Below are positions 1 through 56,444 of a stretch of DNA of 56,444 nucleotides, piece by piece (the stretch's first letter is position 1; each line of letters starts with the position of its first letter). The notes under the pieces are model-generated. The model was not told where the DNA came from. It saw nothing but the letters and a program-made list of their open reading frames with translations, and searched no databases. This stretch comes from Thermoanaerobaculia bacterium (GTDB lineage: Bacteria; Acidobacteriota; Thermoanaerobaculia; Multivoradales; JAHZIX01): the NCBI GenBank assembly GCA_027069135.1, contig JALXFE010000297.1, positions 1 to 56,444 of the forward strand. Direction: 5' to 3'. The translations under genes were made by a program, and so were the position numbers.

Positions 1-19
1 CCCTTGTGGTCGCCCTGGT

Positions 20-107
20 CGAGGGCAGGCACAAGACCTGCCCCTACAACAGAGCTCACGGTGGTAGCTCTAACCGTAGGGGAGGGTTTCAAACACCCTC
101 CCCTACG
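20..107. repeat. two adjacent palindromic (REP-like) stem-loops
   Basis: Two hairpins sit side by side at the left edge. The first pairs GGGCAGG (23-29) with CCTGCCC (37-43) over a 7-nt loop. The second is a perfect 13-bp stem (75-87 with 95-107) over a 7-nt loop. Neither lies in a plausible gene. The arrangement resembles intergenic repetitive palindromes, but I see no second copy in this window, so the repeat status is inferred. Confidence 0.4.
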
Positions 108-125
108 TGCGGAAGCCCGCATATA

Positions 126-155
126 GAAAAAGGGCACGCCCGTAGGCGTGCCCTT
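126..155 (-). terminator. Rho-independent terminator of the sorting-signal protein gene
   Basis: A perfect 11-bp stem (130-140 with 145-155) with a 4-nt CGTA loop is followed, reading the minus strand, by a short T run (129-126). It lies 25 nt beyond the stop codon of the minus-strand gene at 181-1062, where an intrinsic terminator is expected. Confidence 0.8.
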
Positions 156-180
156 AAGTCTTCTATCGTCTTGAGCGAGC

Positions 181-1062
181 TTAGACGAAGCGGCGGCGCA
201 GCATGAAGAATGCCGCGATCGCGAGGCCAGCCAGCAGAGCCAGCAAGCCGAAGTTGTTCGCCGTCGGGATCGCCACAACCGGGAGGCCGGCGCAGGCAGC
301 GACCGGATTCGGGTGGAAGAAGCAGACACCGGTCATATCCGGCACCGAGGCGGCGGTATCACAAGCGTAGGTCAGGCCATCGTCGGCAGCCAGGTTCTGG
401 ATGCCGGTGGTGGAACCGGAACCGTTCTCCGGATTGCCGGCTTCGACCTGGTAGATCATGTCGCCACTCTGGTGATAGAGGATGGCCTGCATCTCCCAGG
501 GGCCGCCGCCACCGAAATGGGTTGTTCCGCTCCACTGGAAGACCGTGCAGTCTTCTGGGATCGCACAGTTGGCATTGACGCGGGGGCAGGCCGGAAAGTA
601 TTCCATCAAGCCACTGGTGGTGATCAGGTCGTCATGGAGCGGGTACATACGTGCGCCGCCACCGGTGCTGGGAGGGGCCGGCAGAGGGCAGTCGTTGGAG
701 AGGTCAGGACCCCCGTCCGTACCGTCCGTCGAGATGTAACCGTTGGTCGCCAGATTCAGGTCCGCCGCGACGACGCCGTAGAAGTCAAAGGGCGCGCCCA
801 GGGCGATGGGGCCGGACGAGGAGTCATCACCGGTGGCGATCATCGTACCGGTAGCGGAGATGTCGACGAATTGGTATACGCACTCGGCTTCGGCAGTATC
901 GGCGAAGGTGTAGCCGAAGGTGTCCGGGCCGCCGGTGAGGCTGCTCGGAATTCCATCCGGCGAACCCACGGCCGGATTCGGGTCCTTGGCCGGCTCGACA
1001 GAGAAACCGACGAGAGGCAAGGCCACGATCATCAATGCTGTAAGAACTGCGATTCGCTTCAT
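181..1062 (-). CDS. secreted protein with IPTL/PEP-CTERM-like C-terminal sorting signal
   Basis: This 293-residue exported protein has unknown function. Residues 1-22 form a typical signal peptide (MKRIAVL, hydrophobic core, then GFSVEP). The last ~30 residues have the tripartite architecture of exosortase/archaeosortase-type sorting signals: an IPTANNFG motif close to the IPTL-CTERM consensus, a hydrophobic helix (LLALLAGLAIAAFFML) and a basic RRRF end. The middle is rich in Gly, Asp, Thr and Cys and looks like a beta-rich surface domain; I do not recognise the family. An AGGGGGAG ribosome-binding site precedes the ATG, and a strong terminator follows. By analogy the tail would be cleaved after membrane insertion, leaving the protein at the cell surface. 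No sortase gene is visible here. Confidence 0.8.
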   Translation of the reverse strand: MKRIAVLTALMIVALPLVGFSVEPAKDPNPAVGSPDGIPSSLTGGPDTFGYTFADTAEAECVYQFVDISATGTMIATGDDSSSGPIALGAPFDFYGVVAADLNLATNGYISTDGTDGGPDLSNDCPLPAPPSTGGGARMYPLHDDLITTSGLMEYFPACPRVNANCAIPEDCTVFQWSGTTHFGGGGPWEMQAILYHQSGDMIYQVEAGNPENGSGSTTGIQNLAADDGLTYACDTAASVPDMTGVCFFHPNPVAACAGLPVVAIPTANNFGLLALLAGLAIAAFFMLRRRFV

Positions 1063-1378
1063 AGTGAAAACTCTCCCCCTGCTGTTTTTTAAGTCTCAGC
1101 CTATATTCTGTTGTCGACTGCGCGGCGTGCAGCCGCATATCTGGCACCACTTAGATCTGGGCAACCTATAGCACCCAGCTCGGTTTGTCCAGTGCTCGAC
1201 AGCACTTTTTTGCCCTTCTAACGAATCCTACGAGCCGAATGTTCCCGGAGGTTCCTTCGCTGTGCAGCGGACACCCCCAGCCCGAGACACTGGACCCGCC
1301 ATCAGGTCCACCGACCTTCCCTCATAAACGGAGCACCTACCCAGCCGCCCGAGGCAAAGCAGGGCTATACTCGCTTCG
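1063..1378. other. divergent intergenic region
   Basis: A 316-bp gap separates the divergent genes at 1062 and 1379 and should hold both promoters. I see no convincing -10/-35 pair. The only notable structure is a 6-bp stem (AGTGCT 1191-1196, AGCACT 1201-1206, loop CGAC) followed by six T residues on the plus strand, which looks like a weak terminator or attenuator although no gene lies directly upstream on that strand. Confidence 0.4.
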
Positions 1379-2395
1379 ATGAAAACCCTGCGACACTTTC
1401 GTACGGACGACGGCCGAGACCTCTATGCGTTGCCGGTCGAGGCTTTCCCCGGCTTCTTCGTCAATCTATACCTGATCCTCGACGGAAACTCCGTGGTTCT
1501 GGTCGACTGTGGCACCGGGCTCGAGAGCTGCCGCCGACAGATCGAGGAGAGGATTTCCGAGGTGCGCAGAACCTATGTGCCGAACCTGCAGATCTCAGAC
1601 ATCGACCTCATCGTGGTCACCCACGGGCACATCGACCATTTTGGAGGCCTGCCCTGGATCAAGGAAAAGACCGGGGCCCCGGCGACGATTCATGTACTGG
1701 ATCGACGGGTTCTTTCCAACTATGAGGAACGGGTGGTCGTAGCCTCCAAGGCTCTCGCGAGTTTCCTGGAGCTGGCCGGAGTCAGCCCCCAGCGCCGTGC
1801 CCGCCTGATGGAGATGTACCTCTTCGCCAAGGGCCGCTACCGCTCGACTCCCGTGGAAACGATTCTCACCGAAGGATTCCCGGATCTTGCGGGCCTCGAC
1901 GGGACCGTGGAAGTCATCCACGTTCCGGGCCATTGTCCCGGGCAGGTAAGCCTCCGCCTGGGGGATATTCTGCTCACGGCAGATCATGTTCTCTCGCGGA
2001 CGACGCCAAGCCAGGCTCCGGAGAGCATCACGCAATACACCGGCCTCGGACATTTCTTCGACTCGTTGGAGAAGATCTCTCGCGTCGAGGGCATCCGACT
2101 GGCCTTAGGCGGCCACGAAGACCCGATGGACGATCTTTATGGGCGGGTACGGGACATCCGAGACCTCCACGAGCAGAGATTGGAGAAGGTTCTGGCCATC
2201 TGCCAGGAACCCAAGAGCGTAGCCGAGATCAGCCTGGAACTCTTCGGCAAGCGCACGAGCTATCACGTGCTCCTGGCCCTGAGCGAGGCGGGCGCTCACG
2301 TCGAGTATCTCTACCAACGCGGAGCCCTCTGCGCCACCAATGTGGAAGAAATCGAGCGCCTACCTAACCCGGTGATCTTGTACCAGGCCTGCTAG
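1379..2395 (+). CDS. MBL-fold metallo-hydrolase
   Basis: A 338-residue metallo-beta-lactamase superfamily hydrolase. The signature THGHIDH is at residues 81-87, giving metal ligands H82, H84, D86 and H87. A later PGHCPGQ supplies the next histidine and TADHV the bridging aspartate. The C-terminal ~70 residues look like the winged-helix cap seen in LACTB2-like/RNase-Z-related MBL hydrolases. Such enzymes hydrolyse thioesters, lactones or phosphodiesters through a binuclear zinc site; the substrate cannot be assigned here. It is probably cytosolic, since no signal peptide is seen. The 3' end overlaps the convergent gene at 2364 by 32 bp. Confidence 0.85.
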   Translation: MKTLRHFRTDDGRDLYALPVEAFPGFFVNLYLILDGNSVVLVDCGTGLESCRRQIEERISEVRRTYVPNLQISDIDLIVVTHGHIDHFGGLPWIKEKTGAPATIHVLDRRVLSNYEERVVVASKALASFLELAGVSPQRRARLMEMYLFAKGRYRSTPVETILTEGFPDLAGLDGTVEVIHVPGHCPGQVSLRLGDILLTADHVLSRTTPSQAPESITQYTGLGHFFDSLEKISRVEGIRLALGGHEDPMDDLYGRVRDIRDLHEQRLEKVLAICQEPKSVAEISLELFGKRTSYHVLLALSEAGAHVEYLYQRGALCATNVEEIERLPNPVILYQAC

Positions 2396-2951
2396 CACCT
2401 TGCTTTAGGCCTACCGGGGGACCGAGAATCTCCGCCAGGACCACGGCTCGGGCCAGGGACGGCACTCCCCCTTGAAGATCCCGCAGTACCCGAGAACGAA
2501 GGCGCCCGGAAGATGGCCGAGCTCCCGCCAGCTCCGCCGCTGCCGCTTTCGGTGGGGGCAGCGGCGGCACCTGTTGCGGCTTCTTGGAGACACGGACTCT
2601 CGAAGAGAGGGCCGGAACCGGCGGCAGGGTCGGAGGGGGAGGCGCGCTGGGGGCCGGCGCAGGTGCGACCGGGGCTGCCGGCACCGGCTCCTCCTCCAAG
2701 TCGAGCCCCAATTCCCGCAACAGGTCCGCCGCTCGTCCGGCACGACTCGGTTCGGAGCGCCTGTCTCGGTCCGGCGGTGGAGTTCGTTCCGACGGTCGGG
2801 CTCCTTCCGACGGTCGAGCTCGTTGAGGTACCGGGGCCGGGATCGATTCCTGGCCCTCGCGCGCTCGGCGCCTCTTGGCTCCGGCGGCGAAGAGACGCAC
2901 CATCCAGGCCACCGCAATGACCAACATACCGACGATGGATTCAAAATCCAA
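2364..2951 (-). CDS. small N-terminally anchored Pro-rich protein of the NfeD/FloA operon
   Basis: A 195-residue protein I do not recognise. Residues 5-20 (SIVGMLVIAVAWMVRL) form a single membrane helix, followed by a basic stretch (KRRRAREGQ) and then a long, probably disordered segment rich in Pro, Ala, Arg and Ser. It starts 33 bp after the FloA stop, on the same strand, so it is likely the last gene of the NfeD-NfeD-FloA operon and may work at the membrane with them. The frame was chosen over the overlapping frame (2411-2944) because it gives a coherent membrane anchor and good spacing to floA. Function is inferred from context only. Confidence 0.6.
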   Translation of the reverse strand: MDFESIVGMLVIAVAWMVRLFAAGAKRRRAREGQESIPAPVPQRARPSEGARPSERTPPPDRDRRSEPSRAGRAADLLRELGLDLEEEPVPAAPVAPAPAPSAPPPPTLPPVPALSSRVRVSKKPQQVPPLPPPKAAAAELAGARPSSGRLRSRVLRDLQGGVPSLARAVVLAEILGPPVGLKQGASRPGTRSPG

Positions 2952-2984
2952 AAGAACCCTTACCTTTCCGTGGGACCTTAGGCC

Positions 2985-3980
2985 CTACACTTCCCCATCG
3001 CCTTCCGGGCGTTTCTGGCCGCCTTCTCCGGAAATGGAAGCCCGCATGCCCGTGTCAGCCTCGATGTTTTTCATCCGGTAGTAGTCCATGATCCCCATGT
3101 TGCCGGCCCTGAAGGCATCCGCCATCGCTTTGGGCACTTCGGCCTCGGCCTCGATAAGCCTCGCCCGCATCTCTTGGGTCTTGGCGCTCATCTCCTGCTC
3201 TTCCGCCACCGCCATGGCCCGGCGGGACTCGGCTCGGGCCTGGGCTACTTTCTTGTCGGCCTCGGCTTGATCGATTTGCAAACTGGCGCCGATGTTGTCG
3301 CCGACGTCAACATCCGCGATATCGATGGAGAGGATCTCGAAAGCAGTCCCGGAATCGAGCCCCTTTGCCAGCACTGTCTTGGAGATGAGGTCCGGGTTTT
3401 CGAGGACATGCTCGTAGGTCTCCGCGGAGCCGATGGAGGTCACGATGCCTTCGCCGACACGGGCGATGATCGTTTCCTCGCCAGCACCACCGACCAAGCG
3501 ATCAATGTTGGCTCGCACCGTCACGCGGCTCATGGCCTTGAGCTGGATACCGTCCTTGGCCACCGCGGCGATGACAGGGGTGTTGATGACCTTGGGATTG
3601 ACGCTCATCTTCACGGCTTCCAGCACGTCGCGACCGGCGAGATCGATGGCTGCGGCCCGCTCGAAGGGAAGAGCGATCCCGGCTTTGTCAGCGCTGATCA
3701 GGGCGTTGACCACCCGGTATACGTTACCGCCGGCCAGGAAATGCGCTTCGAGCTCCCGGGTTTCAACGTTACGCCCGGCCTTGATCGCGCTGATTCGAGG
3801 CTCCACCACCACCTTCGGAGGCACTCGCCGGATGCGCATTCCGATGAGATCCGTGAGACTGACGCTGGCACCGCTGAAACGAGCGGCGAGCCAAAGGCGA
3901 ATGGGAACGACCCAAAAAAAGAGGATCAAGAAGAGGAACACCAAAAACGCCCCTCCGAACAACCCTATTCCGTCTACCAT
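2985..3980 (-). CDS. floA: flotillin-like protein FloA
   Basis: A 331-residue bacterial flotillin of the FloA/UPF0365 (YqfA) family, the usual length. An N-terminal hydrophobic hairpin (residues ~8-30) anchors it in the membrane, followed by an SPFH-like region and a C-terminal coiled coil rich in Ala, Glu, Gln and Arg (about 225-300). Conserved family segments such as [32 protein letters not shown] and [20 protein letters not shown] are readable. In Bacillus, FloA organises liquid-ordered membrane microdomains and supports signalling and secretion. Here it follows the two NfeD genes, the standard partner arrangement, and the three probably act as one membrane module. Confidence 0.93.
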
Positions 3981-4029
3981 GTGATCCTTCCTATCTTGGG
4001 CTTCTTGCCCAGAAACTCGAGATATTGTT

Positions 4030-4527
4030 CTAAGAGTCGGTGGGAGTGACGTTCGCAGATCCCACGGCCTCCTCTACGACCACCCGATTGCCTTCGACTT
4101 CGATGACGCGTATCGGCCGATTCTGCTCGATGTACTCCCCGTCAGTGACGACGTCCACCCGGCGGCCTTGAAATTCCCCCAACCCCGCTGGGCGCAAATC
4201 CGACAAGCTCAAACCGGGCTGGTCCAGGAGCCTTTCCAGATCTGCTTCCTGGGCCTTCCAGGTCTTGGATCGCTCATCGTTGAGCACCAGGCGTCGGCCG
4301 TATCTAGAATGAAAGAAGAGGTACACGGCGAGACCGGTGACGACGATGCTGAGAATGATCGTTCCCGGTCCCCACAGCCCTCCAAGGCCGAAGGCCAAAT
4401 AGCAACCGTAGATTACGGCGATGAAGCCGAAGATGCCAATCACGCCCCCGGGAAGAAAGAGCTCGAAGAAGAGCAGTAGGTAGCCGACCGCCAAGATCCC
4501 GACAATCAACCCCAATCCATCCGGCAT
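4030..4527 (-). CDS. short NfeD family protein (NfeD1b-like)
   Basis: A 165-residue protein with two or three hydrophobic helices in its first ~80 residues, then a soluble C-terminal OB-fold NfeD domain (about 95-165), visible in segments such as [24 protein letters not shown]. It lacks the ClpP-like protease domain of the long NfeD encoded just upstream (stop-to-start gap of 3 bp) and precedes floA. Short NfeD proteins are thought to bind stomatin/flotillin partners at the membrane through the OB domain. The long-short-FloA order supports one operon. Confidence 0.85.
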
Positions 4528-4530
4528 ACG

Positions 4531-5994
4531 CTAGATCTCCTCTCCGGCGCCCGCAGACTCTTCGCGGACGATCCACCGACGCCCCTCGCGTCGCAAGACC
4601 CGAACCCGAGCCCCCTTCTCAATGAAGTCGCCTTCCGATTCCACCTCCCGGCGCCGACCCTCGAAGCGTGCCCGACCGGCCGGCCGCAGGGGAGATAGGG
4701 CTTCTCCGACTTGGCCTACGAGATCGTCAAGGGTGCTGGCCTCTTCCATCTCGAAGCCGGCGCCACCGGCGAGGGAAGTCCCGAGGATCAACCCACTGCC
4801 GCCGGCCATCCCGTTCTTGGGTAGGAAGCGGATCAACAACAAGAGGACACCGATCCCCAATAGGGTCGAGATCAGGACTTGTTGGACCGCCTCTACGGAA
4901 AACGGGTTGGAGACCGAAAAATCGCTCCAATCCCCTGCCATGAGCGTCAGGATGCCGCTGGCCAGGATACAGCCGATGCCTAGAATTCCCGCCACCCCGA
5001 AACCGGGAATCACGAAAACCTCCAAACCCAGAAGCGCGATCCCAACGACGAAGAGGATGAGCTCTTCCCAACCCGCCAGATTCACCATGTAGTGGCTGAA
5101 GTAGAGGACGAAGAAACAACCGATGGCGAGTCCGCCGAAGAGCCCAAAGCCCGGGGCCTGGTATTCCATGTAAGCGAAGACCATCATGGCCATCAGCAGC
5201 AGGCTGGCGACCGCCTGACTGGTCAAGAAACCCACCAATCCCTCGGACCAGGACCTTTCGAGCTCCTCGGCTCCCTGGGGATACCCCAGCTGCTCCAGAG
5301 CCTCCTGGGCGGAGCGAGCCTTGAATTCGGCTAGGCCCAGTTCGACGGCCCTCTTGGTGGTCAAAGTCAGGAGCTTTCCTTCTTCTGAGACCCCTTCGAC
5401 CACCTTATCCTTGTCGACCATGGCCTCGGCGAGATCCGGATCCCGCCCTTGGGTTTCGGCGGTGCTTCGCATCTCTTCCCGGAAATAGGAGAGGTACTTT
5501 TCTGCCACGGCCTGGGGTACTTCGGTCCCGGGCCCGGACATCACCGGCGTGGCGGCGCCGATGGTGCCCCCGGGGGCCATGACAATCCGATCACAAGCCA
5601 GGGAGATCAACGCGCCAGCACTGATCGCCCGTTTGTTGATGTAGATCAGAGTCGGGACCTCGAGGTCGATCAAGGCATCACGGATCACCACCGCTGAGTC
5701 GACCCGTCCACCGAAGGTATTGAGCTCCAGGAACAGGGCCCCGGCCCCGCGGGTCTCTACTTCGGTCACCAGCCGCTTGACGTAGGCGGCGACGATGTTG
5801 TCGATCTCGCCGTCGATGGTGCCGCTGATCACGGTGACGGCCGGAGATAACTCGGGCTTCGGGGGCTCGCTCTCGTCCCCCTCCTGCCCGACCGCGCTCC
5901 AGGCCGAAGCGAGGAACCCTGCAATGACGAGCAACAGGCCCAGCACGGACCTGGTCGCACCTGACTTGATATATTTCATGGGAGGTATCTTCAT
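4531..5994 (-). CDS. long NfeD-type membrane serine protease
   Basis: A ~487-residue NfeD family protein: signal peptide/anchor (about 1-35), ClpP-class serine protease domain (about 50-230), four or more membrane helices (about 245-390) and a C-terminal OB-fold NfeD domain (about 415-480). The protease part shows LNTFGGRVDSA, the putative nucleophile region RAISAGALI and the oxyanion/Gly-rich APGGTIGAATPV. Family members degrade stomatin/flotillin C-termini. I chose the ATG at 5994 because GAAGGGG lies 8 nt upstream; an upstream in-frame start at 6018 also exists. It leads an operon with short NfeD, FloA and a small anchored protein. Confidence 0.9.
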   Translation of the reverse strand: MKIPPMKYIKSGATRSVLGLLLVIAGFLASAWSAVGQEGDESEPPKPELSPAVTVISGTIDGEIDNIVAAYVKRLVTEVETRGAGALFLELNTFGGRVDSAVVIRDALIDLEVPTLIYINKRAISAGALISLACDRIVMAPGGTIGAATPVMSGPGTEVPQAVAEKYLSYFREEMRSTAETQGRDPDLAEAMVDKDKVVEGVSEEGKLLTLTTKRAVELGLAEFKARSAQEALEQLGYPQGAEELERSWSEGLVGFLTSQAVASLLLMAMMVFAYMEYQAPGFGLFGGLAIGCFFVLYFSHYMVNLAGWEELILFVVGIALLGLEVFVIPGFGVAGILGIGCILASGILTLMAGDWSDFSVSNPFSVEAVQQVLISTLLGIGVLLLLIRFLPKNGMAGGSGLILGTSLAGGAGFEMEEASTLDDLVGQVGEALSPLRPAGRARFEGRRREVESEGDFIEKGARVRVLRREGRRWIVREESAGAGEEI

Positions 5995-6176
5995 AGTGGT
6001 TTCCCCTTCATCATACACTGCCGCCGTACGGTCCGCTTGGAGCGGGCCTGTGTAGCCAACGGTTTCTCCTTAATCCCTACGAAGAAATCGAGCCGTAGGA
6101 TTCGGGTAGAATCCTCCCGGAATCAGGAGCCGCTACTCAAGGCGTCTAACTCCTAATACGAGAAGCACCAGAGCCT

Positions 6177-7013
6177 ATGAATATCTACAAGGTCCTACCG
6201 GATCTCAAGAAGAAACGCCAGATGCACATCTGGAATACCGCCCTGCGCTCCCAGTGGTCGGCGATGGACATCGACTGGGACAAGCCGCATCGCATCACCA
6301 GCCGTAGATTCAAGGACCAGTTGGCGAAGATTCTCACCCCGGTGCTCATGGGGGAGCAGGCGGCCCTCTATTCGGTCTCCGGCCTGATTCCCATCCTCGG
6401 TCACCGGGCAGAGGTCGAGAGTCAGTTTTATCTGACCACCTGGGCGGTAGACGAGGCTCGCCACACGGAGCTCTTCACCTACTTCTACCAACGCCTGGAT
6501 CGGGAGCCCATGTCCATCCGCCGCTTCCCCGCCGGCTATCTCTTTCAAAGTCAAATCGTCTCCAAGGATCCGGCGGAATGGCTGGCCGGGGTGCTGGTCA
6601 GCGAGGTGCTCGCCAAATTGGTTCTCGAGGAATTCAAGCGGTTGGATTTGGATCCGGTCCTTTCCGATGTCTCGGACGGCATCCTTTTGGACGAAGCTCG
6701 GCACCTGGGATTCAATCACATCTACCTCGAAGACCGCTTCAGCACGCTCTTCTTGAACGAAGAGGAAGAGGGTCAGGCCTACTCGGGCCAGTTGACCCGG
6801 AGACTGCAAGCCGTCCTCGATCTCGTGCCCCCGATCTTCGCAGCCTTGGACCAGGAGTTGACCGACTTAGGAATCGACCGTCACGAGCTCCTGCACAATT
6901 TGGATACGGAATCCAAGCGCCGCTTGCAGCGGTCCGTCAAGGCGGGCCGTGCGGTGGCGACCCGGCAGAAGAAGGCTAGCCGTCTCGAAGACGCCGAGAT
7001 CCTGGGGAGCTAA
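6177..7013 (+). CDS. ferritin-like diiron oxygenase/R2-like protein
   Basis: A 278-residue ferritin-like four-helix protein with a carboxylate-bridged dimetal site. Two DEARH motifs supply E93/H96 and E173/H176; E60 (GEQAALY) and E143 (or E151) are the likely remaining ligands. The ligand order E, ExxH, E, ExxH matches ribonucleotide reductase R2-like and AurF-like oxygenases. It is not the nrdB of the cell, which lies at 47251-48246. The substrate is unknown. It reads in the same direction as the FAAL, unknown, YcaO and TfuA genes that follow (51 bp to the FAAL gene), so it may be the oxidative enzyme of that cluster. The ATG has only a weak ribosome-binding site. Confidence 0.75.
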   Translation: MNIYKVLPDLKKKRQMHIWNTALRSQWSAMDIDWDKPHRITSRRFKDQLAKILTPVLMGEQAALYSVSGLIPILGHRAEVESQFYLTTWAVDEARHTELFTYFYQRLDREPMSIRRFPAGYLFQSQIVSKDPAEWLAGVLVSEVLAKLVLEEFKRLDLDPVLSDVSDGILLDEARHLGFNHIYLEDRFSTLFLNEEEEGQAYSGQLTRRLQAVLDLVPPIFAALDQELTDLGIDRHELLHNLDTESKRRLQRSVKAGRAVATRQKKASRLEDAEILGS

Positions 7014-7064
7014 GAAGCTCACCGTCGCCAATCGCATCCCTCCGGGACCTCGGAAGGGAATCCG

Positions 7065-8777
7065 ATGGAAGTTGCGCCGATGGAAACCCTGACCGACGCT
7101 CTGTACAACGCCGCCGAACGCTTCGCCGACCGCGGTGTGGGAATCTACGACAGCCGCGGCCGCAATGCCCAACGGCGTTCCTACCGCGAAATCCTCGAAG
7201 GTGCCCGAGCCGGCGGTAGCCGCCTGCGGGCCCTGGGCCTTGCGCCCGGCGACCGCATCCTGGTCTGCCTACCGACATCCTGGGAATGGATGGACGCCTG
7301 GCTCGGTGCTCTGCTTCTCGGCGCCCTGCCGGTAGCCATCGCGCCGCCCGGGGCCATGGGTTCGTCGGCGGGCCATCTGCGGCGAATCGCTGCGATCCGG
7401 GCGATGCTCGACGGACGGGTCGTCGCCCCGCAATCGATGCGCGCCGCGGCCCTGGAACAGGCGGAGACCGGCGACGAGGAGGAGCAGGCGCGTTGCCGCC
7501 AGCTCGCCCAGGCCATCGTGACACCGGACGAGCTGGCGAGCTTGCCCGTAGAACCGAATTTCCGTCCCTACCGGCCGAAGCCGGAAGAGGTCGCGTTTCT
7601 TCAGCTGACCAGTGGCTCTACGGGACTCTCCCGAGCGGTTCAGATCCGACACCTCTCGATCGTCCACAACAACGTCTCCTCCAACTTCGGCATCGGCGAG
7701 CCGTGGGGGGCACCGGTCAGCACCTGGGCGAATTCAATGATCTCGTGGCTGCCCCTACACCACGATATGGGCCTTGTCGGCAGCTTCTTCCTCTGCCTAT
7801 TTCATGGCCTGGACCTCTGGCTGATGAATCCGACGACCTTCCTCGCCCGCCCCCTTCTGTGGCTCAAGGCCCTGGCGAACCACGGCATATCCTTTACCGC
7901 CTCTCCCAATTTCGGATACCAGCTCTGCGTCGAGCGGCTGAAGCCCCACCATCTCGAGGGCCTCGATCTATCGGGCTGGCGAGCCGCCATGACCGGAGCC
8001 GAGATGGTTCGCTCGGAGGCGGTGGCCTCCTTTTGCGAGCTGCTGGAGCCCTCTGGGTTCTCCCCTTCGAGCATACGGCCCTGCTACGGTCTGGCGGAAG
8101 CGACCTTGGCCGTAACCTTCGACACCGCCGGGCGCGGCCTACGTACCTTGCCGCTCCCCGCCGGGGCGGATTCGAGCCTCGGTCTCTCCGACGTGGCGTG
8201 TCTCGGCCGGCCGATTCCGGACACGGAAATCATCATCGCCGCCCCGGATGGATCGAAGTTGCCGGAGGGGGAAATCGGAGAGGTGCGCATACAAGGCCCG
8301 GGAGTTTTCGCCGGCTACTGGCGAGATTCCCAAGCCACTGCCTCGGGGTTACAAAACGGCTGGTTATGTACCGGAGATTTGGGATTCCTCGCCGACGGCG
8401 AGCTCTACCTCACCGGCCGAACCAAGGACGTTCTCATCCTTCGGGGCCACAACCTGATGCCTCACGAGCTTGAATGGTTGGCCGAAGGTACCGTCGGCGG
8501 CGGCGGAGCCCTTCGAAGCGGCGCGTTCTCCGTGGCTCGGGGAGCCGCCGGGGAAGAGGCCGTGATCGTGGTCGAGACCGCGGAGAAACAACCGGAAGCT
8601 CTACAAAATCTGGCCCGGGAGATCCGCCTCAGCGTCGCTCACGCTCTGTCTCTTACCTTAGCCGACGTAGCCTTCGTACGCCGCGGAAAAATCCCCAAGA
8701 CGACCAGTGGAAAAGTCCAACGCCGAGAGCTACGGCAACGCTACCTCGACGGCACTCTGGACCGCCTCGAGCTCTAG
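7065..8777 (+). CDS. fatty acyl-AMP ligase (FAAL-type AMP-binding enzyme)
   Basis: A 570-residue ANL-superfamily adenylating enzyme. The P-loop LTSGSTGLSR lies near residue 185 and the hydrophobic acyl-binding region continues through LPLHHDMGLVG, FAAL-like in spacing. Later motifs include CYGLAEAT, the hinge region GDLGFLADGELYLTGRTKDVLILRG (quoted in parts) and the C-terminal lysine motif TSGKVQRREL. The sequence before the hinge and the HHDMGL motif resemble fatty acyl-AMP ligases, which load acyl chains onto an acyl carrier protein rather than CoA. No ACP is adjacent; the nearest is at 27511. GGAAGGG lies just upstream of the ATG at 7065; an ATG at 7080 is an alternative. Likely operonic with the diiron protein. 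Confidence 0.88.
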   Translation: MEVAPMETLTDALYNAAERFADRGVGIYDSRGRNAQRRSYREILEGARAGGSRLRALGLAPGDRILVCLPTSWEWMDAWLGALLLGALPVAIAPPGAMGSSAGHLRRIAAIRAMLDGRVVAPQSMRAAALEQAETGDEEEQARCRQLAQAIVTPDELASLPVEPNFRPYRPKPEEVAFLQLTSGSTGLSRAVQIRHLSIVHNNVSSNFGIGEPWGAPVSTWANSMISWLPLHHDMGLVGSFFLCLFHGLDLWLMNPTTFLARPLLWLKALANHGISFTASPNFGYQLCVERLKPHHLEGLDLSGWRAAMTGAEMVRSEAVASFCELLEPSGFSPSSIRPCYGLAEATLAVTFDTAGRGLRTLPLPAGADSSLGLSDVACLGRPIPDTEIIIAAPDGSKLPEGEIGEVRIQGPGVFAGYWRDSQATASGLQNGWLCTGDLGFLADGELYLTGRTKDVLILRGHNLMPHELEWLAEGTVGGGGALRSGAFSVARGAAGEEAVIVVETAEKQPEALQNLAREIRLSVAHALSLTLADVAFVRRGKIPKTTSGKVQRRELRQRYLDGTLDRLEL

Positions 8778-8829
8778 AGATTCCTTGCCGAAACGCCCCG
8801 GCGATGGTACCTTGTGGATATCCTTTTTC

Positions 8830-8857
8830 TTGAAACTTTGGTCGCTCTTATTATTCT
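8830..8857 (+). promoter_or_regulatory. putative sigma-70-like promoter of the YcaO/TfuA genes
   Basis: In the 147-bp gap before the gene at 8925, an AT-rich patch holds TTGAAA (8830-8835) and TATTCT (8852-8857) separated by 16 bp. A short hairpin (ACGGCT 8864-8869 with AGCCGT 8873-8878) follows. Match to the consensus is fair; no transcription start is known. It would allow the last three genes to be expressed separately from the FAAL. Confidence 0.4.
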
Positions 8858-8924
8858 CTAACCACGGCTTCCAGCCGTCGAGGGTCTTTCCCCCAAGAGA
8901 CCAACCCCCAGAGGAGATCTCACG

Positions 8925-9536
8925 ATGAGCCAACACCTTGATGACAAGAGTCCCAGCAACAAAATTCTTTTTCAGAGGATTTTCGAAGAGCTCGCTTCGG
9001 GTATTCACCTGAACGTCGAGGAACAAGTCGGCGAAAACCGCATGGTAGGAGTCGCGTTGGTACCGGCGGCGCATTCTTCGAAAGAAACCACCTCAGCCGA
9101 GATTCCGAGCGTCGCCTCCACTTCCGACCGGGATGGGATCGAACAAGCGCTGACCCTGTGGGAAACCCTCCATCCGGACGACCTCATCAACCGCTGGCGG
9201 GAAGTCGCCACCGAACCCTTCATCGCCATCGGCCCCGGATGGGTCAAAGAAGTCGATGAACAATTCATCCATGATTGGTTCACAAGCGAGTCCTTCCGCA
9301 AATTGCTCGAGAACTACCAACCTTTCAATCCTCGCCGGACCGCGCTCTCCAACATCAATATCGTCCATATCGGTGAGTGCCTCGCATCCGTGACCTATCA
9401 AGCGGAAGAGGAGACCCAGGGCCGGAATACCGTCGGCAACGGTGGCGCCCTGATGATGAAGACCAAAGTCGGCTGGCGCATCGCAGCCATCTCACGCTAT
9501 GACCAGCTCAAGCACGACGGGAGCAAAGAAGGTTGA
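8925..9536 (+). CDS. NTF2-like unknown protein coupled to YcaO
   Basis: A 203-residue protein I cannot assign to a named family. Residues 1-70 are polar and probably flexible. Residues ~75-195 have the pattern of an NTF2/SnoaL-like cone: helices containing DDLINRWREVA and WVKEVDEQFIHDWF, then beta strands with NINIVHIGECLASVTYQ and ALMMKTKVGWRIAAISRYD. GAGGAG stands 8 nt upstream of the ATG. Its 3' end overlaps the YcaO start by 38 bp, so translation is probably coupled. Because no small precursor peptide is visible, it is a candidate substrate or partner of the YcaO-TfuA pair; this is inference only. Confidence 0.7.
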   Translation: MSQHLDDKSPSNKILFQRIFEELASGIHLNVEEQVGENRMVGVALVPAAHSSKETTSAEIPSVASTSDRDGIEQALTLWETLHPDDLINRWREVATEPFIAIGPGWVKEVDEQFIHDWFTSESFRKLLENYQPFNPRRTALSNINIVHIGECLASVTYQAEEETQGRNTVGNGGALMMKTKVGWRIAAISRYDQLKHDGSKEG

Positions 9537-10707
9537 GGCGCAGCTGCCACAGCGACCGGTGAGCTCTTCGCAAGGGCTCTCGGACGTAACGGCGACGTAC
9601 TTCCTCGGCACGCATCGGATTCGCACGCCGGAGGAAACCTGGGAGTGGCTCCAGCCGGTGCTTCCCATAGTAGGCATCACCCGGGTCGCCGACGTAACGG
9701 CGCTCGATGTCTTGGGGTTTCCGGTCTACCAGGCGGTACGGCCGGCGAGCCGTAGCCTCTCGGTTTCTCAAGGAAAGGCCGTCACCGCCGCCGGTGCCAA
9801 GGTCAGCGCGGCCATGGAAGGTATCGAGCTTTGGCATTGCGAACGCTTGGATCCGGTCCCCCAGGTGGAAGTGTCGCTGCGGGAGATCCAATATGCCAAT
9901 CCCATCGAATCCGCCCATCTCAAGTGGCGCTCCGATACCCGCTTGCTCGACGCCATGCCTTTGGCCTGGCTCAAGACCCGTAGCCTGACCGGAGGCCGGG
10001 ACGGTTGGCTGCCTCGTTCGATGGTGGAGCTCGACCTCACTCAACGCCTGGGTTTCGAACCCCAGATGTTTCACCGGACCTCCAACGGTCTGGCCTCCGG
10101 GAACTGCCTTCCGGAGGCCCAGGTCCACGCGCTGTGTGAGCTCATCGAGCGACACGGTCTCTACCTGGACCACCGGGATCCGTCGCGTAAGAAGGCCCTC
10201 GACCCGGAATCCCTCCGCGACACCTATTGTTGGGACCTGATCGAACGAATCCGCGCCACGGGAATGAAGGTCGCTCTATGGGACCTCACCTGGGAGTTGG
10301 GGGTTCCCTGTGTCGCGGCGGATGTCATCGCCAACGACCTGCCCAATATCTGGCGGGGGTCCGGTTGCCACGGCGCACCGGAGGTCGCGGTGTCCCGCGC
10401 GCTGAGCGAGGCCGCCCAATCGCGGCTGACGTATATCTCCGGTGCCCGGGACGATCTGACGGAATTCGGTGAGTTCCTCGACGCCGAGGCCAAATTCGCC
10501 TCTTTCGTCGAACCGTCCCCCACCTGCCGCCTCGAGGATCTCCCATCCTTGGCCACGGGAAATCTCGCCCGGGATCTGGAAGTCCTTCTGGAGCGGCTCG
10601 TCTCTCACGACTACTCCGCATACGCCATCGACCTCACCCGCCCGGAGATCGGGGTACCGGTGGTCTCCGCCTTTGTCCCGGGCCTCAACGAGGCCCCCTA
10701 TGGCTGA
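9499..10707 (+). CDS. YcaO-family cyclodehydratase/thioamidation enzyme
   Basis: A 402-residue YcaO domain protein. Diagnostic segments include AAMEGIELWHCERL (the S/A-x-x-E-x-x-E ATP-binding helix), ASGNCLPEAQVHALCELIERHG, and a late GVPVVSAFVPGL. YcaO enzymes use ATP to activate a backbone amide of a peptide or protein and give azoline, amidine or thioamide products. Its pairing with TfuA (8-bp ATGGCTGA overlap) is typical of thioamide-forming YcaOs, as in methyl-coenzyme M reductase modification and thioviridamide-type clusters. The C-terminus (NEAPYG) lacks the Pro-rich tail of azoline-forming YcaOs. The ATG at 9499 overlaps the upstream gene; GTG at 9559 is a possible alternative start. 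Confidence 0.93.
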   Translation: MTSSSTTGAKKVEAQLPQRPVSSSQGLSDVTATYFLGTHRIRTPEETWEWLQPVLPIVGITRVADVTALDVLGFPVYQAVRPASRSLSVSQGKAVTAAGAKVSAAMEGIELWHCERLDPVPQVEVSLREIQYANPIESAHLKWRSDTRLLDAMPLAWLKTRSLTGGRDGWLPRSMVELDLTQRLGFEPQMFHRTSNGLASGNCLPEAQVHALCELIERHGLYLDHRDPSRKKALDPESLRDTYCWDLIERIRATGMKVALWDLTWELGVPCVAADVIANDLPNIWRGSGCHGAPEVAVSRALSEAAQSRLTYISGARDDLTEFGEFLDAEAKFASFVEPSPTCRLEDLPSLATGNLARDLEVLLERLVSHDYSAYAIDLTRPEIGVPVVSAFVPGLNEAPYG

Positions 10708-12241
10708 GCCAGGATCAACGGAACCGGCGGCCCCGCCCCGGAGGACCTTTGTTTTCGCCGGCCCGACACTGCCACGAACACCGAACGCCGAATGGAGCCA
10801 GCTCCTAGGGCGAGCCGAGCTGCGACCGCCGGCCCAGCGCGGGGATATCCTCAACGCCCTCTGCCACGACCCGCACACTCTGGTCCTCTTGGACGGCTAC
10901 TACTTCACGGTCCCCTCGGTGACTCACAAGGAGCTTCTCTACGCCCTTGAGGCCGGAATCCGGATCATCGGCAGCGCCAGCATGGGGGCGTTGCGCGCCG
11001 CGGAGCTTCATCCCTTCGGCATGGAAGGCGTCGGGTGGGTCTTCGAGCAATTTCGTGACGGTCACCTGGACGGGGACGACGAGGTCGCCGTCCTCCACGC
11101 GACGGAGGACTTCCAGTTCCGGCCCTTGACCGTGGCCTTGGTGGACGTCCGAGACGCCCTGCTCCACCTCCTCGAAGCCGGCCTCGAAACGGACCCGGCG
11201 GAGGCCTTGATCGCAGATCTCAAGGCCCTACCGTTTTCCCAACGGCACGGTCACCGCATCCGGCAGCTGGCTCGGAACCGGCTGGGAGAACCCCTGGCCG
11301 CCGCGCTCGATCGGCGGCTCAGCACCCGGAGCGTCAAAGAACAGGACGCCCTGCGAGCGTTGCACAGAGCCTTCGACTCCGAACGCCCTCGAAGGGAAGA
11401 GCTAGAAGGTGCCGAAGGTACCTCTACCGCGACGACCTTCCTGGGATATTTCCAGGAATGGCACCTGGAGGTCCCCGGTGGGACTCCGGAAAGACGCTGC
11501 ACCTTTCGCCAGGCCGCTCACTGCCTTCAGGTGCTCCACCCCGAAGCCGGCGCTGTGATCCGGAGGCTGCGACGACGGATTCTCCTGGCCGCCGCTGCCC
11601 GCCGGCAGGGACTCGAGGCGAACCCCCGCCGCATACAAGATCTGCGAGAGCTTCTGGAAAAGCAATTGCGCCGGCTTCACGGCATGGAGCTTCTTCCCGC
11701 TCCGGAACGCCTGGATGAAGCTCGCAGCCACGCTCTAGCCGAAGCTGCCGTCAAATACTTCGGCAGCCAAGAGGACGCGCTCCTCTATATGGCGAGCACC
11801 CTGGGCCTCGACGCCGAGGAGGGGCTCGCGAGCCTCGAAAGGCTGCTGATGCTGCAGGATGACCTCCTGCCCGCCTGGTGGATTGCCCGCGGGCTGGCCT
11901 GCACCTCTGCGTTCCCCGAAGTGGTCACACTGGCCCGGGAAGCAGCCCAGATCCACCGGGCCTTTCAAACCTGGAAAGGGGGAGCCCGGATTCAGAAGGC
12001 GGATCTCGAGGAGTTGGCGGCGCAGCTTTGGGGCTGCCCTCGGGATGGCGTCCTCCAAGAAGCCGGGGCCCGGGGTCTCTTCGAGGCCGGAGGATTCTCT
12101 CCGGGTTTTAGTAACGCCCTGGAACTCGTTGCCGCCGCCGAGCGACTCCCTCGGGCGATCAACGAATACCCGCAAGCCCGGAGCAGGCTGCGCACGACCG
12201 AGGTTCTCTCCCTTCTGCCGCCTATCTCCCCTACTCTTTGA
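10700..12241 (+). CDS. TfuA-like protein, partner of YcaO
   Basis: A 513-residue TfuA-domain protein. The TfuA core (about residues 14-230) is clear: RTFVFAGPTLPR, LVLLDGYYFTVPSVTHKELL, and the Gly/Ser/Ala-rich GSASMGALRAAEL. TfuA is thought to deliver sulfur or help YcaO form thioamides. The start at 10700 was chosen because ATGGCTGA overlaps the YcaO stop by 8 bp, a standard coupling; the open frame extends upstream inside ycaO but has no reason to be used. The ~280-residue C-terminal extension, mostly helical and rich in Leu, Ala, Glu and Arg, is longer than a minimal TfuA and is of unknown role. The gene ends 11 bp into the convergent methyltransferase. Confidence 0.9.
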   Translation: MAEPGSTEPAAPPRRTFVFAGPTLPRTPNAEWSQLLGRAELRPPAQRGDILNALCHDPHTLVLLDGYYFTVPSVTHKELLYALEAGIRIIGSASMGALRAAELHPFGMEGVGWVFEQFRDGHLDGDDEVAVLHATEDFQFRPLTVALVDVRDALLHLLEAGLETDPAEALIADLKALPFSQRHGHRIRQLARNRLGEPLAAALDRRLSTRSVKEQDALRALHRAFDSERPRREELEGAEGTSTATTFLGYFQEWHLEVPGGTPERRCTFRQAAHCLQVLHPEAGAVIRRLRRRILLAAAARRQGLEANPRRIQDLRELLEKQLRRLHGMELLPAPERLDEARSHALAEAAVKYFGSQEDALLYMASTLGLDAEEGLASLERLLMLQDDLLPAWWIARGLACTSAFPEVVTLAREAAQIHRAFQTWKGGARIQKADLEELAAQLWGCPRDGVLQEAGARGLFEAGGFSPGFSNALELVAAAERLPRAINEYPQARSRLRTTEVLSLLPPISPTL

Positions 12242-13268
12242 CGATCCGGTAGAGGTAGCGCCGAATCCGCCCTTCGGCGACCCAACGCGTTCCCCGCCCG
12301 GCCTCTCGTAGGAGCATCTCGGCCAGATCTTCGTTGCCCTCTCGCCCGAAAGCCTGTCGCAGGTCTTGAGCGGCAGATTGTTGGCGAAGCCAGAGGTCTT
12401 CTTCGACGGAGCTGAAATCCCAGGTCTCGAGGCGTACCGGGAAGGGTTTGAGAGCCCGCGAGAGAGCGCTGGCCTGCGGCATGGATCGATCCGCCGGACC
12501 TTCCGCCAGATCACTGCACAGAAAGAGCATCTGGCCCCCGGTCGGAAGGATCCGCAACAAGCGACTCAAGGTCGTCGACAGATGGTCGAGAAAATACAGC
12601 ACATCGATGCCGATCACGACGTCAAAGGAACCGGGAGGTGGTTGCCAGGAGTCCAGATCCACCGGCCGGAACTCAAGAGCCCCGGATCCCTCGACGGCCT
12701 CCCTCGAAGAGTGGCAGCGAGCGTGCTCGATAGCCTCCGCGGACAGATCAACACCGGTGAAGGCTCCACCGATACGGTCGTGCAAGACTCGTGTCAGGGT
12801 ACCGATACCGCAACCTATATCGAGCACCCGAGCTCCCGAACGAGCCGCCAGCAGGTCTGCGATTCGCCCCAGCTGCCGCTCCTCCGTCAGGCTGAAGGGT
12901 AGGAGGTTCGCTCCGAAGACCTGCCGGCAATACTCCCGATAGGCGGGGCTCCCGGCGCAGCGAATCTGGAGTCGCCCGAAACCTTCCGCCAGGTGAACCT
13001 TGCGATGCTTTTCGGCCTTGGGACGAATCTCCTCCGAGAGCCCGTATTCTCCCCCGTCTCGCACCAACCAGCCTCGGTCCAGGAGGTCGGCCCAGGCCTC
13101 TTCCCAGTCGAGCCGCTGGGGACCATAGAACAGGTCACCATGGCGCCACAGGCTCTCGCGGTCGAGCTTCGACGCCTTGCCGGTGGCCCAATCCTGCCGG
13201 TGTTGCTCCATCTGCCGAAGGAGCCCCAGGATCTGTCGTTGGGCTGGACTAATGGGAGGCACCGGCAT
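12231..13268 (-). CDS. class I SAM-dependent methyltransferase with N-terminal winged-helix-like region
   Basis: A 345-residue protein. The Rossmann-type SAM site VLDIGCGIGTL is at about residue 145, with the acidic loop FTGVDLSAEAI and the post-loop DVVIGIDVLYFLDHL, typical of class I (UbiE/Methyltransf_12-like) enzymes. The first ~100 residues (SPAQRQILGLLRQMEQ, WADLLDRGWLVRDGGEYGL) look like a winged-helix or substrate-recognition region. It starts within the 3' end of the cyclase-AAA gene (20-bp overlap), so the two are co-transcribed, and it converges on tfuA. It might be a tailoring enzyme for the YcaO product, but the opposite strand argues against shared transcription. Substrate unknown. 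Confidence 0.8.
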   Translation of the reverse strand: MPVPPISPAQRQILGLLRQMEQHRQDWATGKASKLDRESLWRHGDLFYGPQRLDWEEAWADLLDRGWLVRDGGEYGLSEEIRPKAEKHRKVHLAEGFGRLQIRCAGSPAYREYCRQVFGANLLPFSLTEERQLGRIADLLAARSGARVLDIGCGIGTLTRVLHDRIGGAFTGVDLSAEAIEHARCHSSREAVEGSGALEFRPVDLDSWQPPPGSFDVVIGIDVLYFLDHLSTTLSRLLRILPTGGQMLFLCSDLAEGPADRSMPQASALSRALKPFPVRLETWDFSSVEEDLWLRQQSAAQDLRQAFGREGNEDLAEMLLREAGRGTRWVAEGRIRRYLYRIVKE

Positions 13269-16200
13269 CCTGGCCGAGAAGCTCCAGGGCCTCGCGATGA
13301 TCTACCGAGCCTGCGCCCTCCTCCATACCGGCGACGATGGCGGCGAGGTCATCGCTGTAGCCTTCCTCGATCCGGGTCAGAGCCACCATGGCTCGCAGCT
13401 CCAGACTGCGGGCCTGCTGCTGTCGGGCGATACTGACCGCCTTTTGTATTTCGGAAATCGCTTGGGTCGAAAAGTCTCCCCCCTTGGACCAGAGGATCTC
13501 GCCTCGCTCGCGGTGAATCTCCGCTTGCAGGTAGCATTCCCCGGTGCGCTCCACCTCGGAGGAAGCCCGCTCCAGCTGGCGCAACGCCGCGTCCTCATCG
13601 CCGGCCAGACGATGTACCTGGGCGAGGAGAGTCAAGAAAAGTGGGTAGCCAAAACCCACCCCGGAGGCCTTCCAGCCCTCGAGGCCCTCGGTCAGGAACT
13701 CCATCCCCGACTCCACTGCGCCCTTCTCGGCCAAAGCCCGGCCTTTGAGGATCAACCCCATTTCTTTCCAGGTCGGGATTCGATGCTCCTGGGCGAGATG
13801 GATGCCCGCTTCCGTGTGTGCCAGCGCCTCGTCCGCCTGCCTTCTGAAAACCTGCACCTGAGCGGCACCGATATGCGCCACGGCAAGGCTCATGGGGTGG
13901 GTCAGCTTGCGTGCCCAGGCAAGGTTGAGATCCATCGTGGCCTGGGCTCGATCCGGGTATCCCAGGAGCCAGAGGGCGTAGGAAGAGTAGACCCGACAGC
14001 TCACCAAGGGCGAGATGGCGTCCAGGTAGGCCTGCTGGCCCAACCCTTGACGCGCTTCGTAATGGGCCAAAGCCTGCTCCAGCTGCTCTTGTGCCTCCAC
14101 CAGCTGCCCCAAATGCCACAGCGGGGCCCCCAAGGTCAGATGGGCTTCCGCCAGGAGATCTGCATCGCCACTTTTCCGGGCCAAAGCCTGGAACTCCTCT
14201 CCGAGCTCCCGGGCCTTTTGGAAGTCTCCCCTTGCCGTATGGAGACGTTGCAATCCTCGTAGGGCACCGTGCGCAAACGGGGTTGCCGGCTGCTGACGGG
14301 CGAGATCCCGAGCTCGCAGATGAGCCTCCTCCACTTCCGGTGCCGTAAAGCCGCGGGTGGCGATGAGGGCCGGAGCCAGGATGACCTGGAAGGGTAGCTC
14401 CCGCTGATCCCGCTCCGACGACTCCGGTTGAGCAGAGATCAGCTCCAGGCCCCGATGCAAATGCCGCTGAGCCTCCAGGTTGGCGAAGCGCTGCGCGGAC
14501 AACTCGCCGGCCAGCTGCCAATAGCTGATGGCGGGCTTTTCCAACCGTGCCTCGGTGCAGTGGTGGGCCAGGACCTCCGGCTCGGTTTCCACCGTCTCCG
14601 GGAAATGCTCCTCCAAGGCCTGGACCACCTGCCAGTGATAGCGACGGCGCTGCTTTTTGAGAAGGCTCTGGTAGGCCGCCTCCTGGAGCAGCGCGTGCTT
14701 GAACTGATAGCTAACCCGATCTAACTCATCCTTGGGAATGAGCATGTCGGCATCGACCAGCCGCTCCAGGTTCTCCTCCAATTCCTGGCTTTCCAGGGTC
14801 GAAACGGCCCGTAGAAAGTCCAGCCGGAAGCTTCTCCCCAGAATCGCTCCCAGCTGAGCAACGTCCTTGGCCCCTCCGAGACGATCCAGGCGGGCGAGCA
14901 AGGAGTCGTGGAGGCGATGGGGAATCTCCAGCCAACGCAGGGGGTCTTCGGAAGAAAACGCGACACGGTCTTCGCCTCGATCTTCCAGGGACTCGAGGAA
15001 AGTCTTGGTAAGCTCTTCCAAGAATAGAGGGTTGCCGTCGCTGCGACCGGCAAGCTCTGCCACGACGGCATCGGGAAGGGGCCGGTCTCCGACGAGGCGT
15101 CGCACCAAGGCTCGGCTGTCGGCGGTGGTCAGACGGTTGATCGTCACCTCTCGGACCGCCTCGCGCCCCGCCCATCCGGGCTGAAAATCCGGCCGGATCG
15201 TGGCCAGGAGCATCAGCTGCGTCCCGGGGCTTCGTTCGGCCAGCAGCCCTAGGAATTCGACCGTCGACGGATCCATCCAATGGAGATCTTCGGCGACCAA
15301 CAAGAGGGGACGACGATCCGCGAGCCGTTCCACCCACCGGACGAGCATCTCGAGGGTTTGTCGACGCAGCCGGGTCGGGGCCAAGCGCACCGGCTCGTAG
15401 GGAGCGGGAAGGGGCAAGGACAACAGCTGGGCCAGCAGCGGCAAGGCCTGCTCCACGGAAAAAAGTAGCCGCCGCAGCTCCTCTTCCAGATTTCGAATCT
15501 CGTCTTCCGGCGAAGCGGTACCCTGTCGGCGAAGCCGGCGGTGGAGCGCTTCCGTTAAGGGGAAAAAGGCGCTGTTCTGATGATAGGAAGCGGATTGGAG
15601 CTCCCAGAGCTGGTAGTCCTTCCCTCCGAGCTCTTCCTTGAAGACCTCGACCAACCTCGATTTTCCGATGCCCGCCTCGCCACGGAGAAGCACCGTCTGA
15701 CCGCTCCCCTCCTCCGCTCTCTTCCAGCATTCCAAGAGCAAGCTCAGCTTGCGCTCCCGGGCCACCAATGGAGTCCATCCGGCCGCGGGTCCAAGGGCCC
15801 TCAGATGGCCGCTGACGGCCTTGACATGAAAAATCTGAACCGGCCGGGATACCCCCTTCAACACCGCGTCGCCGGCTTCTTCCAGACGGAAAAAGCCACG
15901 CACCAGCCGCTCCGTAGCTCCGCTGATGATGACCCCGTTGGATTTGGCCAGCCCCTGGAGACGGGCCGCGATATTCGGGGTCTGCCCCATGGCCAAGCGC
16001 TCCCGCTTGTCTCCGGCGCCCACCTCCCCCACGACCACCAGACCGGTGTGAATTCCGATCCGCACCGAGAGCTCGGCGTCTCCCTCTCGGCCCAGACGCC
16101 GATTGAGGGTGCGGATCTCACGAGTGATCTCTAACCCTGCCTTGGCGGCTCTCCGGGCATCGTCCTCGTGGGCCACCGGGTAGCCAAAATAGGCCAGGAT

Positions 16201-16590
16201 GCCATCCCCGAGGTATTGGGCGACACTCCCTTCGAAGCGGCGGATAACCCGGTTGCAGACTTCCTGGTAGGCCTTGACCGTGTCGCGTAGGTCCTCCGGA
16301 TCCAACTCCTCGGAAAGGGCGGTGGAATCCATGAGATCGCAGAACATCACCGAGAGGTGCCGGCGTTCCCCCTCCCGCCCGGTCCGTTGGGCTCGGGATT
16401 CTCCGCCCCCCAAGCTGCCGTCGGCCACGCCGAGCAACCTGGCACCACAAGCGCCACAGAACCGGAAAATACCGGGATTCTCAAAGCCACACTGATAACA
16501 GATTTGAGCAATTGAGCGCCCGCAGCTAGAGCAGAGCGATGTGCCGAGGGGGTTTTGAGAATGGCAGGCGGGACAGGGCGCTGTGGCCAT
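13249..16590 (-). CDS. zinc ribbon-class III cyclase-AAA-TPR regulator
   Basis: A 1113-residue signalling protein. Two zinc ribbons: C6, C9, C20, C23 and C31, C34, C45, C48. A class III adenylate/guanylate cyclase domain follows (about 75-255) with metal ligands D85 (FCDLMDST) and D129 (LGDGILAYFG) and the conserved NIAARL. Next is an AAA/STAND ATPase (Walker A GEAGIGKS 304-311, Walker B LLLVAEDLHW) and a long TPR-like helical region to the end. Such proteins couple nucleotide cyclisation to ATP-driven sensing, though the cyclase may be only regulatory. It is divergent from the gene at 16726 and overlaps the methyltransferase start by 20 bp. Confidence 0.92.
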   Translation of the reverse strand: MATAPCPACHSQNPLGTSLCSSCGRSIAQICYQCGFENPGIFRFCGACGARLLGVADGSLGGGESRAQRTGREGERRHLSVMFCDLMDSTALSEELDPEDLRDTVKAYQEVCNRVIRRFEGSVAQYLGDGILAYFGYPVAHEDDARRAAKAGLEITREIRTLNRRLGREGDAELSVRIGIHTGLVVVGEVGAGDKRERLAMGQTPNIAARLQGLAKSNGVIISGATERLVRGFFRLEEAGDAVLKGVSRPVQIFHVKAVSGHLRALGPAAGWTPLVARERKLSLLLECWKRAEEGSGQTVLLRGEAGIGKSRLVEVFKEELGGKDYQLWELQSASYHQNSAFFPLTEALHRRLRRQGTASPEDEIRNLEEELRRLLFSVEQALPLLAQLLSLPLPAPYEPVRLAPTRLRRQTLEMLVRWVERLADRRPLLLVAEDLHWMDPSTVEFLGLLAERSPGTQLMLLATIRPDFQPGWAGREAVREVTINRLTTADSRALVRRLVGDRPLPDAVVAELAGRSDGNPLFLEELTKTFLESLEDRGEDRVAFSSEDPLRWLEIPHRLHDSLLARLDRLGGAKDVAQLGAILGRSFRLDFLRAVSTLESQELEENLERLVDADMLIPKDELDRVSYQFKHALLQEAAYQSLLKKQRRRYHWQVVQALEEHFPETVETEPEVLAHHCTEARLEKPAISYWQLAGELSAQRFANLEAQRHLHRGLELISAQPESSERDQRELPFQVILAPALIATRGFTAPEVEEAHLRARDLARQQPATPFAHGALRGLQRLHTARGDFQKARELGEEFQALARKSGDADLLAEAHLTLGAPLWHLGQLVEAQEQLEQALAHYEARQGLGQQAYLDAISPLVSCRVYSSYALWLLGYPDRAQATMDLNLAWARKLTHPMSLAVAHIGAAQVQVFRRQADEALAHTEAGIHLAQEHRIPTWKEMGLILKGRALAEKGAVESGMEFLTEGLEGWKASGVGFGYPLFLTLLAQVHRLAGDEDAALRQLERASSEVERTGECYLQAEIHRERGEILWSKGGDFSTQAISEIQKAVSIARQQQARSLELRAMVALTRIEEGYSDDLAAIVAGMEEGAGSVDHREALELLGQDAGASH

Positions 16591-16725
16591 CTAATCACTC
16601 GAAGGGGCGGCGGCGGTAACAGACCCGAGGCGCCGGACGCCAACAAAGTAGGACGGCCCTGATGCTATCATAGGAGCAAAAGCTTCAATGCTGGACGGCT
16701 CCACCGAACTACAAGGAGATCCGAC

Positions 16726-17532
16726 GTGACCATGCCAAAGACCCATGACCTGGGCCCACGGGGAGCCCTGCCGAAAGAACAGTTCCACTTTCTCGAACCT
16801 CAAGAATCGCTGCACAGGGTTGGCGATACCCTGACCAAGACCCGGGTCGATGGCTCCAAGCTGGAGCTGCCCCTGCCCAGCACCACTCTCGACCAGCCGC
16901 CTGTCGGGCCCGGTTGGGTGGAGTACGGCAGCTGGAGTGACGATACCGCGGACAAGATCATCTGCTTTTCCGGAAGCTGGAGAGTCCCCGCCGAGCCCGC
17001 CGTGCAAGAGGGGCAGGTCCTCTTCATCAGCATGGGTCTCCAGACCACGGAGACGAACAGCAATGACCTGTTCCTACCGGTCCTCCAATGGGGCCCCAGT
17101 GCTGCAGGGGGTGGAAACTACTGGTCGGTGAGCTGCTGGTACCAACACCTGGGTCGCATCACCTACAGCGAGCTCCTGCGCGTCGTCGAGGGAGATACGA
17201 TCTTCGGCAGTATCGCCCGCACCGTCGACAACGAGTTCGGAACGGAATGGGTGGCGAGCGCCAAGGTGGAAGGATCCACCTCCGGCACGACCAGCGTACC
17301 TGTGGTCGGCGATATCGAGCTCGGCTGGGCTTTCGTGGCTCTCGAAGCCTACAGCCCTGAGATTTCCTGCGATCAATTCCCGGCCAGCGGTGAAACGACC
17401 TTCCGAGACCTGATCCTCAAAGGCCAGAGCGCCCCCCTGATCCCCGTCTGGAAGCCGACGGTGGAATTCGACCAATGCAACAACAAGGTCGACATCGTGA
17501 GCGATTCGGAGATTCGTCTGATCTACCTTTGA
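16726..17532 (+). CDS. conserved protein of the WGPSAAGGG family, unknown function
   Basis: A 268-residue, probably beta-rich protein. It carries FSGSWRVPAEPA, the unusual LQWGPSAAGGG followed by YWSVSCWY, and WAFVALEAYSP. I recall this set of motifs from uncharacterised fungal and bacterial secreted-type proteins, some with lectin- or glucanase-like folds, but no activity can be stated. No clear signal peptide is present. I use the GTG at 16726 because AAGGAG (16713-16718) is 7 nt away; ATG at 16732 gives a 13-nt spacing. It is divergent from the cyclase gene and its stop is 9 bp from the VWFA gene's stop. Confidence 0.7.
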   Translation: MTMPKTHDLGPRGALPKEQFHFLEPQESLHRVGDTLTKTRVDGSKLELPLPSTTLDQPPVGPGWVEYGSWSDDTADKIICFSGSWRVPAEPAVQEGQVLFISMGLQTTETNSNDLFLPVLQWGPSAAGGGNYWSVSCWYQHLGRITYSELLRVVEGDTIFGSIARTVDNEFGTEWVASAKVEGSTSGTTSVPVVGDIELGWAFVALEAYSPEISCDQFPASGETTFRDLILKGQSAPLIPVWKPTVEFDQCNNKVDIVSDSEIRLIYL

Positions 17533-17541
17533 TGGGTTGGG

Positions 17542-20500
17542 TCAGTTCGTCGGGTAGTAGCCGGTAATCGTTCGGGCCTCGAGGCCCCGGCCCTCCACCT
17601 GAACTTTCACCGGTCGCCAAAGCTTGTCGTCCCCGGATTCGGTGTAGTAGGCGAGGAGGTATTGGCTTCGTAGCTCATCATCGATCTCTTGGTAGATGGT
17701 CTCCAAGTTCTTCGTATTCGCAAGGTAATACACCCTCCCACCGGTATCTTCGGTGAGGCGGCCCAGCTTGCGGGTGAAGGACTTCATGGAAGACGTCAGG
17801 TCGTCCCCGCGGGCGATACCCGGGTGCAGGACGATGAGGTAGATCGGAATCCCTAAGCGCTGGGCGAAGTCATGGCAGACCTTGAAGCTCAGCGCCTCCT
17901 CCTCCTGGGCTCCGTCGGAAAACACGACGAGGGCCTTTTTCCCAGTGGCTCCTTGCAGCTCGACAAGGGAGAAGACGATGGACTCCCACAGATGGGTGTC
18001 GCCGCCGGGGCGGAGACGGTGGATGCTGTGAATCACCGAGCGAAGGTCTCCGGTGAGATCCCGAGCCAGACGGGGCTCAGTATCAAAATCCACCAAGAAC
18101 GCACGATCTCGCCCGGAGAGAAAGCCCCGGACAAAGTCGCTGGCAGCCTCCTGGACGATCGGCAGCTTGACGAACATGCTGGCCGAAGAGTCGATATTCA
18201 ACCCTAGGGTCACGGGCAGGTCTCCGGCGTCGCTGAATTGGGCGATCTCTTGTTTTTCGCCCTCTTCGAGCACGACGAAGCGATTCTGTTCCAACCCCCG
18301 AACCGGCCGTCCCTGGCGATCCGTCACTACGGTATACAGCTCCACCAGCCGCACCCGCACCTGGTCGGTAAAGTCCTGATCCCCCAAAAACACCACATCC
18401 TCGGCAAACCGCCCGTCATCCAGGTGGGCCACGACCCGAATGAAGCCTTCGGATCGACCCTCCGGGATCACCATCCGCTGCCGAAAAGGGGGGGCGTAGA
18501 GAGTGGCGACGGTACGCTCGTTGAAGGAGAATTCCATACGGTCCAGACGATGATCCTGCGGCAAATTGGCGCTCACCTGGACGTCTACCGCGCCGCTGAT
18601 CTCCCCCCCCTCGGGAGAGATGATGCGCACTCTGAAGGCTCCCCCGGTCTCGTTGAGACGCAGAACGTCGTCCCCCACCTCGCCGCCGTCAGCTCCATAG
18701 CCGACGACCCGTAAGGTCCGCGGCCGCGGCAAGCGGCCGAGCCGAATCCTCGCCTCGTAGGGGGGCTTGGAGCGCCGGGCGACCTCCTTGCCGTCGAGAA
18801 AAAAGGCGATCTCTCGAACATCCTTTCGCAAGGCCCGGGCTCGGAACTGCACCCGGCCTTGAAAGACTTCCAGATCCGGCTGCACGAGTCGTACAGCTCT
18901 CACCTTGGGGAGAAACTCGGCCTCGGCCAGGGCGCGTTCCAGGGCCGAGTCGCCGTCGTCGCCCAGAGAACGGATCCCCCCTTCGACCAGAGCGGCCAAG
19001 GTCCCTCCCCAGAATCCGGTGTTGAGATCCTCTACGATGAGGGCGATTCGATCCGCCCCCTCGGGAGAGGCCACCGCCTGGGAGTAGGACCAAGGATCCC
19101 GCGGGTTCTCCACGGTTTGGTAGCCGTGCTGGAGAGTCGCCGGGCCCTGCCGATCCCCGGGCGCGAGGGTGATGCGCAATTCGGCCGGCCCTTCCGGGCC
19201 ACCCCCCACCGATTCTTGGAAGCGCACCCCCAGATCCGCCCGGGCCTCGAGAATCGCGGTGCCGGATTGGGGAGATTCTCGACGGACGGCCGCCACGAGA
19301 TCCAGGTGCCCTCCCTCCAGGTCTCCGGCCAGCAGCCGCCGTACCCGCGCTGCAGAAACCGCCGAGGGCAGGGATGTCCCGATCCACCGGGGAGCTCGGA
19401 ACTGCAATCCTGAACGCCGGGATCGGACGGTGATTTCATGACTCTCCCCCGGCGGCACCCGGATCTGCAGGGCATATCGCCGCGCCAGAGAATCGAGGAA
19501 GCTCGACATTTCCGGTGCCCCGGCGACCACGGCGCCGGCGGTAGCGCCCGCCAACAGATCCAGGGGCGCTCGAGGGGCCACCAGGAGCGGGCCTTCCGGC
19601 TCCGCCGCCTCGCCGCTTTGATTCAATTTTCGGCGAATCCCCTCAAGCGTCGTGGAGATGAAGGCCTTAGGAGCCGGATCTGACGATCCGGTGCCGGTGC
19701 TGTCCTTGAACCGCTGATAGTCGGAAAGCCCCGCCGCCGGGGCGGTGACCGTCTCCGGGACGCTCACCGCGACGAACGCCCAGCCGAGGGAGGACATGGC
19801 CTTCCCCAGCTCTTCGGCCACCGCGGGCAGGGGAGAAGGGGCCAGCCGAGATCGCAAGCTACGGCTCTGGGACCCTCCGATGGGATCTACATAGAAGGTG
19901 TAGGGGTCCAGATCGAATCCGTCAGTCACCCAGAAAGCAAGGCCTTGAGCCCCCGCCAACGGGGCGCTCGCTAAGTAGGAGAGGTAATAGTCCTGCTGCC
20001 GGGTCAGCAGACGAGCCTCTTCGTTCATCGCCCGTTCCAAGGCCTCGAACTCCCCAGCGTCGCCCCGACTCCCCGTCGAAGCGAGCAGAGGGCGCAATTG
20101 GGCGTATTGCCTCTTCCGGATCTCCCGCAAGCTATCCCGATGCTCCCCCCCGAAAGCCATTTGACTCAGAGCGGCCTCGACGGCGGTGGCGTCCCTCGTC
20201 GGGGGAAGAATCTGCCGTGGTTGAGGATCTGCCCGGACGATTTCCACCGGGCCCAGGGAGGTGAGGCGGACCGCCTCGGCGGAGAGAATCGAAACGGCTC
20301 TTTGAGCGCTCCCCGAAGAGCTCAGCGGGAAATCGATATAGATCAGAATCCGCCGCTCCGGGGTGCGCTCCAGGGCTTCGACTTCGAGGATCTGGTCTCC
20401 CCGACGCACTTCGAAATCCGCCGAGCTCAGATCCGCCGGGGGTTCCTGCAGAACCGCCAGACCGAGGCTGGTGGAGATAGGCTCTTGGGCCGCGACCACC

Positions 20501-20565
20501 AAGGGAAAAGCGGCACTGAGGAGAACCGTCAAGAGGCCGAGGCATGAGATTTTGGATTTCACCAT
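17542..20565 (-). CDS. secreted VWFA-domain protein (acidobacterial VWFA-related type)
   Basis: A ~1007-residue exported protein. The signal peptide is MVKSKISCLGLL... ending near VVAAQ. I chose the ATG at 20565 because GGAAGG stands just upstream and it places the signal peptide at the N-terminus; an upstream in-frame start at 20613 adds 16 unconvincing residues. The C-terminal ~290 residues form a von Willebrand A domain with MIDAS motif NIDSSASM (DxSxS) and ALVVFSDGAQEEE, preceded by Ig-like segments. Family members with this VWFA-related layout are abundant in Acidobacteriota; binding partners are unknown. The N-terminal half has a second VWFA-like region (RILIYIDFPLSSS) lacking a canonical MIDAS. 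Confidence 0.85.
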   Translation of the reverse strand: MVKSKISCLGLLTVLLSAAFPLVVAAQEPISTSLGLAVLQEPPADLSSADFEVRRGDQILEVEALERTPERRILIYIDFPLSSSGSAQRAVSILSAEAVRLTSLGPVEIVRADPQPRQILPPTRDATAVEAALSQMAFGGEHRDSLREIRKRQYAQLRPLLASTGSRGDAGEFEALERAMNEEARLLTRQQDYYLSYLASAPLAGAQGLAFWVTDGFDLDPYTFYVDPIGGSQSRSLRSRLAPSPLPAVAEELGKAMSSLGWAFVAVSVPETVTAPAAGLSDYQRFKDSTGTGSSDPAPKAFISTTLEGIRRKLNQSGEAAEPEGPLLVAPRAPLDLLAGATAGAVVAGAPEMSSFLDSLARRYALQIRVPPGESHEITVRSRRSGLQFRAPRWIGTSLPSAVSAARVRRLLAGDLEGGHLDLVAAVRRESPQSGTAILEARADLGVRFQESVGGGPEGPAELRITLAPGDRQGPATLQHGYQTVENPRDPWSYSQAVASPEGADRIALIVEDLNTGFWGGTLAALVEGGIRSLGDDGDSALERALAEAEFLPKVRAVRLVQPDLEVFQGRVQFRARALRKDVREIAFFLDGKEVARRSKPPYEARIRLGRLPRPRTLRVVGYGADGGEVGDDVLRLNETGGAFRVRIISPEGGEISGAVDVQVSANLPQDHRLDRMEFSFNERTVATLYAPPFRQRMVIPEGRSEGFIRVVAHLDDGRFAEDVVFLGDQDFTDQVRVRLVELYTVVTDRQGRPVRGLEQNRFVVLEEGEKQEIAQFSDAGDLPVTLGLNIDSSASMFVKLPIVQEAASDFVRGFLSGRDRAFLVDFDTEPRLARDLTGDLRSVIHSIHRLRPGGDTHLWESIVFSLVELQGATGKKALVVFSDGAQEEEALSFKVCHDFAQRLGIPIYLIVLHPGIARGDDLTSSMKSFTRKLGRLTEDTGGRVYYLANTKNLETIYQEIDDELRSQYLLAYYTESGDDKLWRPVKVQVEGRGLEARTITGYYPTN

Positions 20566-20671
20566 GGTCCTTCCGTGGGATCCGGTCCGGTGTTGCGCCG
20601 GGACCGGCGACACCTATTCTACGCAAGCCGCGCTCCGTCGGTTGAAACCGGATGCGGAGGGTGCCTATTCC

Positions 20672-23600
20672 TCAATGGGACGTGTGCTCATCGAGCTTGC
20701 GAACCGCACGAGCCAGAGGGTGACCGCGCCAGAACCGCTTGACTTCCTCGACGCCGAGATGGCCGCTGATCCGCTCCAACAGCTCCCGGCAACGGTTCAG
20801 GTCCTGTTCGGCAGACTCGGCCTTGTAGCGCAGTAGAAGAAGCTCCGCCCGCTGCTGGACCGGCCCCTGAAGACTCGGGAACGCTCCCTGCGAGGAAGCT
20901 CCCTTCAAGAGGCTGAGGTAGGCCCGAGGCAAGGACCCCGGCACGTCCAATCGGTAATTGTCCACCAAATGGGCGGCCTCCCTCAGGAGCGGCTCCACCA
21001 GTTGGCCGGCCCCCTGCTCCAACATCAGGCGCCCCAAGGCCAAAGAGGTCCGGGCGATATCCCGACCGGCACCGATCCGATGCTGCAATTCCAAGGCCTC
21101 GTTGAAACGACGCTCCGCCTCGTCCCGGTCGCCTCGGTACCGAGCCAGCTCTCCGAGCCCCAAGGTCGCCTCCGCTTGCGCCCGGATCAGCCCCCGGTTC
21201 CCGGCACTCCTCAGGGAAGTCTGAAGGAGGTGCTCCGCCTCCGACCATCGCACCTCTTCGGTAGAGAGTCGGCCCAGAGTGACGAGAAACCTCAGCACCA
21301 TTTCGGGCCCGCCGATCCGCCGGGCGACCTTCAAACCTCGCTCCAACTCCCGGCGGACTTGACGATAGTCCCCGAGGGCCCGGACGGCATGCGCCAATTC
21401 GATCTGGCCCTCAGCCACCAACTCTTGCAGGCCGAGCTCAGCCAACTCCGGAAGAATCGCTGAAATCCCATCTTGGGCTTTCTCGTACCTGCCCGCCACG
21501 CGGTGCAAACAAGCCAGATGAAGCCGCGCTCGGGCCCTAAGGGACCGATGACCGACCCCATCGGCAACGGCTTCTTGCTGCTTGAAAAAACTTTCCGCCG
21601 CCACCAGATGCCCGCTTCGCCTTTCGGACAGGCCTAGAACCTCCAGGGCCTCTCCGTCCTCCTCGGGCCCCGAGGCGAGCTTTCGGGCGCCGTCCACCAG
21701 CCGCTGGGCTCGGGAGGAGTCTCCCCCCTGAAGGTGGACTCGGGCGAGAGTCAATTGGGCTCGGACCAACCGCCTCGGATCCCCGGTGACCCGAGCTAGA
21801 GCCAAAGCCTCCTCGGCAAAGCTACGGCGCTCCCGCCAACGGCCGCGCATGGCCAAAGCCCTCACCTGGCTCCGGCGGATGTCGCAACGTAGCCCGGCAT
21901 CGAGACTGGCGGCCACGTAGGCTCTCTGGGCCAACCCCAAGAGGGCTTCCGTCTTATACTCGGCGGCAAGATAGGCGAGGGCCGAGCGAACCCAGGGCAG
22001 GGCCCGCTCCCCCAAGCCTCCCCGCAGAAAATGCTCCGCTAAGCGGGACGCCACGGAGCCTTCCACGGAGTCATTCACGGAATCTCCCGCCGGGTCTTCC
22101 AACCCCTCCGGGATCTCTTCGAGCCGGAGGAGCTCTTCCGCCAGCTGCCGGTGCATCCGCAGTCGCTCTTCCGGGCTCAGGGCGCGATATAGAACCTCCT
22201 GAAGTTGAGGATGATCGAAAGCGAAACGAGAGCCCCGGGCCCGGACGATCCCGCTGTGCCGCTCGACCGTGGCCAAGGAAGCCAGAATCTTGAGGCTGGG
22301 CTCTGAGACGCAGCGGGCCAGGAGCATCGGGTCGAAGATCGGACCCTGCACCGCCGCCCACCCCAGCAGCTCCCGGGCCTCTTCGCTGAGCTCTTCGAGA
22401 CGACCCTCGAGGAGATCCTCTACGGCGTCCGGGGTCACCACCGAAGCCAACTCTCCGCTGAGTGAAAAGGTGCCGCCCTCCACCGCCTCGCCGAGCAGCT
22501 GTTTCTCCCGCATCTCCCGGATCATCTCGATGACGAAGAACGGGTTGCCGGCCGATCGCTCGCCCACCCTGCGTCCCACCGTCGCCGCCGCCACTTCGGT
22601 ATTGAGAAGATCCTTCAACATCCCCTCGATCTGCCGCGGCGACAACCGCCGCAAGGACAGCTGTTGGATCCCGTCCAACCGTCGCAGGAGATTCCAGTCT
22701 TCGTTATGAGGGGAGGCAGATCCCGTGGCGATGAGCAGTACCGAGCTTTCCCGTACGGTCTTGGCGAGGCTCGAGAACAGCCCTCGGACCTCTGATGAAT
22801 CGGCATGCAGGTCGTCGAGGACCCACACCAGCGGCGCATCGACGGACAACACACATAGGAGATAGGCAAAGACCGCTTTCAAGGCCTCGGGAGCCAGCGG
22901 CGCTCCGCCGTCGGCCACTTCCGCGGCTCCCGTCAACCAGGCCGCGAACCCGGGTACCAGATGGGGAGCTGCTGAAAGGTAGCGTGCCAGTTTCCCCCGC
23001 AACGATTCTTCGCCGATATGTTGGAGTAAGGAACGTGCGACGGATCCTCCGGGGAGGTCTCGGCCCCGGGAGCCGCCTCTGCCGTAGAGCAGCACCATCC
23101 CCTCACCTTCGTGGTGGAGCTGGCATACGAACTCGTCCACCAGGCGGGTCTTCCCGACCCCCGCCTCCCCTTCGAGGAGCACGGCACGCCCTTTCCCTGC
23201 TTTCGCGTCCCGGAACAAAACCCGCAGTGTCTTGAGCTCCTGAAAGCGACCGACGAAAGGGGTTTCCCGCGAAACCTCTACCCGCTGTAGCTGGTGGTCC
23301 GGGTGTTGCCGTAGGAGTTCCTGCTGAAAGCTCTTCCACCAGGCAGACTCTTCTCCGAGCTCCAGGGCCTCGCGCAGAGATCGAGACGAAGGGAATCGAT
23401 CCTCGGGCTGCTTCTCCATCAAGCGAGCGATCATCTCCTCGAACCACGAGGAGAGCTGCGGACTCAAATCTCCAGCCTTGGGCGGTACGTGGTTCAGTTG
23501 CCGGTGGACCGTCGCCCGGCGACTCTCAGCCTCGAAGGGTTGAATCGCCGTGGCCGCTTCGTAGAGCACCACCCCCGTCGAGTAGAGATCCGCCGCGGGC

Positions 23601-24238
23601 CCTACCTTCTCCCCGCGGACCTGTTCCGGTGCCGCGTAAAGAAGGGTTCCGACGAAATAGCCTTCCCGGGTCAACCGAGAGCTGCTCTCCAAGATGTAGG
23701 CGACCCCCAGGTCCATCACCTTGACCTGATATTCCGGGGTGATCAGGATATTGCCCGGCTTGAGATCCCGATGGGCTGCTCCAGCGGCGTGAATCGCCTC
23801 CAAAGCGCCTACCAGCTGCAAGGCCAGATCCCGCAGCAGGAGCTCCGGCAGGGCACCGAGCTCGCGCATCAACTCGCGCAAGGTTCGACCCTCGACGAAT
23901 TCCATGACGAGGAAATGGAAGGCCGATCTGCCGGCCTGCACCACCCCTAGGTCGAAGGTCTGCACCACGGCGGGATGCACGACCTGCCGGCCGAGATCCG
24001 CCTCCCGCTGGAAGCGATCCAGAAGTCCATGACCCTCGACTCGAAGAGGGTCCAGAATCTTGACGGCGACCTGCTCTCCGGCCTCGGCATAGACCTGATC
24101 CTCCAGGACCTCCGCTAGGTAGACGGTGCCCGCAGCACCGGACCCCAGGGGATGGAGAAGCTGGAACGGCCCAAAGGGATTAGGGACCTGGGGTGGGGTC
24201 CCCGGGGGACCCTTCGGTTCTGGAGGCTCTTGGCTCAT
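20672..24238 (-). CDS. Ser/Thr protein kinase-AAA-TPR regulator (PknK-like)
   Basis: A 1188-residue protein with a Pro-rich N-terminus, then a Hanks-type kinase domain (about 24-295): glycine loop GSGAAGTV (33-40), catalytic Lys K60, HRDLKPGN with D158 and N163, and MDLG (D176) in place of DFG. An AAA/STAND ATPase follows: FVGRFQELKTL, Walker A GEAGVGKT (357-364), then VWVLDDLHADSS as Walker B. The last ~450 residues are TPR-like helical repeats. This matches the PknK layout, in which kinase and sensor are combined. It starts 12 bp after the SDR stop, on the same strand, so they are probably co-transcribed. Confidence 0.93.
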   Translation of the reverse strand: MSQEPPEPKGPPGTPPQVPNPFGPFQLLHPLGSGAAGTVYLAEVLEDQVYAEAGEQVAVKILDPLRVEGHGLLDRFQREADLGRQVVHPAVVQTFDLGVVQAGRSAFHFLVMEFVEGRTLRELMRELGALPELLLRDLALQLVGALEAIHAAGAAHRDLKPGNILITPEYQVKVMDLGVAYILESSSRLTREGYFVGTLLYAAPEQVRGEKVGPAADLYSTGVVLYEAATAIQPFEAESRRATVHRQLNHVPPKAGDLSPQLSSWFEEMIARLMEKQPEDRFPSSRSLREALELGEESAWWKSFQQELLRQHPDHQLQRVEVSRETPFVGRFQELKTLRVLFRDAKAGKGRAVLLEGEAGVGKTRLVDEFVCQLHHEGEGMVLLYGRGGSRGRDLPGGSVARSLLQHIGEESLRGKLARYLSAAPHLVPGFAAWLTGAAEVADGGAPLAPEALKAVFAYLLCVLSVDAPLVWVLDDLHADSSEVRGLFSSLAKTVRESSVLLIATGSASPHNEDWNLLRRLDGIQQLSLRRLSPRQIEGMLKDLLNTEVAAATVGRRVGERSAGNPFFVIEMIREMREKQLLGEAVEGGTFSLSGELASVVTPDAVEDLLEGRLEELSEEARELLGWAAVQGPIFDPMLLARCVSEPSLKILASLATVERHSGIVRARGSRFAFDHPQLQEVLYRALSPEERLRMHRQLAEELLRLEEIPEGLEDPAGDSVNDSVEGSVASRLAEHFLRGGLGERALPWVRSALAYLAAEYKTEALLGLAQRAYVAASLDAGLRCDIRRSQVRALAMRGRWRERRSFAEEALALARVTGDPRRLVRAQLTLARVHLQGGDSSRAQRLVDGARKLASGPEEDGEALEVLGLSERRSGHLVAAESFFKQQEAVADGVGHRSLRARARLHLACLHRVAGRYEKAQDGISAILPELAELGLQELVAEGQIELAHAVRALGDYRQVRRELERGLKVARRIGGPEMVLRFLVTLGRLSTEEVRWSEAEHLLQTSLRSAGNRGLIRAQAEATLGLGELARYRGDRDEAERRFNEALELQHRIGAGRDIARTSLALGRLMLEQGAGQLVEPLLREAAHLVDNYRLDVPGSLPRAYLSLLKGASSQGAFPSLQGPVQQRAELLLLRYKAESAEQDLNRCRELLERISGHLGVEEVKRFWRGHPLARAVRKLDEHTSH

Positions 24239-24250
24239 GAAGAGGGGGGG

Positions 24251-25018
24251 CTACCGAGGTGCCATCCTCAAGGCACCATCGAGGCGAATCACTTCACCGT
24301 TGAGCATCGTGTTTCGTACGATGTGCTCCACCAGAGCGCCATATTCTTGAGGCCGCCCCAAGCGGGAAGGGAACGGCACCTGCTCCCCGAGGGAGAGCCG
24401 AGCCTTCTCCGGCAGGCCCGCCAGCAAGGGAGTATCGAAAATGCCCGGTGCGATGGTCATGACGCGCACGCCACGGCGTGCCATTTCCCGAGCCGCCGGC
24501 AGGGTCAGGGCGACGATGCCACCCTTCGAAGAAGCGTACGCCGCCTGGCCGATTTGACCGTCGTAGGCGGCAATCGACGCGGTATTGATAATCACCCCAC
24601 GCTCCCCACCGGCGTCCGGCTCATTCTCCATCGCGGCTTGAGCGACCAGGCGAAGGACGTTGAAGGTACCGATCAGATTGATTCGAATAACCTTCTCAAA
24701 AAGTGCCAGCGAATGGGCACCGCCTTTCCCCACGATCTTTCCAGGGTCTCCTACCCCCGCACAGCTGACGGCCCCCTGCAGGCCGCCGAATGCTTCTCGG
24801 GCCAGGGCGATGGCCCCTTGCACGGCCGCCTCGTCCGTCACGTCGGTACGATGGAAGCGAGCGGCATCCCCGAGATCTGCCGCGACGTTTTCCCCGGCCG
24901 CCTCGTTGATATCGGCCAAGACCACCCTGGCACCGCCCGCCACGAGTCTCCGAGCCGTGGCCTCGCCGAGACCTGAGCCACCACCGGAAATAAGAAAGAC
25001 TTTGTCTTGAAGCTCCAT
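24251..25018 (-). CDS. SDR-family 3-hydroxyacyl-CoA dehydrogenase-like oxidoreductase
   Basis: A 255-residue short-chain dehydrogenase. The cofactor loop is [15 protein letters not shown] near residue 12, the adenine-binding acid is D37-like in VVLADINE, and the catalytic triad is seen in [10 protein letters not shown] and YASSKGG (S, Y, K). The closest family by motif pattern is the type II 3-hydroxyacyl-CoA dehydrogenase (HSD17B10-like), which uses NAD; substrate is not certain. I take the ATG at 25018 because GGAG precedes it and the fold begins there ([14 protein letters not shown]); the open frame upstream to 25162 is not conserved-looking. It sits 12 bp upstream of the kinase gene. Confidence 0.88.
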
Positions 25019-25181
25019 GAAACGTGCTCCTCCACTCGAGAAAAAAGACCCTGCACCTTCGGTATCGAGATCGCGCCCCTCACCCGGTCGGGCCGGGGAC
25101 CGCGCGCCGGAGTGTACCAGCGCGAGAGATACACTTGTCCGAGTCATGGCACGCCGTATCAATCCCCCGGGAAGACCTGGT

Positions 25182-26330
25182 ATGAGAGTCCTGGCCCTAG
25201 AGCCCTACTTCGGCGGTAGCCACCGAGCTTTCCTCGAGGGCTGGATCCGAGAGAGTTCCCATCGATGGACCCTTCTGACGCTTCCACCCTTTCATTGGAA
25301 GTGGCGGATGCGTCACGCCGCCTTCACCCTTGCCGAGGAAGCTGCGGCCCGGGAGAAAACCGGCGATGGACCCTGGGACCTGATTCTGGCCACGGATATG
25401 TTGGACTTGGCGCAATTCCTGGGACTGGCGCCGCCGGCCCTTCGCCTGCTGCCGGCGGTCGTCTACTTCCACGAAAACCAGCTCAACTATCCGGTGCGCC
25501 GGGAGGATCCCAGGGATCTTCATTTCGGTTTGACTCATTTCACCACCGCTCTGGCAGCGCGGCAAACCTGGTTCAATTCGGATTTCCATCGCCGCTCGTT
25601 CTTCGCCGCCCTGAAGGAGATGTTCCGCAGGCTCCCGAAGCCTCGGCCTTTCGCGCAGATCGACCGGCTGCACGAGAGCTCTCAGATCTTGGGCCAGGGA
25701 GTGGAAGCTCAGCCCGTCCGAGGACCTCGCCTCCCGGGCCCCCTACGCCTTCTCTGGGCCGCCCGCTGGGAGCACGACAAGAACCCCGAAGACCTCTTCA
25801 CCGCTCTCGAGCTCCTGGAATCGAGCGGCGCCGACTATCGCATCAGCGTGCTGGGAGAGAGCTTCCGGGAAGTACCTTCGATCTTCGCCCAAGGGCGGGA
25901 ACGATTCCGCCACCGGATCGACCGTTGGGGCTTCCTGGAGGATGCTGACGAATACCACCAGGCGCTCCGGGAGACCGATGTAATCATTTCAACCGCGGTG
26001 CATGAATTCTTTGGGGTCAGCGCTGCCGAGGCCATGGCCGCCGGCGCGTACCCGCTGCTACCCGATCGGCTGGCCTATCCGGAGCTCTTGGCTGGGTTGC
26101 CCCGGGAGCTCCGCGATCGACATCTCTACGACGGAACGGCGGAAAATCTGGCGCAGCGGCTGATCGGGCTGGCGCAGAAAGCCGACGGGGAGGGGGAAGA
26201 GTCCGGACGAGAGTTTTTCGCCGATCCGGAGCTCTCCATCCAGGCCGTTCAACGCTTCCTCTGGCCCAACCTCCGCCCCCGACTGGACGCTGCGCTGACG
26301 CGGGTGCGTCGAGAGGTGGACGATGGCTAG
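25182..26330 (+). CDS. tRNA-queuosine mannosyltransferase-like glycosyltransferase (DUF3524)
   Basis: A ~382-residue glycosyltransferase. The N-terminal DUF3524 domain (about 1-170) has the characteristic opening [17 protein letters not shown] and [18 protein letters not shown], and the C-terminal half is a GT-B fold with [21 protein letters not shown], the sugar-nucleotide-binding region. This family is homologous to vertebrate QTMAN (GTDC1), which mannosylates queuosine in tRNA-Asp. The bacterial homologues are less well studied, so function is inferred. I use the ATG at 25182; the open frame extends upstream to 25017 but lacks family similarity there. It is divergent from the SDR gene at 25018. 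Confidence 0.85.
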
Positions 26331-26345
26331 GCCGGAAGCCGATGC

Positions 26346-26798
26346 CTACTCCTCGCCCTCTTCCACCTCCGACAGCTGAGCCAGGATTCCCCGGGCCTTC
26401 TCCGCGTCGTGCTCGGCGACCTTGAGAACGATCGGGTTGGGACCGACGGCGAGAAGACCCGAACCGAAGAGCATCCGATTGGAGCCGAAGACTTCGCCCG
26501 CCACACCCTCGCGCTGCAGTACCTGCCGGGCCGCGTCGGCCTCAATACGGTCGCCGAAAGTCTCGACCGTGATCAGGGCTTCGGGCGGAAGCTGACGCTT
26601 CGCCATCGTCTCCCGATAGGCCTGAGTCGCCCGATCGATGGCCGCGGAGGTCACCCCCCGCCGCTCCAACTCCGCGTGCAGCAACTCGCGAGCTTCCGGC
26701 ACGAAGTCCTGCCCTCGCTGTACCAACTCCTCGATCAACGTCTCCCGATTCCAGGTCTCGAAGGCGTGCTGTATCTGTTCGCGTTCTTGATCGTCCAC
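26346..26798 (-). CDS. DUF2007-containing protein
   Basis: A 150-residue protein. The first ~65 residues are helical and acidic. The C-terminal part (about 75-145) reads TVETFGDRIEADAARQVLQ, EGVAGEVFGS and GPNPIVLKVAEHDAEKAR, the pattern of DUF2007 (putative signal-transducing, GlnB-like ferredoxin fold). It is convergent with the glycosyltransferase (15-bp gap) and lies 9 bp downstream of the DUF374 acyltransferase, so it probably belongs to the ACP-acyltransferase operon. Function unknown. Confidence 0.8.
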   Translation of the reverse strand: MDDQEREQIQHAFETWNRETLIEELVQRGQDFVPEARELLHAELERRGVTSAAIDRATQAYRETMAKRQLPPEALITVETFGDRIEADAARQVLQREGVAGEVFGSNRMLFGSGLLAVGPNPIVLKVAEHDAEKARGILAQLSEVEEGEE

Positions 26799-26807
26799 GA
26801 TGTTCTC

Positions 26808-27497
26808 CTAGGGTTTTATGGGTGATCCGGCGGCCTCGGCTTCCGCCACCAGATCGTTGAGGGTCGTTTCCAGGCGTTTCCGCTCCGATTCCAGCTCCTC
26901 GGAGCTCAGCTCTCGAGGAATTTCCACGGGGTCTCCGACGACGAAAACCACGCGGGCAAAAGGTTTGGGGATGACCAGGCGATCCCAGGACCGGACCGTC
27001 CAATACCGATCTGCAGAGAACGCCATCGGAAGAATGGGGACTCCGCACATCTGGGCCAGGACGACCGCTCCGGGCTTGGCCTGGTAGAGAGGCCCACGGG
27101 GACCGTCCGGAATGGTGATGGCCGACATCTTCTGGCGGCTGACGGCTCGGTACATCTTGCGCAACCCGGCCGCACCACCGCGGGACGCAGACCCCCGAAC
27201 GACGCCCGCCCGCCACATGCGGGCGAGCTTTGCTCCCAACTCGCCATCCCGAGATTGGCTCACCAGGATCGTGATGGGAACGCCGTGGCGGAGCAGCCGA
27301 CGATAGATGAAGTAGGCACAGAAGACCGCCCGGTTGTGCCAAAAGCTCAACACCATGGGCTCCCGGGTGGTGCGTAGAGCTTCCAGGTGATCCCCACCCC
27401 TCACCACTCTCAGACGGACCGTGGCCCCGATGAGGTGGACTACCCCTCGAATCAACAGGGCTGCGATCCACTGCTGAAAATGCTGGTATCGGCTCAA
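26808..27497 (-). CDS. DUF374 lysophospholipid acyltransferase family protein
   Basis: A ~229-residue predicted acyltransferase. The DUF374 motif series is present: LSFWHNRAVF, SQSRDGEL, GSASRGGAAGLRK and IPDGPRGPLYQAKPG. These relate to PlsC-type acyltransferases that transfer acyl groups to a glycerol or sugar hydroxyl on a lipid at the membrane. The open frame runs back to 27656 through the ACP gene in another frame, so a later start is likely; I place it at the TTG at 27497, 13 bp after the ACP stop, though no strong ribosome-binding site is visible. Direct coupling to an ACP gene suggests that the ACP may be its acyl donor. Confidence 0.75.
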   Translation of the reverse strand: MSRYQHFQQWIAALLIRGVVHLIGATVRLRVVRGGDHLEALRTTREPMVLSFWHNRAVFCAYFIYRRLLRHGVPITILVSQSRDGELGAKLARMWRAGVVRGSASRGGAAGLRKMYRAVSRQKMSAITIPDGPRGPLYQAKPGAVVLAQMCGVPILPMAFSADRYWTVRSWDRLVIPKPFARVVFVVGDPVEIPRELSSEELESERKRLETTLNDLVAEAEAAGSPIKP

Positions 27498-27510
27498 AAT
27501 CTTAACGGCA

Positions 27511-27741
27511 TCAGGCAGGGCTGGCGATGAACCCCAGGACGTCTGAAACCGTCTCCATGGCTGCCGCGGCATCGTCGCTGATCTCGATTTCCAAACGATC
27601 CTCCAACTCCACGAGAAGCTGGAGTGCTTTGGGGGAGTCGATCCCGAGATCCGCAACCAGGTTCATCTCGGCCTTGATCTCGTCCTTGTGGGTGCCACTG
27701 ATCTGGGAGAGTACGTCCAGGGCGGTATCCGTCTTGCTCAT
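27511..27741 (-). CDS. acyl carrier protein
   Basis: A 76-residue acidic four-helix carrier. The phosphopantetheine attachment motif is DLGIDSPKAL with S36; the usual residue after Ser is Leu, here Pro, which is uncommon but still seen outside FASII ACPs. Helix II continues with QLLVELEDRLEIEI. The gene starts a short minus-strand operon with the DUF374 acyltransferase and DUF2007 protein. It is divergent from the aminotransferase at 27945. Given the DSP motif and context, it is more likely a specialised ACP than the housekeeping FASII ACP. Confidence 0.88.
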   Translation of the reverse strand: MSKTDTALDVLSQISGTHKDEIKAEMNLVADLGIDSPKALQLLVELEDRLEIEISDDAAAAMETVSDVLGFIASPA

Positions 27742-27944
27742 TCGTTTGAATTCTCTCCGGCTCGCGCCGAAATTGATGATGGATTATCTTTCGGTCCAGG
27801 ACTCAGAAAGCCCCTGCACGAGGAATCTTACCCCGTCCACCGGCGCCGTGGCCCGCCCGAAGAGGGCCGGTCGCCGACGAATTGCGGTAACCTCCACCGG
27901 CGCCGTGCCGGGCGCGCCACCGAAATCACTGCCAGGAGCTTGCG

Positions 27945-29138
27945 ATGACCACCCGAATTCCAGAGCTTAGCCCCCCGCCACGACTCCTTCTGGGACCGGG
28001 CCCCAGCGCCGTTCATCCCCGAGTTCTCGAGGCTCTGGCCAAGCCTACTCTGGGGCATCTCGACCCGGAGTATCTGAAGATCATGGACCGGATGCAACGA
28101 ATGCTCCGGGACCTCTTCCGGACGGAAAACGAGCTGACCTTCGCGGTCAGCGGCACCGGGTCCGCAGGTATGGAGGCGGCGGTGGTCAACCTCATCGAAC
28201 CCGGGGATTCCATGGTGGTCTGTGTCAACGGCGTCTTCGGCGGCCGGATGGTGGATGTCGCCGAACGAGCCGGCGCCCAGGTCACCCGCGCCGAGCGCCC
28301 CTGGGGGGAAGTCTTCACCCCCGAGGATCTGGCTCCCCTCCTGGCCCAGGCCAAGCCCAAGGTGGTGGGGATCGTCATGGCGGAAACCTCCACCGGAGCC
28401 TCCCAGCCCTTAGAAGAAATCTCCCGGCAGGTCCACGAGGCCGGCGCAATGCTCCTGGTGGACGCCGTCACCGCCCTGGGCGGCATGCCCGTGGAGGTCG
28501 ACGCCTGGGGTATCGACGCCATCTACTCCGGCACCCAGAAATGCTTGAGCTGCCCCCCGGGCCTGGCCCCGGTGTCGTTCAACGCCCGGGCTCTGGATGT
28601 GATTCGCAGCCGCCGTACCAAGGTCCGGAGCTGGTATCTGGACGCCTCCATGCTGGCCAGCTATTGGGGAAAGGATAGGGTCTACCATCACACCGCCCCG
28701 ATCAACATGAGCTACGCCCTCTACGAGGCGTTGCGGCTGGTTCACGAGGAGGGCCTTACAGCTTGCTTTGACCGCCACCAGCGCAACCACCAGGCTTTGG
28801 CCGCGGGCCTCGAAGCTTTGGGAATTCACTTCACCGCTCAGGAAGGCCACCGACTGCCTATGCTCAACGCCGTGTCGATTCCCAAAGGCGTCGAAGATGG
28901 CCCCGTCCGAAAGGGGCTCCTGGAGCGCTTCGACATCGAAATCGGCGGCGGATTGGGCGCTTTCGCCGGCAAGGTCTGGCGCATCGGCTTGATGGGCCAC
29001 GGATCCCGTCAAAACAACGTATTGCTGTTCCTGGCGGCTTTAGAGCAGCTCCTCGCGGAGCAGGGCTACGGGTTCGACGCCGGAGCCAGCATCGCCGCGG
29101 CCAACGGAGTCTATGGCCGCACGGAGAGGCAGGCTTAA
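27945..29138 (+). CDS. class V aminotransferase, alanine-glyoxylate type
   Basis: A 397-residue fold-type I PLP enzyme. Key segments are [55 protein letters not shown] (PLP Asp) and [17 protein letters not shown] with the Schiff-base lysine. The pattern matches alanine-glyoxylate/serine-glyoxylate/serine-pyruvate aminotransferases. It would interconvert glyoxylate and glycine using alanine or serine. The stop overlaps the convergent pyrE stop by 4 bp. No other glyoxylate-cycle or ureide genes are nearby, so the exact donor is not decided. Confidence 0.9.
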
Positions 29139-29842
29139 GACCTTCGAAACTCCAGATTCCGCTCTCGGTGCCAGGCTTCCGGATCCTCAAAATAAGCCTC
29201 CACCGCCTGGCGGTCGGCAGTGCTCAGCAGCTTCGCCCCCTCGGCCACCGCCAGGATGGTCCCTCGGTCCGTCACCGAGTGCAGCCGAGCCCCATGGCTC
29301 CCCAAGACCTCGGCGCCGCCCTGCTGACGATCGAAGAGCACCAGGGCATCCGCCACCGTTCCACCGGCCTCCCGAAGAGCCTCCAAGAAGCCGATCTTGC
29401 TGCCTCCGTCGGTGATCAAATCCTCGACCAACAAGACCCGATCCCCGGACCGGACCTGGCCCTCGACCTTGGAAGCGATGCCATGGCCCTTCGCCTTCTT
29501 GCGCACGTAGAGCATGCGACGCCCCAACCCCTGGGCCAGATACGCAGCGAAAGGAATCCCTGCCGTCTCCCCTCCGGCCACGGCCTCGAACTGCGCCCCG
29601 CCCCGCTCCAACACCGTTAGCGCCGCCGCCACAAAAAGACTCATAAATGCCGGCTCGGAAATCACGCGCCGGCAATTGATGTAAATCGGGCTGAAATTCC
29701 CTGAAGCCAGCCGAAACGGCTCTTCCAACCGAATCCGCACCGCCTCCGCCTCCCAAAACATCAATGCCGCCGCCTCCCGGAGGCGGGGGAGAACGTGGTC
29801 ACTCAGGTTGTGGGTCATGGTCTCGTCCTCCAAATCTCTCAT
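29135..29842 (-). CDS. pyrE: orotate phosphoribosyltransferase
   Basis: A 235-residue type I phosphoribosyltransferase. The PRPP-binding loop is [14 protein letters not shown] (about residues 136-149); [15 protein letters not shown] carries the flexible catalytic loop and [13 protein letters not shown] the orotate-binding N-terminal part. It makes orotidine monophosphate in de novo pyrimidine synthesis. The first ATG (29842) overlaps the stop of the upstream STAND gene as TGATG, a classic translational coupling; ATG at 29818 is an alternative. Having a housekeeping gene translated off a defence-like gene is unusual. Confidence 0.9.
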
Positions 29843-32800
29843 CAGAAATAGCCCACCAGCTCTCGTTCCCGCTTCTTGGCTTGAGCCTTCTCTAGCTCTT
29901 TCTCGATCAGCCTGATTCCCTCCCGGGCCACCTCTTGTACTTCCGGCCGATCATCTGTGACGAATCCGGTGAACGCATCCAGCCAGCTCTGCCAGAACGA
30001 GGTGCCGTCCCCAGCGATCGTGAGGCCGCCGGATCCCCAGATCGTCTGCCGGGCGACGCTGTTGGGCGCATGGCCAGCGTCAACAGCCATCTGAGCTTTC
30101 CTAGCCCACGGTTCGTCTGGCTTTCCCGCTAGGGGCCTCAGGTGGTGCCCCCGCAGCTCTTCTATGTGCAGCAGTTCACAAAAAAGGACCAGGTCGTCTG
30201 CCACGAGCTCCTCAACCACCCGCCGCACCCCCAGGCCACGGGGTGACTCCGACAAGACTGTCAGAAGCTCGCTCCGATGCTCTCGGTCGAGGGCTCTTGT
30301 CGCCAACGAGTAGACGCCGTTAAGCGCCCCGTCCTTGGCCAGGAAACCGTCTCGAGCTCGAGCTCGCAGCCATTCGGCCGCCAACTCGCCGTCCCCCCCA
30401 AGAATCTCACCGAGCCAATACTCTTCCGTCGTCGGGAACCGAGATTTACGCCAACGGAGCACCGCCTGGCGCCAGACCGGGCGGATTTCATCTTCTACCA
30501 CCCCCTGGGCCTCCGCACACCACATACCCATCGCCGCCGAAGCGGCGACTTTCCACTCCGGATGCTCGAGCAAGAGCTCCAGCGTACGCATCGGGGTCTC
30601 GCCGCGAAGACAGAGCGTTTCGATCTCTTCGAGATGGGAAGGGGAAATCGATAGAGCAGCCTCCAGGAGACTCGGATCGGGTTCCTGCAAAGTCAGTACG
30701 ATCTTCAAGGCCTCTAGAGCCTTGGTCCCGTCCTCTAGCCGCCGCTTCATCACTTCGGCCCAACCCTCGAGCTTGGCCTCCACAGCCTTGTGTAGAAACG
30801 GCCGGGACAGGGAATCCTCTACCCCTGCCCGGTCCATCGCCGTCAGCCACTCCAGGGAATCCTGGACCCGCTGTGCAAGCTCGGTGCAAAGAACCGGTGT
30901 CATTCTCTGCCACCGGCGACCCACCGCCTGGGCCTCGGACTCCACCGATGCCAGCCGGGCTGCAACCCTTTGCGGCGCCTCCGAGCTCCAGGATCGAGCC
31001 AGGGTCCGCACCTTTTCGAGGTGGTCGGAGCGCCACTGTTCAGGGTCGCCGACAGCCCCCTTGGGATCCGGGTACAGGACTTCGTATTCGTCGTCGAGGT
31101 GCAGGCCGAGAGGTTGCCCAATCTTCAATGCCTGGCGTTCAAACTCCGATCGCAGAGCACAACTGTCTACGGCCTTCTCTGCAAGATCCTCCAGAACGAC
31201 TCTGCCGGTGGCCTGCAGGAACTCTTCCTCCTCCGGCGTCCACCTCCCCCCCGGGCACGGATGCGCGGGAACAAGCCAAGGCCTCAAGGCTTGTGCGATA
31301 TGGGGTGCCCACTTCGGCTGGATCTCCGGCAGCTGGTCCCGAGCGGACTTCCAAATGCTCCGAACTTCTTCCAGATCTTCTCGGGACAGCGCAGAAATCT
31401 GCCAATTCAGCTGATCGCCCATGATGGGATTCCCAAAGGTGACCCCGAAATCTGCCGTGAAAATCAGGAGCAAGGCTTGGAAGGCGACCTCTAGGGATAC
31501 CCCAGCCGTCAGGAAAGGTTTGATCTGCCGTAATAGGAGTCGTCGTTTCTTGCCGGAAGTCAGATCATGGTCCGGTGTGCGGACCCAGCGTGCCAGGATC
31601 TCGAGAGCACGCCTCGTGGCATCCGCGGTACCTCCGCTCGCCACCACTGCTTTGATCAACCAGGAGATCGCCTGTTCCGGTGCTCCCTGCAGCAACTCCG
31701 ACCCGACTTCGAGGAGACCATGTCTGTAACGCCGAGCCGTCCTTTCGGCACGCTCCCGGCCGGAGGAGGCATAGAGAGCCCACACGTCTCTTGAATCGGT
31801 CTTCTCGACCAAAGATTCGAGCCAGTCCTCGTCCAGCTTCGCTCCAGCCTCTTTCGGCCAGATAGCGGCGGCCACAGCGCTAGCCCGACTGGGGGCTCTA
31901 TCCAGGAGCGGATCAATGGGGAGGCTCGTACTCTTCCCCCGGAAAAACACCTCGGAGAGCAGCGCTGAGCGCAGAACCAACGGCTCGACCGCCAGGTTCC
32001 CGTCCTGCCGGTCTGCGAGAACCCCGCCCGTCGCCAGCCCGATCACTTCCTCCTGGATCTCCGACGGACAACGACCCCGGAAGTCTGCCACCGCCTCCAT
32101 CGGCATCCCTGTCTCCCCGCCAGCCGCGAAGGCCGCCAGGGTTCGCAGGGGGTCAGTACCCAGCAGGCCCTCGAAGGCCCGGACCTCCCGGAGGAGGCTA
32201 CGACCCGAGAAAACATCTGCTTCTTCGCCCTTCAGCACCATGGATGCCAGTGTCATCGCGAGACCCGGTTTGTTGGCGGCTTGGTCGATCAGCCGCTTCA
32301 CCAAGACTTCCGGAGGGTGGGTGCTGAAGGCAGCTCCAAGGCTCTCGAGGTCTACCCCGGCGGAGGCGTAGACCCGGGCGATTTCTTTCCGAGTCATGAG
32401 CTCCAGGCCGTGAATCTTGGAGGAACCGACAACCAGGGCTTCGGCCACCTTCTCCTGCGCTCCCGGCCAGCAGCTGGCGATGATTGGGAACTTGCCATCC
32501 ATCTGTTCGCGGAGATTTCTGAGGCTGTCGAGGACTCCCGGGTCACCGTGAGCATCGTCCACGAGGACCGCGATTTCCGGGGACTCATCGAGGCGGAGAT
32601 CGAGGATCGCATCCTTGATCGCGTCTTCGTCGGTCTGCACCAGGAAAAGGCCGGTACCCTCGAGCGCCAGCTGGCGCAGGAGGAAGGTTTTCCCGGCACC
32701 GGGTTGGCCTGAAAGGATGCGATCACCTTGGGTGCTGCGAAGCCATGCCAGGTCCGCCTCTCTGCCTACCAACGTCGAGCTCAAGGAAGGGCGCCGGCTC

Positions 32801-33282
32801 TTGGGAAAGACCGATAGCACCGATGCCGAGCCCGTGATGCCCAGCTCCTTGCGCCATCGGCTGCTGTGGCGGAGAAGCTCGGCGACACCCTCCTGGTCCA
32901 CGGTCTGGAGGAGGACGAATCCACGCTTGCGGGCCTCTTCTTTGAGCGTTCTTCGTTTTTTCGGTGTCGCGCGCCGACTGGTGACGAAGACCGCCTTGCG
33001 CCGTGGGAATCGTTCCTTGGCCTGAGCGTCCAGGCTCTTTCGGAGGTTGCGGACAAAGTCTTGGCTCGTCGTACAGACCAGGGGATAGGCTTCGGCCTTT
33101 CCGTCCGCGATGGCACCATCCTCTCCGGCGTCGTTGCCGCCGGACACAGGGACGAGAGTAGGGTAGCGCTTCTGAAGGAGGCCACATACGCAGCGCTCGA
33201 AGAGAGTGTGGTCGGTCAGGGTCTCCAGCCGCTCCACGATGCGCTTGTAGAGGGGATCCTGAAGAGTTGTCAGAGGTTTCAT
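29842..33282 (-). CDS. STAND NTPase with restriction-endonuclease-like N-terminus (Avs-like candidate defence protein)
   Basis: A ~1146-residue protein (ATG at 33282; an upstream TTG at 33318 is possible). Residues ~5-150 resemble the REase/Mrr-like fold of STAND-associated effectors: GGNDAGEDG (near residue 48), the PLVCTTSQD strand, then NLRKSL and KAVFVTSRRATP. The usual catalytic E/QxK lysine is not in place, so nuclease activity is uncertain. A STAND-type NTPase follows: LVGREADL, Walker A GQPGAGKT (about 192-199), Walker B VLVDDAH (about 239-245). The remaining ~700 residues are helical, possibly HEAT-like. Avs-type proteins use this effector-NTPase-repeat architecture to sense phage proteins. 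It is 16 bp behind a toxin gene and coupled to pyrE. Confidence 0.75.
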   Translation of the reverse strand: MKPLTTLQDPLYKRIVERLETLTDHTLFERCVCGLLQKRYPTLVPVSGGNDAGEDGAIADGKAEAYPLVCTTSQDFVRNLRKSLDAQAKERFPRRKAVFVTSRRATPKKRRTLKEEARKRGFVLLQTVDQEGVAELLRHSSRWRKELGITGSASVLSVFPKSRRPSLSSTLVGREADLAWLRSTQGDRILSGQPGAGKTFLLRQLALEGTGLFLVQTDEDAIKDAILDLRLDESPEIAVLVDDAHGDPGVLDSLRNLREQMDGKFPIIASCWPGAQEKVAEALVVGSSKIHGLELMTRKEIARVYASAGVDLESLGAAFSTHPPEVLVKRLIDQAANKPGLAMTLASMVLKGEEADVFSGRSLLREVRAFEGLLGTDPLRTLAAFAAGGETGMPMEAVADFRGRCPSEIQEEVIGLATGGVLADRQDGNLAVEPLVLRSALLSEVFFRGKSTSLPIDPLLDRAPSRASAVAAAIWPKEAGAKLDEDWLESLVEKTDSRDVWALYASSGRERAERTARRYRHGLLEVGSELLQGAPEQAISWLIKAVVASGGTADATRRALEILARWVRTPDHDLTSGKKRRLLLRQIKPFLTAGVSLEVAFQALLLIFTADFGVTFGNPIMGDQLNWQISALSREDLEEVRSIWKSARDQLPEIQPKWAPHIAQALRPWLVPAHPCPGGRWTPEEEEFLQATGRVVLEDLAEKAVDSCALRSEFERQALKIGQPLGLHLDDEYEVLYPDPKGAVGDPEQWRSDHLEKVRTLARSWSSEAPQRVAARLASVESEAQAVGRRWQRMTPVLCTELAQRVQDSLEWLTAMDRAGVEDSLSRPFLHKAVEAKLEGWAEVMKRRLEDGTKALEALKIVLTLQEPDPSLLEAALSISPSHLEEIETLCLRGETPMRTLELLLEHPEWKVAASAAMGMWCAEAQGVVEDEIRPVWRQAVLRWRKSRFPTTEEYWLGEILGGDGELAAEWLRARARDGFLAKDGALNGVYSLATRALDREHRSELLTVLSESPRGLGVRRVVEELVADDLVLFCELLHIEELRGHHLRPLAGKPDEPWARKAQMAVDAGHAPNSVARQTIWGSGGLTIAGDGTSFWQSWLDAFTGFVTDDRPEVQEVAREGIRLIEKELEKAQAKKRERELVGYF

Positions 33283-33298
33283 CTGGTGCCCGTTCGCC

Positions 33299-33895
33299 TC
33301 AGAGCTCGCCTCGCTCAAACTTACTCAACTGGGTCTGAAAGCGCGTAATGAGATCCGCACCACCGTCGAAGCCTCTGCGGCTGATCAAATCCAGCCCGTC
33401 GAAGGCCTGTCGGATGTCGGCGGATGAGGCCCCTTCGAGGAGGAAACCTATATCCATTCGATCTTTGTCTCGCCATGCCAGTACCTTCATGGCCAGCAGG
33501 TGACCGAGGGAGGCGACGGGGATCGTCACGCCCGGCAGGACCTCCAGCTCCTCCGCCGCCCGGGTAACTTCCGCCTCGATCCCGCAGACGGCACTCAGGA
33601 GGTCCACCACGCCCCCATCGCTCGTGTAGCCTGGACAGATCAGACGCACCCCCCGAATCTGCCGCTTAGACTTTCGCTCCAACACGGCGTGCTGCTGGTA
33701 GCCGCGGCCAAACAACGTTCGAATCAGAAGCTCGACTTCGGAGTCGGGTTTGAGAAAGATCGCGATATCTACGTCCGAAGTGGCACGCACCTTCGCCCGA
33801 GCGGCCATAGCCAGAGCTCCGACCAACGCCCAACGGGTCTCCAGCTGCTCGAGATCGGTAGCGATCCGAACCAAGACCGCACCGAGCCGGTTCAA
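33299..33895 (-). CDS. MenT1/AbiEii-type nucleotidyltransferase toxin
   Basis: A ~198-residue nucleotidyltransferase-fold protein. The active-site region is WALVGALAMAAR followed by TSDVDIAIF, giving the DxD (DVD) metal-binding pair, then GVVDLLSAV as the third acid. It resembles the mycobacterial MenT1 (Rv0078A) class of AbiEii-like toxins, which transfer pyrimidines to tRNA acceptor ends and block translation. I use the TTG at 33895: it overlaps the antitoxin stop (TTGA) and GAGGGGAAGG lies directly upstream. A longer ORF to 33934 would overlap the antitoxin by 43 bp. The DUF6036-like label is another possibility. Confidence 0.75.
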   Translation of the reverse strand: MNRLGAVLVRIATDLEQLETRWALVGALAMAARAKVRATSDVDIAIFLKPDSEVELLIRTLFGRGYQQHAVLERKSKRQIRGVRLICPGYTSDGGVVDLLSAVCGIEAEVTRAAEELEVLPGVTIPVASLGHLLAMKVLAWRDKDRMDIGFLLEGASSADIRQAFDGLDLISRRGFDGGADLITRFQTQLSKFERGEL

Positions 33896-34107
33896 GCCTT
33901 CCCCTCTCCGGGATACGAAGGAGCCTCCATCCACCCGATCGGATTGCGCGTGTGGAGCCAGTCCAACAGCCGTGCCCGGATCTCTGGCTCATCCGCTCCC
34001 GGAAACTCTCGTCGCAACCGCTGGACTTGCATCTGCTCTACAGTCTCGTAGAGGTCGAAGAGCGCTTCCATGCGGGCGATGACTTCGGGGTCGCGTCGGG
34101 CTGCCAT
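33892..34107 (-). CDS. Rv0078B-like antitoxin
   Basis: A 71-residue acidic and basic helical protein, upstream partner of the nucleotidyltransferase. Diagnostic segments LFDLYETVEQM, RLRREFPGADEPEIRARL and DWLHTRN match my recollection of the Rv0078B-related antitoxin family (MenA1). It would neutralise the toxin by binding or by altering its modification state. It is the first gene of the minus-strand run antitoxin-toxin-STAND-pyrE, and is divergent from the ApaH-like gene at 34205. Confidence 0.75.
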   Translation of the reverse strand: MAARRDPEVIARMEALFDLYETVEQMQVQRLRREFPGADEPEIRARLLDWLHTRNPIGWMEAPSYPGEGKA

Positions 34108-34204
34108 AGGCCTATTCTACCTGGTCGAGGGAGGGAGGGAACGGCTAGCGGCGGAGTCCTTACCCCTTGCATCCGAGGCAAGAATCGGACATCTTCGGCC
34201 CCGC

Positions 34205-35032
34205 ATGGCCACGTACGCAATCGGTGACATCCACGGCTGTTTCTCGACGCTCAAGAAGCTCTTGAAGAAAATGCCCTTTGATGCGCAGAGAGATCGACTC
34301 TGGTTGGTCGGGGATCTGGTCAACAAGGGACCGAAGTCTTTGGAGGTGCTGCGTTGGGCCTGGGATCTGGATCGGCAAATGGGAGGTCGGTTCCAGGCGG
34401 TGTTGGGAAATCATGACCTCCACCTCCTGGCGGTGGCCCAGGGGAGCGTACGGCCCCGAGGGGGCGATACTTTGCGCAAAATCCTTCGAGCACCGGATCG
34501 GCACAGATTGTTGGGTTGGCTGCGTCGTCGTCCGGTGTTGGTGCGAGACGGAGATTACCTGCTGCTCCACGCGGGTCTTCCTCCCCGCTGGAGCCTTCGC
34601 AAAGCGGAGCGAAAGGCGCTCAAGATCCAGGCCATGATGGATTCTCGAAGCCGGCGCCGGCTGCTGCGCCGCAGCCGGATCCGTAACGGGTCGCAGAGAC
34701 CCAAGGTATTGACCGACCTACAGAAACGGCAGCGGGATCTGGCCTACCTCACGCGGCTGCGCACTTGCACCGCCCGGGGCCTACCCTCCTCCTTCAGCGG
34801 CCCCCCGGAAGAGACCCCGGCAGGGTTCTTCCCTTGGTTCGAGGTTCCGGGCCGCAAGAGCGTCCACGCCACCATCATCTGTGGTCATTGGGCGGCTTTG
34901 GGGCTTCGGGTTCAACCGGGCTTGATGGCCTTAGACTCCGGCTGTGCCTGGGGGAACGGTCTGACGGCTATTCGGCTGGAGGATCGCGAGATCTTCCGAC
35001 AGAAAAATGCGGAAAAGAGGTTCTGGCCATGA
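34205..35032 (+). CDS. apaH: symmetrical bis(5'-nucleosyl)-tetraphosphatase (ApaH-like)
   Basis: A 275-residue calcineurin-like phosphoesterase of normal ApaH length. The metal motifs are GDIHG (residues 6-10), GDLVNKGPKS and GNHDLHLL; the ApaH-typical LLHAGLPPRWSL and LDSGCAWGNGL are present. It hydrolyses Ap4A symmetrically to two ADP and also removes Np4-type caps from mRNA. I use the ATG at 34205, where the fold begins; the upstream frame lacks similarity. Its stop overlaps the next start as ATGA, so the serine hydrolase is translationally coupled to it. Confidence 0.9.
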   Translation: MATYAIGDIHGCFSTLKKLLKKMPFDAQRDRLWLVGDLVNKGPKSLEVLRWAWDLDRQMGGRFQAVLGNHDLHLLAVAQGSVRPRGGDTLRKILRAPDRHRLLGWLRRRPVLVRDGDYLLLHAGLPPRWSLRKAERKALKIQAMMDSRSRRRLLRRSRIRNGSQRPKVLTDLQKRQRDLAYLTRLRTCTARGLPSSFSGPPEETPAGFFPWFEVPGRKSVHATIICGHWAALGLRVQPGLMALDSGCAWGNGLTAIRLEDREIFRQKNAEKRFWP

Positions 35033-36225
35033 CCCCGACGGATCCCGAGGTCCTGCCCCGCACTGTCAAGGCCTTCGAGGTCGGACGCCGGGAAGGGCTC
35101 CACCAAGGAGGGCTCTTCTATGTCTCCCGCCAGGGTCAAGTCATCGCGGACTTCGCTCTCGGAGAAGCTCGTCCGGGCCGAGGGATGGAGGCGACGACCC
35201 CCATCCTCTGGTTGTCGGCCTGCAAACCCTTCGCCGCGGTGGCCATCGCCCAGCTTTGGGAGGACGGCAGCCTCGATCTCGACGACCCCATCGCCCTCCA
35301 TGTCCCGGAGTTTGCCGAACGGGGAAAGGACAAGATCACGCTGCGCCACGCCCTGACCCATACCGGAGGATTTCGCCTGCTCAATCTCGGCTGGCCCCAC
35401 GCCACCTGGGAGGAGGTCATCGAAAAAATCTGCCAGGCCCGCCCGGAGCCCCGCTGGGTCCTGGGGCAGACCGCCGGCTACCACCTGGCCTCGAGCTGGT
35501 TCATTCTGGGGGAGGTCGTCCGACGGCGCAGCGGTCACCCTTTCGAAGAGTACGTCCGAGAGAAGATCTTCGAACCCCTCGGGATGACCCGGTCCTGGAT
35601 CGGCATGCCGGAGGAGGAATTCGATCGCATCGGGGAAGAGATCGCGGTGATGGAAAACACCGAGAGCCGCACCGCGGTGGCCTTCCCCTGGCATCAACGC
35701 CCCTACCTGACACGGTGCAACCCGGGAGCCAACGGCTGCGGCCCCATGCGCGATCTGGCCCGGCTCTACGAGATGTTTCTGCGCCGCGGAACCACCCCTT
35801 CGGGAGAACGGTTCCTGCGCCCCCAAACCGTGGAGGCCCTCTCCTGCCCCCACCGCGTAGGATTGTTCGACAAGACGTTTCGAGCCTATCTGGATTGGGG
35901 CCTGGGCCTGATCATCAACTCCCGGCACTATGTCGCCTCGCAGACCGATAAGTCCGGCGCTGAGGGCCGGTCCACCGTGCCCCACGACGAACCCATCGTG
36001 CCCTACGACGAACCCATCGTGCCCTACGGCTATGGCCGCTACGCCTCTCGCCGGACCTTCGGCCACAGTGGGCGCCGCTCCTCCACCGCCTTCGCGGACC
36101 CGGAGCACGGCTTGGCCGTCGCCTTCGCGGTCAACGGCATTCCCGCCGCCCAGCACCACGAAGAACGCACCCGCGCCCTGGTCGAGGGCATCTACCACGA
36201 CCTGGGTCTGGCACCGTCGGGGTAG
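35029..36225 (+). CDS. beta-lactamase-family (class C-like) serine hydrolase
   Basis: A 398-residue serine hydrolase of the beta-lactamase/EstB superfamily. The SxxK motif is SACK (S63, K66); LTHTGGF, AGYHLASSW (position of the YxN motif) and FGHSGRRSS (KTG-like) follow. Typical activities are esterase, peptidase or amidase; no signal peptide is seen, so it is probably cytosolic. ATG at 35029 overlaps the apaH stop. A 21-bp tandem duplication (about 35980-36021) duplicates DEPIVPY in frame, inserting seven residues just before YGYGRY; this looks recent. Confidence 0.85.
   Translation: MTPTDPEVLPRTVKAFEVGRREGLHQGGLFYVSRQGQVIADFALGEARPGRGMEATTPILWLSACKPFAAVAIAQLWEDGSLDLDDPIALHVPEFAERGKDKITLRHALTHTGGFRLLNLGWPHATWEEVIEKICQARPEPRWVLGQTAGYHLASSWFILGEVVRRRSGHPFEEYVREKIFEPLGMTRSWIGMPEEEFDRIGEEIAVMENTESRTAVAFPWHQRPYLTRCNPGANGCGPMRDLARLYEMFLRRGTTPSGERFLRPQTVEALSCPHRVGLFDKTFRAYLDWGLGLIINSRHYVASQTDKSGAEGRSTVPHDEPIVPYDEPIVPYGYGRYASRRTFGHSGRRSSTAFADPEHGLAVAFAVNGIPAAQHHEERTRALVEGIYHDLGLAPSG
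35980..36021 (+). repeat. 21-bp in-frame tandem duplication
   Basis: Two consecutive 21-bp units, 35980-36000 and 36001-36021, differ at one base (CCCCACGACG versus CCCTACGACG) and are followed by CCCTAC of a third partial unit. They encode repeated DEPIVPH/Y-type heptads in the serine hydrolase. The near identity at the DNA level suggests replication slippage. Confidence 0.85.
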
Positions 36226-36240
36226 GGCTTCCGACCCAGG

Positions 36241-36341
36241 GGCCCGGTAGTGTCCGACTTTGGATTCGCTCCGCGCACCAGCGCGGCGGATAGGCGCTCG
36301 AGAAGCCCTGCCCATCTCAAAGTAGGACACTACCTAGGGCC
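36241..36341. repeat. 101-bp inverted-repeat element (MITE- or REP-like)
   Basis: The terminal arms at 36241-36262 and 36318-36341 are almost perfect inverted repeats sharing GGTAGTGTCC and ACTTTG, differing by one substitution and a 2-nt insertion. An internal perfect hairpin (CCGCGC 36271-36276, GCGCGG 36281-36286, loop ACCA) lies between them. The element fills the gap between the serine hydrolase stop and the EndoQ-UvrD start. It could fold as a large cruciform or RNA hairpin. No other copy is visible here. Confidence 0.75.
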
Positions 36342-36435
36342 TCGGTACCGTGGCGCGGAAGCCTCCGGTCGCATAGAATCCGTCCCGTACCTCATCCTTG
36401 AGGGCGATACCTCCTCACCCCGACCGGAAGGCGGC

Positions 36436-39400
36436 ATGTCTTTTTACGCCGACCTGCACATCCACTCCAAGTACTCCCGTGCCACGAGCCGGGATTGCGA
36501 CCTGGAACACCTTTCCTGGTGGGCCCAACGCAAGGGAATCGCCGTCGTGGCGACGGGGGATTTCACCCATCCGGCGTGGTGGGAGGAGCTGCGAACCAAG
36601 TTGATTCCTGCCGAGCCGGGCCTCTACCGGCTGCGTCCGGAGATCGAGCGGGAGGTGGCCCGGACCCTGCCGGGGATCTGCCGTCGGCCGACTCGTTTTC
36701 TCCTTGAGGTCGAGGTCTCCACCATCTACAAGCGGGGAGACAAGACCCGGAAGATCCACCATCTGATCTACGCCGGCCATATGGAGACGGCGGCTCGATT
36801 CCGAGACAAGTTGGGTTCCATCGGCAACATCGCCTCGGACGGTCGTCCGATCCTCGGTCTCGACTCCCGGCATCTGCTGGAAATCACCCTCGAAAGCGGT
36901 CCCGACGCCTACCTCATCCCGGCCCATATCTGGACCCCATGGTTCGCGGTCCTGGGATCCAAAGGCGGCTTCGACCACATCGCCGAGTGCTACGGGGAGC
37001 TTTCGAACCATATCTTCGCCGTCGAAACCGGCCTCTCGTCGGATCCACCGATGAATTGGCGGGTCTCCCAGCTGGACCGCTACACCCTGGTCAGCAACTC
37101 CGACGCCCACTCCCCGCCGAAACTGGGCCGGGAAGCCTGCGTCTTCGACACGGACATGGACTACTTCGCCATGCGCCAGGCCCTGGAGACCGGTCATTCC
37201 TTCGGAGGAACGGTGGAGTTCTTTCCCGAAGAAGGGAAATACCACCTGGACGGTCATCGGGCGTGCAATATCCGCCTGGAGCCCGAAGAGACCCGGGCCA
37301 GAGACGGTCTGTGTCCGGTTTGCTCCAAGCCTCTGACGGTAGGGGTCATGCACCGGGTCGAAGAGCTCGCCGACCGACCGGAGCCGGAGCCGAGCTCCCG
37401 CCTTCCTTTCCGCTCTCTCGTTCCACTGCCGGAGGTCATGTCGGAGCTGCGAGCCGTCGGGCCCCGCTCGAAAACCGTCACCCAGGCCGTCGCCCGGCTG
37501 GTCGATCGCCTGGGCCCGGAGCTGGAAATCCTCGAATCCCTACCCTTGGAAGATGTCGCTCGGGCCGGGGATTCGCTGGTCGTCGAGGCCCTCTCCCGGC
37601 TTAGATCCGGCAAGGTCCATTGCGAATCCGGCTACGACGGCGAATATGGAATCATCCGTATGTTCGAGCCCGGGGAGTTGGATCGCAGGACCGCGGTAGC
37701 GTCTCTTTTTGAATCTCCTCCACGCCCCGAACCCGCAAAACCCAAAGTCGCGAAATGCCCGCCTCCCACCAAAAAGGGCGAGTCGGCCAAGAAGGGGGCC
37801 CTGTCCGCTCCCTCCAAGAACCTCGAGACATCTGCCCAACAGGGGCTCTTCGATCACCCCCTTCCCCCAGCCAAACCGGAGGCGCCGCCGTCCATCCTCG
37901 ACGCTCTCGATTCTTATCAGAAAGCGGCGGCAGAACACGGCGAGGGTCCTTTGCTCATCGTCGCCGGCCCCGGGACGGGAAAGACCCGGACGTTGACCCA
38001 CCGCCTCGCCTATCTGATCGCCGAGACCGGCGTCCCCCCTCATCAATGCCTGGCCATCACCTTCACCCGTCGGGCTGCCGGTGAGTTGGAGGAGCGCCTC
38101 ACAGCCCTATTGCCCTCGACGGGTGGCGACATCGAGGTCACCACCTTCCATGGCCTGGGCCTGTCGATCCTGCGGCAGCACAGGTTGGAGTTGGGGCTCC
38201 TCGAGGGTTTTCGGGTCGCCGATGAAAAAGCCTGCCTCGAAATCGCTCGCCAGGCCCTTCAAATGCCACCCCGGGGAATTTCCACGCTGCTGGAAAAGCT
38301 GGGACGGATCCGGCGAGATCGGGAGGTGGCCTCCGACGAGGCTGGAGTTCAAGGAGAGCCGGAGGAGCTCCAGATCCACGAACAGATTCGGCGCTACGAA
38401 GAGGCCCTCCGGACTTCCGGAAACGTCGACTTCGATGACCTTCTGATCCTGCCTCTACGCCTCTTCCACGATCATCCGGAGATTCTCGAGGCCTACCGCC
38501 AAAGATTCCGCTGGATCTGTGTCGATGAGTATCAGGATATTGATGCCCTCCAATCACGCCTCCTGCGCTATTTGGCTCCCCCGGGGGCGAACCTCTGCGC
38601 CATCGGCGATCCGGACCAGAGCATCTATCGCTTCCGGGGTGCGGACGTGGGTTGTTTCCTCCGCTTCCAGCAAGACTATGAGAGCGCGAAAGTCGTACAG
38701 TTAGGCCATAACTACCGCTCCAGCTCCACCATCGTCGAGGCTGCAACCCAGGCTATACATCCGGATACGCTGGTACCGGACCGGCACCTCGAATCGAGGC
38801 GTTCGTTGTCCCCGCTACCCATCGTCGTACACCCGGCAGCCTCGGAACGGGGCGAAGCAGAATTCGTGGTGCATACCCTCGAGCGCCTCCTGGGAGGTAC
38901 CTCCTATTTCTCTTTGGATAGCGGTCGGGTCGACTCCACCGATGGGGAGGACTTCTCCTTCGCCGACTTCGCGGTTCTCTACCGCACCCGCAGTCAGGCG
39001 ACGGCTCTGGTCGAGGCTTTCGATCGTTCAGGGATTCCGTTCCAGGCACGATCCCACGACCGGCTCCGGGGGCGTCCGGCGGTCCAGGCCATCCTCGAGG
39101 AGCTCGACCGAGTGGCCGAGCCCAACCCGGGGAACCCGGGGGATCCGACCGGGCTCGAAGAACACTTGGAGATCGCCGTCAATCGCGCCGTCGGCGCCTG
39201 GGCCACCCTGGCCTCCGGTCGCAAGGAGGAATTGGCGAGCGCCTATGATCAGCTGCGCCAAGTAGCCATGGCCTGCGAAGGCGACCGGGAGCGATTCCTG
39301 GCTCAGATCGCCTTGGGGGTCGAAGTCGACACCTGGGATCCGAGAGCCGAGCGGGTCACGCTCATGACCCTCCACGCCGCCAAGGGCCTGGAGTTCCCGG

Positions 39401-39732
39401 TCGTCTTCCTGACCGGCTGCGAGGACGGAATCCTGCCCCTGAGCTTCCCTGGGGACGACGACCCGGAGAGCCTTGCAGAAGAGCGTAGGCTTTTTTTCGT
39501 CGGAATGACCCGGGCTGAATCTCGGCTCTACCTCACGCATGCGCGACGGCGCTTCTGGCGAGGAGAGGTGCGAGAGCAACGGCCGTCCCCCTTCCTTTCC
39601 AGCATCGACGACGGCTTGTTGAAGCGCAGCGACACTCCCACGAAGACCGATTCCGGCGATGATGGGAAGCAAAAGCAGATGAGCCTCTCTGCCGTCCTTC
39701 CGAAGCCGGGGCGGGGAGAATCTCGACCGTAG
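36436..39732 (+). CDS. endonuclease Q-UvrD-type helicase fusion
   Basis: A 1098-residue two-part repair enzyme. Residues 1 to about 415 match endonuclease Q (PHP fold, TIGR00375): DLHIHSKYS (D6, H8, H10), VATGDFTHP, PAHIWTPWFAVLGS, SNSDAHSPPKLGREA and a zinc-binding segment with CNIRL and CPVCSKPL. EndoQ nicks DNA 5' to deaminated bases and abasic sites. After a Lys/Pro-rich linker comes a complete SF1A helicase: GPGTGKT (about 511-517), ITFTRRAAGELEERL, VDEYQDID, GDPDQSIYRFRG, LGHNYRSS, LMTLHAAKGLEF and FFVGMTRAESRLYL. The linker carries QQGLF (468-472), like a beta-clamp-binding motif. ATG 36436 was chosen because the PHP fold starts there. Confidence 0.88.
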   Translation: MSFYADLHIHSKYSRATSRDCDLEHLSWWAQRKGIAVVATGDFTHPAWWEELRTKLIPAEPGLYRLRPEIEREVARTLPGICRRPTRFLLEVEVSTIYKRGDKTRKIHHLIYAGHMETAARFRDKLGSIGNIASDGRPILGLDSRHLLEITLESGPDAYLIPAHIWTPWFAVLGSKGGFDHIAECYGELSNHIFAVETGLSSDPPMNWRVSQLDRYTLVSNSDAHSPPKLGREACVFDTDMDYFAMRQALETGHSFGGTVEFFPEEGKYHLDGHRACNIRLEPEETRARDGLCPVCSKPLTVGVMHRVEELADRPEPEPSSRLPFRSLVPLPEVMSELRAVGPRSKTVTQAVARLVDRLGPELEILESLPLEDVARAGDSLVVEALSRLRSGKVHCESGYDGEYGIIRMFEPGELDRRTAVASLFESPPRPEPAKPKVAKCPPPTKKGESAKKGALSAPSKNLETSAQQGLFDHPLPPAKPEAPPSILDALDSYQKAAAEHGEGPLLIVAGPGTGKTRTLTHRLAYLIAETGVPPHQCLAITFTRRAAGELEERLTALLPSTGGDIEVTTFHGLGLSILRQHRLELGLLEGFRVADEKACLEIARQALQMPPRGISTLLEKLGRIRRDREVASDEAGVQGEPEELQIHEQIRRYEEALRTSGNVDFDDLLILPLRLFHDHPEILEAYRQRFRWICVDEYQDIDALQSRLLRYLAPPGANLCAIGDPDQSIYRFRGADVGCFLRFQQDYESAKVVQLGHNYRSSSTIVEAATQAIHPDTLVPDRHLESRRSLSPLPIVVHPAASERGEAEFVVHTLERLLGGTSYFSLDSGRVDSTDGEDFSFADFAVLYRTRSQATALVEAFDRSGIPFQARSHDRLRGRPAVQAILEELDRVAEPNPGNPGDPTGLEEHLEIAVNRAVGAWATLASGRKEELASAYDQLRQVAMACEGDRERFLAQIALGVEVDTWDPRAERVTLMTLHAAKGLEFPVVFLTGCEDGILPLSFPGDDDPESLAEERRLFFVGMTRAESRLYLTHARRRFWRGEVREQRPSPFLSSIDDGLLKRSDTPTKTDSGDDGKQKQMSLSAVLPKPGRGESRP

Positions 39733-39789
39733 GCCATCGAACCCCGCGCCGCCCCCCCCACTTCCGATGCACTAAGATCCCAGGACGCC

Positions 39790-41478
39790 ATGAACTTTCG
39801 ATTGATCTTTCGAGCCAACCAAAAATTGCTCAAGTACCCCCTCGCGGTCGGAGAATTCATCGTCGGCTCCGCTCCGGATTGCGACCTCCATCTACCCCAC
39901 CCGACCGTCTCCAGCCACCATGCCCGCATTGTCTTCGACGGCCGAAAAGCAAAGATCACAGATTTGGGATCCCGCAACGGAACTCTGGTCGATTCGCACC
40001 GCATCGACTCGGCGGTCACCCTTCGCCCCGGAACGGAGCTCTCCCTGGGCGCCATCACCGGGGGCGTCGAAGCGGTGAGTGACGGGGACCTCCAGGCGGA
40101 GGTCCTCTTGCAAGAGCAGGGAGAGACAGACCCTCCCTGGGGGACGGTTCCCATCGAGATCCTTCCTCGCATGGCCTTTGGCATGGAGAGGTTCTTCGTC
40201 GAGCATCTGCCATCCATCCTGGACTCCGTTCTCGAAGGCGCCAACGCCGTCGAAATCGCCCAGCAGGTCGGTTCCCGGATCTGCCAATCCCTGCCGATCA
40301 CTCGTCTTCAGATCCTCAGGGTCCACGAGCGCGGTGAGGCCCTCGCCTTTTCAGCCAGTAGCCCCGGTGGAGGCTCCCCACGAGGCGCTCCGACCCAGGT
40401 GGAGCATGGAACCCTCATTCTTCGAGTGTGGTCTGAGGCGACCTCCGCGGAGCATGACTACACCTTCCTCTTGGAGACCGCAGCACAGGTCATCGAGCTG
40501 GCAAATCGTCGGCCCAGGACAAACACTCCTCCGACTCTCCGCAAGAAACAAAAGGCCCCCGATCTCCCCAACCCGCCGACCGTAGATCCCTACGTTCAAG
40601 AGGTCTATCGACAGGCGGCGCGGGTCGCTCGGGGACGCATCAGCGTCTTGATCCAGGGGGAATCCGGGACTGGAAAAGAGCTTCTGGCTCGCTATATGCA
40701 CGAGTGCTCGGCCAAGGAGAAATTCATCGCCCTCAACTGTGCAGCGCTGCCCAGAGATCTGCTGGAGCTCGAGCTCTTCGGCATCGAACGCGCGGTCGCG
40801 ACCGGTGTCGATGCTCGCCCCGGGAAGTTCGAACAGGCCGACGGTGGAACCCTCTTCCTGGACGAGATCGGAGATATGGGGCTCGAAACCCAGGCCAAGA
40901 TTCTTCGGGTCCTCCAAGAACAGGAGGTCTATCGTCTGGGCGGCGACCAACCACGCCCGGCCCGGGTTCGGGTGATCGCCGCCACCAACCGTGAGATCGA
41001 CGATATGGTCCGGGCGGATGAATTTCGCCGGGACCTCTACCACCGCATCGCGGCATGGGTCGTCGAGTTGCCCCCTCTGCGGCGGCGGATCGGAGATATT
41101 CCCAACCTCGCAGCGTTCTTTCTCTCTCGGGAGGCAGACCTCCAAGGCCTGCAACCGGCGGGGATCTCCCGGGCTGCCATGGAGGAGCTGACCGCCCACA
41201 GCTGGCCGGGAAATATTCGCGAGCTGCGCAGCGCCGTCGCCCGTGCCTGCCTCTTCCTCGAGAATGGAGAGCTGGTCGAAAGCCAGCATCTTTGGCGCAG
41301 CCTACGGCGAAGAATGGAAGGTCCACCGCGGACCTTGAGGGAACGCCTGAACCGGTTCGAGAAACGACAAATTCAACAGGCTCTCAAGTCTACCCAGGGC
41401 GACGCGGTGAGCGCGGCCAAGCGGCTGGGGGTGAGCCGTGCGACGATCTACCGGCGCATGAAGGTCTTGGGGATCTAA
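39790..41478 (+). CDS. FHA-domain sigma-54-type AAA activator with degenerate GAFTGA loop
   Basis: A 562-residue regulator. An N-terminal FHA domain (about 1-95; VGSAPDCDLHLPHPTVSSHHARI, quoted in part as SSHHARI and LGSRNGTLV) recognises phosphothreonine. A middle region of about 150 residues resembles a degenerate GAF sensor. The AAA+ domain (about 255-490) has GESGTGKE, GTLFLDEIG and the R-finger region FRRDLYHRI; the C-terminus has a Fis-type HTH (AAKRLGVSRATIYRRM). The sigma-54-contacting GAFTGA loop is replaced by AVATGV, lacking the critical Phe. It probably reads signals from Ser/Thr kinases such as the one at 20672. Its stop overlaps the MtaB stop by 4 bp. Confidence 0.88.
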   Translation: MNFRLIFRANQKLLKYPLAVGEFIVGSAPDCDLHLPHPTVSSHHARIVFDGRKAKITDLGSRNGTLVDSHRIDSAVTLRPGTELSLGAITGGVEAVSDGDLQAEVLLQEQGETDPPWGTVPIEILPRMAFGMERFFVEHLPSILDSVLEGANAVEIAQQVGSRICQSLPITRLQILRVHERGEALAFSASSPGGGSPRGAPTQVEHGTLILRVWSEATSAEHDYTFLLETAAQVIELANRRPRTNTPPTLRKKQKAPDLPNPPTVDPYVQEVYRQAARVARGRISVLIQGESGTGKELLARYMHECSAKEKFIALNCAALPRDLLELELFGIERAVATGVDARPGKFEQADGGTLFLDEIGDMGLETQAKILRVLQEQEVYRLGGDQPRPARVRVIAATNREIDDMVRADEFRRDLYHRIAAWVVELPPLRRRIGDIPNLAAFFLSREADLQGLQPAGISRAAMEELTAHSWPGNIRELRSAVARACLFLENGELVESQHLWRSLRRRMEGPPRTLRERLNRFEKRQIQQALKSTQGDAVSAAKRLGVSRATIYRRMKVLGI

Positions 41479-42728
41479 GGACAACGACCCAGAACGCCCC
41501 CCTCCGTCACCGCGGTCAGCTCCGCCGACAAGAGCCGATTGACGAGGGTCTCGTCACTGTGGGCAAAGACGCGCACGTAGTTGTCGGTCAGCCCCTGCCA
41601 AAGGCCATCCTTCGATACCTCAAAGAGGACTTCCTGACGAGATCCGACCTGCGAAGCCCAGAAGCGCCGCTCACCTTCCTGGGCAGCCGCCAGCATGAGA
41701 GTCATTCGTCCCTTCACGACTCGAGCTTCGACAAAGCCCGGCATCTGCGCTGCGGTGGTACCGGGCCTCGAGGAATAAGGGAAAATATGAGCTTTGGCGA
41801 AGGCTACGTCGCCAACGAAGGAGAGACTTTGCTCGAACTCTTCTTCGGTCTCGCCCGGAAACCCCACGATCACGTCGGTGGTCACCGCGACCCCGGGGAC
41901 CGCAGCCCGGACCTCCTCGACGAGCTCTTTGAACTGCTCGGCGGTATAGGGACGACGCATCCGCCGCAGGGTGGCGTCGCAGCCACTCTGCAACGAGAAA
42001 TGGAGATGGCGGCAGAGCCGCCGGTCCTGGAATAGCGCCAGCAACCGTCGGTCCAGCTGCCACGGGGCGATGGACGTCAAGCGGAGGCGCTCGACGCTCG
42101 TCTCTTCCAACATCGCTCGCACAAGATCGAAGAGGCGATGGTCGCCCTCCCGGTAGGCAGAGATCTGCACCCCGGTGACGACGACCTCCCGGTAGCCACC
42201 CTCCGTCAGAGCTCGGACTTCCGCCACGCAATCCTCGAGGGACCGGCTCCGGTGTCCGCCACGGGTGAAGGGGATGATGCAAAAGGAGCAGCGCATGTTG
42301 CAGCCGTCCTCCACCTTGACCAGGCCTCGCGTGTTACCAAAGCTCAAAGGGACATAGGGAATCGGCAGCGCAGCCGCCGTTGAAGCCACGCCGAAGGCCT
42401 CTTCCACGATCGCCACCAGGTCGTCCTTTCGCTGATTCGGTACCACCAGGTCGACCGCCGCCAAGGCTGCAGCCCGCTCCGGATCTTCGTTCACATAGCA
42501 GCCGGTCAGCACGGTCTTGAGGCCGGGGTTGGCCCGCTTGCCTCGGCGAGCGACCTTGCGGGAGGTCCGGGCGGCGCCGTGGGTCACCGTACAGGTATTG
42601 ACGACTTGCACCTCCGCTTTTTCCAAGCAGCCGACGATTTCATGGCCGGCAGCCAAAAACTGCCGAGCGATCTTCTCGAGCTCGGCCTGGTTCAGCTTGC
42701 AACCCAGATTGGTCAGATAGATGTGCAT
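41475..42728 (-). CDS. mtaB: MtaB-like tRNA methylthiotransferase (radical SAM)
   Basis: A ~417-residue MiaB-family enzyme. The N-terminal domain has NLGCKLNQAE and NTCTVTHGAARTSRK, with three cysteines for the auxiliary cluster (including LTGCYVNEDP). The radical-SAM motif is CNMRCSFC. A TRAM-like C-terminal region follows. The TCTVT and SRK pattern fits MtaB, which makes ms2t6A37 in tRNA, better than MiaB or RimO. I use the ATG at 42728, at which the conserved domain begins (MHIYLTNLGCK); upstream codons to 42809 are unconvincing. The start lies just downstream of the Cds6-like stop (18-bp gap). Confidence 0.87.
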   Translation of the reverse strand: MHIYLTNLGCKLNQAELEKIARQFLAAGHEIVGCLEKAEVQVVNTCTVTHGAARTSRKVARRGKRANPGLKTVLTGCYVNEDPERAAALAAVDLVVPNQRKDDLVAIVEEAFGVASTAAALPIPYVPLSFGNTRGLVKVEDGCNMRCSFCIIPFTRGGHRSRSLEDCVAEVRALTEGGYREVVVTGVQISAYREGDHRLFDLVRAMLEETSVERLRLTSIAPWQLDRRLLALFQDRRLCRHLHFSLQSGCDATLRRMRRPYTAEQFKELVEEVRAAVPGVAVTTDVIVGFPGETEEEFEQSLSFVGDVAFAKAHIFPYSSRPGTTAAQMPGFVEARVVKGRMTLMLAAAQEGERRFWASQVGSRQEVLFEVSKDGLWQGLTDNYVRVFAHSDETLVNRLLSAELTAVTEGGVLGRCP

Positions 42729-42745
42729 AGACCCTGAAGAGACGT

Positions 42746-43384
42746 CTAGAGGTTGGCTTGAGTGGAGGGCAAGAGTGGGAGCTTGGACTCCTCTCGCTGG
42801 ATCTTCCAACGCCCGTTCTCTCGGATCAGCTCCAGCACCTTGAGCACCGTATCCTGATAGGTGTCGGAGCGATAGTGCTGGATGAATTGGGCGCGGTATT
42901 GGTGCTCACTCAAAGCGGTGATCTCCCGAGCTTCGATATCGATGGTGATGAAGGCCGGAGCCACCAGACGCACACGCCGTTGTTCTTCCCAGGCCCTACG
43001 ATCCAGGTTCTCGGGAACCTCGAAGTCTTTAGCGTAGAAGGATAGGTAGTCGTCGACCTTCTGCCGCCACCAAGCCAGCAACCAGCGGTCAACGGTCTCG
43101 AGGATCTCGACCTCGTCGGTAGCCCTCAACAGCCTAAAGGGAGCCAAAGGTAGACCCTCCGGCTCGGCGGGCGGCAGCGGCTCCTGCGGCGTGACCAGGG
43201 AAGAGGAATCCGGAAGTGGCTCCGGTACTTGTACGAGGTCCGGCCCTTGCCGGAGAGGAGCCGAGGCGTCGGCGGTGCCCTGGAGGCTCGGCAAGAGTAG
43301 AAACATCGCAACGAGGAACGAGGCCCCGCGCCTACACGAGACAAAGTCAGCAGCTTTCAAGGAAACGTTTCCTGATCTCGGCAT
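42746..43384 (-). CDS. secreted Cds6-like NTF2-fold protein
   Basis: A 212-residue exported protein. A signal-like hydrophobic segment lies at about residues 20-38 (FLVAMFLLLPSL), followed by a Pro-rich stretch, then an NTF2-like domain at about 85-205: VDRWLLAWWRQKVDDYLSFYA, RRVRLVAPAFITIDI, YRAQFIQHYRSD and NGRWKIQREESK. This is the pattern of the Cds6 C-terminal domain found with L,D-transpeptidases, although no transpeptidase domain is present. It is likely to act in the envelope. It is co-directional with mtaB, 17 bp upstream. Confidence 0.75.
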   Translation of the reverse strand: MPRSGNVSLKAADFVSCRRGASFLVAMFLLLPSLQGTADASAPLRQGPDLVQVPEPLPDSSSLVTPQEPLPPAEPEGLPLAPFRLLRATDEVEILETVDRWLLAWWRQKVDDYLSFYAKDFEVPENLDRRAWEEQRRVRLVAPAFITIDIEAREITALSEHQYRAQFIQHYRSDTYQDTVLKVLELIRENGRWKIQREESKLPLLPSTQANL

Positions 43385-43690
43385 GGTCTATTCCAAACGA
43401 TAGTGGCGGTCTTCCCAAGAGGATAAGGCGCTCAAGGCTCATTCCCACCCTCGGCTCATACCGCTGAGTCCAACCCGAACCACCCACTCGACATCTCAAA
43501 ATATATTTTAGCTCATCAGAAACCTAAAGGACTTCTTGTTCTCAAAGAGCGAGTACTCGGGAGAATGCCGGACAATAGGCTGACAGCATATTCCAACGAG
43601 AGGCGCCGGACAATGCACAACAGGACCCAGAGCTTGCCGAGCTACGATACGCTGCGCTGACCCCCTCTTGGACGAAAGGATCCCCCAGGT
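43385..43690. other. divergent intergenic region
   Basis: A 306-bp gap between the Cds6-like gene and the alpha/beta hydrolase gene. It contains an AT-rich stretch (AAAATATATTTTAG near 43498) and the decamer GCCGGACAAT twice (43567-43576 and 43604-43613). The 65-codon reading frame at 43508-43705 on the minus strand has no recognisable content, so I do not call it. No clear promoter pair was found. Confidence 0.4.
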
Positions 43691-44476
43691 TTGATTCGCC
43701 AGCAATTCATCTCTGACGCCCTACTGCGTGAAAGCGGAGCTCCCGCACCGGCAGCCCCCGTCCTCTATATCCACGGCCTTGGAGAGTCTGCTCTCTGCTT
43801 CGAGGATCTCCTGCGACATCCACGCCTAGCCGCCTATCGCCACCTCGCCCCGGATCTTCCCGGGTATGGCAAGAGCCCCTGGTCCCGAGTCCCCCGACGA
43901 TTGGAGGAACAGGCCGAATGGCTCGGTCAGTGGCTCCGGGAGTCCATCGACGAGCCAGTCGTCGTCCTCGGGCACTCCATGGGGGGCGTGATCGGCCTCA
44001 TGCTCGCCGAGCGACACCCGAATCAAGTCCGTGCCTTCTTCAATGTCGAGGGGAATATCTCGTTGGAGGACTGCGGCTTTAGCGGCCCCATCGCGGCCTT
44101 CGACCGCCAGGAATTCTTAGAGGTTGGGCTGCAAAGGACCTTGGAGGCCATTTACCGCGACGGTCTTAAAGACGCGGCCTTGCGACGCTATTTCGTCAGC
44201 ATGTGTCTCTGCGACCCTCGGCTTCTCCACCTCCACAGCGAGGAACTGGTGGCTCTTTCGAGGGGCGAAGAGCTCGCCTCCCGCCTCAGCGCTTTGAAGA
44301 TCCCACAGCTTTATCTCCGAGGAGACCCGAGAGGAACCCAGAGCTACTCCCGGTCTTTACTGAACGGTGCCGGCGTACCCACGAAGAGGGTCTTGGACGC
44401 GGGTCATTGGCCCTTCCTGGACCAGCCGGAGGCCTTTGTGGAAACTTTCCTGGAATTCCTCGGAAGCCTGGACTGA
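43691..44476 (+). CDS. alpha/beta hydrolase
   Basis: A 261-residue alpha/beta-hydrolase fold protein. The oxyanion region is YIHGLGESA, the nucleophile elbow is GHSMGG (S near residue 98), and the late histidine is in VLDAGHWPFLDQPEAFV. The acid is probably the Asp in LYLRGDPRG. Family members are esterases, lipases or epoxide hydrolases; the substrate is unknown. The start is TTG at 43691, with AAAGGA about 9 nt upstream; no ATG in the frame fits the N-terminal fold as well. It converges on the PPTase gene, 8 bp away, and may serve the same pathway. Confidence 0.85.
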   Translation: MIRQQFISDALLRESGAPAPAAPVLYIHGLGESALCFEDLLRHPRLAAYRHLAPDLPGYGKSPWSRVPRRLEEQAEWLGQWLRESIDEPVVVLGHSMGGVIGLMLAERHPNQVRAFFNVEGNISLEDCGFSGPIAAFDRQEFLEVGLQRTLEAIYRDGLKDAALRRYFVSMCLCDPRLLHLHSEELVALSRGEELASRLSALKIPQLYLRGDPRGTQSYSRSLLNGAGVPTKRVLDAGHWPFLDQPEAFVETFLEFLGSLD

Positions 44477-44484
44477 GCGCTCGT

Positions 44485-45222
44485 TCAGACGGTCCAGTCC
44501 CGGCTTACCACGCGCACCCGGGGCGAAGGAGCCGCCAGCGCTCCGACATAGCCGGGAGCCGGCTCCAGATGCACCATGCTCCAACGGGCGGCGGCACGGG
44601 TATCCCCGTCGGCACAGAGCATTCGGGCGGGTTCCCCCGGAACCAAGGTCACATCGAAGCTATCGAGAGCCATGGACAGGCCATCCCCGGTAGCCTTGAT
44701 ATAGGCTTCCTTGCGGGTCCAGCAGTTGAAGAAGGCATCCGATTGGGATTCTGCGGAGACCCCCCGCAGGGCGAGACGCTCCGGCACGGAGAAGAAGCGC
44801 TCAGCGATGTCCTGCGCTCCCGGCAACTCCCGGAGGTGCTCGACATCGATTCCCAACTCCAGACGGCGACCGAAGCCATAGAGAGCCAGCTCGCTCGAAT
44901 GGGACAGGTTGAAGCTCAGGTCCTCGCTCCAACCCACGGCCAGAGCTGGCTTTCCCTTATCGCCGTAGCTGAAGGAGAGGGATCGGGGCTCGACGCCCAA
45001 ATACGATCCCAGGATGGACCTCAAGACCCCCCGTCCGACGATGAACCGCCGCCGGTGACGATCGAAACGGAAACGATAGGCGCGATCCAACTCGTCTTGG
45101 GCCAACAGCGCTTCTAACGCTCCTACCTTCTCGGGCGGCTGATTCAAAGAAACCGCCCAAACGTGTACCTCCTCACCCTCGGGTAGGGAGAGGGAAGTCC
45201 CTGGCCCCGAAGGCTCACTCAA
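44485..45222 (-). CDS. Sfp-type 4'-phosphopantetheinyl transferase
   Basis: A ~245-residue enzyme transferring phosphopantetheine from CoA to carrier-protein serines. The diagnostic motifs are LELGIDVEHL (Mg ligands) and FFNCWTRKEAYIKATGDG (WxxKEA). It is about the length of Sfp-type, broad-range enzymes rather than AcpS. I place the start at TTG 45222, overlapping the thioesterase stop (TTGA), with GGAAGGGG upstream; the open frame to 45369 runs back through the thioesterase in another frame. It is co-transcribed with the type II thioesterase. It could activate the ACP at 27511 or carriers elsewhere. Confidence 0.9.
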   Translation of the reverse strand: MSEPSGPGTSLSLPEGEEVHVWAVSLNQPPEKVGALEALLAQDELDRAYRFRFDRHRRRFIVGRGVLRSILGSYLGVEPRSLSFSYGDKGKPALAVGWSEDLSFNLSHSSELALYGFGRRLELGIDVEHLRELPGAQDIAERFFSVPERLALRGVSAESQSDAFFNCWTRKEAYIKATGDGLSMALDSFDVTLVPGEPARMLCADGDTRAAARWSMVHLEPAPGYVGALAAPSPRVRVVSRDWTV

Positions 45223-46001
45223 ACCGTCGCCCCTTCCAGGCGGTGGAGAGTCCGCTGCGTCTCCTCTGCGATCGCCTGCAGGACCTGGGAACGGGAAGGG
45301 CCGTTGAGGAAAAAATGGTCGCCAGGGAATCGCTTCAATCGGAAGGTCCCTTGCGTATACCGGCGCCAACCCTCTAGAACGTCCAGCGGGGTCTTGGAAT
45401 CGTCGATTCCACCAAGAATCGTCATCGGGCAGGTCAAAGGCTCGGAAGATGGATGCTCGTAGGTCTCACACACGGCGAAGTCGGCTCGGAGGACGGGTTC
45501 TAAGAGCTCCATCAGCTCCGGATGGGCCAGGACCTCCTCCGGAGTCCCGTTGAGCTTTCGTAACTCGGAGCGAAACTCCTCCCCCGGGAGATCGTGGATC
45601 GGACGGTCCGTTTCCGGAGAATGAGGGGAACGGCGACCGGAGAGGATCAGGGCTTCGGGTCCGCCGAGGCCCCGATCCCGAAGTCGGAGGCTGAGCTCGA
45701 AGGCGAGGATCGCCCCCATGCTGTGGCCGAAAAAGGCGTAAGGGCGATCCAAGGCCGGCTGAAGATTCTCGGCCAGGGCGTCGAGGAGGGGCTCCGCAGA
45801 GACGAAAAGAGCCTCCCGCAACCGGCTCTCGCGCCCGGGTAGCTGCACCGCACAAACCTCGACGGAGGCGGGCAATGCCTCCTGCCAGGTTCTGAAAACG
45901 GAAGCGGCGCCCCCGGCGTAATGAAAACAGAAAAGGCGCAGCTTGGCCGCTGGACGAGCTTTCCGGTATGCCAGCCAACGATTGTTCTTGAGAGGATCCA
46001 T
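45219..46001 (-). CDS. type II thioesterase (RifR/GrsT-like)
   Basis: A ~260-residue alpha/beta-fold thioesterase that removes wrong or stalled acyl groups from carrier-protein domains of NRPS and PKS enzymes. It has LFCFHYAGGAASVF, VQLPGRESR, the nucleophile elbow GHSMGA, and GDHFFL with the catalytic His. I use the ATG at 46001 (MDPLKNNRWLAYRK), which matches typical type II thioesterase starts and has GGAGG upstream; a longer frame reaches 46109. Together with the PPTase it marks a carrier-protein biosynthetic locus, yet no NRPS/PKS lies in the window. Confidence 0.87.
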   Translation of the reverse strand: MDPLKNNRWLAYRKARPAAKLRLFCFHYAGGAASVFRTWQEALPASVEVCAVQLPGRESRLREALFVSAEPLLDALAENLQPALDRPYAFFGHSMGAILAFELSLRLRDRGLGGPEALILSGRRSPHSPETDRPIHDLPGEEFRSELRKLNGTPEEVLAHPELMELLEPVLRADFAVCETYEHPSSEPLTCPMTILGGIDDSKTPLDVLEGWRRYTQGTFRLKRFPGDHFFLNGPSRSQVLQAIAEETQRTLHRLEGATV

Positions 46002-46161
46002 CACGGGTTTCAGGCCTCCGGGTTTCGCCCTTGGAGCTCGCTGCCCAAGGAGCTGTTGAGTCCAGATCTGGCGGCGAAACGGCAGCTCCGGCGCGCTGGG
46101 GTCGGTCATAAGAGTGTGAGGATGCTGTTCCGGCGGGACATTTCAAATCCCCCTCCCGCCC

Positions 46162-46641
46162 TCAGGCATCCTCGATCCTCGGCGGGAACGGTCCCTGTTG
46201 GCGCCGCAGGTATCGCAACCAACGGTAATACCCGCAGAGCATCTCGCTGAAGGCCGCAGCTTCCTCTCGAGCCAAGGGAGGAGAGCCCAGAATCGCTTCG
46301 AGGTCGAATCCCCAGCCGGCCCTCTCCCTACCTGCGAAGCCCTCTTGACCTACAAAAGAAGGGTAGCGTAGGCTCTCCGGGGCTCCGAGAGTCGGGTCTC
46401 GGCCCGTCGCCAAGCCCTCGCCCCCTTGCCCCTCGAAGGCCTCCAGGAGATCCCGTAGGCCGCACTCCATAGCTAAGAGAATCTTTTCGAGAGTCGCCAA
46501 AGTCGGCGACTTTCGCCCGTTCTCGTAGCCACTGAGCATAGAGGACGTGATCCCGGCGCGGGCCGCCACCTGGAGTTGCTTGAGTTGACGTCGAGAGCGG
46601 AGAGCTCGAAGGGCAGGACCGAGTTGCTCGGAACGGAACAT
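46162..46641 (-). CDS. XRE-family transcriptional regulator
   Basis: A 159-residue protein. The helix-turn-helix occupies about residues 8-65: LRALRSRRQLKQLQVAARAG, SMLSGYENGRKSPTLATLEKIL. The remaining ~90 residues, ending DLEAILGSPP and YYRWLRYLRRQQ, form an unknown, probably helical effector part. It reads in the same direction as the thioesterase and PPTase, with 160 bp between it and the thioesterase start, and could regulate them. The ligand is unknown. Confidence 0.85.
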   Translation of the reverse strand: MFRSEQLGPALRALRSRRQLKQLQVAARAGITSSMLSGYENGRKSPTLATLEKILLAMECGLRDLLEAFEGQGGEGLATGRDPTLGAPESLRYPSFVGQEGFAGRERAGWGFDLEAILGSPPLAREEAAAFSEMLCGYYRWLRYLRRQQGPFPPRIEDA

Positions 46642-46718
46642 GAGTAGAAACCTCCCATGTCTCGCCCCGGAGTCAGTCTAGAGGATACGGCACCGCCTTT
46701 CAAGGGATGAGATTTTCC

Positions 46719-47228
46719 TCAGGAGCTCCGCTTCGAAAGATGACGGCGATGGTGATCAAGATGCAGCTTCAGGAACCGGAGAGTCTCCTCGATATGCATC
46801 GCCCCCGCGGCGGGGTGGCGGACGACGGGCTGGAGCAGGATTTCCGGCTGGATCATCTCGAGGTAGACCGCGAGATCCTCACGGACGGTGTCCCAAGAGC
46901 TGAGGACTTCCTCGAGATCCGGGGTCTCTTGGGGAAAGACCTCAGGAATCGGAACCTTCGTTTTCATCCTCAGGACGAAGAAGCACCACATGAGTGCCTT
47001 CGCGACCTTCCCCTTGAAGGTCCGACGCCCGGGATCCCGGCCGCTGCGAATCGAGCGGAGCACGGATTTCTCGACGAGCATCACATGCTCGAGATTCTGC
47101 AGCGGCGACCATGCCCCCTCCCGCAGGGGCCTCAGCTGAGCCTCGGGAGACAGGGTTGTCACTGCGGATACGAGGGCGGTGCGCCCGTCCTGCAGGTCAC
47201 GAAACGAAGCCTTGAGCCGGGGCAGCAT
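46719..47228 (-). CDS. DinB-like four-helix metal-binding protein
   Basis: A 169-residue DinB/YfiT superfamily protein. Conserved features are the WSPLQNLEHVMLVEKSVL segment (first His) and LHLDHHRRHL near the end (the HxxxH pair); the usual metal is Ni or Zn. Members are often thiol-transferases or stress-induced proteins of unknown activity. It follows nrdB by 22 bp on the same strand and probably shares the nrdA-nrdB transcript. Confidence 0.82.
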   Translation of the reverse strand: MLPRLKASFRDLQDGRTALVSAVTTLSPEAQLRPLREGAWSPLQNLEHVMLVEKSVLRSIRSGRDPGRRTFKGKVAKALMWCFFVLRMKTKVPIPEVFPQETPDLEEVLSSWDTVREDLAVYLEMIQPEILLQPVVRHPAAGAMHIEETLRFLKLHLDHHRRHLSKRSS

Positions 47229-47250
47229 CAGCGTGGGGTCGACGGCCCGG

Positions 47251-48246
47251 TCAGTCCCAGGTCAAGGAAGCACCGGTGCGGTACTCGGTGACCCGGGTCT
47301 CGAAGAAGTTTTTTTCTTTCGACAAGTCGGTCGCCTGAGACATCCACGGAAAGGGGTTCTTTCGACCGAAGACCCGGGGCAGACCGATGCGTTCCAAGCG
47401 CCGGTCGGCGATGTGTTCGACATATTCGCTGAACTGCTCGGCATTGATCCCCAGAAGGCCGTTGGGACAGGCGTCATGAGCGTAACGCTGCTCCAAAACC
47501 ACCGACTTCTTGATGAGCTCCACTAACTCGTCCTGGAAGTCTTGGGTCCAGACCTCGGGGTTCTCGACCTTGATGGTGTTGATCAGGTCGCAGCCAAACG
47601 CCAAATGAAGGCTCTCATCCCGCATGATGTACTCGAATTGCTCTCCGATTCCCACCATCTTGTTCTGGCGCTTCATGGCCAGCATCATGGCGAAACCGGC
47701 ATAGAAGAAGATTCCCTCCATGATCACGTAGAAGCCCACCAGGTCCCGCAGGAAGAGCTGGATATTCTTGGTCCCCTCGGTATGAAAGCTGGGATCGAAG
47801 ACGGTCTGAGTGATCCCGACGACGAACTCGTCCTTGTCGCGGATGGACGGGATGGTCTGGTACATGTTGTAGATCTCGTCCGGATCCAGCCCCAGGGTGT
47901 CGCAGCAGTAGATGAACGTGTCGGTGTGGACCGCCTCCTCGAAGGCCTGGCGCAGCAGATACTGCCTCGACTCCGGATTCGTCACGTGGTGGTAGACCGC
48001 CAGGACCAGGTTGTTGGCGGTCAGTGATTCCGCCGTAGAGAAGAATCCCATATTCCAAAGGATCAGACGCCGCTCATCCTGGGTCAGCACCGAGGACGAC
48101 TTCCATTGCTCGACGTCCTTTTGCATGGAGATCTCTTCCGGAGCCCAATTGTTCGCCAGGCCGTCCTTATAGTGCTGACGAGCCCAGAGATATTGCATCG
48201 GGAGAATCTTGTTGGGATCGGTCTTCGAGCTATTGATAATCGGCAT
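47251..48246 (-). CDS. nrdB: ribonucleotide reductase beta subunit, class Ic-like (Phe at the radical position)
   Basis: A 331-residue class I RNR small subunit. By spacing to E. coli R2, the dimetal ligands are E73, E104, H107, E177, E211 and H214. The first ligand is Glu where E. coli has Asp84, and F111 occupies the place of radical Tyr122 (EAVHTDTF). Both changes match Chlamydia class Ic R2, which uses a Mn(IV)/Fe(III) cofactor and no tyrosyl radical. The C-terminal tail keeps Tyr (EYRTGASLTWD) for radical transfer. It works with NrdA at 48302 (55-bp gap) to make deoxynucleotides. It is about the length of class Ic R2s. Metal identity is inferred. Confidence 0.95.
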   Translation of the reverse strand: MPIINSSKTDPNKILPMQYLWARQHYKDGLANNWAPEEISMQKDVEQWKSSSVLTQDERRLILWNMGFFSTAESLTANNLVLAVYHHVTNPESRQYLLRQAFEEAVHTDTFIYCCDTLGLDPDEIYNMYQTIPSIRDKDEFVVGITQTVFDPSFHTEGTKNIQLFLRDLVGFYVIMEGIFFYAGFAMMLAMKRQNKMVGIGEQFEYIMRDESLHLAFGCDLINTIKVENPEVWTQDFQDELVELIKKSVVLEQRYAHDACPNGLLGINAEQFSEYVEHIADRRLERIGLPRVFGRKNPFPWMSQATDLSKEKNFFETRVTEYRTGASLTWD

Positions 48247-48301
48247 TCTTTGATCCTCAGAACAAAGCGGTGTGTCTCGTAGGTCTCGGGTTCAAGGCTT
48301 C

Positions 48302-51190
<2,889 letters not shown>

Positions 51191-51541
51191 GGGGGTTTAG
51201 ATGCTCCTCTTAAAAAAGTGCCCGCACAGGGCTAGCTGCTGTGGAAACCAAGAGAGAAATTCATTGGGTCTGCGCCCGATGCTCCGGACGCAGGGAACCC
51301 CCCGCAGGGCAAGCCGGCATGCCACGACGGCGGAGACTGCAATCCCCCCAAAAAACTCCGGGGATCCCCTCTTCGAGAATCGATTTTTCTTGCGACGGCC
51401 GGTGTTTAGCAGATCTCCTGGGGACCGACCACGCTTATAGCGACATATCGAACAACCTACAAGATGTGGGTGATCGTGTCAACCAAGACCCCAATATAGT
51501 GGGGTCCTGACAAAAGGGCAAGAGATCAAGAAAAACGATGT
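51191..51541 (-). other. long nrdA leader and promoter region
   Basis: This 351-bp gap lies upstream of nrdA. Its distal end holds the candidate promoter and NrdR-box-like palindrome. The remaining ~300 nt would be an untranslated leader with several possible hairpins, for example CTGCG near 51290 pairing with CGCAG near 51272. No cobalamin riboswitch or other recognisable aptamer was identified. Confidence 0.45.
51489..51521 (-). promoter_or_regulatory. putative nrdA promoter with NrdR-box-like palindrome
   Basis: Reading the minus strand, TTGCCC (51521-51516) and TATATT (51498-51493) are separated by exactly 17 bp. The -10 lies inside CCCCACTATATTGGGG (51504-51489), which resembles NrdR boxes (consensus around ACACTATAT). 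A weaker second match, CCCACATCTTGTAGGT (51470-51455), is centred 34 bp away, near the usual three-turn spacing. This fits dATP/ATP-sensing repression of nrdA-nrdB by NrdR. No nrdR gene is in the window. Confidence 0.5.
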
Positions 51542-52291
51542 TCAGGGTATCGAACGGTCGCTGAGGAGGGTCTCCGGGAGTGCAGATTTCAGCGCTTCGG
51601 CGGCTCTCTCGACGGCCTCCTCATCCCGACCGTCAAAGGTGATTCGCACAGAGATCTCGCTCCCCTTCCAGAGCGGGTAGCTGCCGATCGTGACCCCGGG
51701 ATGGGCCTGCACCAGCCGGTCCAGCAGATCCGCCACCTCCCCCTCGTCACAGAGCAGGAGGAGCGTCCGATTGACGAAGGCCGGGCCTCCCTGAAGGACC
51801 TCCCGAAGGATGGGGAGCTTGCGGCGAAACACCTCGGGCAGCCCCGGCAAAATATAGACGTTGTCGACCCGCACCGCCGGCCAGCCCCCTTCACCGGAGC
51901 GCAGGAGCTCCGCCCCGGCGGGTAAATCTGCCATGCGCAGATGCCGATCCCTCAAACGGCTGCCGAAAAAAGCCTTGAGAAGCACTTCGATCTCCTCGAA
52001 CCGGGCGACCGGGCGACCGAGAGCAAAGGCGACCGCTTCGACGGTCACGTCGTCGTGGGTGGGGCCGACACCGCCGCTGGTGAAGACCGCGTCGTAACGG
52101 CACCGCAGAGCGTTGAGCTCGTCGGCGATGACCTCCACTTCGTCCGGGCAGACCACGATCTTCCGCATGGAGATTCCAAGAGCGAAGAGCTCCTTGGCCA
52201 GAAGCTCCACATTCTGCTCTTGGATCTTCCCCGAGAGGATCTCATTTCCGATGATGAGCGCGGCGGCGGTACGAACCATGATAGGCATCAT
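51542..52291 (-). CDS. CinA N-terminal/MoCF-type protein (competence-damage-inducible A family)
   Basis: A 249-residue protein of the MoCF-biosynth/CinA N-terminal family. Recognisable segments are LIIGNEILSGKI, VFTSGGVGPTHDDVT and the loop VYILPGLPEVF. In CinA this domain binds nucleotides and carries ADP-ribose pyrophosphatase activity; the C-terminal nicotinamide-nucleotide amidase domain is absent. Length matches stand-alone COG1058 proteins. Start at 52291 or 52279 (MVRTAAAL); neither has a ribosome-binding site, and a palindromic element begins 5 bp upstream, which may have removed it. Confidence 0.87.
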   Translation of the reverse strand: MMPIMVRTAAALIIGNEILSGKIQEQNVELLAKELFALGISMRKIVVCPDEVEVIADELNALRCRYDAVFTSGGVGPTHDDVTVEAVAFALGRPVARFEEIEVLLKAFFGSRLRDRHLRMADLPAGAELLRSGEGGWPAVRVDNVYILPGLPEVFRRKLPILREVLQGGPAFVNRTLLLLCDEGEVADLLDRLVQAHPGVTIGSYPLWKGSEISVRITFDGRDEEAVERAAEALKSALPETLLSDRSIP

Positions 52292-52295
52292 ACGC

Positions 52296-52460
52296 TAGCA
52301 GCCCGTGGCAGAAGTCAGGCGCTAGCGAGAGCGAGGAGTATTCGAGCCGAATCAAGGCGGAAAACCGCAGATGATTCTTAGAATCATCGAGGTTTGACAA
52401 CGAAGATTCGGCCGGATAGAACCGCTCGGAGCGCGGCTCGACTTCTGCCACGGGCTGCTA
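52296..52460. repeat. 165-bp palindromic element with perfect 21-bp terminal inverted repeats
   Basis: The arms 52296-52316 and 52440-52460 are exact reverse complements (outer end TAGCAGCCCGTGGC). Internal symmetry continues: GCCGAATC (near 52346) with GATTCGGC (near 52405), and a perfect 8-bp hairpin GATGATTC/GAATCATC with TTA loop in the centre (about 52370-52388). It therefore can fold as one long cruciform. It is non-coding and sits between cinA and the gene at 52566. It looks like a MITE or a large REP/BIME unit; no target duplication is visible. Confidence 0.85.
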
Positions 52461-52565
52461 AGGGCGATGGCTTCAAGCGAGGTTGAACGGACCGAATTCT
52501 CGCCGTGAGAAGTGGCCATGCGCCTATCTCGGGGCCAGAGACTCTCCCCGAAGCTCCTGGCCGGT

Positions 52566-54518
52566 TCATCCCCCGCAGGTGGCGAGAGCCTGGGTGTCGG
52601 TGATGGCGTCGGCGGGGCGTCCTGGGGGATTCGAATAGCTGGCGACGGCGCCGGTCAAGGTGTCGGTGACGTTCAAGACGAATTGGACGTTGGTGGTGCC
52701 GGCCGCGAAAACCCAGAAATGGCCGTTCACCCCGCAGCCGTCAAGCACCTTGACCAGAAGCTCCCAATTGCTGGACCGGAAGAACCAGAACAAGCCGGAA
52801 TCCGCCGTTCCGGCCGGCACCACCTGGCCCGAGCCGACATCGCCGCCGGCAGTCTGCCACTCCACCTCGACGCGAAAACGGCCACCATTCAAACATAGGG
52901 TGTCGCCGTCGGCCTCGCAGGGCTGGGTGGACGAAGGCCCTGGAATTGCGTAGAGGTGAGGGGTGATGTCGACACCGTCGCAGGACCCGGACTCGGGAGG
53001 CAGGAAAGCCCCCACGCAACGCCGGGTATCCGCAAAATAGAGGTTTCCCGCGGGCCCCAGGACGGGGTGACTCCATTCCAACAAGCCGCCGACCTCCTGC
53101 TGCCAGAGGAGGCTGCCGTCCTCTTGCACCGCGAAGACCCGCCCGCCGTCCGTTTCACCGGAAACGCCGGTGTAGATCACACCATCGGCCCCCAGGGCGA
53201 TCCCGGTCATCGAACCCGGGGTGCCGTGGCTCTCCGGATCGAAGGGCTCGTCCCATTGGGTCGCTCCCGTTTGCGGATCGAGGGCGTAGAGCTTGCCGCC
53301 CGGGGTGTAGCGCAGGCCCAACGAGAAGTACACATTGCCGGAGGCTGCATACACTCGCCTCGTGACGCCCCCGACTTCCCGCAACGCCAAGCCGATCACC
53401 ACCGTAGCCCGGCCACGGTCCAAGTAGACCATCTCCTCCCAGGCTGGCTGCGCATGGTCGCTGGCATCGGTGAGGGCAAAGAGCACCGCCGAGAATCCGA
53501 AGATCTCCCGCTGAGCTCCGGCGCCATAGACCGTGCCGTCGGACCCCACCGCCAAAGTGGTGGTCCATACCGTGGGCCGCCAGGGTTCTCCTTCGTTGAT
53601 CGGGAAATGCCTCCATTTCAGACGTTCGTCACCGGTGCCCCCTCGGGCCGCCAGATCGAAAGCGAGAATCGCACCTGGAACCTCGATATCCCATTCGTCG
53701 GCAGTGGGTCCCCAGGCGCCGCCCACATAAAGAGTCTGGCCATCCGGAGACAGAGCCGGAGCGGCGAGAAAGATATTGTTCCAGCTGCCCTCGGTGCTCG
53801 GATAGCGCCACAAGAGCTCGCCCTCCGCATCGACGGCGTAGACCGCGTTGGTCTCGTACTCCCCGGCTCCCAGAGTCGCGAAATAGAGGTTTCCCTCCGG
53901 GCCCACGAGGATTCCCGCCACGATCTCTCCTCCGCCCTCCGGATCGTCCGGGTCCTCGGGGTTGAAGGTGCGAAAGGACCAGAGCTCGGAACCATCCACG
54001 GGATCGAGAGCATAGAGCTTGCCGTCACCACGCCCGACGTAGAGCACACTCTCGTCCGCGCTAAAGGCCGGAGTCCCTTCGACGGTGCCGTTATAACCGT
54101 TGAGGGTACCTCCCTGGGGACAGAAGAGGGGGGTCTCCGGCCGCGTCGCGTAGTGGTAGCAATAGGGCACCAGGTCCCCGGAAAAAGGCTCCTCCCAAGC
54201 TGGCTTCAAATCTGAACTGAGCGCGAAAAGCTTGCCGTCGAACTTATTCCACCCGCTTCGATCCGCGGCCCCCTCGTCCCGGGTAATCCCCCAAGTCCCC
54301 ACGTAGACCGTGCCGTCCCTCGAGACGGCCGGGGGCATGTTGACGGCCTGCTCCTGGGGCAGAGCGACACTCCGCAAACCGACCGGCGACGAAGGACCGA
54401 CCACCCCCGCCTGACCGGTCCGCCGAACATCCGCACCCTTCGTCGTCCAGCCCTGGGCAAGGCCGGGAATCGTCGCGAAAAGCAGGAGTGGGGCCGGGAG
54501 CCAACGCCAGGAGATCAT
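52566..54518 (-). CDS. secreted PQQ-like beta-propeller protein
   Basis: A 650-residue exported protein. Signal peptide at about 1-22 (MISWRWLPAPLLLFATIPGLAQG, a 23-residue span quoted only in part as LLLFATIPGLAQG). Repeated blade motifs follow: GTVYVGTWG, SVLYVGRGDGKLYALDPVDGSELW, NAVYAVDAEGELLWRYP, GKLYALDPQTGATQWDEPFD and GRVFAVQEDGSLLW. These are BamB/PQQ-like quinoprotein repeats; no cofactor residues can be confirmed. The C-terminal ~100 residues contain FRVEVEW and FWFFRSSNWELLVKVLDGC, a beta-sandwich adhesin-like module often seen after secreted propellers. Function unknown. Confidence 0.85.
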   Translation of the reverse strand: MISWRWLPAPLLLFATIPGLAQGWTTKGADVRRTGQAGVVGPSSPVGLRSVALPQEQAVNMPPAVSRDGTVYVGTWGITRDEGAADRSGWNKFDGKLFALSSDLKPAWEEPFSGDLVPYCYHYATRPETPLFCPQGGTLNGYNGTVEGTPAFSADESVLYVGRGDGKLYALDPVDGSELWSFRTFNPEDPDDPEGGGEIVAGILVGPEGNLYFATLGAGEYETNAVYAVDAEGELLWRYPSTEGSWNNIFLAAPALSPDGQTLYVGGAWGPTADEWDIEVPGAILAFDLAARGGTGDERLKWRHFPINEGEPWRPTVWTTTLAVGSDGTVYGAGAQREIFGFSAVLFALTDASDHAQPAWEEMVYLDRGRATVVIGLALREVGGVTRRVYAASGNVYFSLGLRYTPGGKLYALDPQTGATQWDEPFDPESHGTPGSMTGIALGADGVIYTGVSGETDGGRVFAVQEDGSLLWQQEVGGLLEWSHPVLGPAGNLYFADTRRCVGAFLPPESGSCDGVDITPHLYAIPGPSSTQPCEADGDTLCLNGGRFRVEVEWQTAGGDVGSGQVVPAGTADSGLFWFFRSSNWELLVKVLDGCGVNGHFWVFAAGTTNVQFVLNVTDTLTGAVASYSNPPGRPADAITDTQALATCGG

Positions 54519-54551
54519 GATCTGTCGATTCTCTCACAGCGGCCGGATACC

Positions 54552-54604
54552 CCCAATAATCGGCTGCCCCTTCCAGAAACTCCCAATATTCGGCTGCCCC
54601 TTCC
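54552..54604 (+). repeat. two 23-bp direct repeats upstream of the RAYT-like transposase
   Basis: Units at 54552-54574 and 54582-54604 share CCCAATA and TCGGCTGCCCCTTCC with a single difference (AAT versus ATT), at a 30-bp period. A degenerate third part follows (CCCCGAATTCCG near 54613). A related TAATTGGCTGCC is seen after the transposase near 55848. The repeats may mark the boundaries of a RAYT-associated element. Confidence 0.65.
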
Positions 54605-54689
54605 TCAAATACCCCGAATTCCGCCGTTTTCCCCAAATTCTCGCCCCGGATCTGCAAGATCCTGCTCCTACCTTCCGTCCTTAAGGAGT

Positions 54690-55640
54690 ATGAAGCACTT
54701 ACCTAGGTATCTTCCGCCCGGCACCTTCCTTGCCGAAATCACCCAACGCTGCCTCCTGGGTTTTCATCTGCTGAGACCCTCCAAGAGGCTCAATCTCCTC
54801 ATCGCGGGCGTCGTAGCTCGGGCCCTGGAGAAGTACCCCGTCGAGGTCATCGGCCTAGCCGTGCCCTCCAACCACTATCACCTGATTGCCACCGGTACGA
54901 GCCAGGAGGATCTCTCCAAATTCATGAACTTCGTCGCCGGTAACGTCGCCCGGGAAGCGGGAAAGTTCCACGGTTGGGAGGGCAAGCTCTGGGAAGGACG
55001 CTACGATTGCACGCCCATTACCGATGAGGAGGAAATCCAGGTCGCACGGCTCAAATATCTGCTCAGCCAAGGCTGCAAAGAGGGGCTCGTCTCGAGTCCA
55101 ACTCTGTGGCCCGGGGTTCACTGCGCCAAGGCCCTGATGAACGGCACCGGGATTCCCGGTGTCTGGGTCAACCGCACTGCCCTTTATAAGGCGCGGCTCA
55201 AGAAGAAGGGGCGGGAGAAAATCCGTCCCATCGATTTTGAAGAAGATCTCCTCCTCGAATTCTCGCCCCTACCGTGCTGGGCCCATCTGGCGCCGGAGGA
55301 CTACCAACAGAGAATTCGGGATCTGGTTCGGGAGATCGAAGAAGAAACCGCCGCTCGACACCGGGAGGCGGGGACTAGCCCCCTGGGCCGCCGTGCGGTG
55401 CTCAAGAGGGATCCCCACTACCGACCCAAAGCCCTCAAGACCTCTCCGGCGCCCCGGGTCCATGCCGCCACCCGGGAGGCCCGCAAGAGGTTCATGGATG
55501 CCCTGCGCATCTTCCTCAGAGCCTACCGGGCGGCTTCGGCGCGGCTTCGAGGCGGTGAGCCTTTAGCAGAGTTCCCCGGGGGATGTTTTCCACCCCACGG
55601 GCCCTTCGTTCCCTTCGGCGACAGCCTGCACCCGGTGTAA
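54690..55640 (+). CDS. REP-associated tyrosine transposase (RAYT), Y1_Tnp family
   Basis: A 316-residue single-strand HUH transposase. The HUH motif is NHYHLI (H62, H64) and the probable catalytic tyrosine is Y123 in LKYLLSQGCKEGLV, the place of the usual YI-x-x-NPVRA motif. The N-terminal FLAEITQRC and the LWEGRYD segment fit the family. RAYTs are domesticated IS200/IS605 relatives that move or maintain REP sequences. Palindromes (55673-55693) and direct repeats (54552-54604) flank it. The C-terminal ~120 residues, rich in Arg, are unusual for the family. Confidence 0.87.
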   Translation: MKHLPRYLPPGTFLAEITQRCLLGFHLLRPSKRLNLLIAGVVARALEKYPVEVIGLAVPSNHYHLIATGTSQEDLSKFMNFVAGNVAREAGKFHGWEGKLWEGRYDCTPITDEEEIQVARLKYLLSQGCKEGLVSSPTLWPGVHCAKALMNGTGIPGVWVNRTALYKARLKKKGREKIRPIDFEEDLLLEFSPLPCWAHLAPEDYQQRIRDLVREIEEETAARHREAGTSPLGRRAVLKRDPHYRPKALKTSPAPRVHAATREARKRFMDALRIFLRAYRAASARLRGGEPLAEFPGGCFPPHGPFVPFGDSLHPV

Positions 55641-55974
55641 CCGGACGCGATGGCCAAGGGCCCTAAGATTTCGGCCACCGGATAGCGGTGGCCTTGGGGA
55701 AAGGTGTGCCCGAAGAGTTTTTTCACCCCCCAACTCAGCCTTCCGGAAGGCGTTTGGCAGCGAATCTTGATCTGCTGGCGCATCCAAATAGGTGATTCGG
55801 GGAGCCTCGGCCGCCTCCATGTCGCAGGGATGCTCCATCCTTCACTAATTGGCTGCCGTGTCCGTTAACCGAGTGCGGACGGAGGCCGTCGTCTAGGTTT
55901 TCTCCGACTTCTTGGGGGTTCGAGCCACTACCGGGTCGGCAAGACCTTTCAACCCCTGCTACAATCCAGCGTTC
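55641..55974. other. intergenic region before hslV with a REP-like hairpin
   Basis: A 334-bp gap. It holds a perfect 8-bp hairpin: GGCCACCG (55673-55680), loop GATAG, CGGTGGCC (55686-55693), probably a REP recognised by the nearby transposase or a terminator without a T run. A TTCGAGCC stretch near 55919 resembles a tRNA T-arm but the full fold is absent. No credible gene or clear hslV promoter was seen. Confidence 0.5.
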
Positions 55975-56444
55975 ATGACTCAAACACGCGCTACCACCGT
56001 TCTCTTGGTCCGCCGCGGCGACCAACTCTGTATGGCCAGCGATGGTCAGGTCACTCTTGGGGAGACAGTCCTTAAAACCGGAGCCGGCAAGGTCAAACGC
56101 ACCGGTAAGGGAAAGGTGCTCGTCGGTTTTGCCGGTGGGGCCGCCGACGGTCTGGCCCTTTTCACCCGCTTCGAAGGCAAGCTTGAAGAGTTTCAGGGCA
56201 ACCTGGAGAGAGCCGTCGTCGAGCTGGCCAAGGAGTGGAGAATCGATCGTGCTCTACGCCAGCTCCAAGCAGCGATGCTGGTGGCGGATCGCCAACACAG
56301 TTTCTATGTCTCCGGTAACGGCGATCTGATGCAGCCGGACGAAGACGGCCTCCTGGGCATCGGTTCCGGCTCCCAATATGCATTGTCTGCCGCCCGGGCG
56401 CTCATTCGCCACACCGACATGTCGGCTCGCGAGATCGTCACCGC
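55975..56444 (+). CDS. hslV: ATP-dependent protease subunit HslV (partial, 3' end beyond the window)
   Basis: The first 156 complete codons of HslV, the proteolytic core of the HslUV (ClpQY) protease. MTQTRA is a six-residue propeptide, leaving T7 as the mature N-terminal catalytic threonine (TTVLLVRRG). The equivalents of Asp17 and Lys33 are D23 and K39, in SDGQVTLG and GAGKVKR. Further family segments are LVGFAGGAADGLALF, QGNLERAVVELAKEW and VSGNGDLM, GIGSGSQYALSAARAL. Its usual ATPase partner hslU would be expected just past the right edge. The ATG at 55975 was chosen because it gives the propeptide and no in-frame start fits better. Confidence 0.93.
   Translation, partial: MTQTRATTVLLVRRGDQLCMASDGQVTLGETVLKTGAGKVKRTGKGKVLVGFAGGAADGLALFTRFEGKLEEFQGNLERAVVELAKEWRIDRALRQLQAAMLVADRQHSFYVSGNGDLMQPDEDGLLGIGSGSQYALSAARALIRHTDMSAREIVT

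Follow-up and report, generated by a model that had tools for sequence, protein, structure and literature searches.

A three-gene unit of NTF2-like protein, YcaO and TfuA in Thermoanaerobaculia, with a candidate protein client for thioamidation

Three overlapping genes, encoding a 203-residue NTF2-like protein, YcaO and TfuA, form a real unit as judged by their gene order in related genomes. They lie in the window, i.e. the whole 56,444-nucleotide stretch of DNA that was analyzed, which is one contig of the 7.17 Mb, 626-contig genome used for the genome-wide searches. We put at about 0.5 the probability that this is a thioamidation unit under regulation, in which the NTF2-like protein is the client of YcaO-TfuA. 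The features discussed below are as follows:

6177–7013, + strand: AurF-like diiron protein (AurF family PF11583, E 5e-11); neighbour, outside the unit
7065–8777, + strand: fatty acyl-AMP ligase (FAAL; AMP-binding); neighbour, outside the unit
8830–8857, + strand: promoter-like sequence of the sigma-70 type (TTGAAA-16-TATTCT) ahead of the trio, a consensus match alone
8925–9536, + strand: 203-residue NTF2-like protein; homologues at the same position in L012, L013 and L014
9499–10707, + strand: YcaO (PF02624, 231 bits against a cut-off of 25.7)
10700–12241, + strand: TfuA, 513 residues (PF07812, 132 bits against a cut-off of 30)
12231–13268, − strand: SAM-dependent methyltransferase (PF13489); overlaps the end of the cyclase gene
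13249–16590, − strand: zinc ribbon/class III nucleotide cyclase/AAA_16/TPR protein, TIGR03903-type, no kinase domain
26811–27656, − strand: DUF374 acyltransferase (PF04028, E 2e-20); true start probably inside the ORF
27529–27726, − strand: acyl carrier protein (ACP; PP-binding), 65% identical (E 5e-22) to the ACP that follows FAAL in genomes G002 and G003

The original prediction described five co-directional genes lying together, the last three of which overlap, and this layout was confirmed. All five ORFs, from the AurF-like protein to TfuA, are found in a row on the + strand between 6177 and 12241, with overlaps of 38 bp at 9499–9536 and 8 bp at 10700–10707, the latter presuming that TfuA starts at the ATG at 10700. 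A longer TfuA ORF of 590 residues from the GTG at 10469 was considered and is unlikely, as its start would fall inside YcaO. The promoter-like site sits between FAAL and the 203-residue gene and is the sole + strand match in 5900–12600; on both strands there are 2 such consensus matches against 0.8 expected. The NTF2-like, YcaO and TfuA genes are probably transcribed from a promoter of their own.

Conservation of the neighbourhood, proposed earlier as a check on the link between the 203-residue gene and YcaO-TfuA, bears the link out: the overlapping trio is kept in all four members of one YcaO clade. Using YcaO and the 203-residue protein as queries against 59 relatives, we found the two genes adjacent in G022 and G023, while inspection revealed a diverged copy of the 203-residue gene at the same position in G029. 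The trio order is thus present in three other genomes of the same order, where genes were called by a simple script and starts may be off. Of 149 genomes of the class, a profile built from the four NTF2-like proteins picks out these four and no others. A phylum-wide draw of 396 genomes gave G000 and G023 alone, and among 80 YcaO loci from named genomes the gene is found in 3, all from trio genomes already counted. The four YcaOs form a clade with 100/100 support, the nearest relatives being actinobacterial YcaOs, and none of the YcaO-TfuA loci examined outside this clade carries the 203-residue gene. Locus surveys and the YcaO tree therefore indicate that the NTF2 gene is constant inside the clade and unseen outside it, the trio being known from four genomes only. 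Across the four loci, identity is 17–34% for the protein in the slot before YcaO, 46–53% for YcaO and 36–47% for TfuA; this faster divergence of the slot protein is likened to the behaviour of a precursor.

YcaO, present as one copy in the genome, has the motifs SxxxExxE, ELIERH and RALxEAxQSR invariant in all four trio members, and its ATP/Mg motifs align to those of MJ1094 (6pe3), which places it among YcaO-domain proteins. Its score against the model for McrA-glycine thioamidation (TIGR03266) is 197 bits, under the cut-off of 365, which leaves it outside that family. TfuA has a core at about residues 30–175 followed by a long C-terminal part; it aligns to the solved TfuA 6xp8 and keeps the ASMGALRAxEL motif, which identifies it as a TfuA adjacent to YcaO. 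YcaO is an ATP-dependent backbone-activating enzyme, and its pairing with TfuA suggests that it is of the thioamide-forming type.

The earlier statement that no short precursor gene is visible held on closer search. The conserved short ORFs seen up to 6 kb from the trio in the four loci are all shadows inside large genes, in a search that would miss ORFs under 18 residues or very divergent ones, and neither Nif11 nor NHLP leader peptides were detected in the genome. The short precursor nearby that characterizes thioamidated RiPP clusters was not found. In other lineages, the slot before YcaO-TfuA is occupied by Nif11-like peptides or, in marine gammaproteobacteria, by proteins of 243–287 residues (L023, 5076–5939; L030, 5248–5979; L046, L063, L074 and L077). 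The latter share an almost invariant C-terminal CYxANLRT, gave no Pfam match in the three that were scanned, and are preceded in most loci by a kinase-AAA-TPR gene; they are possibly another protein client of YcaO-TfuA. Two other Acidobacteriota YcaO-TfuA loci have precursor-like slot proteins of 91 residues (L015, 10920–11195) and 106 residues (L016, 10381–10701), which have a DDGxLY region in common and differ in their C-termini. Profile comparison was used to look for kinship of the NTF2-like protein with slot proteins from other YcaO lineages and gave no relation.

The 203-residue protein comprises an N-terminal extension (about 1–65) and an NTF2-like domain (about 66–190), with mean identities among the four slot proteins of 21% and 28%, respectively. 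The window's own protein has no match in Pfam or NCBIfam; for its relative in L012, the hit to DUF4440 (E 1.8e-4) is below cut-off. An AlphaFold2 model of the full-length protein reached a pLDDT of 45, and a fold search with it gave nothing reliable. A four-row alignment of the domain, with L012 as the first row, yielded NTF2 topology with a pLDDT of 72.8 and a pTM of 0.70 in one of five models, the others scoring 35–42; this model is of the L012 protein, which shares 41% identity with the window homologue across the domain. PDB fold matches to the L012 model are NTF2-like proteins with Z scores of 11–14, while searching the PDB by sequence with the NTF2 profile returned chance matches only. 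The predicted fold thus agrees with the earlier guess, and there is moderate evidence that the slot protein has an NTF2-like fold. Our literature search found no paper pairing YcaO with an NTF2-like partner and none on SnoaL-like RiPP precursors.

On the opposite strand, the protein encoded at 13249–16590 contains a zinc ribbon, a cyclase domain, AAA_16 and TPR regions. It aligns with the TOMM kinase/cyclase model TIGR03903 along 1000 residues, scoring 574 bits, and falls outside that family, being below the cut-off of 705.75 and having a zinc ribbon in place of the missing N-terminal kinase; the homologue from Vibrio penaeicida (L030) passes at 710. The gene is single-copy in its genome at E≤1e-40, and the best-scoring homologue adjoins YcaO in G023, G029 and G033. 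For the four genomes with this arrangement, holding 1, 5, 3 and 5 copies, the rough product of chances is 5e-10, with copies counted at one threshold and no correction for the genomes having been picked for possessing YcaO. The window, L013 and L015 have the cyclase motifs FCDL, GDG and NIAAR intact, and in L014 and the gammaproteobacteria these are degenerate. A kinase-AAA-TPR relative lies upstream of the slot gene, YcaO and TfuA in Vibrio penaeicida, Pseudoalteromonas and Marinomonas. The YcaO of G033 belongs to another clade and has a 91-residue slot protein, so the association of the cyclase type with YcaO arose or moved more than once. The protein is likely a sensor or regulator.

Three further − strand genes lie nearby. 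The methyltransferase at 12231–13268 was considered as a tailoring enzyme; it is not kept at other loci, with no match in L012–L016, and is probably accessory or unrelated. A further Ser/Thr kinase-AAA_16-TPR protein, of 1188 residues, is encoded at 20672–24238, about 4 kb past the cyclase gene; it was rejected as a partner, a similar gene being present in G001, which is without the trio. A VWA-domain protein of 1023 residues is encoded at 17542–20613.

In the reading that we favour, YcaO would use ATP to activate the NTF2-like protein at one or several of its backbone amides, TfuA would supply sulfide, and sulfur would replace oxygen in the backbone with a gain of 16 Da at each site. The change from amide to thioamide is what known YcaO-TfuA biochemistry leads one to expect. 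The NTF2-like protein would be a dedicated client of ordinary size in the usual slot of a RiPP precursor, as suggested by its position, the gene overlap, its faster divergence and the lack of another candidate; its N-terminal extension may be where it is recognised or modified. The cyclase/AAA/TPR protein would probably sense a signal and control the unit. Against this reading stand the restriction to four genomes, the low conservation of both extension and domain, and the Ser/Thr kinase-TPR gene that lies beside the trio of G022 in place of the cyclase type. The fuller proposal, that a folded NTF2-like protein is a dedicated bacterial substrate for YcaO-TfuA thioamidation, switched by the cyclase/AAA/TPR sensor in a regulated thio-protein system and not a peptide natural product, is advanced tentatively, at distinctly less than even odds.

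NTF2-like folds commonly act as hubs, binders or enzymes, and the NTF2-like protein could therefore be an accessory that scaffolds YcaO-TfuA or binds a peptide or housekeeping-protein substrate encoded elsewhere. This is the main rival and a serious one, with roughly one chance in three. It is in keeping with the CaMKII hub being among the best solved folds (Z 13–14), although many further NTF2-like proteins have scores almost as high, and with the four NTF2-like proteins having no invariant catalytic pair, no evident core peptide and no modified site that stands out by strong conservation. Against an accessory role speak the gene's place in the slot of a precursor, its overlap with YcaO and its faster divergence compared with YcaO and TfuA, together with the absence of Nif11-type or NHLP-type leader candidates from the genome.

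Azolines and amidines are further YcaO products, and one of these, instead of a thioamide, might be placed on the NTF2-like protein. This is improbable, since an adjoining TfuA is typical of thioamide formation (PMC5589413), no cyclodehydratase partner gene was identified in the unit, and the four NTF2-like proteins have no conserved Cys.

The original prediction also joined thioamidation to acyl activation and diiron oxidation in a five-gene pathway, and here it did not survive comparison with relatives. The first gene is of the AurF family, R2-like oxidase models giving weak matches far below cut-off, and the second is of the fatty acyl-AMP ligase type (AMP-binding, 185 bits; 360 bits against the FAAL model PRK09192, cut-off 600). 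The two are adjacent without such a YcaO in G002, G003, G008 and G040 (L112, L113, L115 and L116), and the trio occurs without AurF in G022, G023 and G029; these genes do not stay together across relatives. In G002 and G003, FAAL is followed by genes for an ACP, a DUF374 acyltransferase and a DUF2007-like protein, the acyltransferase coming after the ACP in the same order in L112 and L113. In the window, these three genes lie at 26346–27726 on the − strand, in the same order, inverted and about 17.5 kb away. The simplest reading of this arrangement is that a rearrangement broke this operon apart after FAAL and before ACP, at the present start of the trio. G001, of the same genus, has the FloA-NfeD genes with neither AurF-FAAL nor the trio beside them. 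A single pathway, for which five co-directional genes in a row and the AMP-binding protein and ACP of some described TfuA clusters (PMC8120280) might speak, is strongly disfavoured by these separate occurrences, by the displacement and inversion of the ACP, acyltransferase and DUF2007 genes, and by the promoter-like site that separates FAAL from the trio. Judged by gene order, AurF-FAAL is outside the trio unit and belongs with the ACP and the DUF374 acyltransferase. The AurF-like, FAAL, ACP, DUF374 and DUF2007 genes form one set in L112 and L113, and in the window this set is divided and in part inverted; it has the look of an acyl-lipid pathway that is as yet uncharacterised.

To our knowledge, very few targets of whole-protein backbone thioamides are known (McrA and uL16). 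A unit in which YcaO and TfuA come with a protein client of their own would be a compact test case for the recognition of folded proteins by these enzymes, and the trio with its cyclase neighbour would give a concrete context to the poorly understood kinase/cyclase proteins of YcaO clusters.

Several known systems resemble the unit in part. TOMM kinase/cyclase clusters (TIGR03903) likewise have a cyclase/AAA/TPR protein adjoining YcaO, with most of the model matched here, and a large Ser/Thr kinase lies beside Burkholderia NHLP precursors (Haft et al. 2010, PMC2887384); unlike in these clusters, a zinc ribbon stands in for the kinase, the score is below cut-off, there is no NHLP precursor and TfuA is present. 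Thioamidated RiPP clusters with TfuA (PMC6511847, PMC8120280) share the YcaO-TfuA pair and a gene in the precursor slot, whereas the slot gene here encodes an NTF2-like protein of about 200 residues and no short precursor was found. In methanogens, McrA is a whole-protein client of YcaO-TfuA (PMC5589413), and TfuA is, according to the summary in PMC13063428, a hydrolase that works on a thiocarboxylated carrier. The McrA system has a YcaO with an overlapping TfuA gene and a whole-protein substrate, for which the NTF2-like protein is the candidate here; in contrast, our unit is bacterial and has no McrA, a TfuA of 513 residues as opposed to about 216, and a dedicated NTF2-like gene in front. Finally, E. 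coli YcaO works without TfuA on a ribosomal protein, uL16, with no dedicated partner, yet it requires the full-length folded protein (PMC13063428) and so sets a precedent for a YcaO that acts on a folded protein.
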